From Limnomonas spitsbergensis (taxonomy: Eukaryota > Chlorophyta > Chlorophyceae > Chlamydomonadales), in the NCBI GenBank assembly GCA_037349105.1, contig JAYJMM010000112.1, positions 4,610,501 through 4,674,500 of the forward strand: 64,000 nt of DNA, given 5' to 3'. How positions within the stretch are numbered: position 1 is the first letter of the stretch; each line of letters starts with the position of its first letter. Of this stretch, positions 1 to 64,000 are shown one piece after another. The notes under the pieces are model-generated. The model saw only the letters and a list, made by a program, of their open reading frames with translations. It was not told the DNA's origin and made no database searches. The position numbers were made by a program, and so were the translations under genes.

Positions 1-481
1 GTGCGCACACAAGCACACTCCATTGGGCTGGTGCGGTCCCTGGCCTGCGCCCGCCGTAGGCTGGAACCAGGTCAGTAGGCGGCCGCAGAGTGTTCAGTGG
101 CAAGTTATCTGGGGGGCCCTCTGCCAGCTGCAATCAGCTGCGCCCACTCGTATGCTGCATCAACTACGCTAGGCATATACAATAAACATACCTGTGCCTG
201 TCTGCATGCCGGTGTTGTTAGTTGGAGGCAAGTACGCTGGGGTTCATTGCCCAATAACATCGGACTAGTAGGCTAGTGGTCACGAACATGGTGACCAAGC
301 TTATGTTTAACACCTGCACACATGCCCCAGCATGAGCTAGGATAGACCACTAATCTAACGGAATTGAACTTCCAACAAACAGGCTTAAAAAGAACAATAG
401 TTTCTGGACAATTCTGTCCTGGCATTATTCAAACGGGAGTTCAAACTCGTAGGCCCTAAAAGTGCAAGAGTATCTAACTAC
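1..481. other. Non-coding stretch with a decayed local duplication
   Basis: I see no gene here. The segment 360-450 (from AACTTCCAACAAACAGGC through TCTGGACA to GGCATTATTCAAACGG) resembles 893-985 on the other side of the solo LTR, where the same words recur in a different order. The solo LTR therefore landed in or beside a degenerate tandem repeat of roughly 75-100 bp. Confidence 0.45.
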
Positions 482-887
482 TGAAGAGGTCCTAGGGGCC
501 CTAGGGGGGGCAGGACTCTTATATCTAGACAGGGACTCACTGGTAGAGGAACGTGGAGGGAAGTCCGGGACGGTGTTGAGGGTAGACGAGTAGTCGGAGA
601 GTTGACTGAGGGGGGGCCTAGGTGCTCACGAGGGGAGACTGCTGGAGACTAGAGATTTGATAGTGGGACAGTCAGGTATTGAGCCTGATGGATTGATCTC
701 GTCTGAGACTTCCCGATAACTGGCAGAGCTCGCTTATATGGGAGGTGCAGGGTTTAACCCGTGAGGGTTCTGGTCTGGGCTTGCCAGGCGACCCTGCAAC
801 TTCCGTATCGGTGCGTAAGCGCCGATAACGTAGGCCAGGTCGCATCAACACTAGTATTTCTGGTGTACTGGTTGGATGACCATTAGA
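482..887 (-). mobile_element. Solo LTR of the chromovirus family found intact at 8545-15687
   Basis: Read on the minus strand this is a diverged copy of the 403-bp LTR at 8545-8947. It starts (plus view) TGAAGAGGTCCTAGG and ends GATGACCATTAGA. It is flanked by a perfect 5-bp direct repeat, ACTAC at 477-481 and 888-892, the duplication size expected for this family. No internal gag or pol sequence is attached, so it is best read as the product of recombination between two LTRs. One terminal base is changed (TC instead of TG), and it has visibly more substitutions and small indels than the LTRs at 8.5 and 15.3 kb. It is therefore an older insertion in the opposite orientation. Confidence 0.85.
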
Positions 888-1240
888 ACTACCGTATCTG
901 GACAATGCTGTCCTGGCATTATTCAAACGGAAGTTCCAACAAGCAGGCCTTAAGAGAGCAAAAGTACCCGAACAATGCTGGTACATCTGTGCACAAACCA
1001 AGTTGTTTCCACACTTCCTCCTTTTTGCTCTGGCTTTGCCGACGGCCCCTCCAGTTTCCCCGGTTTATTTTTTCTTCGACCAATAGTCCCCGGTATCCAG
1101 CCAGTTTGTATATCCCTGAACTCAACGTTACAGTATTTTGTGGAAAACGCTTGTATATCACGATCATGGATACCGTATTATCTGAAAACTTGGATGTCAA
1201 CCCTTGATGGGCAGCGTCTTGATAGATTTTCTGTGAGGGT

Positions 1241-1412
1241 AAAATCTGGACAGCATCCTTTTATGGACAAAATCGGGAAAGCTTCCTTTCATGGAAAAAA
1301 TCTGAACAGCTTCCTTTTCTGGAAACAATCGGGACAGCTTCATACGATGGCCAAAATCTGGACTGCTTCCTTTCATGGGGAAAATCGGGACAGCTTCCTT
1401 TTAAGGACAATC
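1241..1412. repeat. Degenerate tandem repeat, about 32-bp unit
   Basis: Five or more units of the form AAAATC(T/G)GGACAGCTTCCTTT followed by (T/C)ATGGA can be aligned by eye, with substitutions between copies. No coding role is apparent. Confidence 0.7.
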
Positions 1413-1559
1413 GATGCATAGCTTCCAAGTCAGGCAAGGACCTGCTTCATGAACAACTTTGCAATACAAACAACAGCACTTGGTCTTCGTTGCCTTTCCG
1501 GTCTCTCCTTTTGTTCCGTCCCCTCTCTCTTCCTTTTAGTTCCTTCTTTACTCCCTTCT

Positions 1560-1613
1560 GAACAGTTGGGCGCCCACGCGGCCGAGCTTTGAGCGGGACC
1601 GGAGGTGTAACGT
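1560..1613. repeat. Dispersed repeat, copy 1 (GGCGCCCACGCG family)
   Basis: The word GGCGCCCACGCGGCCGAGC followed by TTTGAGCGGGACCGGAGGTGT closely matches 34562-34607. Both copies are preceded by a T/C-rich stretch of about 100 bases. The pair looks like the 3' part of a short dispersed element. I cannot assign it to a known family. Confidence 0.45.
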
Positions 1614-2145
1614 TATTTACAAACAACAGCATACCGGTACACCAAATGCACTCAGCGCCATGAGCCCATGAGCAATGCGCTTTGCCCCATGTGCCATGCA
1701 TGCGCCATGTGCCATGCATGCGCCTGCCCAGCGGCTTCCATTCATCCATTGGTCTCATACAAATCTGAAATTTGGGAATCAGCATGTGCGACTGCAGCCA
1801 TCTGGCTGCAACAGCAGGACATCAGTAATGAGGAGAAGCGAACAAAGAAGGCCGAGATGGCACGTTACCATACGACACAGGTTAAGCCACACCGTCCTAC
1901 CAAGGTAACACATAGCTGCACGATACAGCACAGGAATAGCTGAATTGAGATAAGGCAGCGGCATAAAAAAGCAGGAACAAACATGAGCCAAGGATTGAGA
2001 GGTTTTGCTCGGGCGCTCAGATGTACCTTCGCAGCGTACAACGGAACCCGGCGAAATAGAATCCAAGGCAGTTTGCTGGACGCACCCCAGCAAAGTAGAT
2101 CTACCGGATCTATCAGACCAACGAGATATATCAGATTTATTAGAT

Positions 2146-2595
2146 CTATCTGCGCCGCCCCAAGCACACTCCGGCAAAGTAGACCCCGAGGCAGTTTGCT
2201 GGACGCACGCTCTGCTCTCCCGACCAAGCCCTGCGGTTGCGGCTGAACGACTCACTAGTGGATCCTGCTGAATCGCTGCTTCCGCCGCCGCTGGGCGGCA
2301 CAGAGGCGACCCCACTGCTGCCCCCTTGGACGCTGCTGGGTGGCACAGGGGTGCTCCCACTGCCGCCCTCTTGGACACTTTTGCCTGTGTCCTGCTGCAA
2401 GGCCCTGCTGCTGCTGCTGCCATTTTGATTGCCGTCTGCCATAATATCGACCACATGGACGCCTGCCAGGCCAGTATTTGCCGCGCTGATAACTGAAGAC
2501 ACATCCCCGCCCCCGCCCCCGCCACCGCTCCCGCTGACCACGGCGCCTTGCCGGTTTTCTGCCGAGATGACCTGGCTTGGAACGTGGCTGTCCAT
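2146..2595 (-). CDS. Low-complexity Gly/Ser-rich ORF, doubtful
   Basis: A 149-residue open frame starts with ATG at 2595. It is rich in Gly, Ser and Val and includes a run of seven glycines near residue 24. I recognise no domain, signal peptide or membrane segment. It overlaps a local duplication (the words GCAAAGTAGA and GGCAGTTTGCTGGACGCAC both occur twice between 2060 and 2215), and overlapping frames on both strands are also open because the region is GC-rich. It could be the N-terminal part of a decayed retroelement Gag, an exon of an unknown gene, or chance. Confidence 0.2.
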   Translation of the reverse strand: MDSHVPSQVISAENRQGAVVSGSGGGGGGGDVSSVISAANTGLAGVHVVDIMADGNQNGSSSSRALQQDTGKSVQEGGSGSTPVPPSSVQGGSSGVASVPPSGGGSSDSAGSTSESFSRNRRAWSGEQSVRPANCLGVYFAGVCLGRRR

Positions 2596-2789
2596 TGCCG
2601 CGCTGACTCCTGGTCTGGTGCTGCGGATTGATTAAGTTGCACATTCCAAATTTTAGATTTCAAACATTTCTGCTAATTTTGAGGTTCATTTTAAATTTAT
2701 TCTTTGGATGAAACCCGAGTGGGTTGTACAGTTCATGAATTCTGTGCCCCAGAGCTGCACCTGGGCAAAAAACAGTATCTGCGTCAGAG

Positions 2790-2975
2790 TAACCCGGTAC
2801 GGAATACGGTACGGTCAAACAGTACGGTACGGGTACGGTACGGTAACAACATTATAGGATGGGGTAGTAAGAAAATGGACAATACGGTAGTTCCAAACGG
2901 TACGGTTCGGTCAAACGGTACGGTACGGTACGGTACTGTAGGGGATACGGTACGGGATTTTTTGCCAATACGGCT
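2790..2975. repeat. GTACG-type simple repeat
   Basis: The stretch is made of irregular runs of ACGGT and GGTACGGTACGG words, separated by short unique spacers. It lies just before the octamer satellite. Confidence 0.75.
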
Positions 2976-3028
2976 GTACAGGGTAACCCTGATATGCGTG
3001 AAGAGGCAGCATCTTTGTCAAAGAAACA

Positions 3029-3616
3029 GGCATCTAGGCACCTAGGCACCTAGGCACCTAGGCATCTAGGCACCTAGGCACCTAGGCACCTAGGCACCTA
3101 GGCACCTAGGCACCTAGGCACCTAGGCATCTAGGCACCTAGGCACCTAGGCACCTAGGCACCTAGGCACCTAGGCACCTAGGCATCTAGGCACCTAGGCA
3201 CCTAGGCACCTAGGCACCTAGGCACCTAGGCACCTAGGCACCTAGGCATCTAGGCACCTAGGCACCTAGGCACCTAGGCACCTAGGCACCTAGGCACCTA
3301 GGCACCTAGGCACCTAGGCACCTAGGCATCTAGGCATCTAGGCACCTAGGCACCTAGGCACCTAGGCACCTAGGCACCTAGGCACCTAGGCATCTAGGCA
3401 CCTAGGCATCTAGGCATCTAGGCATCTAGGCATCTAGGCATCTAGGCATCTAGGCATCTAGGCACCTAGGCATCTAGGCACCTAGGCACCTAGGCACCTA
3501 GGCACCTAGGCACCTAGGCATCTAGGCATCTAGGCATCTAGGCATCTAGGCATCTAGGCATCTAGGCATCTAGGCATCTAGGCATCTAGGCATCTAGGCA
3601 TCTAGGCATCTAGGCA
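3029..3616. repeat. Octamer satellite GCA(C/T)CTAG, about 73 copies
   Basis: An 8-bp unit is repeated head to tail without interruption for about 588 bp. The only variation I see is C or T at the fourth base. The CATCTAG variant is clustered, especially at 3400-3450 and 3520-3616, as expected from local block duplication. Each unit junction creates the palindrome CCTAGG. Confidence 0.95.
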
Positions 3617-3851
3617 CAGAAACACCCGGGACATGCATGTGGCCTTGCGCATATCGGCGTGAAGGACCTCTCCCGGATGGGACAGTGCAGTCGATGCTTA
3701 AGCACTTCATTCAAGAGCAAGCCAGGAGACAGTCCTCAGCTCTTCATTATTTGTTTTCCATACTTTTAGATGCTACATAAGTTTGATGTGGCATCTTGTT
3801 CCTCAATACCGGGAAATACCGGAAAATCCCGAAATAAGAAGGGTATTCCGG

Positions 3852-3959
3852 GAAATAAGAAGGGCCTGCATTCCCACCATTATCAACGAAATAAGAAGGG
3901 CCTGCATTCCCACCATCATCAACGAAATAAGAAGGGCCTGCATTCCCACCATCATCAAC
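3852..3959. repeat. 36-bp tandem repeat, three copies
   Basis: The unit begins GAAATAAGAAGGGCCTGC at 3852, 3888 and 3924, with a partial copy just upstream. Because the unit is a multiple of three, open frames run through it on both strands. I do not regard these as genes. Confidence 0.85.
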
Positions 3960-4470
3960 GAACCTGCAGCTTGCCGCCAGCATGAGCAAAGTAATGAGTG
4001 CCATGAAGACAGCCGAACAGATGTCGACTCGGCTGACGGTGCCTCGAAGTTTTGAAGCAGCAGTCAAGCCGGACTGATGCTGCTGCCACATGCAGCACGG
4101 TGCTTCAGGTGAACTAGATAGATTGCGCGCTGCCCTGACCAGAGTGGCCAGTAGCTAGTTGCTGCAGTAGCAATGGATGAAGGCCAGTGTAGGCGAACTG
4201 GTTTGAACCAGGAATGGTATGTTAGCCACAGAAAGTCAGATACTGGTGCGCTCGGTGGCGAGTCGGTGTAGAGATGAGCGTGTGTGAGATACAAATGGGT
4301 ACTGCTGCTGCGTTTGTGCTGGCTCCCGCTAGCCTCCGTACAGCATGCTTAGCTGTTCTTAGACAAGGTCTATCGTCTTAGCCTGCTGCGTCTGTTGGGC
4401 CTGCCGCGCTACTGGTAGTTATGCGTCCCGCCGCCACCGTGGCTGATGATCATCAGCTGAAACAGCAAAT

Positions 4471-4518
4471 GTAGGGTTAGGGTTTAGGGTTTAGGGTTAA
4501 GGGTTTAGAGTTTAGGGC
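4471..4518. repeat. Interstitial telomere-like repeat (TTTAGGG type)
   Basis: About six imperfect units of TTTAGGG and close variants lie here, far from any visible chromosome end. The same word recurs in many introns of the channel gene at 36-60 kb. Confidence 0.8.
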
Positions 4519-6665
4519 TTAGAAGAGTAGTAAAGCTGCTGGAAGATGGGACGACCGTCCATCCCATCCTGCAGGTGTGATAGGGTGGATACTCAGTGGA
4601 TCTACGGCCTTGGTGGATCTATGGCTACTATGGCCAAGGATCTGCTGACAAGCTGTGTTCAACAAGTACATGTTTTTAATTTTTACCTGTATTCAACCAC
4701 AGGGGTATACCAATCCTTGTCTGGATTGGCCGTCTTTAAGACGATGGCCCAAGTAATAATAAACAGAAGGGCTTACTGCATCAAGGCCTCCTGACCATAG
4801 GCCGTGGGTCGCTGAGTCACCCCAAATTAGTAACTGCAGAGCATGTATGTGTGGACAGCTGACGGAGGTGCCAGCGTGTGCAAGCAATATCGATTGGGTT
4901 TTATTGGTCGCATAGCCAAGACAGGGTTCCTTGCATGGCGTGGAATGCTAGAATTAAAAGACACAAGCGCAATACGTAATTGCGAATTACTAAGCCAGTA
5001 CACGTCGGTATCAATCCTCAAATTCATCGATTCGGCATCAAGCGGTCGAGATAGACTCACTAGCAAGCATTTAGATGGGTTGAACAAGCTGGGATTATTT
5101 TTACTGAAGACTGAAGCACTTCGAGACACTGCTGACTGTATGTTGTCTCCTCGTATCCTTAAACGGATTGGTATGCAGCAACGCAGGTCTAAGGGCCTCC
5201 TGGTCGATTGGCAGCGGCGATTATTCCGATTGGTGCTCCGGAAGATCCGTCACTCAATTCGCGCGGACGGAGGGGCGTGTGTATGTGGAAGTTGTCAATG
5301 GCACTAGGCGCATGCACATCGGGCATATATTCGGCAAACTTCGCTGCGTGCGACCATGTATCAATCAATCAATCAATCATCGTGCAAGCCAATGGAAGGT
5401 CGAGCGATGAAATAAAGGTCGGACAACTAACGACACCTCGTTATTTACATTAATTCTGCACCTCAGCAGCAGGCACTTGAACTACATCCCTTACTCCGAA
5501 TATTCCGTCATTCGCAATCGCGAATCGTCGCGAAATCGTGTAACGTCTGTTGGTCGTCAACTGTAGGCACGCAAAACCTTTCATTTTCTTGCTCACCACA
5601 CCACATTTGGCAGCAGGTCACTTCAGTATGAAGCGACCACCCTTAGGTCGATGGAGACCATTGAAGTACTTATGAACGGCCTACGTCAGTCGGTGGCGTT
5701 CCATGACTGGATGGAATGGGCTGCAGCTGTGCTGGGGCTTTGGGCTGCCTGGTGCGTTATACAGGCTGGGATGTCGGACCGATGAGAAGCAAAGCATCCA
5801 CCACGACCTCCGCTGGACCTATTGCAGCCTTCAGTTCCTTCTTTGTTCATTGCTACACTGGAGGTGGCGTTGCCGCAGCCCCAGTCAAAGACCACGGGCA
5901 TGCGGCACCTTTGAGCATGTATGCATGTAGGGGAAAGGGCATATGGGTGGCTTAAATAGATTGTATCCGTGTGAATGGGCCCCTTTAAACATGATGGCAT
6001 GTGGGAGGCTGCGCCTTGCTGACATCTTCTTATCGCCTTCAATTAGGGCATGTGCATGGCGCACATTTAGTTTCTTGTGGTGAAGCTGCTATTAAGCTTC
6101 AAAATCGTATTATCTCTCCGCGGAGCCAAGTAGTGAGTGGTGCACTGAACCCCAAATTATGTAAATTATGCCTTGATCGTGAAGGTTTGGAGCCAAGATC
6201 TTGCACGCACTCCGCAGAAGAATCCGAGTCCCATCCCGATTATGGGCGATCCTAGGGGACCTGCGCAGTCCCACAGCACAGGATCTTGATCCCAACAACA
6301 ATCCCGAGCGAGTCCCATGGCTTAACGTACTTACCTCAGGGAGGCCAGAAAACAGGTGGTCAATACCTCACGGGTCTTTACTGCTTTTTGAACATTTGAT
6401 ATTATACTAAATATTATAAAAAAGACACGTTCAAATCAAATTGATCTATATGGCTTTATGTTTAGTCGGTAGTTCACTTTATTATTATAAAAAAATACTT
6501 TATCCCAGGTGGAAAAGGGGCCCCACAAATGCCCTCTCACCAAAACCCGCTACCTAAGTGGCTCCAAATTTAGTGTGATGAGAAGGAGACTTCTTGGAAC
6601 AATTTGAGCGAGCCTAATATTATTTTTTGCATTAGCCTGGTGTTGGATGGGGTCGCATTGGCTGA
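4519..6665. other. No recognisable gene
   Basis: Several frames of 75-155 codons are open on both strands, the longest at 4843-5307 (+). None shows a domain, consistent splice sites or a repeated family that I can name. I leave the stretch unannotated rather than guess. Confidence 0.4.
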
Positions 6666-6827
6666 ATGTTGAGATGGGGGCGCTTTGAGAAACCTTTTAT
6701 GCCTCGCAGCGAGAGAATTTGTAGATGTTGCAATCTTGAATGTCGGGAGGATGAGCTTCACGTGATTTACTGCCCGTCCAATACAGACCTTCGTTTTCAA
6801 TTTACCCTTACTTTCCATCATTTTTAG
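6666..6827 (+). pseudogene. Remnant of an RT-associated Cys/His domain (non-LTR type element)
   Basis: A short frame of 53 codons contains PRSERICRCC, then an acidic stretch, then DELHVIYCPSNTDLR. The spacing (R-x-C-x2-C, DE-x-H, then x4-C-P and a following LR) is the pattern of the small zinc-binding domain at the C-terminus of many LINE-type reverse-transcriptase ORFs. It directly follows an in-frame stop, and I could not find a reverse transcriptase upstream. It is therefore at best a decayed fragment. The assignment rests on pattern memory only. Confidence 0.4.
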
Positions 6828-7658
6828 CGGACGAGGATTCGAGGATGAGCCCATGAAACGGTATGCAAATGGAGTGTTGGGCAAGCTAAATGCAGAGGAT
6901 TCTGCATCTGTTGTCTGAAAGAAATTTTGTTATTTTATCTTTCAGTGTATGATGAAAAGAGATAATCACCTTAAAGCTTTGCTTAATCTCCCGCCTCCCC
7001 CCTAATGTCTAGGCGGTGCTCAATTAAACTATATTGCACCCACGTCATGTTTTATGGCTAAGGCTCATCTTCTGCACTACCGTAGACTTGTTTTGCCTCC
7101 ACAAACGAGAAATAAACATAGTTGTTCGCTAGAGCGCGCTTCACTGTCAGAGAACTTTTGTTGACGTCCCCAAAGTGGCGCTTTTCGGAGAAGTTGGGGT
7201 TTTTACAAGGCGCGACGGAAAAACAACAAAAATTTCGTGCGGAGGCAAAGATCGTATACGGTATGGGGTTCATTCCCACGCCACTGTTGTGGTTGTGTGA
7301 GTGCTATCTAGTTGCTTGCCCAGGGGGGTCACTGGTTTTCGCTTTCTGCCCCACTCTATCAAGTGCCTGTACCGGTTTACGGGCACATGTCCCATGCATT
7401 AAATGTGATGCTCTGATGGACTGAAGAAACTTCACAAAACTACACATGGTTGAGTGGGATCACCTTCTGGGACCAGTTTTGGAAATGTTCAGAGACACGT
7501 TTGATGGATGCTTGCACTAAATTGTCAATATGCAGTATGCACCAATACTTGGGAAGTTTTAAGCCCAAGCTCGGGCATCGTGATGGTGTTGCTGTACTTT
7601 CGCACCATGATCCCATGCGCCGATCCATAATGTCCCACGGGGTGCCCTTCATGTTTTC
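6828..7658. other. No recognisable gene
   Basis: Only short open frames without recognisable motifs are present. This is the flank into which the large composite retrotransposon inserted. Confidence 0.4.
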
Positions 7659-7662
7659 GACC
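7659..7662. repeat. Target-site duplication GACC, left copy
   Basis: GACC immediately precedes the left end (TGTCGCACC) of the composite element. The same four bases immediately follow its right end (TGTGACA) at 33819-33822. This defines the outer limits of the insertion as 7663-33818. Confidence 0.7.
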
Positions 7663-7899
7663 TGTCGCACCATAAAGCAGTAACTGCAATACTATGGTAA
7701 ATACCGTAAACTCAGTCCGGTCAGGACACCTTAGAGAGGTGTCCTCTACTCACAAATACGGTACATCACCGTACACTCATGCTCCTTGTACTTCAGACAA
7801 GAGCTTGTTAACAAGATAACTGTAACTGGAAGTCCCTAACTGGATGTCTCTGCCTAGAAGTCTCCGTCTCGTGGGTACCGCCCCTACTACTTTACTCGC
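7663..7899 (-). repeat. Repeat B2 of the giant element
   Basis: This segment runs from TGTCGCACCATAAAGCAG to CTACTACTTTACTCGC. It is repeated at 8530-8544 plus 15693-15910, except for a 4-base difference (ACTCAGTCCGG here, ACTCCGG in B1). It overlaps A2 by the shared CGC at the junction. Confidence 0.85.
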
Positions 7900-8527
7900 G
7901 ATGTGCGCTTCAGGTCCGTGGCGGACTTCTTTCCTCACGGCAGTGACGGACGCCTACGGGCAGGCTCAGTGACTACACACTGGCTGCGAGTGCTCAGCGA
8001 GTTAAGCAGCTCTTCTGGCTATTTGGTTGTATGGCAATTGACTAAGGGAACACAGGCCTTCTGGCCGTCTGGGCGCGATCCAGCTGGGCTATGTTAAGGG
8101 CACTTACCGCGCGTCTCGCGGTGAGAGTGACGGGACGTAGACTACGTACTTCTTCTTTTGCAGGGTCTCGACTCTCTTACTGAGGTACTTGTCTCCAGCT
8201 ATCTCAGCTGAGGCTGAGGTAGTCTTGACTCGGGCTAAGGTACTGACTTATATGAAAGCTGCTGGTCTCGAAGACGGCCGGTGCTTGTTACAAATAGAGG
8301 TCTGTCCTTTAGAAAGGGACGAAGTAACTAGCCTAGGCAATTGCCGGGATACAGGGACCCGGCAGGCCCAAATCAGAGTACGGTACAATCTGTCAAATCA
8401 ACCTGCGTAAGCGGGTTTCTAGGTCTCAGCTCAAATCCGAGGACTCCGCAGAGAAGCTGCGGAGGCCCCGAGGCCGCTAACTGCGGTCTGAACGGTTCTG
8501 TCACGTATACTGTAATATACTGTGACA
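7897..8527 (-). repeat. Repeat A2 of the giant element
   Basis: This 631-bp segment from CGCGATGTGCGCTTCAGG to ATATACTGTGACA is nearly identical to 33188-33818. I see only GACTACG versus GACTGCG and TTCTGTCAC versus TTCTATCAC. A2 and B2 together form an 865-bp unit with TG and CA ends. Confidence 0.9.
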
Positions 8528-8536
8528 GCTGTCGCA
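8521..8536. other. Palindromic A2/B1 junction
   Basis: The junction reads TGTGACAGCTGTCGCA, a near-perfect palindrome centred on AGCT. The CA end of one repeat block and the TG start of the next are separated by GC only. This is what a junction of two LTR ends, or the joined ends of a circular intermediate, would look like. Confidence 0.7.
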
Positions 8537-8544
8537 CCATAAAG

Positions 8545-8947
8545 TGTAATGGTCATGTAACCAGTACCCCAGAATTACCAGTCGCTGACGCGACCTGCCT
8601 TACGTTATCGGCGCTTACGCTCCATACGGAAGTTGCAGGGTCGCCTGGCAAGCCCAGACCAGAACCCTCACGGGTTAAACCCTGCACCTCCCATATAAGC
8701 GAGCTCTGCTAGGCATCGGGAAGTCTCAGACGAGATCAATCCATCAGGCTCAATACCTGACTGTCCCACTATCAAATCTCTAGTCTCCAGCAGTCTCCCC
8801 TCGTGAGCACCTAGTCCCCCCTCAGTCAACTCTCCGACTACTCGTCTACCCTCAACACCGTCCCGGACTCCCCTTCACGTTCCTCTACTAGTGAGTCCCT
8901 GTCTAGATATAAGAGTCCTGCCCCCTAGGGCACCTAGGACCTCTTCA
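8545..8947 (+). repeat. 5' LTR of the chromovirus
   Basis: The LTR is 403 bp, TG...CA. A TATA-like CCATATAAGC lies at 8691-8700 and a second (GATATAAGAG) near 8907, either of which could drive transcription. The copy at 15285-15687 appears identical. Confidence 0.92.
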
Positions 8948-8948
8948 G

Positions 8949-8961
8949 TGGTTCCAGAGCC
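8949..8961 (+). promoter_or_regulatory. Primer-binding site of the chromovirus
   Basis: One base after the 5' LTR the sequence reads TGGTTCCAGAGCC. Starting with TGG, it can pair with the CCA end of a tRNA acceptor strand, as expected for minus-strand DNA priming. I cannot name the tRNA with confidence. Confidence 0.6.
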
Positions 8962-9351
8962 TTATCGGTTCGATCCTGTCGCAGTTTCATTGACAGAACC
9001 CTGCCGTCGGCTCGAAAGAGTTTTGAGACACGCGCGCTGGGCAGTCGCGTCCCTTAGACCTGTCAGGGTTAAAACTATTCGAATTCCAGTACCGACCCCA
9101 GTCCAGTGTCCGGATCAGGGCCAACCCCAGAGCAACTCGACAGTATCTACTATTGGTCTGACAAGCTCGGCGGAGCCGACGGATTTCCAGCCCTTGTCCC
9201 GAGTCCCAGGCACGCACTTGTTGCGTTGACTGAGTCTAGTAAGTGTCGTAACTTGAGTTGTTCGACTCCGACGGTTTGAATTCCGTACACTCCAGTCCAG
9301 ACCAGTCATAAGCTTCCTGATTGCTGAACTTTCACAGTAATTCACAATCTA

Positions 9352-10851
9352 ATGGTCGCTAAACGAAACAAATCCAAACGCGCAGTGAACAACCTTCAAG
9401 TCGACAACCCAGCTCCTGCCCAGCTTCCCGCCATTGTCGTTCCCGACATGGTCGCTGCAGCACCAGCACCAGCACCAGCACCAGCACCAGCACCAGCACC
9501 AGCACCAGTACCAGCACCAGTACCAGCACCAGTACCAGCACCAGCACAAGCCCCTGTCCCAATTGCGGTAGCTGCACCGAGACCAGCTCTCCAGCCCATC
9601 GCTGTGGCTTCCGTGGCACCTGCAACATACGCAGCGGTGGCCAACCCTCGAGTCTTGATCACACCTTGCGTCGCTGGCTGCAGCACGGACCCTCTACCGG
9701 CCCAGCATACCTCGTCCTACATGCAGGACGATATGTTCGAGCAATTCAAGAAACAACTCAAGCAAGGTGAATTGCAACTCTTGCAGTCACTCTTAACCAG
9801 ACTAGATTCAACTGCTGTCCCAGCCCAGCCTGTTGTTACTCCTACCGTTCGTCTTGTCGGGAATCCTGTTACCAGTGTACCCACCCAAGTTCAAATCCCA
9901 GTACCTGTCAGACGCGAGACTGACTATCGTCGTCGTCCCCCAGCCTTGCCTGCACCAGGCCGGATGAACAAGCCGTTCTTCCAACAGTGCAAGAACAAGC
10001 CGAGATTAATCGCGATGAGCTTCGAGGAGCTCAGGCGCTGGCTGCTCGAGAACGGTCACCGCTACCCCGAGGACATGTCTGTCTTTATCGACGATCCCGA
10101 GGTCAAGGAGTTCTTAATGAACTACATCGAGTCCCACATGCTGTTCGAGCAAAACGAGTTCATCCTGGCCCTCACAAACTTCGTGTCCGGCGAGGTACGT
10201 TCAGCAGTTGACATTGCCCGCGAACAACTAGTCGGTCGTATGATCACCCAGGGTTCCCAGTCAGCCTCCCAGTACTCCCAGCAATTCCTGAACGTGACCA
10301 GACTCTTGCCCGACGAATCTCAAGCAACCTTGTGCGTCCATTACCTATCAGGCATGGATCCATCCCTGAAACAACGCTGCATTCTAGACAAGGATGGAAA
10401 TACCTGGCAATCCCTGCCAAACCTCATGAAATTCGCATATGTCGAGGACCTGCGAATGACCAGTGCACGTGCCTGTTTCGTACCAGTATCAAGATCCAGT
10501 TACACCCCAGTGACCAGACCCAGCTACCGCACAGATACCAGACCAGTGCACAAACCCGAGTACCCTGCCAAAACACAGGACTTCCAGCAGCCGCGACGCG
10601 CTCGGCTGGCACACACCGAGTCCGTTCCGAAGAGGAAGATCGAGCCCAGCGCCCAGACCAGCTCCGGGAAAGAGGCCAAAAACTTCAAGACCCCATTCGA
10701 GTCCTGCCCGTACTACAAGTACGTGGGTGCACTGAGCATCGCTGCGAAGCAATCATTGAACGAGTATAACCTGTGCTGGTACTGCCGGGCAGGTTGCCAC
10801 CAAGCCAAGAACTGCCCTGAGAAGAAGGAAAACAAGCCTCCTTCCCAGTAG
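9352..10851 (+). CDS. gag: Gag polyprotein of the chromovirus
   Basis: This 499-residue frame begins at ATG 9352. The N-terminal part is very rich in Ala-Pro and Val-Pro pairs (residues about 38-65), encoded by a run of CCAGCA and CCAGTA codons. A helical capsid-like region follows at about residues 205-370. A CCHC zinc knuckle closes the protein: CWYCRAGCHQAKNC, spacing C-x2-C-x4-H-x4-C, residues 475-488, where nucleocapsid binds RNA. The frame ends CAG TAG, and the same frame stays open after the TAG into Pol. Suppression of this single stop would give Gag-Pol. Length and order fit Ty3/gypsy elements. Confidence 0.93.
   Translation: MVAKRNKSKRAVNNLQVDNPAPAQLPAIVVPDMVAAAPAPAPAPAPAPAPAPVPAPVPAPVPAPAQAPVPIAVAAPRPALQPIAVASVAPATYAAVANPRVLITPCVAGCSTDPLPAQHTSSYMQDDMFEQFKKQLKQGELQLLQSLLTRLDSTAVPAQPVVTPTVRLVGNPVTSVPTQVQIPVPVRRETDYRRRPPALPAPGRMNKPFFQQCKNKPRLIAMSFEELRRWLLENGHRYPEDMSVFIDDPEVKEFLMNYIESHMLFEQNEFILALTNFVSGEVRSAVDIAREQLVGRMITQGSQSASQYSQQFLNVTRLLPDESQATLCVHYLSGMDPSLKQRCILDKDGNTWQSLPNLMKFAYVEDLRMTSARACFVPVSRSSYTPVTRPSYRTDTRPVHKPEYPAKTQDFQQPRRARLAHTESVPKRKIEPSAQTSSGKEAKNFKTPFESCPYYKYVGALSIAAKQSLNEYNLCWYCRAGCHQAKNCPEKKENKPPSQ
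10849..10851 (+). promoter_or_regulatory. Probable readthrough stop (UAG) between Gag and Pol
   Basis: Gag ends CAG TAG GAA and Pol continues in the same frame with no further stop until 14928. There is no ATG near the start of the Pol frame, so readthrough of the UAG is the simplest way to express Pol. Several retroviruses use a CAG UAG context for the same purpose. Readthrough itself is inferred. Confidence 0.6.
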
Positions 10852-13800
10852 GAATTTTTGCAGGAGGTATTCCCGGGTCCCCCTCCTGTCTCTAGATGTC
10901 ATGTGTGCACTGCAGTTGAGAATCACGTGTCTGACTTGATGAACTCTAGCTTCCTGACGTACGACCGAGTGATTTGTAACGAACATTTGAATTGTACCTG
11001 CACGCTTCCAGTCATTCACTCCAACTCTCCAGACAAACACCAGATTTACGTTGCAAAAACCAGAAGCCAAGCCAGGCTTTATTTGAACAACAGACCCAAC
11101 ACCAGTTCATGTCTTCTAGTTTCCTCCAGACAAGCAGCAGGATTACAACCGCTACTCCAACACTCTTTCCTAGTCAAGAAATACGAATCCAGTTCAGCGC
11201 TTGGTACCGCTATGAATAAGGGTATGAAACCATCCCCAGTACTTGCCTTTGTAATCCCAGCTGATACAAGAGAAACAGCCCAGTGTCGAGTTCTAGCCAA
11301 AATACAAGTTGATGATCGAGTCCAGATATTGCATACCAGCCAAGACAAGGATGTAAAACAAGATGGAAATCACCAAGATGGTGATGACCAGCCCCTAGCA
11401 GCAACCTACCACGGCCAAGCACATGGCAAAAACCTCAAGTGTCTATTTGATTCGGGGGCATCCTCATGTTTCATGGGAGCCAAACTTGCCAAGAAACTCG
11501 GACTCCAGATTCGTTCAAGTAAATATCGAGCAGTGGCCACTGCGGCTGGTCGAGACTGTACTGTCCTAGGTTCTGCGAGTCTCACTGTTACGTTCGGCCG
11601 GACTGACTTTGAAGCTACAGTTCACATCCTCCCAGCGTTTCTCGATACCATTGATTTAATCATTGGCGAAGACTTCATGAAAACACACTCTTGTAATTTG
11701 CAGTACAGCCCAGACCAGTCTAGTCTCATGACCATCACTGACGGGGTCGTTCATGAGGTCTTGAATTCGTGTGTTTTACGTGGCACAGGTGCAGTACAGG
11801 TTGCTCATGCTGTGAAGACCACTTCTAGCCCAGCCGATCCGACCCATGACAATAACGCTGGACAGTGTGACGCTGAAGACGAATCCCGACCATGCCGTAC
11901 ACATACGAAGACCGATCAAATCCCAGCTGGCCTTGCAGCCAAATTACTCAAGTCTGGTCGCCACCGAGCATTCTTAGCTGTATTGACACCACAGGCTAGC
12001 GAACCAGACGAGGAGTTACAACCAGTACCAAATCCAGAAGGAGAACTAGACCATAAAACCAGTCGAGAAAAACTAGCAAACATGAACCATGTGCACCCAG
12101 ACCAGCGTACAGCGATTACTTCACTGATCGACGAGTACGATGACATTTTTTCAGAAACCCCTCGAGCTGGCGGAGCGAAAGTCCCACCTCTAGAGCACAC
12201 GATCGATCTGGTCGCTGGCGCTAAACCACCTTTTCGCAGGAACTTTCGTCTCTCTCCAGCCGAGTCTGAAGAACTCAAGAAACAGGTTGCCGAGCTACTT
12301 GACAAAGGAATCATCACCCCTGTCAACAGTCCTTATGGAGCCCCAGTCTTGTTCATCAAGAAACCAAATGGAGGACTTAGGTTCTGCCTTGATTACCGAG
12401 CCTTGAACGAACTAACTGTCAAACTACGCTACCCACTACCAAGGATCGATGATCTTCTAGATGCAGCTCGCGGAGCTTCATGTTTCTCTTGTCTAGACAT
12501 GGCAGGTGGCTTTCACCAACTGCTTATTTCCGAGGAAGACCAGCCCAAGACAGCTTTTGCTACACCCTTCGGCCATTATGCATGGCGTTGCCTGCCAATG
12601 GGTCTTTCGAACGCGCCCAGTCAATACCAGAGCACTGTCAATAAAATCTTTGCTGATCTAGCATTCGTCCTCATTTACATTGATGACATCATGATCCTGT
12701 CCCAGACACCAGAACAGCACCTCCAGCATTTAAGACAAGTGTTTGACAAAATACGAGAATCAGGACTGCAGGTCAAATTTTCCAAGTGCAAATTTCTGCA
12801 GGCTCAAGTCAAGTACCTAGGGCACATTCTTTCGAAAGAAGGTGTGGCTGCTGACCCAGACAAAATTCGAGCGCTTACCGAGTGGGAATTCCCGACCAGT
12901 GCAACAGGTGTCTTGCAATTTCTAGGCCTAGCAAATTACTTTCGCAAATTCATTCCGAACCTCTCCAGGCTGGCAGCACCCTTGTACCATTTGACCAAGA
13001 AAACCGTCCAGTTCTCAGGAGGAGCTGACGCTCTGTTGGCTTTTCAAGCTATCAAGGAAGCGTTAGCTTCGCCTCCAGTTCTTGCATACCCAGATCCAAA
13101 CCAATCGTACGAACTCGTTTCAGATGCCTCCATCACTGGATGTGGTGCAGTGCTTACGCAACAAGGTCGACCTGTCGCGTACTTCTCTGCCAAGTTCTCA
13201 CCTGCCGAGCGCAATTACACTACTGGCGAACAAGAACTCCTTGGAATTATCAAAGCTCTCAAGGAGTGGCGATGCTATCTAGAAGGCAGCAATGGCCTAA
13301 ACATTGTGACTGATCACAACCCCCTGACATTTTTCTCCAAGCAGCCCACCCTGTCACGTAGGCAAGCAAGATGGAGCGAGTTCCTATCTCGATTCGAGTT
13401 CACTGTGAAGTACCGACCAGGTGCTACCAACCCAGCTGATTCCCTTTCCAGGTTGCCACACCAAGGACCTGCCCATGCTGCAATGCTATTTGCAATCACA
13501 GTTAACGAGTCATGCCCAGATTTCATGCAAAGAATCAAGAACGAGTCTAGCATTGATCCAGAATTCAAACTTTCCAGTAAAACTCGAGAATGGTCCTTTA
13601 GCAATGGCTACTGGTCTCATGCAGGCCTAGTCATTATCCCAGTAGCACTTCGACAAGAAGTCATTCGAGATCACCATGATTCACCCCTTGCAGGACATTT
13701 CAATTGGAAGACAACACTGGACCACATCAAACGCCAATTTTGGTGGCCCTCAATCCAGGCAGATGTACAAAAGTACGTCTCATCATGTGCCTCATGCCAG

Positions 13801-14928
13801 AGGAACAAGTCTGCAAACAAGAGGCCCTTTGGTCTAAACCAGCCACTAGAAATCCCTGATTCCAGATGGCACACTGTCACCATGGACTTTGTGTTTGACT
13901 TGCCCCAGTCAGCCAGTGGTCATGATGGCATCATGGTCATTGTGGACAAGCTTACAAAGTTTGTTTGTCTAGCCCCAGTCAGGAAATCTAGCACATCTGA
14001 AGATGTTGCTCGAGTTTTCATCTCACATGTATTCCAGCATCACGGTTTTCCTAGAAACATCATTTCTGACAGAGATGTTCGATTCACTTCGTCATTCTGG
14101 AAGACCATGTGTCACCGCCTTGGTGTACAGCCCAGATTTTCAACTGCTTTCCACCCCCAAACAGATGGTCAAACAGAGCGAATGAATCGAGTCGTCGAAG
14201 AAGTGCTTAGGCATTTCATTGATGGAAACCATGTCACTTGGGAAGAACTCCTACCAGTTGTTGCTATGTCCATTAACAATGCCAAGACCAGTACGACCAG
14301 GCACACCCCGTTCTACCTGAACTGTGGACGCAACCCGTATACCCCTTTGTCAATCGACATTCCAGACAAGCAAATTCCAGCTCTTGATTCAGTCTTCAGT
14401 GACCTGGATGACACTCTAGTTCAAGTTCAGAAACTATTACGAGCTGCGCAGGATCGCCAGTCGTCGTACGCTGACACGCGCTTCCGAGCACCTCACACTT
14501 TTCAAGCAGGTGACCAAGTTCTCCTGTCAACAAGAAACTTCAAGTTCCAGACCGGAGTTAAGAAACTTCATCCCAAGTATATCGGCCCAGTGACAATCCT
14601 GAGTTTAACTTCTGGTGGCAATGCTGCTAGGTTGCAACTACCCGAGAATTACACTCGAGTTCACCCAGTCTTCCACGTGTCACTCTTACGACAGTTCAAG
14701 CCCAGTACCAGTTCAAACCCAGTACCTGTCGAGCCTCAAGTCGTGGATGGTTTACCATTATACCAGGTCGAGTCGCTCTTGTCACATCGCATTCGACGAG
14801 TCGGCAAAAAGCGAGTCAAGCAGGTCCTAATCAAATGGCTTGGTTACGATGACACTCACAATTCATGGGAGCCACTCAAGAACCTGACTCCTGAATTACT
14901 CCTTGACGCTCAAAACCTTTTTGAGTAA
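10852..14928 (+). CDS. pol: Pol polyprotein of the chromovirus (PR-RT-RH-IN-chromodomain)
   Basis: The frame continues from Gag after the TAG, about 1358 codons. Numbering residues from the TTG at 10858, the domains in order are: aspartic protease with FDSGASSCFM (Asp198 in DSG); reverse transcriptase with GLRFCLDYRALN and the catalytic YIDD at 607-610; RNase H with VSDAS near 755 and TDHNPLTFF; integrase with an H-H-C-C zinc site (HDSPLAGH ... CASC, about 939-980); and the DDE core (D in TMDFVF, D in ISDRD, E in QTERMNR). At about 1301-1356 a chromodomain (YQVESLLSHRIRR ... IKWLGYDDTHNSWEP) would direct integration to modified chromatin. All catalytic residues I can check are present, so the element may be active. 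Confidence 0.95.
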   Translation, partial: EFLQEVFPGPPPVSRCHVCTAVENHVSDLMNSSFLTYDRVICNEHLNCTCTLPVIHSNSPDKHQIYVAKTRSQARLYLNNRPNTSSCLLVSSRQAAGLQPLLQHSFLVKKYESSSALGTAMNKGMKPSPVLAFVIPADTRETAQCRVLAKIQVDDRVQILHTSQDKDVKQDGNHQDGDDQPLAATYHGQAHGKNLKCLFDSGASSCFMGAKLAKKLGLQIRSSKYRAVATAAGRDCTVLGSASLTVTFGRTDFEATVHILPAFLDTIDLIIGEDFMKTHSCNLQYSPDQSSLMTITDGVVHEVLNSCVLRGTGAVQVAHAVKTTSSPADPTHDNNAGQCDAEDESRPCRTHTKTDQIPAGLAAKLLKSGRHRAFLAVLTPQASEPDEELQPVPNPEGELDHKTSREKLANMNHVHPDQRTAITSLIDEYDDIFSETPRAGGAKVPPLEHTIDLVAGAKPPFRRNFRLSPAESEELKKQVAELLDKGIITPVNSPYGAPVLFIKKPNGGLRFCLDYRALNELTVKLRYPLPRIDDLLDAARGASCFSCLDMAGGFHQLLISEEDQPKTAFATPFGHYAWRCLPMGLSNAPSQYQSTVNKIFADLAFVLIYIDDIMILSQTPEQHLQHLRQVFDKIRESGLQVKFSKCKFLQAQVKYLGHILSKEGVAADPDKIRALTEWEFPTSATGVLQFLGLANYFRKFIPNLSRLAAPLYHLTKKTVQFSGGADALLAFQAIKEALASPPVLAYPDPNQSYELVSDASITGCGAVLTQQGRPVAYFSAKFSPAERNYTTGEQELLGIIKALKEWRCYLEGSNGLNIVTDHNPLTFFSKQPTLSRRQARWSEFLSRFEFTVKYRPGATNPADSLSRLPHQGPAHAAMLFAITVNESCPDFMQRIKNESSIDPEFKLSSKTREWSFSNGYWSHAGLVIIPVALRQEVIRDHHDSPLAGHFNWKTTLDHIKRQFWWPSIQADVQKYVSSCASCQRNKSANKRPFGLNQPLEIPDSRWHTVTMDFVFDLPQSASGHDGIMVIVDKLTKFVCLAPVRKSSTSEDVARVFISHVFQHHGFPRNIISDRDVRFTSSFWKTMCHRLGVQPRFSTAFHPQTDGQTERMNRVVEEVLRHFIDGNHVTWEELLPVVAMSINNAKTSTTRHTPFYLNCGRNPYTPLSIDIPDKQIPALDSVFSDLDDTLVQVQKLLRAAQDRQSSYADTRFRAPHTFQAGDQVLLSTRNFKFQTGVKKLHPKYIGPVTILSLTSGGNAARLQLPENYTRVHPVFHVSLLRQFKPSTSSNPVPVEPQVVDGLPLYQVESLLSHRIRRVGKKRVKQVLIKWLGYDDTHNSWEPLKNLTPELLLDAQNLFE

Positions 14929-15272
14929 CCAGCACTTGTCTAGTATTCAAGGTCCATACCCCTAGTCCCAGATCGAGACCTAACTCTAAACCAGACCAGT
15001 CAGATTTTTTTTTCTTTCTTTCTGAACCTTGTCTTGAATTCCTTTGAGAACCGATACTGCCCAGCCTGGCAAGCTGCTCAGATTTCACTTCTCGTTATAA
15101 TTCAACCTAGATCCAGACTTGAGTTAATTTTTCCAGCGGACAATCAAGTACTCTAGCAGTTCCAAGATAACTTGCTCCAGATTTCATGTTTGCATTTAAT
15201 TGATTAAATACTGCAACAATCCGAGTTCCAGTTCACTAACATTTACCTTCCACCGCGCTCGGCACGCAGCCT

Positions 15273-15282
15273 AGGGGGGAGG
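15273..15282 (+). promoter_or_regulatory. Polypurine tract of the chromovirus
   Basis: AGGGGGGAGG lies two bases before the 3' LTR. This is the expected site for priming plus-strand DNA synthesis. Confidence 0.75.
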
Positions 15283-15284
15283 TA

Positions 15285-15687
15285 TGTAATGGTCATGTAA
15301 CCAGTACCCCAGAATTACCAGTCGCTGACGCGACCTGCCTTACGTTATCGGCGCTTACGCTCCATACGGAAGTTGCAGGGTCGCCTGGCAAGCCCAGACC
15401 AGAACCCTCACGGGTTAAACCCTGCACCTCCCATATAAGCGAGCTCTGCTAGGCATCGGGAAGTCTCAGACGAGATCAATCCATCAGGCTCAATACCTGA
15501 CTGTCCCACTATCAAATCTCTAGTCTCCAGCAGTCTCCCCTCGTGAGCACCTAGTCCCCCCTCAGTCAACTCTCCGACTACTCGTCTACCCTCAACACCG
15601 TCCCGGACTCCCCTTCACGTTCCTCTACTAGTGAGTCCCTGTCTAGATATAAGAGTCCTGCCCCCTAGGGCACCTAGGACCTCTTCA
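15285..15687 (+). repeat. 3' LTR of the chromovirus
   Basis: This is a 403-bp copy of 8545-8947, with no difference that I can see. It is followed by TAAAG, the target duplication, and then by the rest of repeat B1 of the host element. Confidence 0.92.
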
Positions 15688-15692
15688 TAAAG

Positions 15693-15910
15693 CAGTAACT
15701 GCAATACTATGGTAAATACCGTAAACTCCGGTCAGGACACCTTAGAGAGGTGTCCTCTACTCACAAATACGGTACATCACCGTACACTCATGCTCCTTGT
15801 ACTTCAGACAAGAGCTTGTTAACAAGATAACTGTAACTGGAAGTCCCTAACTGGATGTCTCTGCCTAGAAGTCTCCGTCTCGTGGGTACCGCCCCTACTA
15901 CTTTACTCGC
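15693..15910 (-). repeat. Repeat B1 of the giant element (main part)
   Basis: The part of B1 beyond the chromovirus runs from CAGTAACTGC to TTTACTCGC. The remaining 15 bases lie at 8530-8544. At 15911 the sequence leaves the repeat and enters the internal region. On the minus strand the internal region ends GGGGAGCGGGGG right at this boundary, which resembles a polypurine tract. Confidence 0.85.
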
Positions 15911-16670
15911 CCCCCGCTCCCCAGCGTTAAGCCCTCCAGGCGTGCGCGGGGAGCCGGAAAAGGGGTGGTACTGAAATAAACTTCTGAAAAAATATGTACG
16001 TAGAAGCTTAAATCATCTGCCGTAAATCTGCCTGGTTCAGGCCTTCTGCAAATCTGCCTGGTTCAGGCCTTCTTCAACCAGAACTTTAAAAGAAAAAAAC
16101 CACCGAGTTTCGGCTGAAGCGCAATGCGCAGCACCCTACAAATTCGAGCTGTTCAGCCCACTACTGGCTAGCAAACAGGGAAATGTCAAAGTTATCAGGT
16201 CAAGCGAAGAACAACCGCTGCTCTCGCCCCACTGCGCCATAGCCGCCTGGTCCTTAATGGCCACAGGAATTGTGCGCCGTAGCAGCGTGATCCGCCTCCT
16301 ACTGTGCTATCATTGCCCGAGTTGACTAATTCTCCTCGCTCATCATTGTCATAACAAATGTACTACCGTAGTCTTGCTGCTATGGTGTTTTGAGAAACAA
16401 ATTTTCACTATGCTGCTGCGATAGCTTTAACTCCACTCCTGCATCTTCAGTCTTCGGTCCGCTGGCTGCCGGCCCACTGCCTGCCGGGTACTAGGACAAG
16501 CCGCGCTGCGTCTGCATTTCTGCTCTGTAGGTGCCTGCCCGCTCCTTGCCAGTTACGGCGTGGGTGACGTCACGTGCTCAGCGGCCTTGCCGCTCTGGGC
16601 TCGGCCTCAGGTCTCGGTAAGCTCCTCAAGAGCTGACTCCTCTTCCTCCCTTGCTGCTTCTTTGGCCACC
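15911..16670 (-). other. 3' untranslated region of the giant element
   Basis: About 760 bp lie between the Pol stop and repeat B1. There is a 27-bp direct repeat (AAATCTGCCTGGTTCAGGCC, at about 16024 and 16051). No LTR-like duplication of the 5' leader is present. The purine-rich GGGGAGCGGGGG (minus strand) sits at 15911-15922. Confidence 0.6.
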
Positions 16671-19600
16671 TTAGCCCTTCTCGTAACTGCTCTCGGGGTG
16701 ACATTGGCCTCTCCCCGGCCAGTGGTGTACGAGATGTCGTACAATCCGTTCGCCATTGGTCTTGCGATGCCCCGCTCCATCTGTTGTTGCTGGGTTGGTG
16801 GCCATGACTTCCACCTCAGGCCTGTCCATGACGTTGGCCTCCTGGGCTGTCCTGGCAGCCGCTCTGGCTGCCGGGCTCGGCCGCCCCTGGACCTGCACAC
16901 TGCAATCCTCTGCAGCGGGTCCAGCCCTTGCTGCGGGCTCAGCTCCCTTGTCCTCAGGCGCGCAAGTTGGGCACAACCACTCGCCCTCAGGCACCTCCTC
17001 AAGTACTGGTACCAAGCAATCCATGTGCCAACCTGTATTGCAGGCATCACACAAAAGCATCACCTCTCCGCGGTCGGGCAGCTGGCACACCTCGCATGAC
17101 AGGCTGTTATTGGGTCTGGTTCCACTGAAATCAACCACTCCCCTGATGTTGGGCAAGTGGCATGGAGAACAATTGACTGCATTCTCTATAACGGTGAGGC
17201 CATCTGCCCCTTCCAACACTAAGGTTCCCGTCACCCCCAGTGTTTTTACCCTGAGGATCTCAGGCCTGGCCTTGGGATCGAGGCTGCGTCGCTCTGATGA
17301 ATACTTCACATACACGTAATCTCCCTCTGCAAAACGCCTGACCTGGGGGACATACCCTCCCCCACGAATGCGTGCATATCGCAGCTTGTCGCGGTGCTGC
17401 GCAATTTTTAGATGCTCACCCGCGACTGGCAGTGCCTCTTTGATCCTGGCCACTCTGGCCAAGAGCAGGTCTGCTGCCTCCTCTGCTGTTGCCACCTTGG
17501 CTGTGCTCCAGAGGTCCGCCCCCACTCTGGAGGGGAAGGTGGGTCTCTGTCCGAACAGCACCTCGTACGGCGCCATGCGCGTGGCCTGCTGCGGCGAGCA
17601 TCGGAAGCCTAGGGCTACCCAGGGCACCATCTTGTCCCAGGACTCGTCGCTGCTGCCCTCCTCGCAGCACTTGCGCAGGCCTGCCTTGAGTGTCTGGACA
17701 GCCCTCTCTGATAGCCCGTCTGCCTGGGGGTGGTTGGCAGACGTGGTGCGGTGGTCAATGAAGCAGTCCAACAACATGTCCTGAAATTCACCCTGGAACT
17801 CTGTTCCCTGGTCTGTCACCACTTCTGCGCATCCCCCGAATCGTGCAACAACATTTTGAAAGAATGCCAAGGCCGTCACATCAGACGCCTTGCTTGGAAT
17901 GGGGATCAACTCCACCCATTTGGAGTAATGCTCCACACACACCATCACAAACCGATTGCCTCTGGAAGTGGTCGTAAATGGACCACACAAGTCCACTCCC
18001 CACCGGAAAAACAACCCCTCAATGGGTAGCGGGTGCAGGTTGGGCTGTATGTGATTGAACGTGGACGCCCTGGCCCTGTCACACACACCACATTCCTGCA
18101 CTGCCTTCTTGACTGCTGCTCTGAGTCCCCGCCACCAATGCTGCTGCATGACCATGAAGGCCGTGCGGTGGCTGCCAAAATGGCCCGTACCGGCATGGGC
18201 TGTCTGGATTACTGCAAGCCTGTCCTCTGGCCTGGGCACCACACATCGTCTACCGTCGGGCATGAGTCTCATCAGTACTCCTCCCCTCTCTGATTCCCAC
18301 TGGAATGGCGCCGCTCTGCGCTGTATTCTGGTCTGTTCTCCTAGCTCTGTTCCCTGAACATATGTCTTCTCACGGAGAAACCTCAATACAGGTTCGTCTG
18401 CCCACACATCAACTCTGACCGATGGTCCTGCAGGGCATCCTGGCGGGTCCTTCTCACCCTCTGTGACCCTGGTCACCACGCTTTCGACCACAACTTGCCC
18501 CTCAGGCGTGTTCCCACCTGGTTCCTGTGCTGCGTCGGCCCAGTCTGCCGCAGCCGATTCTCCCAGGCACTGTCTGTATGACGCGGCCACCTCTCCGCTG
18601 CCAGAGCATGCGTTTCCTGCATTAGCAAGGGCATAGTGGCTGGACATTAAGGTTGCACCCAGCACCGGGTCCCTGTCCGGGCCTGGCAGCCTTGCCCTGC
18701 GCTTCAATTCCTCTGGTATGATTTTAGCACACTCAAGTGCCACATTGAGCCATGCGCCTAGTGCCCATGAATCCATGCACCTGCCCAAGGCTGCCCTCCT
18801 GGCCGCCTCTGGGAAGTCTGGGCGCGGCAATGTGGACCCCACAGCGTACCCCATGGCACGCTCACGCTCGTTTGCATTGGGCTCCTGCAAGTCCCCCATG
18901 GATCTGTACACCATCCCATTCTGCCCGTTCCGAAAAGAATATGACGAGGGTGTGGCCATCAGACACGGCAGCACCTTCCTGGGCTGTCCTGTTACGTTGA
19001 TGCGGTACCCCCCATTGTCCGGGCATGAGACGACCTGGGCCTTGCTACCCTTGTCTAGAATGTCGTCTACTATCCCCCCGTGGGGTCTGGTTGACGCACG
19101 AATCACAAACTCAATATCTGCTGCAGGGGCGGCGATATTCCCCCAATAGTTGCGGGTGCGGTGGGCGTAAGACCCCACCTGCGCTGCGTCAAACAGCGCC
19201 GGTGTTCCCAGAATCCTGCACACCTCCTGAAAAGCCTCAACACTGGCCTTCACACTCTTCTGATTCAACTGCATTGCCACATTCTCAATCAGGTACGCTG
19301 GCGGCCTAGGCCCCTGCAGGAACTGTAGTGTACCCAACAGCTTGACTAACGGGAAGAAAGACTTGCTTCTCTCTCCCTCGAGCCCACGCCCCTTGCCTGC
19401 TGACGAGAGGTCCTGGCACTCCCAGCCTGCTACCATGAACCACTGGCGCCCCTCCTGGGCGCCTGCCTCCTGGAGGTGCTTTGCCGTAATGGCATACACA
19501 ACCTGGGGCAGCGCTCTGAACGCCTTATCAAACGCTTTGACCGGAAACAACTGAGGGTATCTCCTGTGCAACTGCACCAGGCGACCCCCTGCGATCTCTC

Positions 19601-28000: not shown

Positions 28001-29074
28001 ATATCCGTACACCACATAAATGAACAGCACCCCATACAGATCTGCCCCTGCATTGTCTGTCGTGCGGATCTTCTCATCCGTCCTGATCAGCTCTGCCCCC
28101 ATGGCGACTAACTGTTCTGCAATGTTGACTGTGATCACATGACAGGAGCACGCTGAGTCCATGAGGGCCTTCTGAGCCACCAGGACCTTTCCTTTGACCA
28201 TTAGGCCCACACATTGCTCCAGGTTGCTTCTGTCGTTCTTAAAATACTGCAGCCTTGGTGCAGCTGTGACCACCTTGCTTTCCTGCCTGCCCTTACTGGC
28301 CTTACCCCTGTGGTCTTCTGAACCCATGGGCATAGTGGTAAATGACAGCGCCGTCAGCCTCTCGTTCAACTTGAACACCTGCAGTCGGATGTCAGACATA
28401 TCGTCAGCTAATTTGCTCAAAACCAGTCTCTTTGCTCCCTTCCTGGAGGCAGGTTCCACGAGCCTTTGCTCAGGTTCCTCCTGTGGACAGGGTTCTGGCA
28501 AGAATGATCTAGGACGAGCGTTGTGAGCCGCCTGCTTGAATCCTGCGGATTTGGGCACGAGCCCAACCTGCGTCATGAGTGCTACAGACTCGCTGAGCAT
28601 CTCTGCCATAGTCTGTTGCCAGCCCTCTGGCTCGGCTTGCCCCGTTGGGCTGCTTAGTTGAGACACGTGTGCCGCTTGCTGAGCCTGACCCCCCTGGCCA
28701 GGCCCCGGCCGTTGGTACTGCCTGTTGTTCTGATTCCGCTCGTACGGTCTGCCTGCAGGCTGACCCTGCTGCGGCCTTGGTGGGAGCGGGTACTGCTGCT
28801 GCTGCGGCCTGGGCTGCCCAGCTGTAATTTCAGCAGCAAGTGGCGTTGGCCTGCGCTCATCCCTGGGTCTGGGTGCCCTGCAATCCCTGGCCAGGTGCGC
28901 CGTGCTACCACACTGGTAGCATGCCTTGACTGCCCCTGCAGCGCCTTCTGCGCTGTAATTTGGTGCTCCTGATTGATCTGCCCAGGTAACTCCTCTGGGT
29001 TTGTCACTCCGCTGTTGCTGGGCAGCTGCTGCTCCTGCGGGGTTCCCTGCCCCTTCAAGGCGTGTCCGCATCAA
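21968..29074 (-). CDS. ORF2: nucleocapsid/protease-like protein with a giant extension of unknown function
   Basis: This 2368-residue frame follows Gag in the same frame after one TGA; the first ATG is at 29071. A CCHC knuckle (CYQCGSTAHLARDC) lies at about residue 52. A retropepsin-like stretch follows (ALMDSACSCHVI, Asp near 306), with DSA in place of the usual DSG or DTG. Further on come a variant knuckle CVLCGEPGQHSPEEC (about 581), a Leu/Gln-rich predicted coiled coil (about 700-790), and another canonical knuckle CFNCQKPGHFANAC (about 983). The remaining 1300 or so residues are acidic, Trp-rich and repeat-poor, and I recognise nothing in them. In Ty3/gypsy elements the protease is normally followed closely by reverse transcriptase; here about 2000 residues intervene. 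An uninterrupted frame of 7.1 kb argues that it is under selection or very young. Confidence 0.85.
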   Translation of the reverse strand: MMRTRLEGAGNPAGAAAAQQQRSDKPRGVTWADQSGAPNYSAEGAAGAVKACYQCGSTAHLARDCRAPRPRDERRPTPLAAEITAGQPRPQQQQYPLPPRPQQGQPAGRPYERNQNNRQYQRPGPGQGGQAQQAAHVSQLSSPTGQAEPEGWQQTMAEMLSESVALMTQVGLVPKSAGFKQAAHNARPRSFLPEPCPQEEPEQRLVEPASRKGAKRLVLSKLADDMSDIRLQVFKLNERLTALSFTTMPMGSEDHRGKASKGRQESKVVTAAPRLQYFKNDRSNLEQCVGLMVKGKVLVAQKALMDSACSCHVITVNIAEQLVAMGAELIRTDEKIRTTDNAGADLYGVLFIYVVYGYGGPNAIMEPTVVRVVKTPPDAYEHLVGNPEFLKYNGVLEAAGRLTLRPRDGPQTVRRVRDLTLPLVLASPAGGYQAAAVAWAGIRCGFAERERWPAARVEEEHEPLLQHAMATHAGAAMRTDQKVGQSRGTAAGAGRSTADASRSSREDPQETASRPRQCGQAQAAVPREGKVGAKAAASQPSQAAAQAEANAEVAMALKAESKPAYEKEIIRRCVEASPRYLCVLCGEPGQHSPEECDQRIRKILQKPAAGPAAQGTSPGAKRRVGFGGAAAARAAPAGSSRRSEVQVPGKGERAGAAEGGVREDAPAAAEGTQGITANRGQEELVGREESEVSEESEEEEVHDRRTPKYMHVLRLQQQVELLQQDVRAREELLFRQAAATIEYLRLQQVRWTGLQDANIRLTEVQQQYILRADQLRALYANLGNQQAGEPLQSTIPGDPELAEHMEAMFQTVAEFAKEDEDLSQEKLQEQEQQATGQQEPGGSGGARQASGETRVRHRGSTPDDAVHTETRERSRSAQRARSAERRGAVPTPEARTQRPDRDDSFDRPRGRRQQSPSGDRGSQPRGRSQERGTGSHARPYQLEQRMQDRRGTSGQSPPGRAQAGRSWMGGQRNVLGPHDGGVCFNCQKPGHFANACPEQGEASQPGDSSQFDRSRAAGGPERSWGVRGPGRSQEASEDNMRRAYEAAKEVSFEEWKRQQETAGPSELPGPPGRPGPAGQSYNSRWVSQERHTCMMSIHEGFGQNAATQVVSYQAAAMPVTFQVVPEGQVAQQRHHWQMVVEALAMNHYGTRPAGSARSMAHAVEFLRNLQQRGCPAPCEGWPGILQQFLDKEWDIYNAQMDEFERFEQEAGLQHRVDEWETSSSGDGTSASEEGYEPQAPLTVREEEAAMLCPGTPEGNAVTGGEVAGAAAGTRNGLSRQDHHPGAKGAAAMSPEDNTAGAVRTHRSTTSRSSAARWEEEDRGLQSSRSRGERPAAGNEDSQFTQAGTGHRGRSGSRGRVRPEPDPPRLPESRCFVQWYRLGEEMPEASSSEAMITLPAQSKDGLCRLQNHRLLEGRSQTCVNIAATMQAVARLIFPWDAVTAVLLGAALKGFIQPSTRMEDYMQRGWSRHPIYAYSVGEMVDLAVKEGITAVAAADRAHPDVPDSARTEGVWQGAQPGFMRTPWAEDCVRQLMEHPALRDRAFYVPVQALGGHGGGDRSEDGTYSGAGLCHADRPRRCEATVEASVTIPRMVAGQAVPWGMDPGEARAAIPVQQLVTYYYEELEEGEMPVSAAWIHMHASRDDMPVFLFARCEGNVAITRCASVDEAEFHAHTHARGADPATWAVMLMALQRVLLPGQLSAAMRHVWGVDDQWAPLEMTDCPTWPYGAQRSPADGPMWEDEEEFARSPFAVERLEACVHQWVRWERRAWRDNRASSVVPYWQANSMTVQLWRQAHPAGVRTLHPLFRGAGSDTYIEELEELRTQPVPGRWRVGRWGSRYWDPAAISDGPIQDTYQEPTEQGHVAFVTTLGATASSWEWLEPMEDMEVSALEAETGDRAEPQTAPDSTSRPLVGDLDSRKPWSSNALRPSHEGRGLLGEENEDPSEGLPSLVQDSESEDEWGADRSPCPARISLTRTDAGDADGMEEPSNAGPGPGSPVWGREEDLLQLRQEWMREVAQEQAAMEERRTRRAEIERSSKVALEEKAHKVAVGVNPRQAADQCAGEPKGAAAGKASSRSTGDAQTSPPAQAAAREPWGDPAAYSTERWVAVLRHFVDELDVLRRQEMGQQEASQEASLVFRLRMLPQPDPNPRMGGYSRAVRELQEELTERISALNKMGAKGVDTQQSSDSRSSQARTSRGEDLARRAASARATMRQGCGPEEPAGAGSSKTVQRAIHRQERLAQGSTGQIPGAGPERAGAAWADTAELRGKKSKKARRRAGKAQRAAEDRNRGSRPGMDCPVLPLRISQVDLEITWASGQQRPAQSAEPCVQPAEHLPQKPTRQMPACRGLLTCTAFKGILTLRGRSS

Positions 29075-29077
29075 TCA
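29075..29077 (-). promoter_or_regulatory. Single in-frame stop (UGA) between Gag and ORF2
   Basis: The mRNA reads CAG TGA TTG ATG. Gag and ORF2 share one frame with only this stop between them. The capsid-like region is upstream and the first zinc knuckle downstream, so readthrough would make a normal Gag. Termination and restart at the nearby ATG is also possible. Confidence 0.6.
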
Positions 29078-32000
29078 CTGTCCTGTCCTCTCCTTCCTCG
29101 TTCTGTTGGACTGCGTCTCCCCCTGGCCAGGCCCACTGGCCATTTGTTTGAGGCTTGCGCCTCCTAGATCCCCCATTTCCAGGGCAAACTTCTCCCACAG
29201 CACCACCTGCTGTGTGAGTACTGCAATCTGATCTTCGTCTGTCATGCTGAGGTACCCTGGGACGGTCATAACAAACTTGCTCAGTTTGGCCTTAGCGAGC
29301 GCTGGAAGTCCATCATGGAACAGATGCGAGACCGAGTGCCTCCTGCCAAAGTGGTCCACTGCATCCCTTGAGATCTGCAGCAACTCTGCTGTCGACAGCA
29401 CTCTGTGAGCAAATGCTTCCACCGTCTCCTCTGGCTTGACGTCAGGGTCGAGAGTGGTCTTCACCCCTAGCCTGAGGTTGGAAATGGCTGTCCTCTCATC
29501 CGAGGTTGGCTTTCCCACTTCTGCTTGAACCACTTTGATCCACAAGGTAAGCAGTGAGGCCTCACAACACTGCTCCTCTGCTGGGGCAACCCACATCCCC
29601 CTTATCCTTTCTGCTTCTCTGGCAGCCCTGTCTCCTGCATGGGGCGCCGCCCTGATGGCTACCATCAGTGGCCCCACGCTAGCCGGCTTGCTGTCCCATA
29701 GCTTGACCAGTGATTTCACCAACATCGTCATGGCTGATGGCGACTGGCACGACCCAGCTATTTCTCCGGCCACCACAGCCAGCGCTGGCGGGTCATCTGA
29801 CAGCGCCAGCCTGTTGTGCGATCCCCAATATCCACATGCCTGGCAATATTTCCTGGCTGCAACCGCGCCTGGGTGCGACATATCCAACACTGGCACGTTG
29901 CCTTGGATGGCTGGGATTTTGGTGAATTTGGCTACCCCTGCCAGCTGCAGGACCATCTGCTGCTGCATCTGCAGGTTCACCCTTGCCTGCTCCCTCTCGA
30001 GCCTCTTCATTTCCTGGTCGCTGGACTCCTGCCTGGCTCCTGGCCTGCGTCTGTCCGCTCCTCCTGGTCCCGAATCAACTGATTCTGACCGCGACCTAGA
30101 TCCTCCACCATCGCCCCTCGATGGGCTGCGACCTGAATGGTATCTGCTGTGTCTGTAATAATCCTCTTCCGGATCATGATCTTCTCGTGATGGCTGCCTG
30201 CCTGCCCTTCCTGCAGAGCTTCTACTTCCCTCGGGTGGCAGCCGTTCTGATTCGCTTCTGACTGGTCTGCTGTCAGAGCCAGGCCTCCAAGACTGCTCTC
30301 TGCCCGGCCCTGCCTGTCCCCTGGGCAGCTCCTGGTCTTGCCGTTCCTGCCTCACCCCTCTGCTGTGTTCCGCTGGTCCCCTGGGTTGCTCCTGGCTTTG
30401 TTGGCTTGGCTGTTCCCTGCCATTTGCCTGCTCTCTGGGCGGCTCCTGGCTATGCTGGCTTGGATGTTCCCTGCCATCTGCCTGCCCTCTGGGCTGTTCC
30501 TGGCTATGCCGGTTTGGCTGTTCTCTGTTGTATGCCTGCCCCCTGGGCGGCTCCTGGCTCTGCCAACCTGGCTGCGTCCCGCCTGTGTAATTTCTGGCAT
30601 AGGAATCAGACTGCGTTTCCTCTCTGGCTTCCTGCATTCTTGGACCACTGCTCCGTGCGCTGCCTGCAGGCTCATTCCTCCTGGTTCCACTTGCTGTGCC
30701 CGTCTGCCTGTTCCTCAGGAATTCCTTGATGTAATCCACCTGGTTTTCCTGGCATGTGTTCTCTTTGTCCTCGACTATGCGTAGCAACGCATAAGACTCT
30801 TGCCTGCTTGCTCTGCGTGTTGCTGTGCCTTGCTCTGCCATCCTGGCAAGTGATCGGCTAGTCAACTCCGCCCTTTCGCTGGCGGCTGGACTGTTGGTTC
30901 TGGGCGCTTCCCTGCCCCTTGGTCGCCCTCTGAGGCTTGGCTCGCTGCTGACCTCGAAGGCCTCTGATCTGAGTGTTGGGGTTGGCGCGGCTCTTGCCTG
31001 CTGCTGCCACCTTTGCACCTCCCTGAGCTCCTCCGGCCGCTGCCCTGCTGTTTCAAATCCTTCCCATGCCTGGTCCTCCTCCTCTTCTGGCTCGGATCCA
31101 GGTTCCACCTGATTTCCTGTTACATCGTTGCACCACTCGTCTGCGAAGGCCTTAACAGCCAGTGCTGCTTCGCGTCCCGCCCTTCCCTTGGACACCTGTC
31201 CAAGGGCGGCTAACAGCGTTGCCCTGTCCTGCCCTGTGTGGGGGATACCCAGCATGGCCTTTGTTGCCCATCCCCGCAGATGATGGGCCTTGAACTCCTC
31301 GATAGCTGTGACCTGGTCCTGGAAATGCAAGAACGTCCTGGAGCAAACTTGCTTCCACAGGTCCGTTGCCCACTGCAAAATTCCTGCCCAACCGATCGGT
31401 TGCATATGTCCTTCTGACTCCCTTTCGCCGCACACTGCTCCCCCAGCCTTGGAGCGCTCTGGCTCACAAGGGCTGGTATCCTGCGCCCCTGATGGATCGT
31501 GAAAAAACCCTCGCAGGGTTTCCTTGTGGCTGTCGTCTTTCTGCGTCAGGCTGCTAGATCCCTCCTTGGATTTCTGCACAGGTCTGCCCACACTGGGCGG
31601 AAACCTGGACAGCGGTGTCCCATAGACTGTGGATCCAGCTCCTCTTCTAACCAGCACCCTGCGCGGTCGCAGCTGCTGCCTTGGGCGCAGTCCTGTCTTA
31701 GACTGCTGCCCCTTCTCTTCTTGAACTGGGTCTGACAGTTCTTCCTCGGATATTTGGTCAGCCCAGGGATTTCCTACCGGCACAGCTGACTTTTCCCTTT
31801 CCTTGCCGACCTGCGAGCTCTGCCTGCCCGCTGCTGGCTGGGGCTCAGCTTCCTCGTGTTTGACCCCTGCAGGCATACTCCTGGCCTCCATTTCCTCTGC
31901 TTTCATTCGCTGTTTGTCTGGGCAGGCTTTATCACAGCCTGCAACCTCTCTTGGTGCTGCGGCTTCCTCGGCCCTTTGATCCGGCTGACTGGGTTCGTCT

Positions 32001-32467
32001 TTGACCCGTTGCGCGACCCTGGCCACCCTGGGCGGATTCTGCTGGGGCGTGGCCTTGAGCTCGCAGGTCTGCCGCGTGTCACAGCTCTGGGACACTTCTG
32101 TTGCTTGATCCAAAATCAGCTCTGGTGTTCCAGCCTGAGTCTGCCACTGCTCGAATTCCAGGCTGCCCCTGAAATCGGCGGGCACTGGACCCCCTCGGCC
32201 GATGCCTTTACGCGTCACTAGCGCTGAGCCGTCTGCCTGCGCCCCTGCCTCTCTGGGCGGTACGCGACCCGGCTCTGGCACCTTGCAGTTTCCTGCGGGC
32301 GGTTCCACTGGCCCTGCCAGCTTTGCCGCCACCAACAGTGCTTCTGCAGCTAGCTCATCACTAGCCTCCATCAGGTTTACACCCGGCTCCAGCCCCCTCA
32401 GACGCCCACTTCTCCGTTGGGCGTCAGGGTGCTGGTGCCTATCGGGGTTTAAATCTACTTCTGTCAT
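29075..32467 (-). CDS. gag: Gag (capsid) protein of the giant element
   Basis: This 1130-residue frame begins at ATG 32467 and ends at the TGA next to ORF2. The first 800 residues are hydrophilic and rich in Glu, Arg, Ser, Pro and Gln, with imperfect repeats of the type SQEPPRGQANGREQP around residues 640-710. From about 840 to 1110 the sequence becomes ordered and helical, with conserved-looking Trp, Leu and aromatic residues, as in a capsid domain. There is a single CQAC pair but no full zinc knuckle; the knuckles are in ORF2. The assignment rests on position, the C-terminal capsid-like character and the knuckle immediately downstream, not on a recognised motif. Confidence 0.75.
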   Translation of the reverse strand: MTEVDLNPDRHQHPDAQRRSGRLRGLEPGVNLMEASDELAAEALLVAAKLAGPVEPPAGNCKVPEPGRVPPREAGAQADGSALVTRKGIGRGGPVPADFRGSLEFEQWQTQAGTPELILDQATEVSQSCDTRQTCELKATPQQNPPRVARVAQRVKDEPSQPDQRAEEAAAPREVAGCDKACPDKQRMKAEEMEARSMPAGVKHEEAEPQPAAGRQSSQVGKEREKSAVPVGNPWADQISEEELSDPVQEEKGQQSKTGLRPRQQLRPRRVLVRRGAGSTVYGTPLSRFPPSVGRPVQKSKEGSSSLTQKDDSHKETLRGFFHDPSGAQDTSPCEPERSKAGGAVCGERESEGHMQPIGWAGILQWATDLWKQVCSRTFLHFQDQVTAIEEFKAHHLRGWATKAMLGIPHTGQDRATLLAALGQVSKGRAGREAALAVKAFADEWCNDVTGNQVEPGSEPEEEEDQAWEGFETAGQRPEELREVQRWQQQARAAPTPTLRSEAFEVSSEPSLRGRPRGREAPRTNSPAASERAELTSRSLARMAEQGTATRRASRQESYALLRIVEDKENTCQENQVDYIKEFLRNRQTGTASGTRRNEPAGSARSSGPRMQEAREETQSDSYARNYTGGTQPGWQSQEPPRGQAYNREQPNRHSQEQPRGQADGREHPSQHSQEPPREQANGREQPSQQSQEQPRGPAEHSRGVRQERQDQELPRGQAGPGREQSWRPGSDSRPVRSESERLPPEGSRSSAGRAGRQPSREDHDPEEDYYRHSRYHSGRSPSRGDGGGSRSRSESVDSGPGGADRRRPGARQESSDQEMKRLEREQARVNLQMQQQMVLQLAGVAKFTKIPAIQGNVPVLDMSHPGAVAARKYCQACGYWGSHNRLALSDDPPALAVVAGEIAGSCQSPSAMTMLVKSLVKLWDSKPASVGPLMVAIRAAPHAGDRAAREAERIRGMWVAPAEEQCCEASLLTLWIKVVQAEVGKPTSDERTAISNLRLGVKTTLDPDVKPEETVEAFAHRVLSTAELLQISRDAVDHFGRRHSVSHLFHDGLPALAKAKLSKFVMTVPGYLSMTDEDQIAVLTQQVVLWEKFALEMGDLGGASLKQMASGPGQGETQSNRTRKERTGQ

Positions 32468-33187
32468 TCTACAGGCAATTAGCGAACCGCACGGTCCTGC
32501 AAGCGTGCTGGCGACACCCCCTACAAGATCTGCTTAACACTAGGCTTCTGCCCCCTTGTTCCTACTGCAATCTGGTGAGGACTTTGCAAATCAAGATCGG
32601 ATGGCAGGTACAGCACTTATGCAGGAAAGGCCTCGCCTTCCCGCTTTTCTGCTCACTAGTTTCAATCTGGCGGAATCCTCCTTCGCCCTCTCAGTTCTTC
32701 CCACCTTGCTGGCCGGGCTGCTTCTAGATGTCTCACGTCCCGCGTGGATGTCACACGCCCTGCGTGGATGTTGCCTTTTGCGTAGTGTCCGCTCAGCTCT
32801 GCGTTCCTGCGGGGATCCTTTGGCACACCCACAAGATTTCAAACTTGGATGTTCTATCCACAAGTTTACTTCTGTCAATTATGAGAAATTGGATCCACCT
32901 GATCTCAATCCGCAGTCACACAGGGAATTATCTGCTGGGTGTATAAATCCACAGCCAGATCTTCAAGCCACTTCTGGACTCAACACTAAGCTGCCACGCT
33001 CAATGATTCTCAGAGTTTAACTTGGCAATCTCTCTCTGGAGATTACCACAGCAAAGTGCAGTTCAAATGCTGTCCAAGGTCGTTTGCATGCAAACAAATT
33101 TCCAATTTTGCTGCACAAGCACCTTTAGCAGGAATTGGCAAATCAAGCTGATCAGGCTAAATCCACTTCGTCCCTTTCTAAAGGACA
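32468..33187 (-). other. 5' leader of the giant element
   Basis: About 720 bp separate repeat A1 from the Gag start. Immediately after A1 the minus strand reads TGTCCTTTAGAAAGGGAC, a near-perfect hairpin. No TGG-starting primer-binding site abuts the repeat. Priming may be by another tRNA region, by self-priming through this hairpin, or by an unrecognised mechanism. CACGTCCCGCGTGGATGT-type words are repeated twice near 32735-32770. Confidence 0.5.
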
Positions 33188-33818
33188 CGCGATGTGCGCT
33201 TCAGGTCCGTGGCGGACTTCTTTCCTCACGGCAGTGACGGACGCCTACGGGCAGGCTCAGTGACTACACACTGGCTGCGAGTGCTCAGCGAGTTAAGCAG
33301 CTCTTCTGGCTATTTGGTTGTATGGCAATTGACTAAGGGAACACAGGCCTTCTGGCCGTCTGGGCGCGATCCAGCTGGGCTATGTTAAGGGCACTTACCG
33401 CGCGTCTCGCGGTGAGAGTGACGGGACGTAGACTGCGTACTTCTTCTTTTGCAGGGTCTCGACTCTCTTACTGAGGTACTTGTCTCCAGCTATCTCAGCT
33501 GAGGCTGAGGTAGTCTTGACTCGGGCTAAGGTACTGACTTATATGAAAGCTGCTGGTCTCGAAGACGGCCGGTGCTTGTTACAAATAGAGGTCTGTCCTT
33601 TAGAAAGGGACGAAGTAACTAGCCTAGGCAATTGCCGGGATACAGGGACCCGGCAGGCCCAAATCAGAGTACGGTACAATCTGTCAAATCAACCTGCGTA
33701 AGCGGGTTTCTAGGTCTCAGCTCAAATCCGAGGACTCCGCAGAGAAGCTGCGGAGGCCCCGAGGCCGCTAACTGCGGTCTGAACGGTTCTATCACGTATA
33801 CTGTAATATACTGTGACA
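33188..33818 (-). repeat. Repeat A1 of the giant element
   Basis: This 631-bp copy is nearly identical to A2 (7897-8527). On the minus strand it begins TGTCACAG and is the 5' end of the element. The ~235-bp B segment that accompanies A at the other end is missing here; instead A1 borders directly on the leader. It is followed by the GACC target duplication at 33819-33822. Confidence 0.9.
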
Positions 33819-33822
33819 GACC
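33819..33822. repeat. Target-site duplication GACC, right copy
   Basis: This matches 7659-7662 and closes the insertion. Confidence 0.7.
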
Positions 33823-35937
33823 TTGTGTGTGCTCCATTACCCTCCAATGGTATCATTGAAGTTAATTATTCATATAAGTCACACCACATTCCTCTCAATC
33901 TTGATCAAGGGGTGCGTGCAGCAGTGAACAAACGCTCCTTGTTTGCTTGGACGGAGCGAGCGTTCCTCACTTGCCTTCGTCAACTCTGAGGCGTCAGGCA
34001 TAAGCCAAATATTGTGTATTCAGGTAATTGCTGACCTATAACGTAGTGTGGATCAGTCCCAACTTATGGGGATCGATCCCATGACCAGTACCATGGAATG
34101 TTGGGACCGCTATGCCCCGGGACCGGCCGCGAATCATGTACCTCTGCGGAGTATGAGTGTTCCAATGCTTGTAGTGACCCGGCTTGTTCGGTATGGTTAC
34201 AATAAACGTATGGTTGACGACAGTGTTGTGGGGGCTCTTCCTTCTCTCGCCCTATGCATCTCCTTTCCATCCTCTAATGGAGAGAAAACATATCCGCAAA
34301 CACACTCATCCGTTGCGTATTCGATTGTTCAATTTCATTGGGTCCTAGGAGAGGGTGTGCAAGCATGCATGGTAGATAATCCAATGGTGCAAACAGATAT
34401 ATCCAGATGTATCGTTGAGGAATGTTTTCAGAGGCTGGAACTTCCTCTGACTTTCTTTTCCAGTCTTTTCTCTGCCCCTTCTCTTTATTTCCTACATTTC
34501 CTCCTTTTTCTGCCCCCTGAGTTTGTTTACTTCTTTCCTTCTTAGTTCAAACCCTTTATTTAGGCGCCCACGCGACCGGGCCTTTTTGAGCAGGGCCCAG
34601 AGGTGTTAAGTCATTGGCAGATTTATCCAGGCATTTAAATAAATCTAAAAAAGATGAAAAACAGCTAATGAATATCAAGCACCATGAATTCCGGGACTGA
34701 CTTAAGCTAAGACAACCCTCAAAGAACAACCCGGCGTCAGTGTATGTTCAGATAAAGCGAAGACTGTCTGGACGACAAAAGCACCATCTCATGCCAATAA
34801 CACCGCCGTATTTCATCAACGCTCAATCGAAGGGGGAAAATCTAAACAAGTATTAATTTGCCAATCTTAAAACGCAGTGCAAAACTAACCCTCATAATCA
34901 ATTGGTTCTGAACCGGAGATCGAAAGTGAGTGGCTGATGAATACAAAATAATAGCTCAGAGGGCATGGCCGGGAACACAATGACACTTCGTTTCCGCTAG
35001 GTTCCGAAGCCTCCAAATAAGCTCGTTAGCAGCAACTTATATTGCAAGTCTATATTCTGTCTACTCAAGCTTGACAACTAGAAGTTATCCTTAACAGTCG
35101 CAATGCAACAAAAGTAAGATAAAATCCTGGTATTTTTAGTTCCAGCAACAAGTAAAAACATGAACTTGACTAGGACGAGTGAGGAACACACCGTCATCTA
35201 ACACAACTGAACATCAACAAGATTGACGAATTTGCCATCATGGCATGCACAAAAAAAAAGCCCAATCTGATTGAATCATCCTATACGGCATGTATGAATG
35301 TATGACATGACAACACATACCTCACTGGCTTGCCTAATTGACAATCCCAACATCAACATTTCTAGTTTACACCCACCCGCACACCACCTTTGGAGGCGTG
35401 GCGGTAGGGAGGGAGGGAGGCCAACGCCGGGCCCACATGGATCAAGCCATGATCAACCATTGCCATGAGGCCCAAGCGAGACGGCCTCCTTGTAGATGCA
35501 TGCACCCCCCTAGCATGCATGAATTGAGCTTGCTTGCAGCATGTGTGGTCACTAAATAACACCTTTCACCCCTTGTTGCCTGCTACCCCTAACTATTAAG
35601 GGATTAGACGCCAGACGTTCGGTTACTCTTGGCCCGCCAACTAGTACAAACATAAATTTAAGACATTCAAGACAGCAATTCCCGGCCCTCGACGGTGATA
35701 CCGGAGGCGTATCCTTCGACGTGGGACCTCTTGAAGGTGCACTCGTAAGGGCGAGGGAATGGAGGGTCGTCTGTGAGGACGCGTTGCTGTTCATGGTAGG
35801 AGGCTCCGGAGGGCCGGGAGGGTAATGATGGGCATGTCGGGACATGGCGGGAGGGTAACGGGACATTCCATTAGGTTGCGGGAGGTTGTGGGAGAGTGAC
35901 GTGAAATCGTGGGTGAGTGATGGACAGGGCTTGCCAC
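33823..35937. other. No recognisable gene; second copy of the GGCGCCCACGCG repeat
   Basis: Open frames are short and without motifs. At 34555-34607 the word GGCGCCCACGCGACCGGGCC with its T/C-rich upstream flank repeats 1560-1613. The 3' end of the channel gene, including its stop codon and polyadenylation site, probably lies somewhere in 35552-35937. I could not choose between two overlapping frames there. Confidence 0.4.
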
Positions 35938-36108
35938 CTTTGCCTTGCCGTCGCCAAGCGAAACATCGCCGCGGGGGCTGGCATGAGGTAACTCTGACAA
36001 AGCGCGTCCATCGGTTGTTTCAATATCAAATTGCGACATCCGCCAAGGTCCCCTGGCCGCCAGCCGCAACTGGATCCAAGCTTGAGTCATGTCGGTCTGG
36101 CGATGGAC
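35938..36108 (-). CDS. Channel gene: possible further tail exon
   Basis: Phase-0 open segment [20 protein letters not shown] and onward, after a GCGTCGCAG acceptor, ending at AAG|GTGGCA. The donor is weak and I could not place the following exon. The frame may instead read through to a stop near 35791. Confidence 0.4.
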
Positions 36109-39100
36109 CTGCGACGCAATCCGGACATCCATTTCAACGCATTTCACGACCGCACATGATCATATTTCTAGATTCAATTCATCTGAATCATGACATAGCA
36201 ACGCCAAGCATATACATATATGTTTACGTACCTCCTACTTGAAAACCTTCTGTCATAATAAAATAAATTAAATAGAGATCCCGATACCAGCATAGAGGCA
36301 ACGCTTTCAGAATGGTTGGTACCGGTAAGCAAAAAAAGACAGACTGGGGAGGCCGCCCATTCTGGCCAAAGCATGGGACATGGCTAGAGTCAATGGCTGC
36401 CGGCATTAACTGGTAGTTATAGTTCATGCACAAAATGCGGAGACGTGAATAAGGCCTTGAATGCTACTCTACCAGCAATATTGCCCTAAGTGTCTCACTT
36501 GTCTGTGAAATATGTACGTACCTCGCATGAGCATTGAAGAAACAAATCGGCATGGCTCCATACAACATTCAAACCATTACCATGCCCTGAGCTACATAGC
36601 GCACACATTGCTTTGTGTGTGCGCTATGTAGCTCAGGGCATGGAAATTGAATTTCGAGTTTTATGACCTATGCTCAAATCATGCAGTTTCTTTTTAGTGG
36701 TTACCAGACCACCTTCGATGGGCCGCGCTGCAGCCACCCCGGGGCTGATTGACACTTAACCTGGACCGGCCTCCGGCCAGAGGCCTTGGCAGCAGGGCTG
36801 GCCGGGCCAGGGGCTGGTGGCTAAAATGTAGCTGAAATGTAGCTAAATGTAGCTGAAAGTTATGCGGTAAGCAGGGGCTGGTGGCTAAAATGTAGCTAAA
36901 TGTAGCTGAAAGTGTAGCTAAATGTAGCTGAAAGTGTAGCTAAATGTAGCTGAAAATGATGCAGTTACCACTGAAAAAAAACACTGATCACGCACCTCCT
37001 GAATGGCAAAGTTGACTTCTGCGACCATCGGCCCAAGTTGGTCAATGAGGTCGTCCACTAATTGACCATGGTCACAGGGTCCAGTCGTGGCTTCAGCTAC
37101 AGGCCTGGGAAGGCTGCCAATTATGCCGGGACTTGTCGACGGCGAGGTGAGACGGAGGCTAGACGCCGCCTCAGCCGGCACAGGTCTGGGATCCAACGCA
37201 TTAATCGGCCAACGAGGGGGGTCGGAGTCCACTGCTGATGCCTCATCAAGGGTAGGCCTCGTGTCCGCATTCTCGAACCACAAGCCCTGCGCAAGGTTGT
37301 GTCACATTGATTGTTAAATATCCGGTATTAATAGGCCAAGTGATTGCGATGGTGGTGCTGCAGCAACATTCGATGCCACGAAAATGTCTAGGGTTCCTAA
37401 GGCATTGAACGCAAAAATGAAAGCAGCAGGAAGGTAATAATGCGCCATGACCGGTCACAGCCACGTGATAAGTGTGGATTTGATTGCAGTGAAGTTCACA
37501 CCTAGTGTCAATCTTACTTATTAGCGAAGCATAAACCATGCCCATTCTACATCCAGAAAAGCGGACGTGCAATGTCGTTCTTATTCAGAAAGAAAGGAAC
37601 TGCGCCCTACTAGGGCGTGGAGGTTAGGGAAACAGCGCAGCATGGGGCCTTCGCCACATCCACGCTGTTACCATGATGCAAAAAGAAAGAAGCAACTGCT
37701 TCCTCACGGCGGTTTTCTCTTATGGGTGGGCTTCATTCTACATCCAGAAAAACGGACATACAATATTTTTTTTGTTGTTGATAAGACCGAGGATAAGACC
37801 GATGAAGAAAAACTGCACAATCCTGTGGCACTGCCATGCGGTTTCACATTAAATTCAGCATACCGCAGAAGCAGACACCGTGGGGTTCGCTTGCCAATAT
37901 TTTGCGTACTCGCCAATAATTCGTTTTTGAGTCACGCATCCGGTACGAAAAACTAATCCAGGTTCTTGCAATGCCTCTCAGCCACTATAGGAAGTCAACT
38001 AAATAAAAAATCTCGTTTGATGCCAAGGAGGAGGAGGACTGAGCAGTCCTGCTAGACGGTCCTTGTCGGAAATGACCAGTAGTGACATGTTGGACAACTT
38101 GATCAGGCCTTCGCTGGGATCAACAAACGGAAGTCAAATTAACCAGTCACACGCTAGCGCACATTTGGTATTGACATTTGGTGTCAGTTTGGCGCACTCG
38201 CGAGACATTCGTATCAGCCCGAGACTGATCGGCCGCGCGACAGCTATTACGTACATCAATTTTGAGCGGGTCCGCGCACCCCAAAAATAATTAACGACAA
38301 ATAAGAAATAGCGTCAAAAAGAAATAGAGTCAAATCGGTTCTTACGGTGCATGGTTCGCAAATTTTGTCCTGACGGCCCTAATATATTCCTTGAGGAACT
38401 CACCGTTGCGAGTCTTGCTTCATCAGCCAAGCCAAACATACTTCCCTCCGTCCGTGGCGGCGAGCTGCTGGATGCATGCAAGGCCGACGACGGGCGATGA
38501 TGATGACCTGACGCCACAGCCGTAGTTTTGGCATCCAAGGCAGACATCGGTCGACGAGGGGGGTTCCAATCTGCAACCAATGCCCCCAAGATTGGCCTCG
38601 AGGCTGCAGCCTCGTACCACGAACCCTGTGGAAAAGGGTGTCAAAGGGCACACACAAGTCTTAACAGTACTAGATAAATGCAATGCTCCCTCCAATCTAC
38701 ATCTCAATAATCTCAACCACATCGTTTGCAGGGACACCAAACAGAGAAACACCGTCCTAAAGTCAAACACAAACATGCGTTGCCAAGCTTGAATCACCTA
38801 GCATTTGTGTTCCTGGTAGGGTGCATAAATGCACAATGGCGAAACCAGTACGTGGCTATTCAACGAGTTGTTTATAAATCTATTCCACAACGCACAGTCA
38901 TGGTCCGATTATATTTTTTTATCTTTTGCATGCTAATCTGACACACCTCAGCGAGTCTCGCCGCAGCCTTGCCAAACATGGATTCCGCTGACTGAGGCGG
39001 CGAGCTCCTCGAGGCATCCAGTGACGGAATCGGCGGACGAGGGGGGTCCGACTCCACAACCTCAGTCATAGCATCTATTGCTGGTACCTGCCGACGAGTG

Positions 39101-42100
39101 GGGCCCGACTCCACTTTCGATGCCACCATGGTAGGCGTTGAGGAATCTTTCTCACCATTCGACGAGCCCTGTATTTGGAAGTGGGTATCAGATACTCAAT
39201 TATTGTTTGCACGTTCACAAGCACTGCCAAGCTTGATAACATATCACTGATATCACAAGGGCAGTGATTGTGAACAAAACACGCATTTCCATGCTTTAAG
39301 CAATACCATTGAATGGCAAAGTAGTGTGCAGATGATGTAAAACAAAGTGCGCAGCTCGTTACCAATTCAATGCCACATTTCAAAGTATTGCGTTCTAGAG
39401 ATTGCACAGTTCCAGACGGTTCCTATTCTCTCTCCTTTCATTCATAGTCATACATAGCTACCCACTTCTGCAAGTCTTCCCGCAGCCATGCCAAACAGGC
39501 TTTCCGTCGTCAGTGGCGGCAAACTACTGCTCGGAGAATCCAACGCCGACATTGCGTGACGATGATGATCCGATACCACAAGCGCATCTCTAGCATTCGA
39601 TGATGACATCGGTGGACGAGGGAGGCACGACGACTCCACAGCCGATGCCACGAGGGGAGTAGACCCTATGTCTGATCTCTCGTACCATGATCCCTGTGCA
39701 GGTGGAAATCACACACCGTACATCATTACAATGTGTAAAAATGAAAGGAAACTACGCCCCGTAGGGGGAACAGTGCGGCATGGGCTTAGGCAACAATGGC
39801 ATGTGCCTAGGAAACAGTACGGCATGGGCCTAGTGTCCGCGCCGTTGCCATCTTTTGTAAAGAGCAATGCGTAAATGATATCACAGGTTTGCGATGCCGA
39901 GATTGAATGCCGGGGTGTGACAGTGTTAAGCATTTCACACACACTCCCCCCCCCCCCCCCCAACAAGTACAAGGGTCAGATGGGTTAGGGTTCAAGGTTA
40001 GGGTCAGGAGGACCTTATCTCTAAACCCTAATACAATACCGGCATATCAATTCATGTTTAATGGATATTGCTCAATCACGTGATGGTAAGGGTGTGAATG
40101 TGGTTTGGCCCCAAGGCGTGTTATCCCCATAACATGCACGTCCCAAGTTTAGTTTCGTTTACCCTGAACCCTACACCCTATCTCCCCTAGCAAGCACGTG
40201 CCTAGTTTAGCTTTGTAAACCCTACGTTTGAACTCCCCTTACATGCACGCCCCTACTTTAGCTTCGTAAACCCTAAACAGTAACTCCCCTAACATGCACG
40301 CCCCTACTTAAGCTTCGTAAACCCTAAACCCTTAACCAGCAGGGGGGTGTAATTTCATTTCTTTCTTTGCTCAATCACAATCATGCAATCCAACGCAACC
40401 TAGCAACCCACCTTTGCTAGCCTCGCCAAAGCCATGCCGGGCAAGCTTTTTGACGTCTGAGGCGACCTGCTGCTCATCGATGCATCTTGAGCATCCTCAT
40501 GAAGAGTGCTCGAACGTCGTCCCTGGGAGGCGAGCGATTCGGAGTTGTACCGTGATACGACGCCCATCCTACTAGCCGCCTTATCCATGCATGGCATGTG
40601 TATGGCGGCAACGGACCTGGACCGGGCGTCGGGAATGTGTTCAAATGAGGTAAGGCAGCTCCGCGGAGGGCTGCTGGCTGCTAATCGAGGACTGCCAGAC
40701 TTGACACGTGGGAATAGACTGGAGATGGATCCTGTGGGTGCCTGTGCCAGCTCTTGCGGGGCATCGTAATGGGAGCGTGGGGAAGGCATGTTGGAACCGC
40801 CGGTGAACAACCTCCTTGCGCTCTTGGTGACCATTCGACACGTGTCATCGCCCAGACGCAGTTGCAAGTTGGAGTGGGCAATCCTGATCCGGTCCACCTG
40901 CATGCATCGGTTGAAATGGACATCGAATGTGATTCATGAGCATGCTAAGGGCTTGTTCGCTTGCAATCCAGGCATGGGTCCAATACTCCCAAGTGTTGAT
41001 TTCATGAAAAAACATGTACATGCAAGTTGTAAATCTCCCAAGGCTTTATGGTACATAGCATGTCTTGCCAAAATAGATCCACGTTATGTATGGACAAAGT
41101 GAATGTCTGCCCAAGCGTTGGAGAAAGAACGAGATGCGTGTGCAGGGAAGAGGAAAACATCAATGCAAACGCGGGGTCACGTCAAAGCCATCGCCATATT
41201 TCTGCTTACTTTTTAAACAACCCTCGCCCAGACCTTGTGTCACCTAAACCCTGAACCCTCGCCCAGACCTTGTGTCCCCTAAACCCTAAACCCTCGCCCA
41301 GACCTTGTGTCGACTAAATCCTGAACCCTCGCCCAGGCCTTGTGTCGCCTAAACCCTGAACCCTCGCCCAGACCTTGTGTCCCCTAAACCCTAAACCCTC
41401 GCCCAGACCTTGTGTCGACAAAATCCTGAACCCTCGCCCAGACCGTGTGTCGCCTTAACCCTGAACCCTCGCCCAGACCTTGTGTCGCCTAAACCCTAAA
41501 CCCTCGCCCAGACCGTGTGTCGCCTAAATCCTGAACCCTCGCCCAGACCTTGTGTCGCCTAATCCCTGAACCCTCGCCCATACCGTGTGACGCTTAAACC
41601 CTGAACCCTCGCCCAGACCGTGTGTCGCCTAAATCCTGAACCCTTGCCCAGACCTTGTGTCGCCTAAACCCTAAAACCTCGCCCAGACCTTGTGTCGCCT
41701 AAACCCTGAACCCACACCCATACCGTGTGTCGCCTAAATCCTGAACCCTTGCCCAGACCTTGTGTCGCCTAAACCCTAAGCCCTCGCCCAGACCTTGTGT
41801 CGCCTAAACCCTGAACCCACGCCCAGACCTTGTGTCGCCTAAATCCTGAACCCTCGCCCAGACCGTGTGTCGCCTAAACCCTAAACCCTCGCCCATACCG
41901 TGTGTCGCCTAAACCCTAAACCCTGACCTAAACCGTGTGTCGCCCTAACCCGAAACCCTGACCCAAACCGTGTGTCACCCTAACCCTAAACCCTCACCCA
42001 GACCGTGTCCTGCCCTGGCCGCACCTTCCCCATTGTGTCAGAGCCATTCCCAAGTTGCGATCCAGCGCGGCCTCCCCCGAGAGAGAACGACTGTCCAGGT

Positions 42101-45100
42101 TGTGCATTCAGCTGTGTGGACGAGGGCAGCATCCCCTCCCCGCTGTTTGCAGTAACTCGGGACCTATGCAAGGACCTTAACATCTTGGAGATTCCCAATC
42201 TGCTGCTGCCCAAGCTTGAGATCTGGCGGACATTCACACTGTGTGCAGATCGCACCACCGTAGCCACACTGTGTGCAGATCGCACCACCGTAGCCACACT
42301 GTGGGCAGATCGTACCACGGTAGCCACACTGTGGGCAGATCGTACCACGGTAGCCACACTGTGGGCAGATCGTACCACGGTAGCCACACTGTGGGCAGAT
42401 CGTACCACGGTAGCCACACTGTGGGCAGATCGTACCACGGCAGCCACAGCCAGGCTTGCCATGCTTTGCAACCTAGCAGTGAAGGCCATGTCTGGTCCAG
42501 TGTTCAAAACCTGGAACAATCGGCAGCATGAAAAACAACGAGAAAATAAGTAAGTGCATTTCAGAAAAACAGCATCACGTTTTGCGAAGAGTCAAAAGCA
42601 TACTATGCCATGACCAGATATGCATGGCCATGCCTGTGGCTGCGGCAGATAATTCCATGGAGAGGTATATGGGAGAATAAAAATAGGGAGGCACCTGAGC
42701 TATCTGGCCACCTACCAGGTAGATACGACTTGGTTAGTAAAGTTCGTCACTCACCAAGACCACCAATGATTCGACATTGCGGTTTGAAGGCGCCTCCATG
42801 AACCATTGCTGGTACTTCCATGTCACCAAGTCAGCAAGGTCCTATCAAGCAAGCGACAGTGCAAGGCGGGGAATGGTATGGTGAGGTTAGGGGTGGCCAT
42901 GGGATACCAAAGAAAAGAGAGACAGGCGGGCCCAAAGATACTAGCTAGGTTATGTGGTACATTAGATAGGCAAGGGTGGGCATGGCCTTGGGGGTAGTGG
43001 GGCTGGGCCTAGTGAATGTGTCAAAGTGCTCCATGTGTCCACTTCCATAGCACAATCCGCTGTTTTAATAATACTGGTATTTCATGTGCTTGTGAAGTAG
43101 GGTCATGCATCATGCCATAATATCACAGTTCTGAGCATGCTCTATGTTACCGGTATGCATGTGCACATGTTTTAAAGTGCAAGCCAGATGGACTAGGATA
43201 GCCTTAATATTGAAGGGTTCGGACGCTGAGATGGAAGTGTGAACTTACCCTTGGGACAGTCGTCATGTACTTGGCGTACGCATGCAACCTTTGGTATGCG
43301 TGCAGGATGTAGACGAGCAAGAAGAGCCGGAGGATGAAGACGACCAAGATCGTACCGATCCCGTGGACCAGCCCCGCAAGCAAGCGGTCAAGGGCGGTCG
43401 CTGAGGAAGCCCCATTGGTCACAAACTGCGTAGAGGATGAAACGTTTATACAGTACACACATGCAATGAAGTACGAAAGTAAGTATGTGTTTGTCGCACA
43501 TCGACGATGTGACCTCTGCTTCTATCAATGTAAATTCAAATTTGAAATGCGACAAAGGGCACAACTTGTGACATATGCGTCCATAAATGGCTGGGCTGCG
43601 TTTTGAATCAAAGAAATCCATGCCTCATGCGTGTGCTTTATTTGTTTATTAAATTTTTCCACAAGCATGCAATTTAGAAGATGCCCTGCTTGCCATGACA
43701 TGGAACCTAGGCTGTGTGCCAGCCTCACCTGAAAGAGATGGGAGTCATCGCCGAGCGCGAAGAGCTTGAACATGGTGTACACTGCTTCGCTCATGTTCGA
43801 TACACTTTCAATCCTGCATCCCAAACGAGGTTGATTGAACACCCCACACATGGATCACATGACATGTATACCCTATATGACATTCTTGAAGAGTACGGCA
43901 CACGGCACGGCATACGGAACGACACACTGTACGGCCCACGGTATGGCAGCGGTACAGCACACGGTAGGGCACACGGCACGGCACACAGCACACGGTATAG
44001 CACACAGCTCAGCACACTGTACAGCACACAGTACGGCACGCAGTACAGCACACGGTACGGCACACGGCATGGCACACGGCACGGCACACGGTACAGCACA
44101 CGGTACAGCACACTGTCTGGCACAGGGCACGGCACACAGCAAACTGTACGGCACACGGCATGACACACTACGGCACACAGTACGGCACACAGTACGGCAC
44201 ACGGTACGGCACACGGTACGGCACACGGTACGGCACACAGTACAGCACACGGCACGGCACACGGTACGGCACACGGTACGGCACACAGTACAGCACACGG
44301 CACGGCACACGGTATGGCACACGGCACGGCACACCATATGGCACACGGTATGGCACACGGTATGGCGCACGGTACGGCACACAGTACGGCAATCAGCACA
44401 CAAAACAGCAACCGGCACAGCAAAAGGCACACGGTATTGCACACGGTACGGCACAGTGCATAGCACACAACACGGCACAGTGCACAGCACACAACACAGC
44501 ACAGTGCACAGCACACAACACGGCACAGTGCACAGCACACGATGCGGAACTCGGCACGGCATAGCACATGGCACGGCACAGTGTACGGCACATGGCACGG
44601 CACACGGCACGGCACACGGTACGGCACAGTGCATGGCACACGGCACGGCACACGGCACGGCACAGTGCACGGCACACGGCACGGTACAGGGCACGGCACA
44701 CGGTATAGCACAGTGCACGGCACAGGGCACGGCAAACTGCACGGCACACGGTACGGCACGGCACAGGGCACAGCACAGTGCACGGCACACGGCACAGTGC
44801 ACGGCACGGCACACGTGTTCACGCGAGCTTTGCATGATGATAAAAGCAAGTAGGTGTTGCATGCATGGGAGCTCTTCATGCGGAATGATATTTTCTTGAC
44901 CGCCAACCTAGGAACTTATTATTGTTGGTCATGATGATGCATGCATGACTCCTTACTTGTAGCCGAAAACGAAGCAACACAAAGCTGCCAACATGATGCA
45001 CACCGTTGCGACAACAAACGCCAAGTGGATGATTTCTGGCAAGATCAACACCTACAGGGAAAGAGTGGGCGCGCGCATTATGCACAATCAAACTATGCAA

Positions 45101-48100
45101 ATAAAGGGAGCATCGACAATGTTTGCCATGATCGGTGGTAAGATCAGAAGGACAACAAAAATTACAAGTTAGTTCAAGCCGTGTTGAAAGGTACATGGGA
45201 GAGTAGTGCGTGTGCTGATAGTTATTACTTAATAATAAATAGATACGCAAACATTTGCGCAGATGGAGGATGCCACCCACTTTGGCCAAAAAACATGTTT
45301 GGGACATGGTGCCGATAATAATAATTAATTGTGTATTTATGTTTCATTATGTGGATTTCCATCTACCGACGTCATAAGTATGCATGCATGCATTGGGTAT
45401 ATATTTTAACCATGGACTCTCACCAATGATCCGCCGAAGATGGAGAGCCGCTTTTGGAAAGTGATGTACATAATGAAGCGGAACACCAGGCCTATCAAGA
45501 CCAAGCCTTGTAGGAGGTAGTAGGTGACCTGCACATAACAGCATATGCAATGTCCATATGTTTTCCACTTTTGCATGATGACCTGGACATAACGGCATGC
45601 AATTTCCATATCCCCCCCCCCCAGTTTTGCATGATGATAATGAGAGAGGTGGCATGATGGTCGAATCGATTTACATCACGACAAGGATTCTCCAATCGAA
45701 AAACTACTGTCGTCAACAACCAATGGAATTCAAAACTCAAGGCCAGACCATGGAACCAATTAGTAAGGACACCGGCTGAGAAAGAAAGAAAGATAACTAC
45801 GCCCAGCAAGGGCGTGAGGGTTAAGGAAACAGCGCAGCGTGGGCCGAGGCCTCGTCCGCGCCGTTACACCGGCTGAGAGTGATAGTATGGCAACCAAGGA
45901 GATGTCCACCAAAACATAATCAACATCATCTCATCATCCCCGCGCATCCAACTCACATAGTTGGTTCTCATCAGTTGAAGTCGGTAGGACATGGTAGCCA
46001 TGCCGATCAGACCGGAAGGGTCCTCGGGTAGTTTCCACCGCCCAGCCAGACCAGGCGGGGCCGCAGATGAGCTGTTGGCGCCCAGAGAAGCACCTTGACG
46101 TGCCAGCATTAGGAAGCGGGCGGGCGAGTATGCATCCGCATCGTAGACAGGGAAGCTGCGTCGTTTAAAATAAAACATAAATAAGCTTGGAGATAAGAAT
46201 CAGAAGTCGATAGAAAGGGGCCTTACTGGTGTTTCTTTTTCTCTTATACCGGTACCTGTAATTGGAATGTTAGGTGTTTGATAGTGTCACAGAAGATCAG
46301 CAGCATGAATGCCAACAATCATTAATTTTGCTGCCGTACCAGTATCCAATGTAGAAAACAAAATTGCACCCCCCCACGTCTGACAGCCCCTTCATGCCGC
46401 CATGCCCCCATAGGACATGATGCTCCTGAATTGAATAGTCGTTATTCTGACACACACCAATCAATGCAAGGCTGAACCAAATGCGTAGACCAGGAAAACG
46501 ACTATCCTATGTATTCACTACAATCCTACAATAATGCGTGAGGCCTAATGAACAGGGCATGGCCTACATCAGATCTTCATCAGATCCCTGTACATCAGAT
46601 CTACACCAGATCCCTGTATATCCCTGTACATCAGATCCACATCATATCCCTCTACATCAGATCTACAACAGATCCCTGTATATCCCTGTACATCAGATCC
46701 ACATCATATCCCTCTACATGAGATCTACATCAGATCCCTGTATATTCTTGTACATCAGATCCACATCATATCCCTGTACATCAGATCTACATCAGATCCC
46801 TGTATATTCCTGTACATCAGATCCACATCATATCCCTCTACATCAGATTTACATCCCGCTACATCAGATCCCTCTTCAAATCACATGAGCGTGATGCTCC
46901 CACCTGGTGCTGAACAGATCGCCTTGGACCAGCTGCATGGCATAGATGAACCATAAGGCCACCGCGCCAAGCATCAAGCCGCACAGCCCAATCTCGTAGG
47001 CGGTCCAGAAAGTCCCCGCGCGAGCCTCGTACTTAGCTAGGCGTGCGGTTTGTTTGTACTTTCTATAAAAAAAAGCAAGGAAAATGAAAAATACAAGATT
47101 GGACTCATTCAGTAGTTCATACCACTCTATGCCAATATGTGTATGCCATAACCGGTATGCCAATATGCCTATCATTTTGCCTATGCCAATATGCCTATCA
47201 TTTTGCCTATGCCAATATGCAGATGCATTGAGGGCAGTGTTCTTGTGAGCGCATGATGAACAAGCTTTGGTTATTCTGGTTTGGGGTTTAGGGTAAAGGG
47301 TGTAAGGTTTAGTTGTTCATTCTGGTTTGAGGTTTGGGGTGAAGGGTTTAGGCTGAAGGGTTCAGTGTTAGGGTATAGGGTGAAGGGTTTAAGGTGAAGG
47401 GTTTAGGGTGAAGGGTTAAGGGTGAAATGTTTAAGGTTTGGCTGGTTATTCTGGTACTATCATGCGTTAAGTGCAAACGACAAATAAATAGATACGCAAA
47501 CAAGTGCATGGATTAAGGAAGCCCCCCCTTGGGGCCGAAGCATGGGTCACCTGGCTAACGTGGAGTGCGGTGGTATAGCTAGCTCACAACGAGCAGGCTG
47601 TTTTCATTCTGGAGCATCACCGATACGCAAACAAGGCTCGCGATATCTTGTCGCCTTCATTTCAACAAAATCACATAATGAGTAGCAACTTGCAGTACGT
47701 ACAAGGCAGGCCACAGAACTAATTATCTTTATATGCCAGTCACTCCAAGGACCAGCCCATAGCTGTCTGAGCCCTGCTTGCCAGCCAAGGACCCAGCCAA
47801 GGACACTGTTTGCCAACTTGTCAGCATCCTGCTTGCAAGCCAAGGACCTTCTTAAGGACACTCCAAGGACCCACCCGTAGTTGTCAGCGTCCTACCTGCC
47901 AGCCAAGGACCCAGCTAAGGACCCACCCAAGGACACTCCAAGGACCCACCCAACTACCCAAGGACACTCCAAGGACCCACCTAAGGACACTCCAAGGACC
48001 CACCCAATGACACTCCAAGGACCCACCCAAGGACACACCAAGGACCCACCCAAGGACACTCTAAGGACCCACCTAAGGACACTCCAAGGACCCACCCGAG

Positions 48101-51100
48101 GACACTCCAAGGACCCACCCAAGGACACTCCAAGGACCCACCCAAGGACACACCAAGGACCCACCCAAGGACACTCCAAGGACCCACCCAAAGACACTCT
48201 AAGGACCCACCAAAGGACACTCCAATGACCCACCCAAGGACACTCCAAGTACCCACCCAAGGACACTCCAAGTGCCCACCCAAGGACACTCCAAGGACCC
48301 ACCTAAGGACACTCCAAGGACCCACCCAAGTACACTCCAAGGACCCACCTAAGGACACTCCAAGGACCCACCCAAGGACACTCCAAGGACCCACCTAAGG
48401 ACACTCCAAGGACCCACCCAAGGACACTCCAAGGACCCACTCAAGGACACTCCAAGGACCCACCCAAGGACACTCAAAGGACCCACCCAAGGACACTCCA
48501 AGGACCCACCCAAGGACACTCCAAGGACCCACCCAAGGACCCACCCAAGGACACTCCAAGGACCCACCCAAGGACACTCTAAGGACCCACCCAAGGACAC
48601 TCTAAGGACCCACCCAAGGACACTCCAAGGACCCACCCGTAGTTGTCAGCGTCCTGCTTGCCAGCCAAGTAACTCTCCAAGCGGCGTTGGTTCCTGGCCT
48701 CCTCAACCTCGGCACCCAATCGACGGCCATCGCCGCCCCCGTCCTCCTCTGTATCATCCAGCTCCTCCGGCTCGGCAAGAAGAGCAGCGGATTTCGTCCG
48801 GCAGGTCACACGAGAGATGGATGCCGGCCGCCTTGTTTCAGACACGGCTAGCAAGCCACGGCTGTTATCACTCAATCCAGGGGCCTCCATGGCCGACTCG
48901 GCCACAGCACCAGCAGGCATCGTCGAGGGGGGTGCTTGAGGGGCGGATGATAACAGCCTCGACCTGGCATGCAAGCCATGCAAGCCATGCAAGCCATACA
49001 AGCCATGCAAGTCAGGCGAGCCATGCCTGACGCCGCCGACCCTGGTCGCCTCTGCCAACTCCTCAATGGTACCAAGCTTCGTCGACAAGGCCGCGTGAGA
49101 GGCGGATAACGGCCTTCCCGAGCGGGATGAAGGTCTCGAGATAAGAAGAGAAGCTGTTGGTGGTTGAGGATGTCTCAAAAGCCCGTTGGTCGACGTGTCC
49201 CGCATGCTGGCTCCTCGTTGCTCGGATCCGGTGGACCGGGGACTCCCGAGGACGTCCCGCTGGTACCGCCCAAATGGCAGAGCTGGAACAACAGGTCGCC
49301 TCGCAGCTTGTGTGGGAGTCGATGCTGCTGAAGACGTCAAGCTTTCGTCTGGCGTAGGTGTCCTTTGGGGCGTCATGGTTGTCGAGGAAGTGGGTGATTG
49401 CAACGGGTCTTGCGACAGCATGCTGCCGCATGTTGCCTCTGCCTGCAGCTCGCGCAATGACATGATGTGCCAAGCAGGAAAGGGTCCTCGTGGAATCGGC
49501 AAAGGGCACACCTGCATTGTGGCGCACGAATCCAACGTTTTGTATTTATAAATTGTTTGTTTATCAGTTGTGTTATATATGCTTATATAATTATACGTTA
49601 ATAAATTGTGGTTGGGGCGTCCAAGAAAAAAACAGTTGCACACGACCACCTGCACCACCACTTTGAGCAGCAGTGACCATGACCCCTTACAGAAAGGGCA
49701 ACAAATTCACAAAATGAGCCTTTGAAGCCGAACGTATTGGTTAAGTTATGGCATAATGCATAACCCACCCAACTCTCATAATGCATATGAAAGTGGGCGT
49801 TTCCCTTCAAAATAAGTCTTCGTGATAAAAAGCCATACCAGAAGAGGCCAATGGCGCATCCCTAGGGATGTGCCATTGCTTGACTAGACAGAGTAAGATA
49901 GTAACGGTGCGAAGGTGGCTTTGGCCTAGGCTACGCTGTGTCCTTCACTCTCACGCCTCCTATGGGGCGTCGTTTCTTTCTCTCTTCCTTAGAAAAGGCA
50001 ACAGAAGCACTCAACTCAAGCACCACGAAAATGGGTGGGGGGGTGGCACCAGACATGAGCTTGACAAGCAATACCATGCCGCATACAAGAAAACATATGG
50101 AACATACATACTATGTAACCAGTGTTGAAGTATAGGCCTTGCAGCATATTTTGGGGAGATCGTCCTTTCAGATGTGTACAAAGAACAGGGTCATCAATGC
50201 ACACCCAGTTGGAAATACTTGTTTCAGCGCTTTTCTTGAGAAATCAAGATGCTGTTTAGTTTGCATATATGTATATTAGTTTAGCTGGGGGATTCAAAGT
50301 GGCATAGCCAAGGATTTGGCGCCGGCAAAACATGTGTGACCATGTGTGATCTTGACCATGGCCCCCCTCGATTAAGATTTCAGGATCTAGCACGAAATCA
50401 GAAAAACGCCACAGGTGCGACGTGGCCAAGGTCGGTGCATGATGGGGATCTCGGCACTTCTCTATGATTTAGATAATTATGATTCAGTCAATTATGATTC
50501 AGTGAATTACATTTTGGTGAATTACGGTATGATTGACTAATTTTTGTTCACTCAAGGATTCATCCAATGGTGTATAGTGCTTAACATGCCCCGCATCATC
50601 ACCTTTGACCTAGAGGCGGCTCGTTTCACCGGATGAAAAGCCGCTTTACCCGGGTTCCCAAGACGCGTCCTCAGTTTCTGCTGTATGGCCAGAGATTTAA
50701 ACACGTCCATGATCATCAACACGGTGTACAAGCCGATTAGGAAGATGAGCATGATGTCCGGCACCATTTGGTTGGTGCGCCACTGGCTGGCGTTGGAGCC
50801 ATATTCGACAGCGGGGAGGCCCTGCGGCATATTGAATGCATTACAAACATGGTCGCATGGTTACCATGGTGAGCTGGCTGTGTTATATCATACATTCACG
50901 TTCAAACAAGGAAGCAAAACAAACAAGTCACGATGAATACCGAGAAAGCACATGCAGTGTTCTTTCACAAGTCTCATGGAATTTTGAAGAAAATCACCAA
51001 GAAGACTCCCCCACGGTCGTCAACTAAATGCATTTACAAGGCTTTGAATAAAACAAGAAGGCGAAACCCAAGACAAGAAAACCAAAAGTTCTCATCTCAC

Positions 51101-54100
51101 CAACTCACCGAGAAATCCATGGTCATGAGTATTCTACCACCCGACTTCCAATCAAATCTGGACGAAAAGACTCCAAAGACAGATCCGGATGGGTTGTACG
51201 CAGCAATCTGCAACAACAGGGCATCACGGGTTTGGACAGTGCTCCGCAGGTAAAGACGGAGCATCTTTACCACTAGAAAAATAAAGTGCTTTGGCACTTT
51301 GGGGATTGTGCCCTCGCCCTTGAAGCAGAAGAACAGTGGCCTGCGGCGTAATCCGCTATATAGGCTTTGCGTGAAAAGTAATTACCCTACTATCAGTTTC
51401 AGTTGGTGTCCTTTCTAATTGATTCCGTGTTCTGACAAAAAATTATCGGAAATTCTGGCCCCGGCATATCGTTAACTCTGTCCAGGGTTGTTGCCGTTAA
51501 CTCTGTCCAGGATTGTTGCCGAGACTAATTCTTTGGTTGTGCCCCTGGTTTTACCCGAAATTGGTTTATGAAAAACCCGACTTTCAGTTTTTTCTGTCTA
51601 CAAAACAGTCATCTCAATCAAGGGGAGCGCACATCCCACGCTACCCTAAACTTGAATCTGCTGCTGCATCAGAGCCTCACCCAGGTGCTTCCAGGAACGC
51701 AGTTCGGCAGCGTCCCAGCCAAGCGCGTCATCGCCCGCATCTGACGATTGCTCGCTAGTATCGACCCCGTACTGCAAATTGGGTTGCTATTCAGCTGCTA
51801 CTGTGGCTCCTCTTTCTGTTGTGGCGATTCCTGCTGCTGCTGCTGTTGCATCCCTTTCTCCTCTGTCCGCTTTTACCAGCCGCGGGTGCTCTGAAGTGGG
51901 AAAGCTTTCTGTGCCTGTCTTTTGCTGATCCATGCTGGACCCTGCCGGCGAGGGGGACTCCAACTAAATGATTCATGTCATGATAGACACACGGATTAGC
52001 GTGTATAAAGAAGCAGTGGGCACAGTGCGGTAAACACACACACATTTCCCCGAAGTAAATCCGTTTTTTCAAAAAATCTACGCTTGGTTTGTTATAAGAA
52101 GGTGACTCTAACCATGCTGGTCTTGGTTTCATGTTTGGAAACTATTTTGGAAACCACCTGAGACTGACGGTAGGGGCACCGGTTTATAATGGGGTGCGCG
52201 GACCTGCTGCGCGCTACTATTCATTCGAAAACCCGATGGTGCGTGCTAACTTTGCCTCCAGCATCAACGATTTTTCCAGGCCCGAGAGAGGCGGGCCAGT
52301 ACTGGCACACGCTACGTCCCCGTGTCCTTCACCGACTGAGAAGGGTCAATAAACTATGTCTCGCCCGCACGCCATTGAAACGTGCCACGCACTCATTTTC
52401 ATGAATTCACTTTTTGGGTGGCGCGCGGTCAAACAGTAAAACTACGAAGACAGGATTCCGGATTTAACGATCGGAGCCCCATGTCTTTGCCCCCATTTGT
52501 TCCCTAAAAGACATATACTAACCCATGCATGATTCCTTGCTCTCACTTGCAAGGACATGGTCTTGGCATTCTTGAGTAAGCCTCCGTCCATCAGATAGGT
52601 GACCGTCTGCCTCGCCCTCAAATTTGAAAGATGAACGTTGAGGGCGACGGGGTAGCCATCCGCGTAGTCTGCAGTCATCGTGAGTGAATCAATATGAATG
52701 TGACTTTTGTGGGTTAAGGGATGAAGGCTTCAATCTTAGGGCTCAGGGTTTGGGGATGAGGGTTAAGGGATGAGGGTTTAGGAGCAAGAATATAGTTATG
52801 TTGTGCAAATTGATTGGCTAGACACATAGGCAGTGGGAGTTGAGGCGAAAAAGTAAGCTACGCCCCCGAGGGGCATGCGCGTGAAGTACTAAACAATGCA
52901 GCTCGGGGCCAAATAGTTTCCCTAAAGCCACACCTTAGCGGCATGTGTGAATACGGTATCACAAATTTCAATTATTTGCACCAAAACAAACATGTTTAAC
53001 CATTTCCACATCATGCCGCACTAAAAATATACCCAACCCTACGGAATTTTAGTAAACACTCGACCCTACGGAATTTTAGTAAATACTTGACCCCTTCCTT
53101 TATGCCAGGCATGGCTTCACGTACTTGGCAGGGGATGATGGAAGAAGCCATAAGGTAGGCTGCCGGAAGGGTTGACTTGATCCAAGTCAAACCCTAAATT
53201 TCACTTACCAGGCAGGGGATGATGGAAGAAGCCATAAGGGAGGCTGCTGGAGGGGTGGACTTGATCCAAGTCAAACCCTAAATTTCACTTACTTGGCAGG
53301 GGATGATGGAAGAAGCCATAAGGTGGGCTGCTGGAAGGGTCAACTTGATTCAAGTCGGACCCTAAATTTCACTTACTTGGCAGGGGATGGTGGAAGAAGC
53401 CATAAGGGAGGCTGCTGGAGGGGTTGACTTGATCTGAATCACTTGAGTTGTAGTAGTCATCGACAATTGACAAACCGTTGTATAAAGACGACAACCTGGT
53501 GGGTCACACAAAATAGAATAGAGGGTGTTGGACGGAGGCCATCTTGTATACTGTTTTGGATGCAAGTCGAGGACATAAGGCGGGGTGAGGGAACAATGAT
53601 CACTGATCAACTGATGATGGCTTTATTTCAGGCGAGCAGTTTTTTTTGTCTCTTGCTATGGAAGCTTCATCCATTCTCACGATTTGCTTATCAAATAACC
53701 CACACTGGTTCAATGTCATCGAGAAGAGGCATGACAGGGACGCGCTCTTCAACATCGCTAGAAATTCAATCCAATATTGGACACCCAACATTTAGACCCT
53801 TAAGTGTCCCATTGCTTTTACCATGAAAAGGTGGGGTCGTTGCCAATGGCCCTCAATTTCCCCGGGAAGCCTGATGTCATCGTAGTGTATGCAGTCTCAG
53901 TCGGGCATGCCGACGCCAACGCAAGTTTGGAGAATGTCGAGGGCTTACAGCCAGAGGCAGCCTGTGCACCCTGTGTGTATGTGTGGCGAGCAACAGGAAC
54001 AAAAGTTACAAGATTTTCCGGTAGATAAGATCTTGTACGGTCAATGCCAACCATGTGGCAAACTCTGAGCGAAGCGTTCATAAATACAATAAATCACGCA

Positions 54101-57100
54101 TGTGCCAACTTCAGGGTTAAGGGTTCAAAGCCTAAACCCTATCATGCTAACTGTACATACAGGTGTAGCCCGGCATGAAATTAACAATGCGTTTTTTTTT
54201 ACTTAATGTACGCACTTGGTCATGGTTCAGCAACTCCCCACCGTTGATAATTACCTGACACTAAAATAGTAAACTCCACGAGCCATTGGCATTCAGGTTG
54301 GCGTTCAAATTACGTTTTCCCCCCAGTGCCTCACCCATGTGCTGGGTCTCTGGACGACATGAAGGAATAGTCCCGCCAGGACACGGTTCATGCAGCTTTC
54401 CTCCAAGCACCTGCAAAAACACGGTTCAGACAGTTCAAAAGCACGGTTCATGAACACGGTTCAAGAACACCTTTCTTGCATCTTTCCTCCAAGCACCTAC
54501 GAGAACATATACACACAAACCGTGTGCACAGCAAGCTAAGCTGGCCATCCCGGGCATTTGTGCTTTCCATAAGCAAACTCAACAGATGACGAAAATGAAG
54601 AAGTATTCATCAAAGACAACCTCAAATGAGTCACACGCGCCCCTCCCCCCTCGTCTCCCCCTCCTCACATGACCCCCCCCCCCCCCCCCCTGTCTACCAC
54701 TCCCCCCTCCCCTGCCCCCCCCCTGTCTCATCTCTTGCTAGCCAAACACACGCCCCCCCCCCCCTTCTGCCCTTATTGCCCCTCCTTCCCAATCGCCCAT
54801 GTAAGGTAGGGTATACAACTGCTAGGACATCCACTCGATATTTTTGGTCAGCGCTCCACACCTACAACATTCAACATCCACAACATTTCACACCTACTCA
54901 TGGAGCTTCAAAATAAATGCATGCATGACACTACTCTACTTGGACAGCCACTCCCTAGGGGTGCATAATTTTGTTTTCTTACTTCCTCTCTCTGGACAGC
55001 CACTCACCGCTTGGGATCAGCATTCCACACCTGCAACACAAATTTGCAAAACAAACGAAACATTATTATGAAGGGTGAGCAGAGGCAGGATACCAGATAT
55101 AAAGTGTACAAAGTGTGAGATACAGCTGATGAGACCTTGAGAGATAAATGCTGCAACCGACAACGGTCCTCCAAATACAACAAATAAGGGGTCGCCGCAT
55201 TTCTCGACACAAACACATTGCGTCTGGGAGACAGTTCACATGCAATAAATCAGTGGGGATGTACATCTGGATCCATCAGGTCAGATACATCAGACAGGAG
55301 GCCGGAATTCTGCTCTCGGCCTCCTGAGATACATCAGATCTGGATCCAGATGTACATCCCCACTGATGCAAGACAGTGTGACTCAATAAATCAGAGGGTG
55401 CGCAATTAAGTGTTCCCTTCAAAGTGTACTGGGTGGCACCTTGGATCCCAATGAGGGCGGGACTCATGCACGCACACGCCATGCATGCACCATGCGCCAT
55501 GCATACACCATGCACGCACGCACCATGCATGCACCATGCGCCATGCATGCACTACATAAATAGAAGGCCATGATGAAGCCCACTTGTGGTTGAACCACCA
55601 TGAAATAAACATCGCCGAATATTTCTAGGAATCAGCACTTACGTCATACAGGTTATAGTTTACAGCACTTACGTCATACAAGTTGTAGTTGATATCGGCA
55701 TCGCCAGAGTCTAGGACATAACCGCCGAAACGTTCGCTCTTGGCAGCATTGGACAACGAAGTGGCTCCACCAGCTCTTTGCAACAGTTGCCGCCTACAGA
55801 ACAACATACAGTTGCAGCAGACAGTTTCAACAGACAGTTGCAGCAGACAGTTGCAGCAGACAGTTGCAGCAGACAGTTGCAGCAGACAGTTGCAGCAGAC
55901 AGTTGCAGCAGTTGCCGCCTACAGAACAACAGACAGTTCCAATGAACACAACTGTTAGAATACGATTGGATGCGATGAACGATGCAATAGATGCGACTTT
56001 CATACCTGTAGAAGGAAAAGATGCAGAGCATATGTAGAACTATTAAAAATCTTATGGGTCAGAACAAACGCATGCTCGCATTCCAATACCGCTACACATC
56101 GAAATATATAAATAATACGCCCTGAAAAGTGAAGAATGAGGAAGCCAGCCATCTGTTTGGATTTAGGACCAGGGAGGCAACTCAGCAAATATGAAAAAAA
56201 AAACGCCATCAACCCCTGGAAGCAAGTAGTGTGAAAATGTGGATTAAGGAAGCCGCCCATTTTGGCCGAAGCATGGGTACAGTTATTCCCCATTTTTACC
56301 TGGCAGTTCTGCCATCTGACGCCGACGTCGTCCCGTTGACAGCCGCTGTGGCATTATCCAGATAGTTGCGAACAGAGAAGCGGACATGAAGCGCGTTGCT
56401 CAGCCTCCGGACACAGATTCCGTATGCCTGCGAACTTGCTGACCTACAGAAATAGAAGTAGTAAAGTCTAGTAAGTAAGAAGATAACAGCAAGTAAAGTC
56501 CAGTAAGTATGAAGATAAAATATGTGTTACTGGGCCTTATCGGCCAGGGGTGTTGGGGTGCAGCGCAGCAGTTTTAGGGTGAAGCGCAGCTCAGGGCCAG
56601 AGCAACATCCTCGTCATAACCATTCCGTAAGGTAAGATTACTGGCCAGCTTATCTGCTAGGCCATCCGGTTTTTGTAAATTTTCAAACCCAGATCGTCAA
56701 ACGCACATCCAAGGATCGAAGCAAGTTAATAGATCTAAGTTAAGGGTTCAGGGTTTACCTAAATAAACCCTAAGAAAGCATTGTTTGTGTGCTCCAGAAC
56801 TGAACTAAGATATGACTTGGCTGGGGGACCTGGCGCAGTCAGGAAGCCCTACCCCATCCGTGGGCAACCAGCCAACAGAAAAGATCCTTTCCTTTCCTTC
56901 CTTTCCTTTTCCTTTATTAAAGCTTTAGGTTAAGGGGTGTCTAAGTCCCTGGAAAATCATGTCGATGAACAATAGAGCATTAATTCATGCTTGTACTGCT
57001 GATTAAACATTTGAACAGAGAATAAAAAAACAATATGAATAAAAACCCTGAACCCCAAACCTGCCTTCTGAACCCCTCTGTTCCCGTAACCGCGCCTCCT

Positions 57101-60100
57101 TCTTATTCCTAGCAGCTTCAGCTACGCATCAGCAACCCATAAGCTACAGATCAGCAACACATCAGCAACCCATCAGCTACAGCTGAGAGGGCCTGGCTCT
57201 GAAAGCCCTGTAACTCAAGCCACTGGCCAGGCAGAGGCTGCTCACATCTGATCAATATGAGCTCAGTGGTGGCCACATGGAATTCAGCCGGCCACCAACC
57301 AGCTGCATGGCATGCCCAGCAAAAGACACTGCTGACTGCCAGCTCACGGCTTCGAGTTCAGGATTTGGGGTTTTAGTGTTAAGGGCACCAGCTCGCGGTG
57401 ATGGGTCAGATGTGGCTCTTGCCCCGAGCAGCGCTGTATGCCCCCTTTACCCGTACGCCCCTAGCTAGGAGGGGGGGGGGGGCGTAGTTTTCCTTAGGGT
57501 GCAGGGTTTGAACATATACGGGTTTGGGTTTAGGGTTAAGGGGGTAGGATTAAGGGTTTACAATTGTAGGGTTTGAGTTAAGGGTTTGAGGGTAAGAATT
57601 CAGAGTTCAGGATGTTTTGCTGTTGGGTTCAGGGTTTAGGGGTTTCATGTTTCTTGTTCAATATTGTGTTTCAATGTTCTTAAACCTTGAACCACAAACC
57701 CTTTCTTTCTGCTCCCAGGTAATTAGCACTCACATCATGACGCCTTCGATCAACCCTAGGTTCTCCAATACGTCTGTTGCGTTGGTGGTGGCGATGGACA
57801 GCGCTGGCTGCAGGTTCCTCATCCCGACGAGCGTCACGGCAAGCGCGGCCGCCAGCTGGGCGTCCATAAGCACCTGGTACTCAGTGACCAAGGGTTAAGG
57901 GTTAAGGGTCAAGGGTTTAGGTTGAAGGCTCAGGGTTGAGGGTGGAGGGTTAAGGTTTGAGGTTTAGGCATCCATGAGCACCTGGTACTCGGTGATCCAG
58001 GGTTACGTGTTTAAGGTTCAGGGTTAAGGCGTCCATGAGCACCTGGTACTCGGTGATCCAGGGTTATGTGTTTAAGGTTCAGGGTTTAGGCGTCCATGAG
58101 TACCTGGTACTCGGTGATCCAGGGTTATGTGTTTAAGGTTCAGATTTTAGGCGTCCATGAGCACCTGGTACTCGGTGATCCAGGGTTATGTGTTTAAGGT
58201 TCAGGGTTTAGGCGTCCATGAGTACCTGGTACTCGGTGATCCAGGGTTATGTGTTTAAGGTTCAGGGTTTAGGCGTCCATGAGCACCTGGTACTCGGTGA
58301 TCCAGGGTTATGTGTTTAAGGTTCAGGGTTTAGGCGTCCATGAGTACCTGGTACTCAGTCATCAAGCTCGACAGCGTTTGGATCCTCTGGTCGATATCGG
58401 CATTGGCTGAGGAGGCCAAGGCCTGGAGGCTGTCGAAAGCCGCTTGACCTCGGGTGTCAAACGTGTCGAAGGTGGGGACGAGGGAGAGCATTGCAGCGGC
58501 CATGCTGGTCGTGGATAGCTGGAAGCATGAGGGGACAAGGAAGTGCATTGCAGTGAGCACAAAGAAGGCTCCCAAAATAATACGTTTTGAAACAATCATT
58601 TGCGGGGATTTGGGGGCATTCAGCACTACCAGGAACCCCCAGGCAAATAATTTGTTTTTAAATAACATTTTGTTTCGGGTTCTCCGGGTAGAGTCATGCC
58701 GCAGTGAAATCAATGAATGCATCGAAGCAAGGTTTGGATATAGACAGGAGCCCATTGCGGCCCAGTTGATGAGCCTGCAGTCAATTTCTAGCAACATCAG
58801 CCATCATTAGGTTTTTCACAACTGAAATACAATTGAGATTCAAATCTAGGTCTGTTGGCCAAGCCGGAAAGTAGTGGCCCAGCTCCAGCCCAGCCCAGCC
58901 CAGCCCAGCCCATCCCAGCGCAGCTCAGCACAGCCCAGCCCGGCCCAGCCCAACCCAGCCCAGCCCAGCCCAGCTCATCCCATCCCATCCCATCCCATCC
59001 CAGCTCAGCTCAGCACAGCCCAGCCCGGCCCAGCCCAACCCAGCCCAGCCCAGCCCAGCTCAGCCCATCCCAGCTCAGCCCAGCCCAGCCCGGCCCAGCC
59101 CAACCCAGCCCAGCCCAGCCCAGCTCCGCCCAGCTCCAGCTTGGTCTGTCTCAGCGTTGGCTGGCATTAAACCCGTAAGCCTTTGCTTTGAACCCTGGAT
59201 CCTTTGCCTTGTGCCCTAAACCCTAAACCCTAACTGACAACCAGCTTCAGCTTTGTCTGTCTTGGCGGCCGCCTCAGCTGCATGGCCTCCATGAACCCTA
59301 GCTCTTCACTCGAAACCAATTTAACCTAACAAAATACTAGCTTCAATAATGCCTGTCTTGGCGGCCACCTCAGTGAAAGTCGCTCTGAAAGCCATACCCT
59401 TAACTCTCATCACGAATCACTAAACATTAAACATTAAAACCTACCTTGATAGCAGCGTCGGCCTGGTCCGTCTTGGCGATTGCCTTATTGATGGCCGCCA
59501 TCAAAACCCTCAAACTTTGAACCTCAAATCAAAAACCCTTGACCTTGCACCCTGCCTGGATAGCCGCATCAACCTGATCCGTCTTGGTGATTGCCTCATT
59601 GATGGCCGCCATCAAATACCATAAACATAAAACCCTAAATCCTGACCCTTACCAGGATGTTGGCATCTGCCTGGTTTGTCATGGCGATCGCCTCAGTGAC
59701 GGCCGTTAATGGAACCTTGTCTACCCAAACCCTTAACCTTGCACTCTACCTGGACGGCGGCATCGTCCTGGTCTTTTTGCCCATGCGAGTGCTTCAGTAA
59801 ATAATGACTGACTTCAAAACCCTAAACCCTAAACCCTGTCCCCTACCTGAATAGCATCGCCGGCATGATCTGTCTTGGCGATCGCCTCGGTGATGGCCGC
59901 CATCAAAACCCTTAACCCTAAATCCTGCCCCCCACCTGGATAGCAGCGTCGGCTTGATCTGTCTTGACGATCGCCTCGGTGATGGCCGCCATCAAGACGT
60001 TGTCTGGAGTGATGACGCTCGTGAGGCACGTCATTGCAGGTGGAGATGTCGACAGCAAGCAGCCGCTCAACTGCCCAGGGGTGCAGACCGGGGAAGGAGG

Positions 60101-60556
60101 ACTACTGGGCACGGAGGAGACACTGCACGATGTGGACGCCGTCGAGGCAGAGCTGTTGTTCTGAAGCAGTCTACGCCGGGAACGGTGACCCAGCCAAGTG
60201 GCGGCGTCTGCACTGTCTTCGGTTGATGCATGGAGCTCTGCATGTGCCGGCTTCGCTTGCTTGCGGGCGATGAAGTCGGACAAGGCTTGTTCTAGATGGA
60301 GCAGTGGCTCGGCCAGCTGTCGCGCGGAGAACCTGACGTGGTGCTCAATCAAGGAGGTGGCCTGTAGGCTCCTTAGTTCCCTGCGTTGGACATTCGACAA
60401 GCCGAAGGGCGACGGGTGGATGTGAGCCTCTAGAGGGAGCGATTCGTACGTAGGAGCATCGAGTCCCGAGGCTGCTGACTCGTTGCTGATGAGCGTTCTC
60501 CGGTTGTTGGGTACCGGAGCCGGCGGAAACATGGAGCTGGTGAAGTCCGAGGATCC
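35938..60556 (-). CDS. Polycystin (PKD2-like) cation channel, 27 exons chained
   Basis: Exons with matching donor/acceptor sites join in one open frame of 5892 nt: 60556-59936, 58518-58348, 57873-57734, 56443-56300, 55793-55673, 55030-55008, 54410-54335, 53970-53822, 53495-53377, 52668-52547, 51207-51109, 50821-50603, 49511-48637, 47062-46904, 46155-45957, 45528-45424, 45051-44957, 43813-43729, 43425-43249, 42841-42755, 42510-42025, 40897-40412, 39693-39466, 39168-38947, 38625-38404, 37286-36996, 36108-35938. Predicted residues 311-595 form the extracellular polycystin domain. S2-S6 and the pore follow at about 596-1233, then a 730-residue cytoplasmic tail. Polycystins are tetrameric Ca-permeable cation channels of cilia and other membranes. 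Segment S1, the start and the stop are not found. The last exon has a weak donor. Exon limits are my reading of splice consensus and frame, not of transcripts. Confidence 0.82.
36580..36643. repeat. Perfect 28-bp inverted repeat, 8-base loop
   Basis: The left arm 36580-36607 begins CCATGCCCTGAGCTACATAG. The right arm 36616-36643 is its exact reverse complement. The loop is TTGCTTTG. It lies in the intron between exons 37286-36996 and 36108-35938. Confidence 0.95.
36818..36957. repeat. Tandem repeat ATGTAGCTGAAA/ATGTAGCTAA
   Basis: Alternating 11-13-bp units (AAATGTAGCTGAA and AAATGTAGCTA), with one larger duplication including GGGGCTGGTGGCTAA. Intronic. Confidence 0.75.
36996..39693 (-). CDS. 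Channel gene: four duplicated tail exons
   Basis: Exons 39693-39466, 39168-38947, 38625-38404 and 37286-36996 (228, 222, 222 and 291 nt) are paralogous. They start GSWYE, GSSNGE, GSWYE and GLWFE. They share a P-P-R-x-P-x-x-x-L-D-A block, and the first three also share a late S-x-F-G-x-A block and end in ARLA or GRLA before the donor. All are phase 0-0, so each could be skipped or duplicated without breaking the frame. The preceding exon (40897-40412) also ends ARLAK and may be a further relative. Function is unknown; the composition suggests a disordered, possibly phosphorylated tail. Confidence 0.7.
37590..37673. repeat. Dispersed intronic repeat family 1, copy 1
   Basis: It contains CTGCGCCCTACTAGGGCGTG, then GGAAACAGCGCAGCATGGG and a CACGCTGTTACC end. 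Related copies lie at 39741-39850, 45784-45870 and 52845-52935, all inside introns of the channel gene. Confidence 0.6.
39741..39850. repeat. Dispersed intronic repeat family 1, copy 2
   Basis: It contains GAAACTACGCCCCGTAGGGG, then CAGTGCGGCATGGG, with the latter part repeated, ending TCCGCGCCGTTGCC. It lies between exons 39693-39466 and 40897-40412. Confidence 0.6.
40118..40332. repeat. About 60-bp tandem repeat with telomere-like core
   Basis: Four degenerate units of the form CATGCACGCCCCTACTTTAG then CTTCGTAAACCCTAAAC. Each contains one CCCTAAAC or CCCTACAC word. Intronic. Confidence 0.75.
40412..42841 (-). CDS. Channel gene: proximal C-terminal tail exons
   Basis: The exon 42841-42755 begins [18 protein letters not shown] straight after S6. 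The exon 42510-42025 contains seven copies of a 10-residue repeat ([10 protein letters not shown]) encoded by a 30-bp tandem repeat. The exon 40897-40412 is Ser/Arg-rich and ends [10 protein letters not shown]. All three are in phase 0 at both ends. The plus strand of the 30-bp repeat is also open, but splice signals and frame continuity favour the minus strand. Confidence 0.65.
41216..42006. repeat. 35-bp tandem repeat with telomere-like core, about 22 copies
   Basis: The unit CTCGCCCAGACCTTGTGTCG followed by CCTAAACCCTGAACC is repeated with frequent substitutions (CTTGTG/CGTGTG, CCTAAA/CCTGAA). It fills the intron just downstream of exon 42510-42025, up to 19 bases from its donor. The exon-proximal copies carry ACCGTGTGTC, close to the CAGGACACGGTCTGGGTGAG (minus) at the exon end. 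Confidence 0.9.
43249..47062 (-). CDS. Channel gene: exons for S3-S6 and pore
   Basis: Six exons join in frame. 47062-46904 holds S3 ([17 protein letters not shown]). 46155-45957 is a hydrophilic linker. 45528-45424 is S4 ([18 protein letters not shown], then [12 protein letters not shown]). 45051-44957 is S5 ([19 protein letters not shown], then FVFGYK). 43813-43729 is the pore region ([14 protein letters not shown]), with the L-G-D selectivity-type motif of polycystins. 43425-43249 is S6 ([20 protein letters not shown]). The F-Q-x-R-L after S4 and LGD in the pore are characteristic of the family. Confidence 0.85.
43880..44818. repeat. CACGG/CACAC-type tandem repeat, about 940 bp
   Basis: Irregular 5-10-bp words (GGCACACGGTACGGCACACG and variants) run through the intron upstream of the pore exon. 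All frames on both strands are open over long distances because the words rarely form stops. Those long open frames are artefacts of the repeat. Confidence 0.9.
45236..45311. repeat. Dispersed intronic repeat family 2, copy
   Basis: AATAGATACGCAAACATTTG is followed by GGAGGATGCCACCCACTTTGG and GTTTGGGACATGG. Related copies lie at 36343-36382, 47484-47551 and 56237-56281, always in the same orientation and always in introns. Confidence 0.6.
45784..45870. repeat. Dispersed intronic repeat family 1, copy 3
   Basis: It contains AACTACGCCCAGCAAGGGCG, then TTAAGGAAACAGCGCAGCGTG and GTCCGCGCCGTTACACC, the most complete copy of the family. Confidence 0.6.
46566..46874. repeat. Tandem repeat of ACATCAGATC/CCTGTATATCC words
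   Basis: Units of about 30 and 60 bp made of TACATCAGATC(C/T)ACATCA and ATCCCTGTATATCCCTG repeat to within 30 bp of the S3 exon donor at 46903. Confidence 0.85.
47280..47455. repeat. Interstitial telomere-like repeat in an intron
   Basis: Many variants of GGTTTAGGGT and GAAGGGTTTAGGGTGAAGGG occur in the intron between exons 49511-48637 and 47062-46904. Confidence 0.8.
47484..47551. repeat. Dispersed intronic repeat family 2, copy
   Basis: AATAGATACGCAAACAAGTGC is followed by GGATTAAGGAAGCC and GGGCCGAAGCATGGGTCACC. It is the best match to the copy at 56237-56281. Confidence 0.6.
47765..48636. repeat. 23-bp satellite plus copies of the preceding exon end
   Basis: The unit CCAAGGACACTCCAAGGACC plus CAC is repeated about 30 times, with variants. 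It starts exactly at the donor of exon 49511-48637. The sequence just inside that exon (plus GTAGTTGTCAGCGTCCTGCT, then TGCCAGCCAAG) recurs at about 47878-47908 and, more decayed, at 47817-47842 and 47762-47790. The intron therefore contains exon-end copies on the far side of the satellite. Open frames through the satellite are a by-product. Confidence 0.85.
48637..49511 (-). CDS. Channel gene: long cytoplasmic loop exon
   Basis: This is an 875-nt exon (acceptor CACAATGCAG, donor TACGG|GTGGGT) coding for about 291 residues of Ser/Pro/Thr/Arg-rich, probably disordered sequence. It includes a short HGL repeat from a 9-bp tandem repeat (plus AAGCCATGC, 48969-49007) and an acidic run [14 protein letters not shown]. 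It enlarges the S2-S3 loop well beyond the animal PKD2 loop as I know it. Its end GKQDADNYG is copied several times in the downstream intron. Confidence 0.72.
50603..50821 (-). CDS. Channel gene: exon with transmembrane segment S2
   Basis: The exon starts GLPAVEY after GCCGCAG and contains the hydrophobic segment [21 protein letters not shown] basic stretch (KLRTRLG ... KRAASRSK) follows and runs to an AAG|GTGATG donor. In polycystins S2 directly follows the extracellular domain. Confidence 0.78.
51109..56443 (-). CDS. Channel gene: exons of the extracellular polycystin domain
   Basis: Eight exons join in frame. Diagnostic stretches are: NYLDNAT and VNGTT (glycosylation sequons); the 23-nt micro-exon [27 protein letters not shown] (first disulfide-type Cys region and the N-R-x-x-G-G/L-L pattern); [60 protein letters not shown]; and [20 protein letters not shown]. 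The order (N-R-x-x-x-G-L, Cys, D-P-x-F, LYN, PYGFF, x-x-YNP) follows algal polycystin domains as I remember them. Each junction preserves frame with AG acceptors and GT donors. This is the best evidence for the family. Confidence 0.82.
52845..52935. repeat. Dispersed intronic repeat family 1, copy 4
   Basis: A shorter, more diverged copy: AAGTAAGCTACGCCCCCGAG, then AACAATGCAGCTCGGGGCC. Intronic. Confidence 0.45.
53121..53437. repeat. 84-bp tandem array made from an exon end and its donor, four copies
   Basis: Units start at 53121, 53205, 53289 and 53373. The copy at 53373 is the real 3' part of exon 53495-53377 with its donor CCAA|GTAAGTG. The other three lie downstream in the intron and keep the exon-like part (minus CTTATGGCTTCTTCCA and CCCCTGCCAA) and donor-like bases, followed by AAATTTAGGGTTTGACTTGG. 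Confidence 0.9.
54668..54775. repeat. Poly-C/T-rich tract
   Basis: Runs of up to about 18 C are interspersed with CTCCC words, in the intron between exons 55030-55008 and 54410-54335. Assembly errors in length are likely here. Confidence 0.8.
55249..55368. repeat. Inverted repeat with 26-bp perfect outer arms
   Basis: 55249-55274 (ATCAGTGGGGATGTACATCT and on) is the exact reverse complement of 55343-55368. A second short arm pair (AGGAGGCCG and CGGCCTCCT) lies inside. Intronic, between exons 55793-55673 and 55030-55008. Confidence 0.9.
55808..55912. repeat. 13-bp tandem repeat ACAGTTGCAGCAG
   Basis: About eight units lie in the intron immediately upstream of the acceptor of exon 55793-55673. 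The exon itself starts with a related word (plus GCAACAGTTGCCGCC), so the repeat may derive from the exon edge. Confidence 0.85.
56237..56281. repeat. Dispersed intronic repeat family 2, copy
   Basis: TGTGGATTAAGGAAGCCGCC is followed by CATTTTGGCCGAAGCATGGG. It ends about 20 bp from the donor of exon 56443-56300. Confidence 0.6.
57499..57640. repeat. Interstitial telomere-like repeat in an intron
   Basis: Variants of GGGTTTAGGGTTAAGGG follow a run of about 12 G at 57470-57482. They lie in the intron between exons 57873-57734 and 56443-56300. Confidence 0.75.
57734..58518 (-). CDS. Channel gene: two exons flanking a duplication-built intron
   Basis: Exon 58518-58348 (57 codons, acceptor CATGCTTCCAG) ends LSSLMTEYQ. 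Exon 57873-57734 begins [11 protein letters not shown] and ends GLIEGVM at a GTGAGT donor. The joined sequence is a helical stretch leading into the extracellular domain. The intron between them (58347-57874) consists almost wholly of 61-bp copies of the boundary region itself. Confidence 0.75.
57968..58360. repeat. 61-bp tandem array spanning an exon boundary, seven copies
   Basis: Units start at 57968, 58029, 58090, then every 61 bp to 58334. Each contains, on the minus strand, GAGTACCAGGT(A/G)CTCATGG, that is, CAG|GT flanked by exon sequence for EYQ and VLMDA. The unit at 58334 belongs to the real upstream exon. An eighth, diverged version at 57861-57887 is the real start of the downstream exon. 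Confidence 0.93.
58868..59132. repeat. CCCAGC-type simple repeat
   Basis: Hexamer and pentamer words CCCAGC and CCCAG, with CATCC runs and a larger duplication. Intronic; it carries open frames on several strands that I reject as genes. Confidence 0.9.
59133..59935 (-). repeat. Array of decayed copies of the preceding exon end
   Basis: Downstream of exon 60556-59936, whose last 57 nt encode [19 protein letters not shown], at least seven related segments recur at roughly 100-bp spacing: 59903-59847 ([19 protein letters not shown], intact with GTAGGG donor), about 59800-59750, 59705-59650, 59612-59555, 59503-59448, 59395-59338 and 59300-59240. Spacers contain CCCTAAACCC words. Copies decay with distance. 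Spacers of about 25-45 nt are short for introns, so I regard the array as intronic. Confidence 0.8.
59936..60556 (-). CDS. Channel gene: first visible exon, N-terminal region
   Basis: This exon has 207 codons, rich in Ser, Ala, Pro and Leu, with [14 protein letters not shown] near codon 135. It ends in the helical motif [19 protein letters not shown] just before a GTGGGG donor. The acceptor is AATACAG at 60557. A frame-consistent ATG at 60580 (reading MCFFAAIQ into the exon) could be a start instead. I see no transmembrane segment, although polycystins normally have S1 ahead of the extracellular domain. An upstream exon is therefore likely missing from view. Confidence 0.7.
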
Positions 60557-61083
60557 CTGTATTGCAGCAAAGAAGCACATCCGGTGAAGTGAAAACTATA
60601 CAGCACAATGCAGAGCCCTGCTTCAGCCAGCAACATCAAAAACTGCACTGCCCTGCCCTGCCCAGCCCAGTAACGTCTTAACATACGGCCTAGAGGGCCT
60701 GGCACAGCCAACCCTGCTCCTGGAAAGCCAGTGATGTATGCACAGCAGTCACATGCGTTTTTCGCAAGCGAAATGCACTGGGAAATGAAGAGTGAAAGTG
60801 AGCGCGTACGGCATGTGGCGCCAGTGCACTGGGAAAACGAAATGTAAAAGGGGCCGCGTACGGCATGTGGCGCCGGTGCACCGTAGACAAAAAGTATGAC
60901 AGAGGGCCTGGCACAGCCACACACTGTTTAATTAAGCATGCTTCAGCCATCATTCAGCAACATCTTGACAGACGGCCAATAGGGCCTGGCACAGCCGTAG
61001 ACTGGAAAAGGTGAGTTCCCAATTCGCCAGTGTGGTGACCGCCCATCCAGTGACACACCGAAGGCAGGCCGGCACACACAAAA
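60557..61083. other. Degenerate repeats, no exon recognised
   Basis: Two or three copies of GTACGGCATGTGGCGCC(A/G)G and of GGGCCTGGCACAGCC occur between 60680 and 61000. I see no transmembrane-coding exon here that could supply the missing S1 of the channel. Confidence 0.5.
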
Positions 61084-64000
61084 TGAAACATTGCTGTCAC
61101 CACAGAGTACGTGCATTGCTGTCACCACAGAGTACGTGCATTGCTGTCACCACAGAGTACGTGCATTGCTGTCACCACAGAGTACGTGCATTGCTGTCAC
61201 CAAGAGTACGTGCATTGCTGTCACCACAGAGTACGTGCATTGCTGTCACCACAGAGTACATGCATTGCTGTCACCACAGAGTACATGCATTGCTGTCACC
61301 ACAGAGTACGTGCATTGCTGTCACCACAGAGTACGTGCATTGCTGTCACCACAGAGTACATGCATTGCTGTCACCACAGAGTACATGCATTGCTGTCACC
61401 ACAGAGTACGTGCATTGCTGTCACCACAGAGTACATGCATTGCTGTCACCACAGAGTACATGCATTGCTGTCACCACAGAGTACGTGCATTGCTGTCACC
61501 ACAGAGTACGTGCATTGCTGTCACCACAGAGTACGTGCATTGCTGTCACCACAGAGTACATGCATCGCTGTCACCACAGAGTACGTGCATTGCTGTCACC
61601 ACAGAGTACATGCATTGCTGTCACCACAGAGTACATGCATTGCTGTCACCACAGAGTACATGCATTGCTGTCACCACAGAGTACATGCATTGCTGTTACC
61701 ACAGAGTACGTGCAATGCTGTCACCACAGAGTACGTGCATTGCTGTCACCACAGAGTACATGCATTGCTGTCACCACAGAGTACGTGCATTGCTGTCACC
61801 ACAGAGTACGTGCATTGCTGTCACCACAGAGTACGTGCATTGCTGTCACCACAGAGTACGTGCATTGCTGTCACCACAGAGTACGTGCATTGCTGTCACC
61901 ACAGAGTACGTGCATTGCTGTCACCACAGAGTACATGCATTGCTGTCACCACAGAGTACATGCATTGCTGTCACCACAGAGTACGTGCATTGCTGTCACC
62001 ACAGAGTACGTGCATTGCTGTCACCACAGAGTACGTGCATTGCTGTCACCACAGAGTACGTGCAATGCTGTCACCACAGAGTACGTGCATTGCTGTCACC
62101 ACAGAGTACATGCATTGCTGTCACCACAGAGTACGTGCATTGCTGTCACCACAGAGTACATGCATTGCTGTCACCACAGAGTACGTGCATTGCTGTCACC
62201 ACAGAGTACGTGCATTGCTGTCACCACAGAGTACATGCATTGCTGTCACCACAGAGTACATGCATTGCTGTCACCACAGAGTACGTACATTGCTGTCACC
62301 ACAGAGTACATGCATTGCTGTCACCACAGAGTACGTGCAATGCTGTCACCACAGAGTACATGCATTGCTGTCACCACAGAGTACGTACATTGCTGTCACC
62401 ACAGAGTACGTGCAATGCTGTCACCACAGAGTACGTACATTGCTGTCACCACAGAGTACATGCATTGCTGTCACCACAGAGTACATGCATTGCTGTCACC
62501 ACAGAGTACATGCATTGCTGTCACCACAGAGTACATGCATTGCTGTCACCACAGAGTACGTACATTGCTGTCACCACAGAGTACATGCATTGCTGTCACC
62601 ACAGAGTACGTGCATTGCTGTCACCACAGAGTACGTGCATTGCTGTCACCACAGAGTACGTGCATTGCTGTCACCACAGAGTACGTACATTGCTGTCACC
62701 ACAGAGTACGTACATTGCTGTCACCACAGAGTATGTGCATTGCTGTCACCACAGAGTACATGCATTGCTGTCACCACAGAGTACGTGCATTGCTGTCACC
62801 ACAGAGTACATGCATTGCTGTCACCACAGAGTACGTGCATTGCTGTCACCACAGAGTACGTGCATTGCTGTCACCACAGAGTATGTGCATTGCTGTCACC
62901 ACAGAGTACATGCATTGCTGTCACCACAGAGTACATGCATTGCTGTCACCACAGAGTACGTACATTGCTGTCACCACAGAGTACGTACATTGCTGTCACC
63001 ACAGAGTACGTGCATTGCTGTCACCACAGAGTACGTGCATTGCTGTCACCACAGAGTACGTGCATTGCTGTCACCACAGAGTACATGCATTGCTGTCACC
63101 ACAGAGTACATGCATTGCTGTCACCACAGAGTACATGCATTGCTGTCACCACAGAGTACATGCATTGCTGTCACCACAGAGTACGTACATTGCTGTCACC
63201 ACAGAGTACGTGCATTGCTGTCACCACAGAGTACATGCATTGCTGTCACCACAGAGTACGTGCATTGCTGTCACCACAGAGTACATGCATTGCTGTCACC
63301 ACAGAGTACGTGCATTGCTGTCACCACAGAGTACGTGCATTGCTGTCACCACAGAGTACATGCATTGCTGTCACCACAGAGTACGTACATTGCTGTCACC
63401 ACAGAGTACGTGCATTGCTGTCACCACAGAGTACGTGCATTGCTGTCACCACAGAGTACGTACATTGCTGTCACCACAGAGTACGTGCATTGCTGTCACC
63501 ACAGAGTACATGCATTGCTGTTACCACAGAGTACGTGCAATGCTGTCACCACAGAGTACGTGCATTGCTGTCACCACAGAGTACATGCATTGCTGTCACC
63601 ACAGAGTACATGCATTGCTGTCACCACAGAGTACGTACATTGCTGTCACCACAGAGTACGTGCATTGCTGTCACCACAGAGTACGTGCATTGCTGTCACC
63701 ACAGAGTACGTGCATTGCTGTCACCACAGAGTACATGCATTGCTGTCACCACAGAGTACGTGCATTGCTGTCACCACAGAGTACGTGCATTGCTGTCACC
63801 ACAGAGTACATGCATTGCTGTCACCACAGAGTACGTGCATTGCTGTCACCACAGAGTACATGCATTGCTGTCACCACAGAGTACGTGCATTGCTGTCACC
63901 ACAGAGTACGTGCATTGCTGTCACCACAGAGTACATGCATTGCTGTCACCACAGAGTACGTGCATTGCTGTCACCACAGAGTACGTGCATTGCTGTCACC
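61084..64000. repeat. 25-bp satellite, about 116 copies, runs off the window
   Basis: The unit is TGCTGTCACCACAGAGTAC then (G/A)TGCAT, with a single 24-bp copy near 61200. Variation is almost confined to a few positions: ACGTGCAT, ACATGCAT, ACGTACAT, rarely ATGTGCAT and TGCAATGC. There are no unique spacers between units, so this is not a CRISPR array. Confidence 0.97.

What the first reader, a model, noticed from the sequence alone, without database searches (positions are those of the whole stretch)
16671..21962. Retrotransposon Pol with a built-in DNMT3/DRM-like cytosine methyltransferase and a PHD finger
One uninterrupted frame encodes reverse transcriptase, RNase H, a full set of C5-methyltransferase motifs (I FEPFGG, IV with Cys849, VI ENV, VIII HRTRNYWGN, late motifs), DDE integrase and a complete C4HC3 PHD finger. 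From memory, cytosine methyltransferases have been found in retrotransposons of a few other eukaryotes, but the combination here with a PHD finger in the chromodomain position and a 19-kb element is, as far as I know, unusual. A plausible role is that the element methylates its own new copies, becoming silent and harmless to the host, and uses the PHD finger to select chromatin. That role is inference. The Pro-to-Glu change beside the catalytic Cys should be tested for activity.
Basis: partly seen in the sequence, partly recalled or inferred. Interest (0 to 1): 0.93.

Follow-up and report, generated by a model that had tools for sequence, protein, structure and literature searches.

The report
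Methyltransferase retrotransposon with inside-out ends
A green-alga-type jumping gene carries its own DNA-methylating enzyme and a histone-reading finger, and its genomic copies look as if they were inserted through a cutting site hidden inside the terminal repeats, not at their ends.

Summary
The 1763-aa ORF carries RT, RNase H, a C5-methyltransferase, DDE integrase and a PHD finger. The methyltransferase is DNMT3-type with unpermuted motif order, so not DRM; the Glu beside its catalytic Cys is the family norm.

DNMT3 in a Gypsy Pol with DIRS-like repeats is already published for Klebsormidium. Relatives with this Pol layout occur in Haematococcus and Monoraphidium, and 117 copies were scored in this 260-Mb genome.

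The newer finding is how it seems to integrate. Copies read A-coding-B-GC-A-B. A self-complementary primer site abuts A and a polypurine tract abuts B, so the replicative LTR is B-GC-A. Yet insertions end at the B/A palindrome (GACA-GC-TGTC) inside that LTR, with exact 4-bp target duplications (15 of 15 elements). The other joint, A|B, holds 0-3 primer-site bases or other extras that arose separately (10 changes for 10 variant joints of 52): an LTR-LTR end-joining signature. A second family (Pol mostly 36-39% identical) has the same layout.

I infer that the integrase cuts an internal palindrome, as claimed in 1984 and later rejected for retroviruses. Enzyme activity and intermediates are untested.

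The parts
7659..7662 (.). Target site duplication GACC, 3' side of element
   Evidence: GACC here and at 33819-33822
7663..7899 (-). B2, terminal copy of repeat B, ends ..GTGCGACA
7900..8527 (-). A2, second copy of repeat A; the A2|B2 joint (7900/7899) is the inferred LTR-LTR end-joining point
   Evidence: A1/A2 alignment; joint
8524..8533 (-). GACAGCTGTC palindrome, B1|GC|A2 junction, inferred integrase cut site
8530..8544 (-). Last bases of B1, cut off from the rest by the nested chromovirus
8545..15687 (+). Nested ordinary chromovirus: LTRs 8545-8947 and 15285-15687 (100% identical over 403 bases), target duplication TAAAG; built-in example of normal LTR architecture
15688..15907 (-). B1 (main part) = start of the inferred replicative LTR (U3)
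15910..15922 (-). Polypurine tract GGGGAGCGGGGGG just before B1
16671..21962 (-). Pol ORF, 1763 aa
16962..17096 (-). PHD finger (residues 1623-1667)
   Evidence: 2.6e-10
17727..18002 (-). DDE integrase core (rve, residues 1321-1412)
18066..18227 (-). Integrase H2C2 zinc-binding domain (residues 1246-1299)
18708..19745 (-). DNMT3-type C5-methyltransferase domain (residues 740-1085); Cys849 codon at 19416-19418
20211..20516 (-). RNase H (residues 483-584)
20817..21281 (-). Reverse transcriptase (residues 228-382)
21968..29074 (-). Upstream ORF with a CCHC zinc knuckle (Gag-like, 2368 aa)
29075..32467 (-). 5' ORF, 1130 aa, no Pfam match at E <= 0.01, same frame as the next ORF across one stop
33165..33187 (-). 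Inferred self-priming primer-binding site TGTCCTTTAGAAAGGGACGAAGT, directly after A1
33188..33818 (-). A1, starts TGTCACAG
33594..33616 (-). Segment inside A1 complementary to the primer-binding site (23 of 23 nt)
33819..33822 (.). Target site duplication GACC, 5' side of element

Best explanation
It is a Gypsy-type LTR retrotransposon of a green-alga-like host (host not identified) whose Pol gained a DNMT3-type cytosine methyltransferase between RNase H and integrase, and a PHD finger after the integrase. Reverse transcription is self-primed and yields linear DNA with the LTR [B-GC-A] at both ends (inferred from primer site, polypurine tract and concerted repeats). The A end of one LTR is joined to the B start of the other by end joining, as a two-LTR circle or across the gap after insertion (joint signature shown; timing inferred). 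The DDE integrase cuts not at the LTR ends but at the palindrome GACA^GC^TGTC inside the LTR next to the primer site, which would leave the usual CA ends with 2-nt 5' overhangs, and inserts them with a 4-bp duplication (ends and duplication shown; the cut inferred). The result is A-coding-B-GC-A-B. The methyltransferase probably methylates CpG in the new DNA, and the PHD finger probably reads histone tails for targeting (both inferred from homology and constraint).
For: Exact 4-bp duplications flank TGTCAC...GCGACA in 15 of 15 elements with both ends read, the window's included, in a solo A-B copy, and in two family-2 copies read by eye. Of 40 hits found from the B1 side, 28 besides the window's own were read and 28 are followed by GC-A2 (20, one with a point change; 8); 11 were not read. 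A1 best matches its own element's A2 in 12 of 13 elements, and B1 its own B2 in 6 of 7. A 23-nt perfect self-complement directly follows A1 in 10 of 13 copies, and a polypurine tract abuts B1. The A|B joint carries T, TG or TGT, the first primer-site bases, in 8 of 52 readable loci, and A or a 13-nt filler in 2 more; the tree needs 10 changes for these 10. Family 2 has other A, B and primer-site sequences but the same layout and, in two copies, primer-site-prefix joints. Methyltransferase: DNMT3A 6e-20 against 6.5e-10 for the best DRM; Cys849 in 105 of 106 aligned rows; pN/pS 0.086.
Against: No intermediate, RNA start or enzyme activity was observed. A two-LTR circle holds two B/A palindromes, so random cutting predicts A-B-A-coding-B forms. 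None was seen: of 29 A1 starts read (of 40 hits), 28 meet other DNA and not a B end, and the exception is a head-to-tail tandem. A directional step must therefore be added; I suggest that the left LTR becomes double-stranded first. Most joints (42 of 52) are flush, two variant joints (L030 T, L034 TG) are in sister copies, and L025 has a base change at a joint counted as flush. The palindrome was seen in one genome only. The pN/pS set is the 30 best of 117 by methyltransferase score and so biased towards constraint.
Confidence: 0.7

Rival explanations
1. DIRS/PAT-like mechanism: the internal B-A segment is a splint that templates circularisation, and A2-B2 is simply copied from the RNA.
For: The repeat order A-coding-B-A-B is the DIRS order, as the 2018 paper noted for KnitGypsy-Dnmt3.
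Against: A copied A2|B2 joint should be inherited, but variants arise separately and mostly carry primer-site bases. The element has a DDE integrase, no tyrosine recombinase match in three ORFs, and 4-bp duplications.
Confidence: 0.1
2. No circle (a variant of the best explanation): integrase cuts the palindrome in the left LTR of linear cDNA, both halves (A-body and a short B piece) are inserted, and the break between A2 and B2 is sealed by chromosomal end joining.
For: Could explain why the cut is next to the primer site. Family-2 copy C120 has lost the polypurine tract, B1 and A2 yet keeps an intact B end; copy C82 has short A and B ends around an inverted body.
Against: Deletions and inversions can also occur during circle formation or later. 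The B1-(A-B)x4 array at C124 is easier from multi-LTR DNA or recombination.
Confidence: 0.3
3. An ordinary LTR element (LTR = A-B, TG..CA) whose 5' LTR lost B and which gained B before the 3' LTR by rearrangement.
For: A2-B2 looks like a TG..CA LTR, and a solo A-B copy exists.
Against: The arrangement is the norm: B1 abuts in 38 of 43 A2-B2 hits and GC-A2 follows B1 in 28 of 28 read. It also occurs in a second family, with joints made anew.
Confidence: 0.03
4. The methyltransferase domain has no catalytic role (structural, or RNA- or protein-binding).
For: Glu in place of Pro beside Cys; Pfam score near the cut-off; the Klebsormidium counterpart showed no activity in yeast, called inconclusive by its authors.
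Against: Cys849 in 105 of 106 rows, Trp and Asn of motif VIII in 108 of 108 rows, window included; strong amino-acid constraint in a biased set.
Confidence: 0.2

Closest known systems
KnitGypsy-Dnmt3 of Klebsormidium nitens (de Mendoza et al. 2018, PMC5890265; text parts 1-2, sections 9-10 and passages read; figures not held)
   Same: DNMT3-type domain in a Gypsy Pol; repeats described as DIRS-like; domain under purifying selection
SymbioDIRS-Dnmt3 (same paper) and DIRS/PAT elements
   Same: A-coding-B-A-B repeat order; DNMT3 in Pol (SymbioDIRS)
   Different: Tyrosine recombinase there; here a DDE integrase, 4-bp duplications and A|B joints made anew
Tf1/Sushi and Tcn1 self-primed chromoviruses (PMC6317226, passages read)
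   Same: Reverse transcription primed by the element's own RNA (here inferred)
   Different: To my knowledge (recalled) those have conventional LTRs with integration at the LTR ends
Retroviral two-LTR-circle palindrome cleavage (PFV, PMC1180852 abstract and section 8; HIV-1, PMC1905944 abstract) and the 1984 Panganiban-Temin claim (passages of PMC11054761)
   Same: A palindromic junction cut on both strands beside CA leaves 2-nt 5' overhangs, like 3' processing
   Different: There the palindrome forms at the LTR-LTR joint and linear DNA is the accepted precursor; here it is built into each LTR and the LTR-LTR joint ends up inside the 3' end

Membership tests
DNMT3 family | Closest to DNMT3 among solved C5-MTases, motif order I-IV-VI-VIII-X | tested here: met
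   DNMT3A 6e-20, DRM 6.5e-10, HhaI 1.9e-8, DNMT2 1e-3; fold search top hits DNMT3B/3A; order read (motif names recalled)
DNMT3 family | Catalytic Cys in motif IV and EN in motif VI | tested here: met
   Cys849; C, E and N invariant in 9 aligned sequences
DNMT3 family | Branches within the DNMT3 clade in a tree with native DNMTs | not tested
   No native DNMT3 reference sequences were obtained; two of the top PF00145 hits in the own genome look viral
DRM | Rearranged motif order (recalled) | tested here: not met
Ty3/Gypsy LTR retrotransposon | RT-RNaseH-H2C2-rve order in Pol | tested here: met
Ty3/Gypsy LTR retrotransposon | TG..CA ends with a short target duplication | tested here: met
   4 bp, 15 of 15
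Ty3/Gypsy LTR retrotransposon | Identical full LTRs at both termini, bounded by primer site and polypurine tract | tested here: not met
   A alone at the 5' end, B-GC-A-B at the 3' end; so Gypsy by Pol, not by terminal layout
Ty3/Gypsy LTR retrotransposon | RT branches with Gypsy in a tree | not tested
   No RT tree was built; filed by Pfam domains and order only
DIRS | Tyrosine recombinase | tested here: not met
   No such match in three ORFs at E <= 0.01
DIRS | Split direct repeats A-coding-B-A-B | tested here: met
DIRS | No target site duplication (recalled) | tested here: not met
KnitGypsy-Dnmt3 | DNMT3 in a Gypsy Pol with DIRS-like repeats | tested here: met
KnitGypsy-Dnmt3 | Sequence kinship with the Klebsormidium element | not tested

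The most novel reading that the evidence does not exclude
A lineage of DDE-integrase retroelements whose attachment site is an internal palindrome of the LTR: each cycle joins the LTR ends by end joining and the integrase re-opens the DNA at the palindrome. That is a naturally fixed form of the integration route claimed for retroviral two-LTR circles in 1984 and later rejected, and it reached a DIRS-like repeat order by a different route from DIRS. The same elements carry a DNMT3 and a PHD module.
Probability: 0.6. Interest if true: 0.92.

Novelty: new variant of a known kind. Interest (0 to 1): 0.78.

Why it matters
If right, the precursor of integration and the ends of reverse transcription are separate in this lineage, which bears on how DDE integrases choose their DNA ends and makes the old circle-junction question testable in a system where the genome keeps a footprint of each event (the A|B joints). 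It also explains DIRS-like repeats in a DDE element without DIRS biochemistry. It shows that the RT-RH-DNMT3-INT-PHD module also occurs in chlorophytes, beyond Klebsormidium, which raises the question whether such elements shape host methylation.

Tried and rejected
DRM or Dcm origin of the methyltransferase: rejected on profile scores. Glu848 as an inactivating oddity: it is the family norm. A-coding-B products (one-LTR circle) and A-B-A-coding-B products: looked for in family 1; 0 of 28 B1 hits read lacked A2 and none of 29 A1 starts read was of ABA type; in family 2 one copy, C120, does lack B1 and A2. Templated DIRS splint: weakened by the joint tree. IMG/VR scans: one with the Pol protein found nothing; one with the methyltransferase profile kept 80 of 115 hits, at 20-38% identity, which I take for phage enzymes and did not study. 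Host naming through rbcL and a genome-wide count of A|B joints: not done, the genome server was busy (for the first; 89, 92, 95, 97, 100, 103, 105, 106 for the second). The upstream 1500-nt pN/pS value (0.67) is not used because I judge that part badly aligned. The first spectrum is void (minus-strand loci unflipped) and was redone.

Full report
What is there. The minus-strand ORF 21962-16671 (1763 aa) is real. Pfam places RT at residues 228-382, RNase H at 483-584, DNA_methylase at 842-938, H2C2 at 1246-1299, rve at 1321-1412 and PHD at 1623-1667. The integrase acidic residues D, D and E are visible in the translation (34 residues between the last two by my count). Upstream in the same orientation lie a 2368-aa ORF with a CCHC knuckle and a 1130-aa ORF. 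Those two share a frame across one stop, and Pol follows in another frame. Of 117 scored copies (window included), 17 lie in an open frame of 5,000 aa or more, so the window copy appears interrupted at those two places. I describe this and mend nothing.

The methyltransferase. A single-sequence search of PDB gives DNMT3A at 9.4e-8. A profile of nine relatives gives DNMT3A 6e-20, DNMT3B 2.4e-18, plant DRM-type enzymes 6.5e-10 to 2e-8, HhaI 1.9e-8 and DNMT2 about 1e-3 (that 4onj and 4onq, listed only as 'DNA methyltransferase', are DRM-type is recalled). The predicted fold (pLDDT 78.7, pTM 0.83) matches DNMT3B/3A at E 2e-14. NCBIfam's dcm superfamily matches only below its cut-off. The motif order is unpermuted. 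Among the 107 database relatives plus the window, Cys849 is kept in 105 of 106 rows with a letter there, and position 848 is Glu in 88 and Pro in 13. The order RT, methyltransferase, HHCC holds in 68 of 73 scorable relatives, and a PHD-type motif follows in 84 of 107, the set including fragments. Pfam confirms RT, RNase H, H2C2, rve and PHD in one Haematococcus and one Monoraphidium protein.

Copies in the host. The genome is 260 Mb in 124 contigs. The methyltransferase protein finds 117 scored matches of 1037 candidates, at 95-100% identity, 112 without a stop inside. Across the 30 best-scoring loci pN/pS is 0.086 in the methyltransferase and 0.15 in the 1500 nt on the integrase side; the choice by score favours constraint. 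C/T differences are commoner at CG (0.050) than at CHG (0.032) or CHH (0.033), while C/A or C/G differences are nearly flat (0.036, 0.035, 0.031). CpG observed/expected is 0.55-0.57 in the element and 0.67-0.70 in three other parts of the window. This is compatible with CpG methylation but says nothing about which enzyme makes it.

The repeat architecture. Self-comparison of the window shows two split repeats. In element orientation the order is A1 (33818-33188), coding, B1 (15907-15688, with its last bases at 8544-8530), GC, A2 (8527-7900), B2 (7899-7663). A chromovirus with identical 403-bp LTRs and a TAAAG duplication is nested in B1 and shows what an ordinary LTR insertion looks like here. 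The large element starts TGTCACAG, ends GTGCGACA and is flanked by GACC on both sides. Elsewhere in the genome, 43 A2-B2 hits were scored (40 of 2479 candidates), and 38 have a B1 copy directly abutting. The five others are the window copy (interrupted), the solo copy at C23, and three inner units of a tandem at C124. I paired A1 hits with 3' ends by contig, strand and distance; the fourteen further pairs with both ends fetched all have exact 4-bp duplications. A solo A-B copy has TTAG on both sides.

Reading the ends. Directly after A1 lies TGTCCTTTAGAAAGGGACGAAGT, the exact reverse complement of a 23-nt segment starting at position 203 of A; this holds perfectly in 10 of 13 copies, the others having 1 or 2 mismatches. 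Directly before B1 lies GGGGAGCGGGGGG. By the usual logic of LTR retrotransposons (self-priming as in Tf1/Sushi and Tcn1, PMC6317226 passages), the replicative LTR is therefore B-GC-A. A1 and A2 behave like LTRs of one element: own-element identity is 98.2-99.8% and is the best match in 12 of 13 (the thirteenth, C35, is 0.1% closer to its sister C26); B1/B2 are 97.8-100% in 7 elements and best in 6 of 7. Yet the integrated ends, TG of A and CA of B, lie inside that LTR, at the palindrome GACA-GC-TGTC. GACAGCTGTCAC occurs once in the window and in none of 100 shuffles.

The joint. If reverse transcription ends at the A end and the B start, the A2|B2 joint must be made after reverse transcription. 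In 53 three-prime loci, 52 joints could be read; 42 are flush (one of them, L025, with a base substitution at the joint, and L033 with one inside A), 4 carry T, 1 TG, 3 TGT, 1 A and 1 a 13-nt filler. T, TG and TGT are the first bases of the primer site. On a tree of the neighbouring A and B sequence (56 rows, tandem joints counted apart) the four T cases need four changes and the three TGT cases three; together ten changes for ten variant joints, no fewer than in shuffles. L030 (T) and L034 (TG) are sisters, so one shared start cannot be excluded for that pair. The B|A palindrome is constant in these loci apart from a point change in L113. Duplicated loci (L016/L017, and L032/L033) were counted separately.

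A second family. Copies with a 2253-aa ORF encode a Pol mostly 36-39% identical to the window's (49% over one part of the methyltransferase), with a PHD motif in both copies looked at, C120 and C82. Their A and B differ in sequence and length (B about 62 bp). A G-rich tract abuts B1 and the B|A junction is again GCGACA-GC-TGTCACG in 5 of 6 copies read; the sixth, C120, has lost B1 and A2. A 15-nt self-complement lies at the A end. Two A|B joints read ..TACTTGTT+TAA+ATGTC (L139) and ..TACTTGTT+T+ATGTC (L141), where the primer site would begin TAAG; L142 has a different A side; L140 shows no B2 in the piece fetched. Two family-2 copies have 4-bp duplications by eye: CGAC (C120) and ACTG (C82, with short A and B ends around an inverted body).

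Mechanism. Shown: ends, duplications, palindrome, concerted repeats, variable joints that are not clustered by descent. Inferred: self-primed reverse transcription to BA-ended linear DNA; end joining of A to B; a staggered integrase cut after CA on both strands, which would leave 2-nt 5' overhangs. Retroviral integrases can do this in vitro: PFV integrase cuts the palindromic LTR-LTR junction on both strands into products like 3'-processed ends (PMC1180852, abstract and section 8), and HIV-1 integrase is reported to do so as a tetramer (PMC1905944, abstract). In 1984 integration from an internal LTR-LTR junction was claimed for a retrovirus and later displaced by the linear-DNA model (PMC11054761 passages). 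Unexplained: the cut appears always at the palindrome next to the primer site. GC-A2 follows B1 in 28 of 28 hits read besides the window (11 of 40 unread), and 28 of 29 A1 starts read meet other DNA and no B end; the exception, L079, is a head-to-tail tandem. A thirtieth A1, at C101:616980, is itself interrupted by another copy and was not counted. A likely reason, from the order of reverse transcription (recalled), is that the left LTR becomes double-stranded long before the right one in a 17-kb body. A variant without circles (cut the left LTR, insert both halves, seal the gap by end joining) fits as well.

Known and new. KnitGypsy-Dnmt3 (PMC5890265) already combines DNMT3, Gypsy Pol and DIRS-like repeats, so the kind is known. 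A 2019 opinion paper speaks of DNA-methylase-encoding Gypsy and DIRS elements in green algae and charophytes among others (PMC6338049 passages), and a 2025 survey mentions DNMT3 embedded in retrotransposons (PMC12344493 passages). In nine literature searches, of which I saw the listings and the passages named here, I found no report of a DDE-integrase element integrating through an internal LTR palindrome, nor of the PHD combination. The library holds open-licence papers only. I file it as a new variant of a known kind.

Noticed in passing
8545-15687: Nested chromovirus with LTRs 100% identical over 403 bases, one 1356-aa Pol and a 5-bp duplication TAAAG; a very recent insertion.
   Followed up: partly
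L023 (G000:C124:8402200-8406200): B1 followed by four tandem A-B units of 862 bp, with an intact TTAC duplication around the whole element.
   Followed up: partly
G000:C16:1681407-1686261 and C61:18738-23591: Two A-B ends in opposite orientation 4 kb apart, present on two contigs (a duplicated stretch).
   Followed up: no
L001, L002: The two strongest PF00145 matches in the genome lie in prokaryote- or virus-like gene neighbourhoods, probably endogenous giant-virus pieces (label from memory).
   Followed up: no
61078-64000: Long array of a 25-bp tandem repeat.
   Followed up: no
L124 4954-5092 and L123 3500-3562: Family-2 copy at C82 whose ends are inverted A and inverted B pieces around the body, with ACTG duplications.
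   Followed up: partly
P0015 residues 1184-1223; P0024 residues 2352-2407: Relatives carry further modules: a G-patch domain and a PTM/DIR17-like Tudor domain (the latter below its Pfam cut-off).
   Followed up: no
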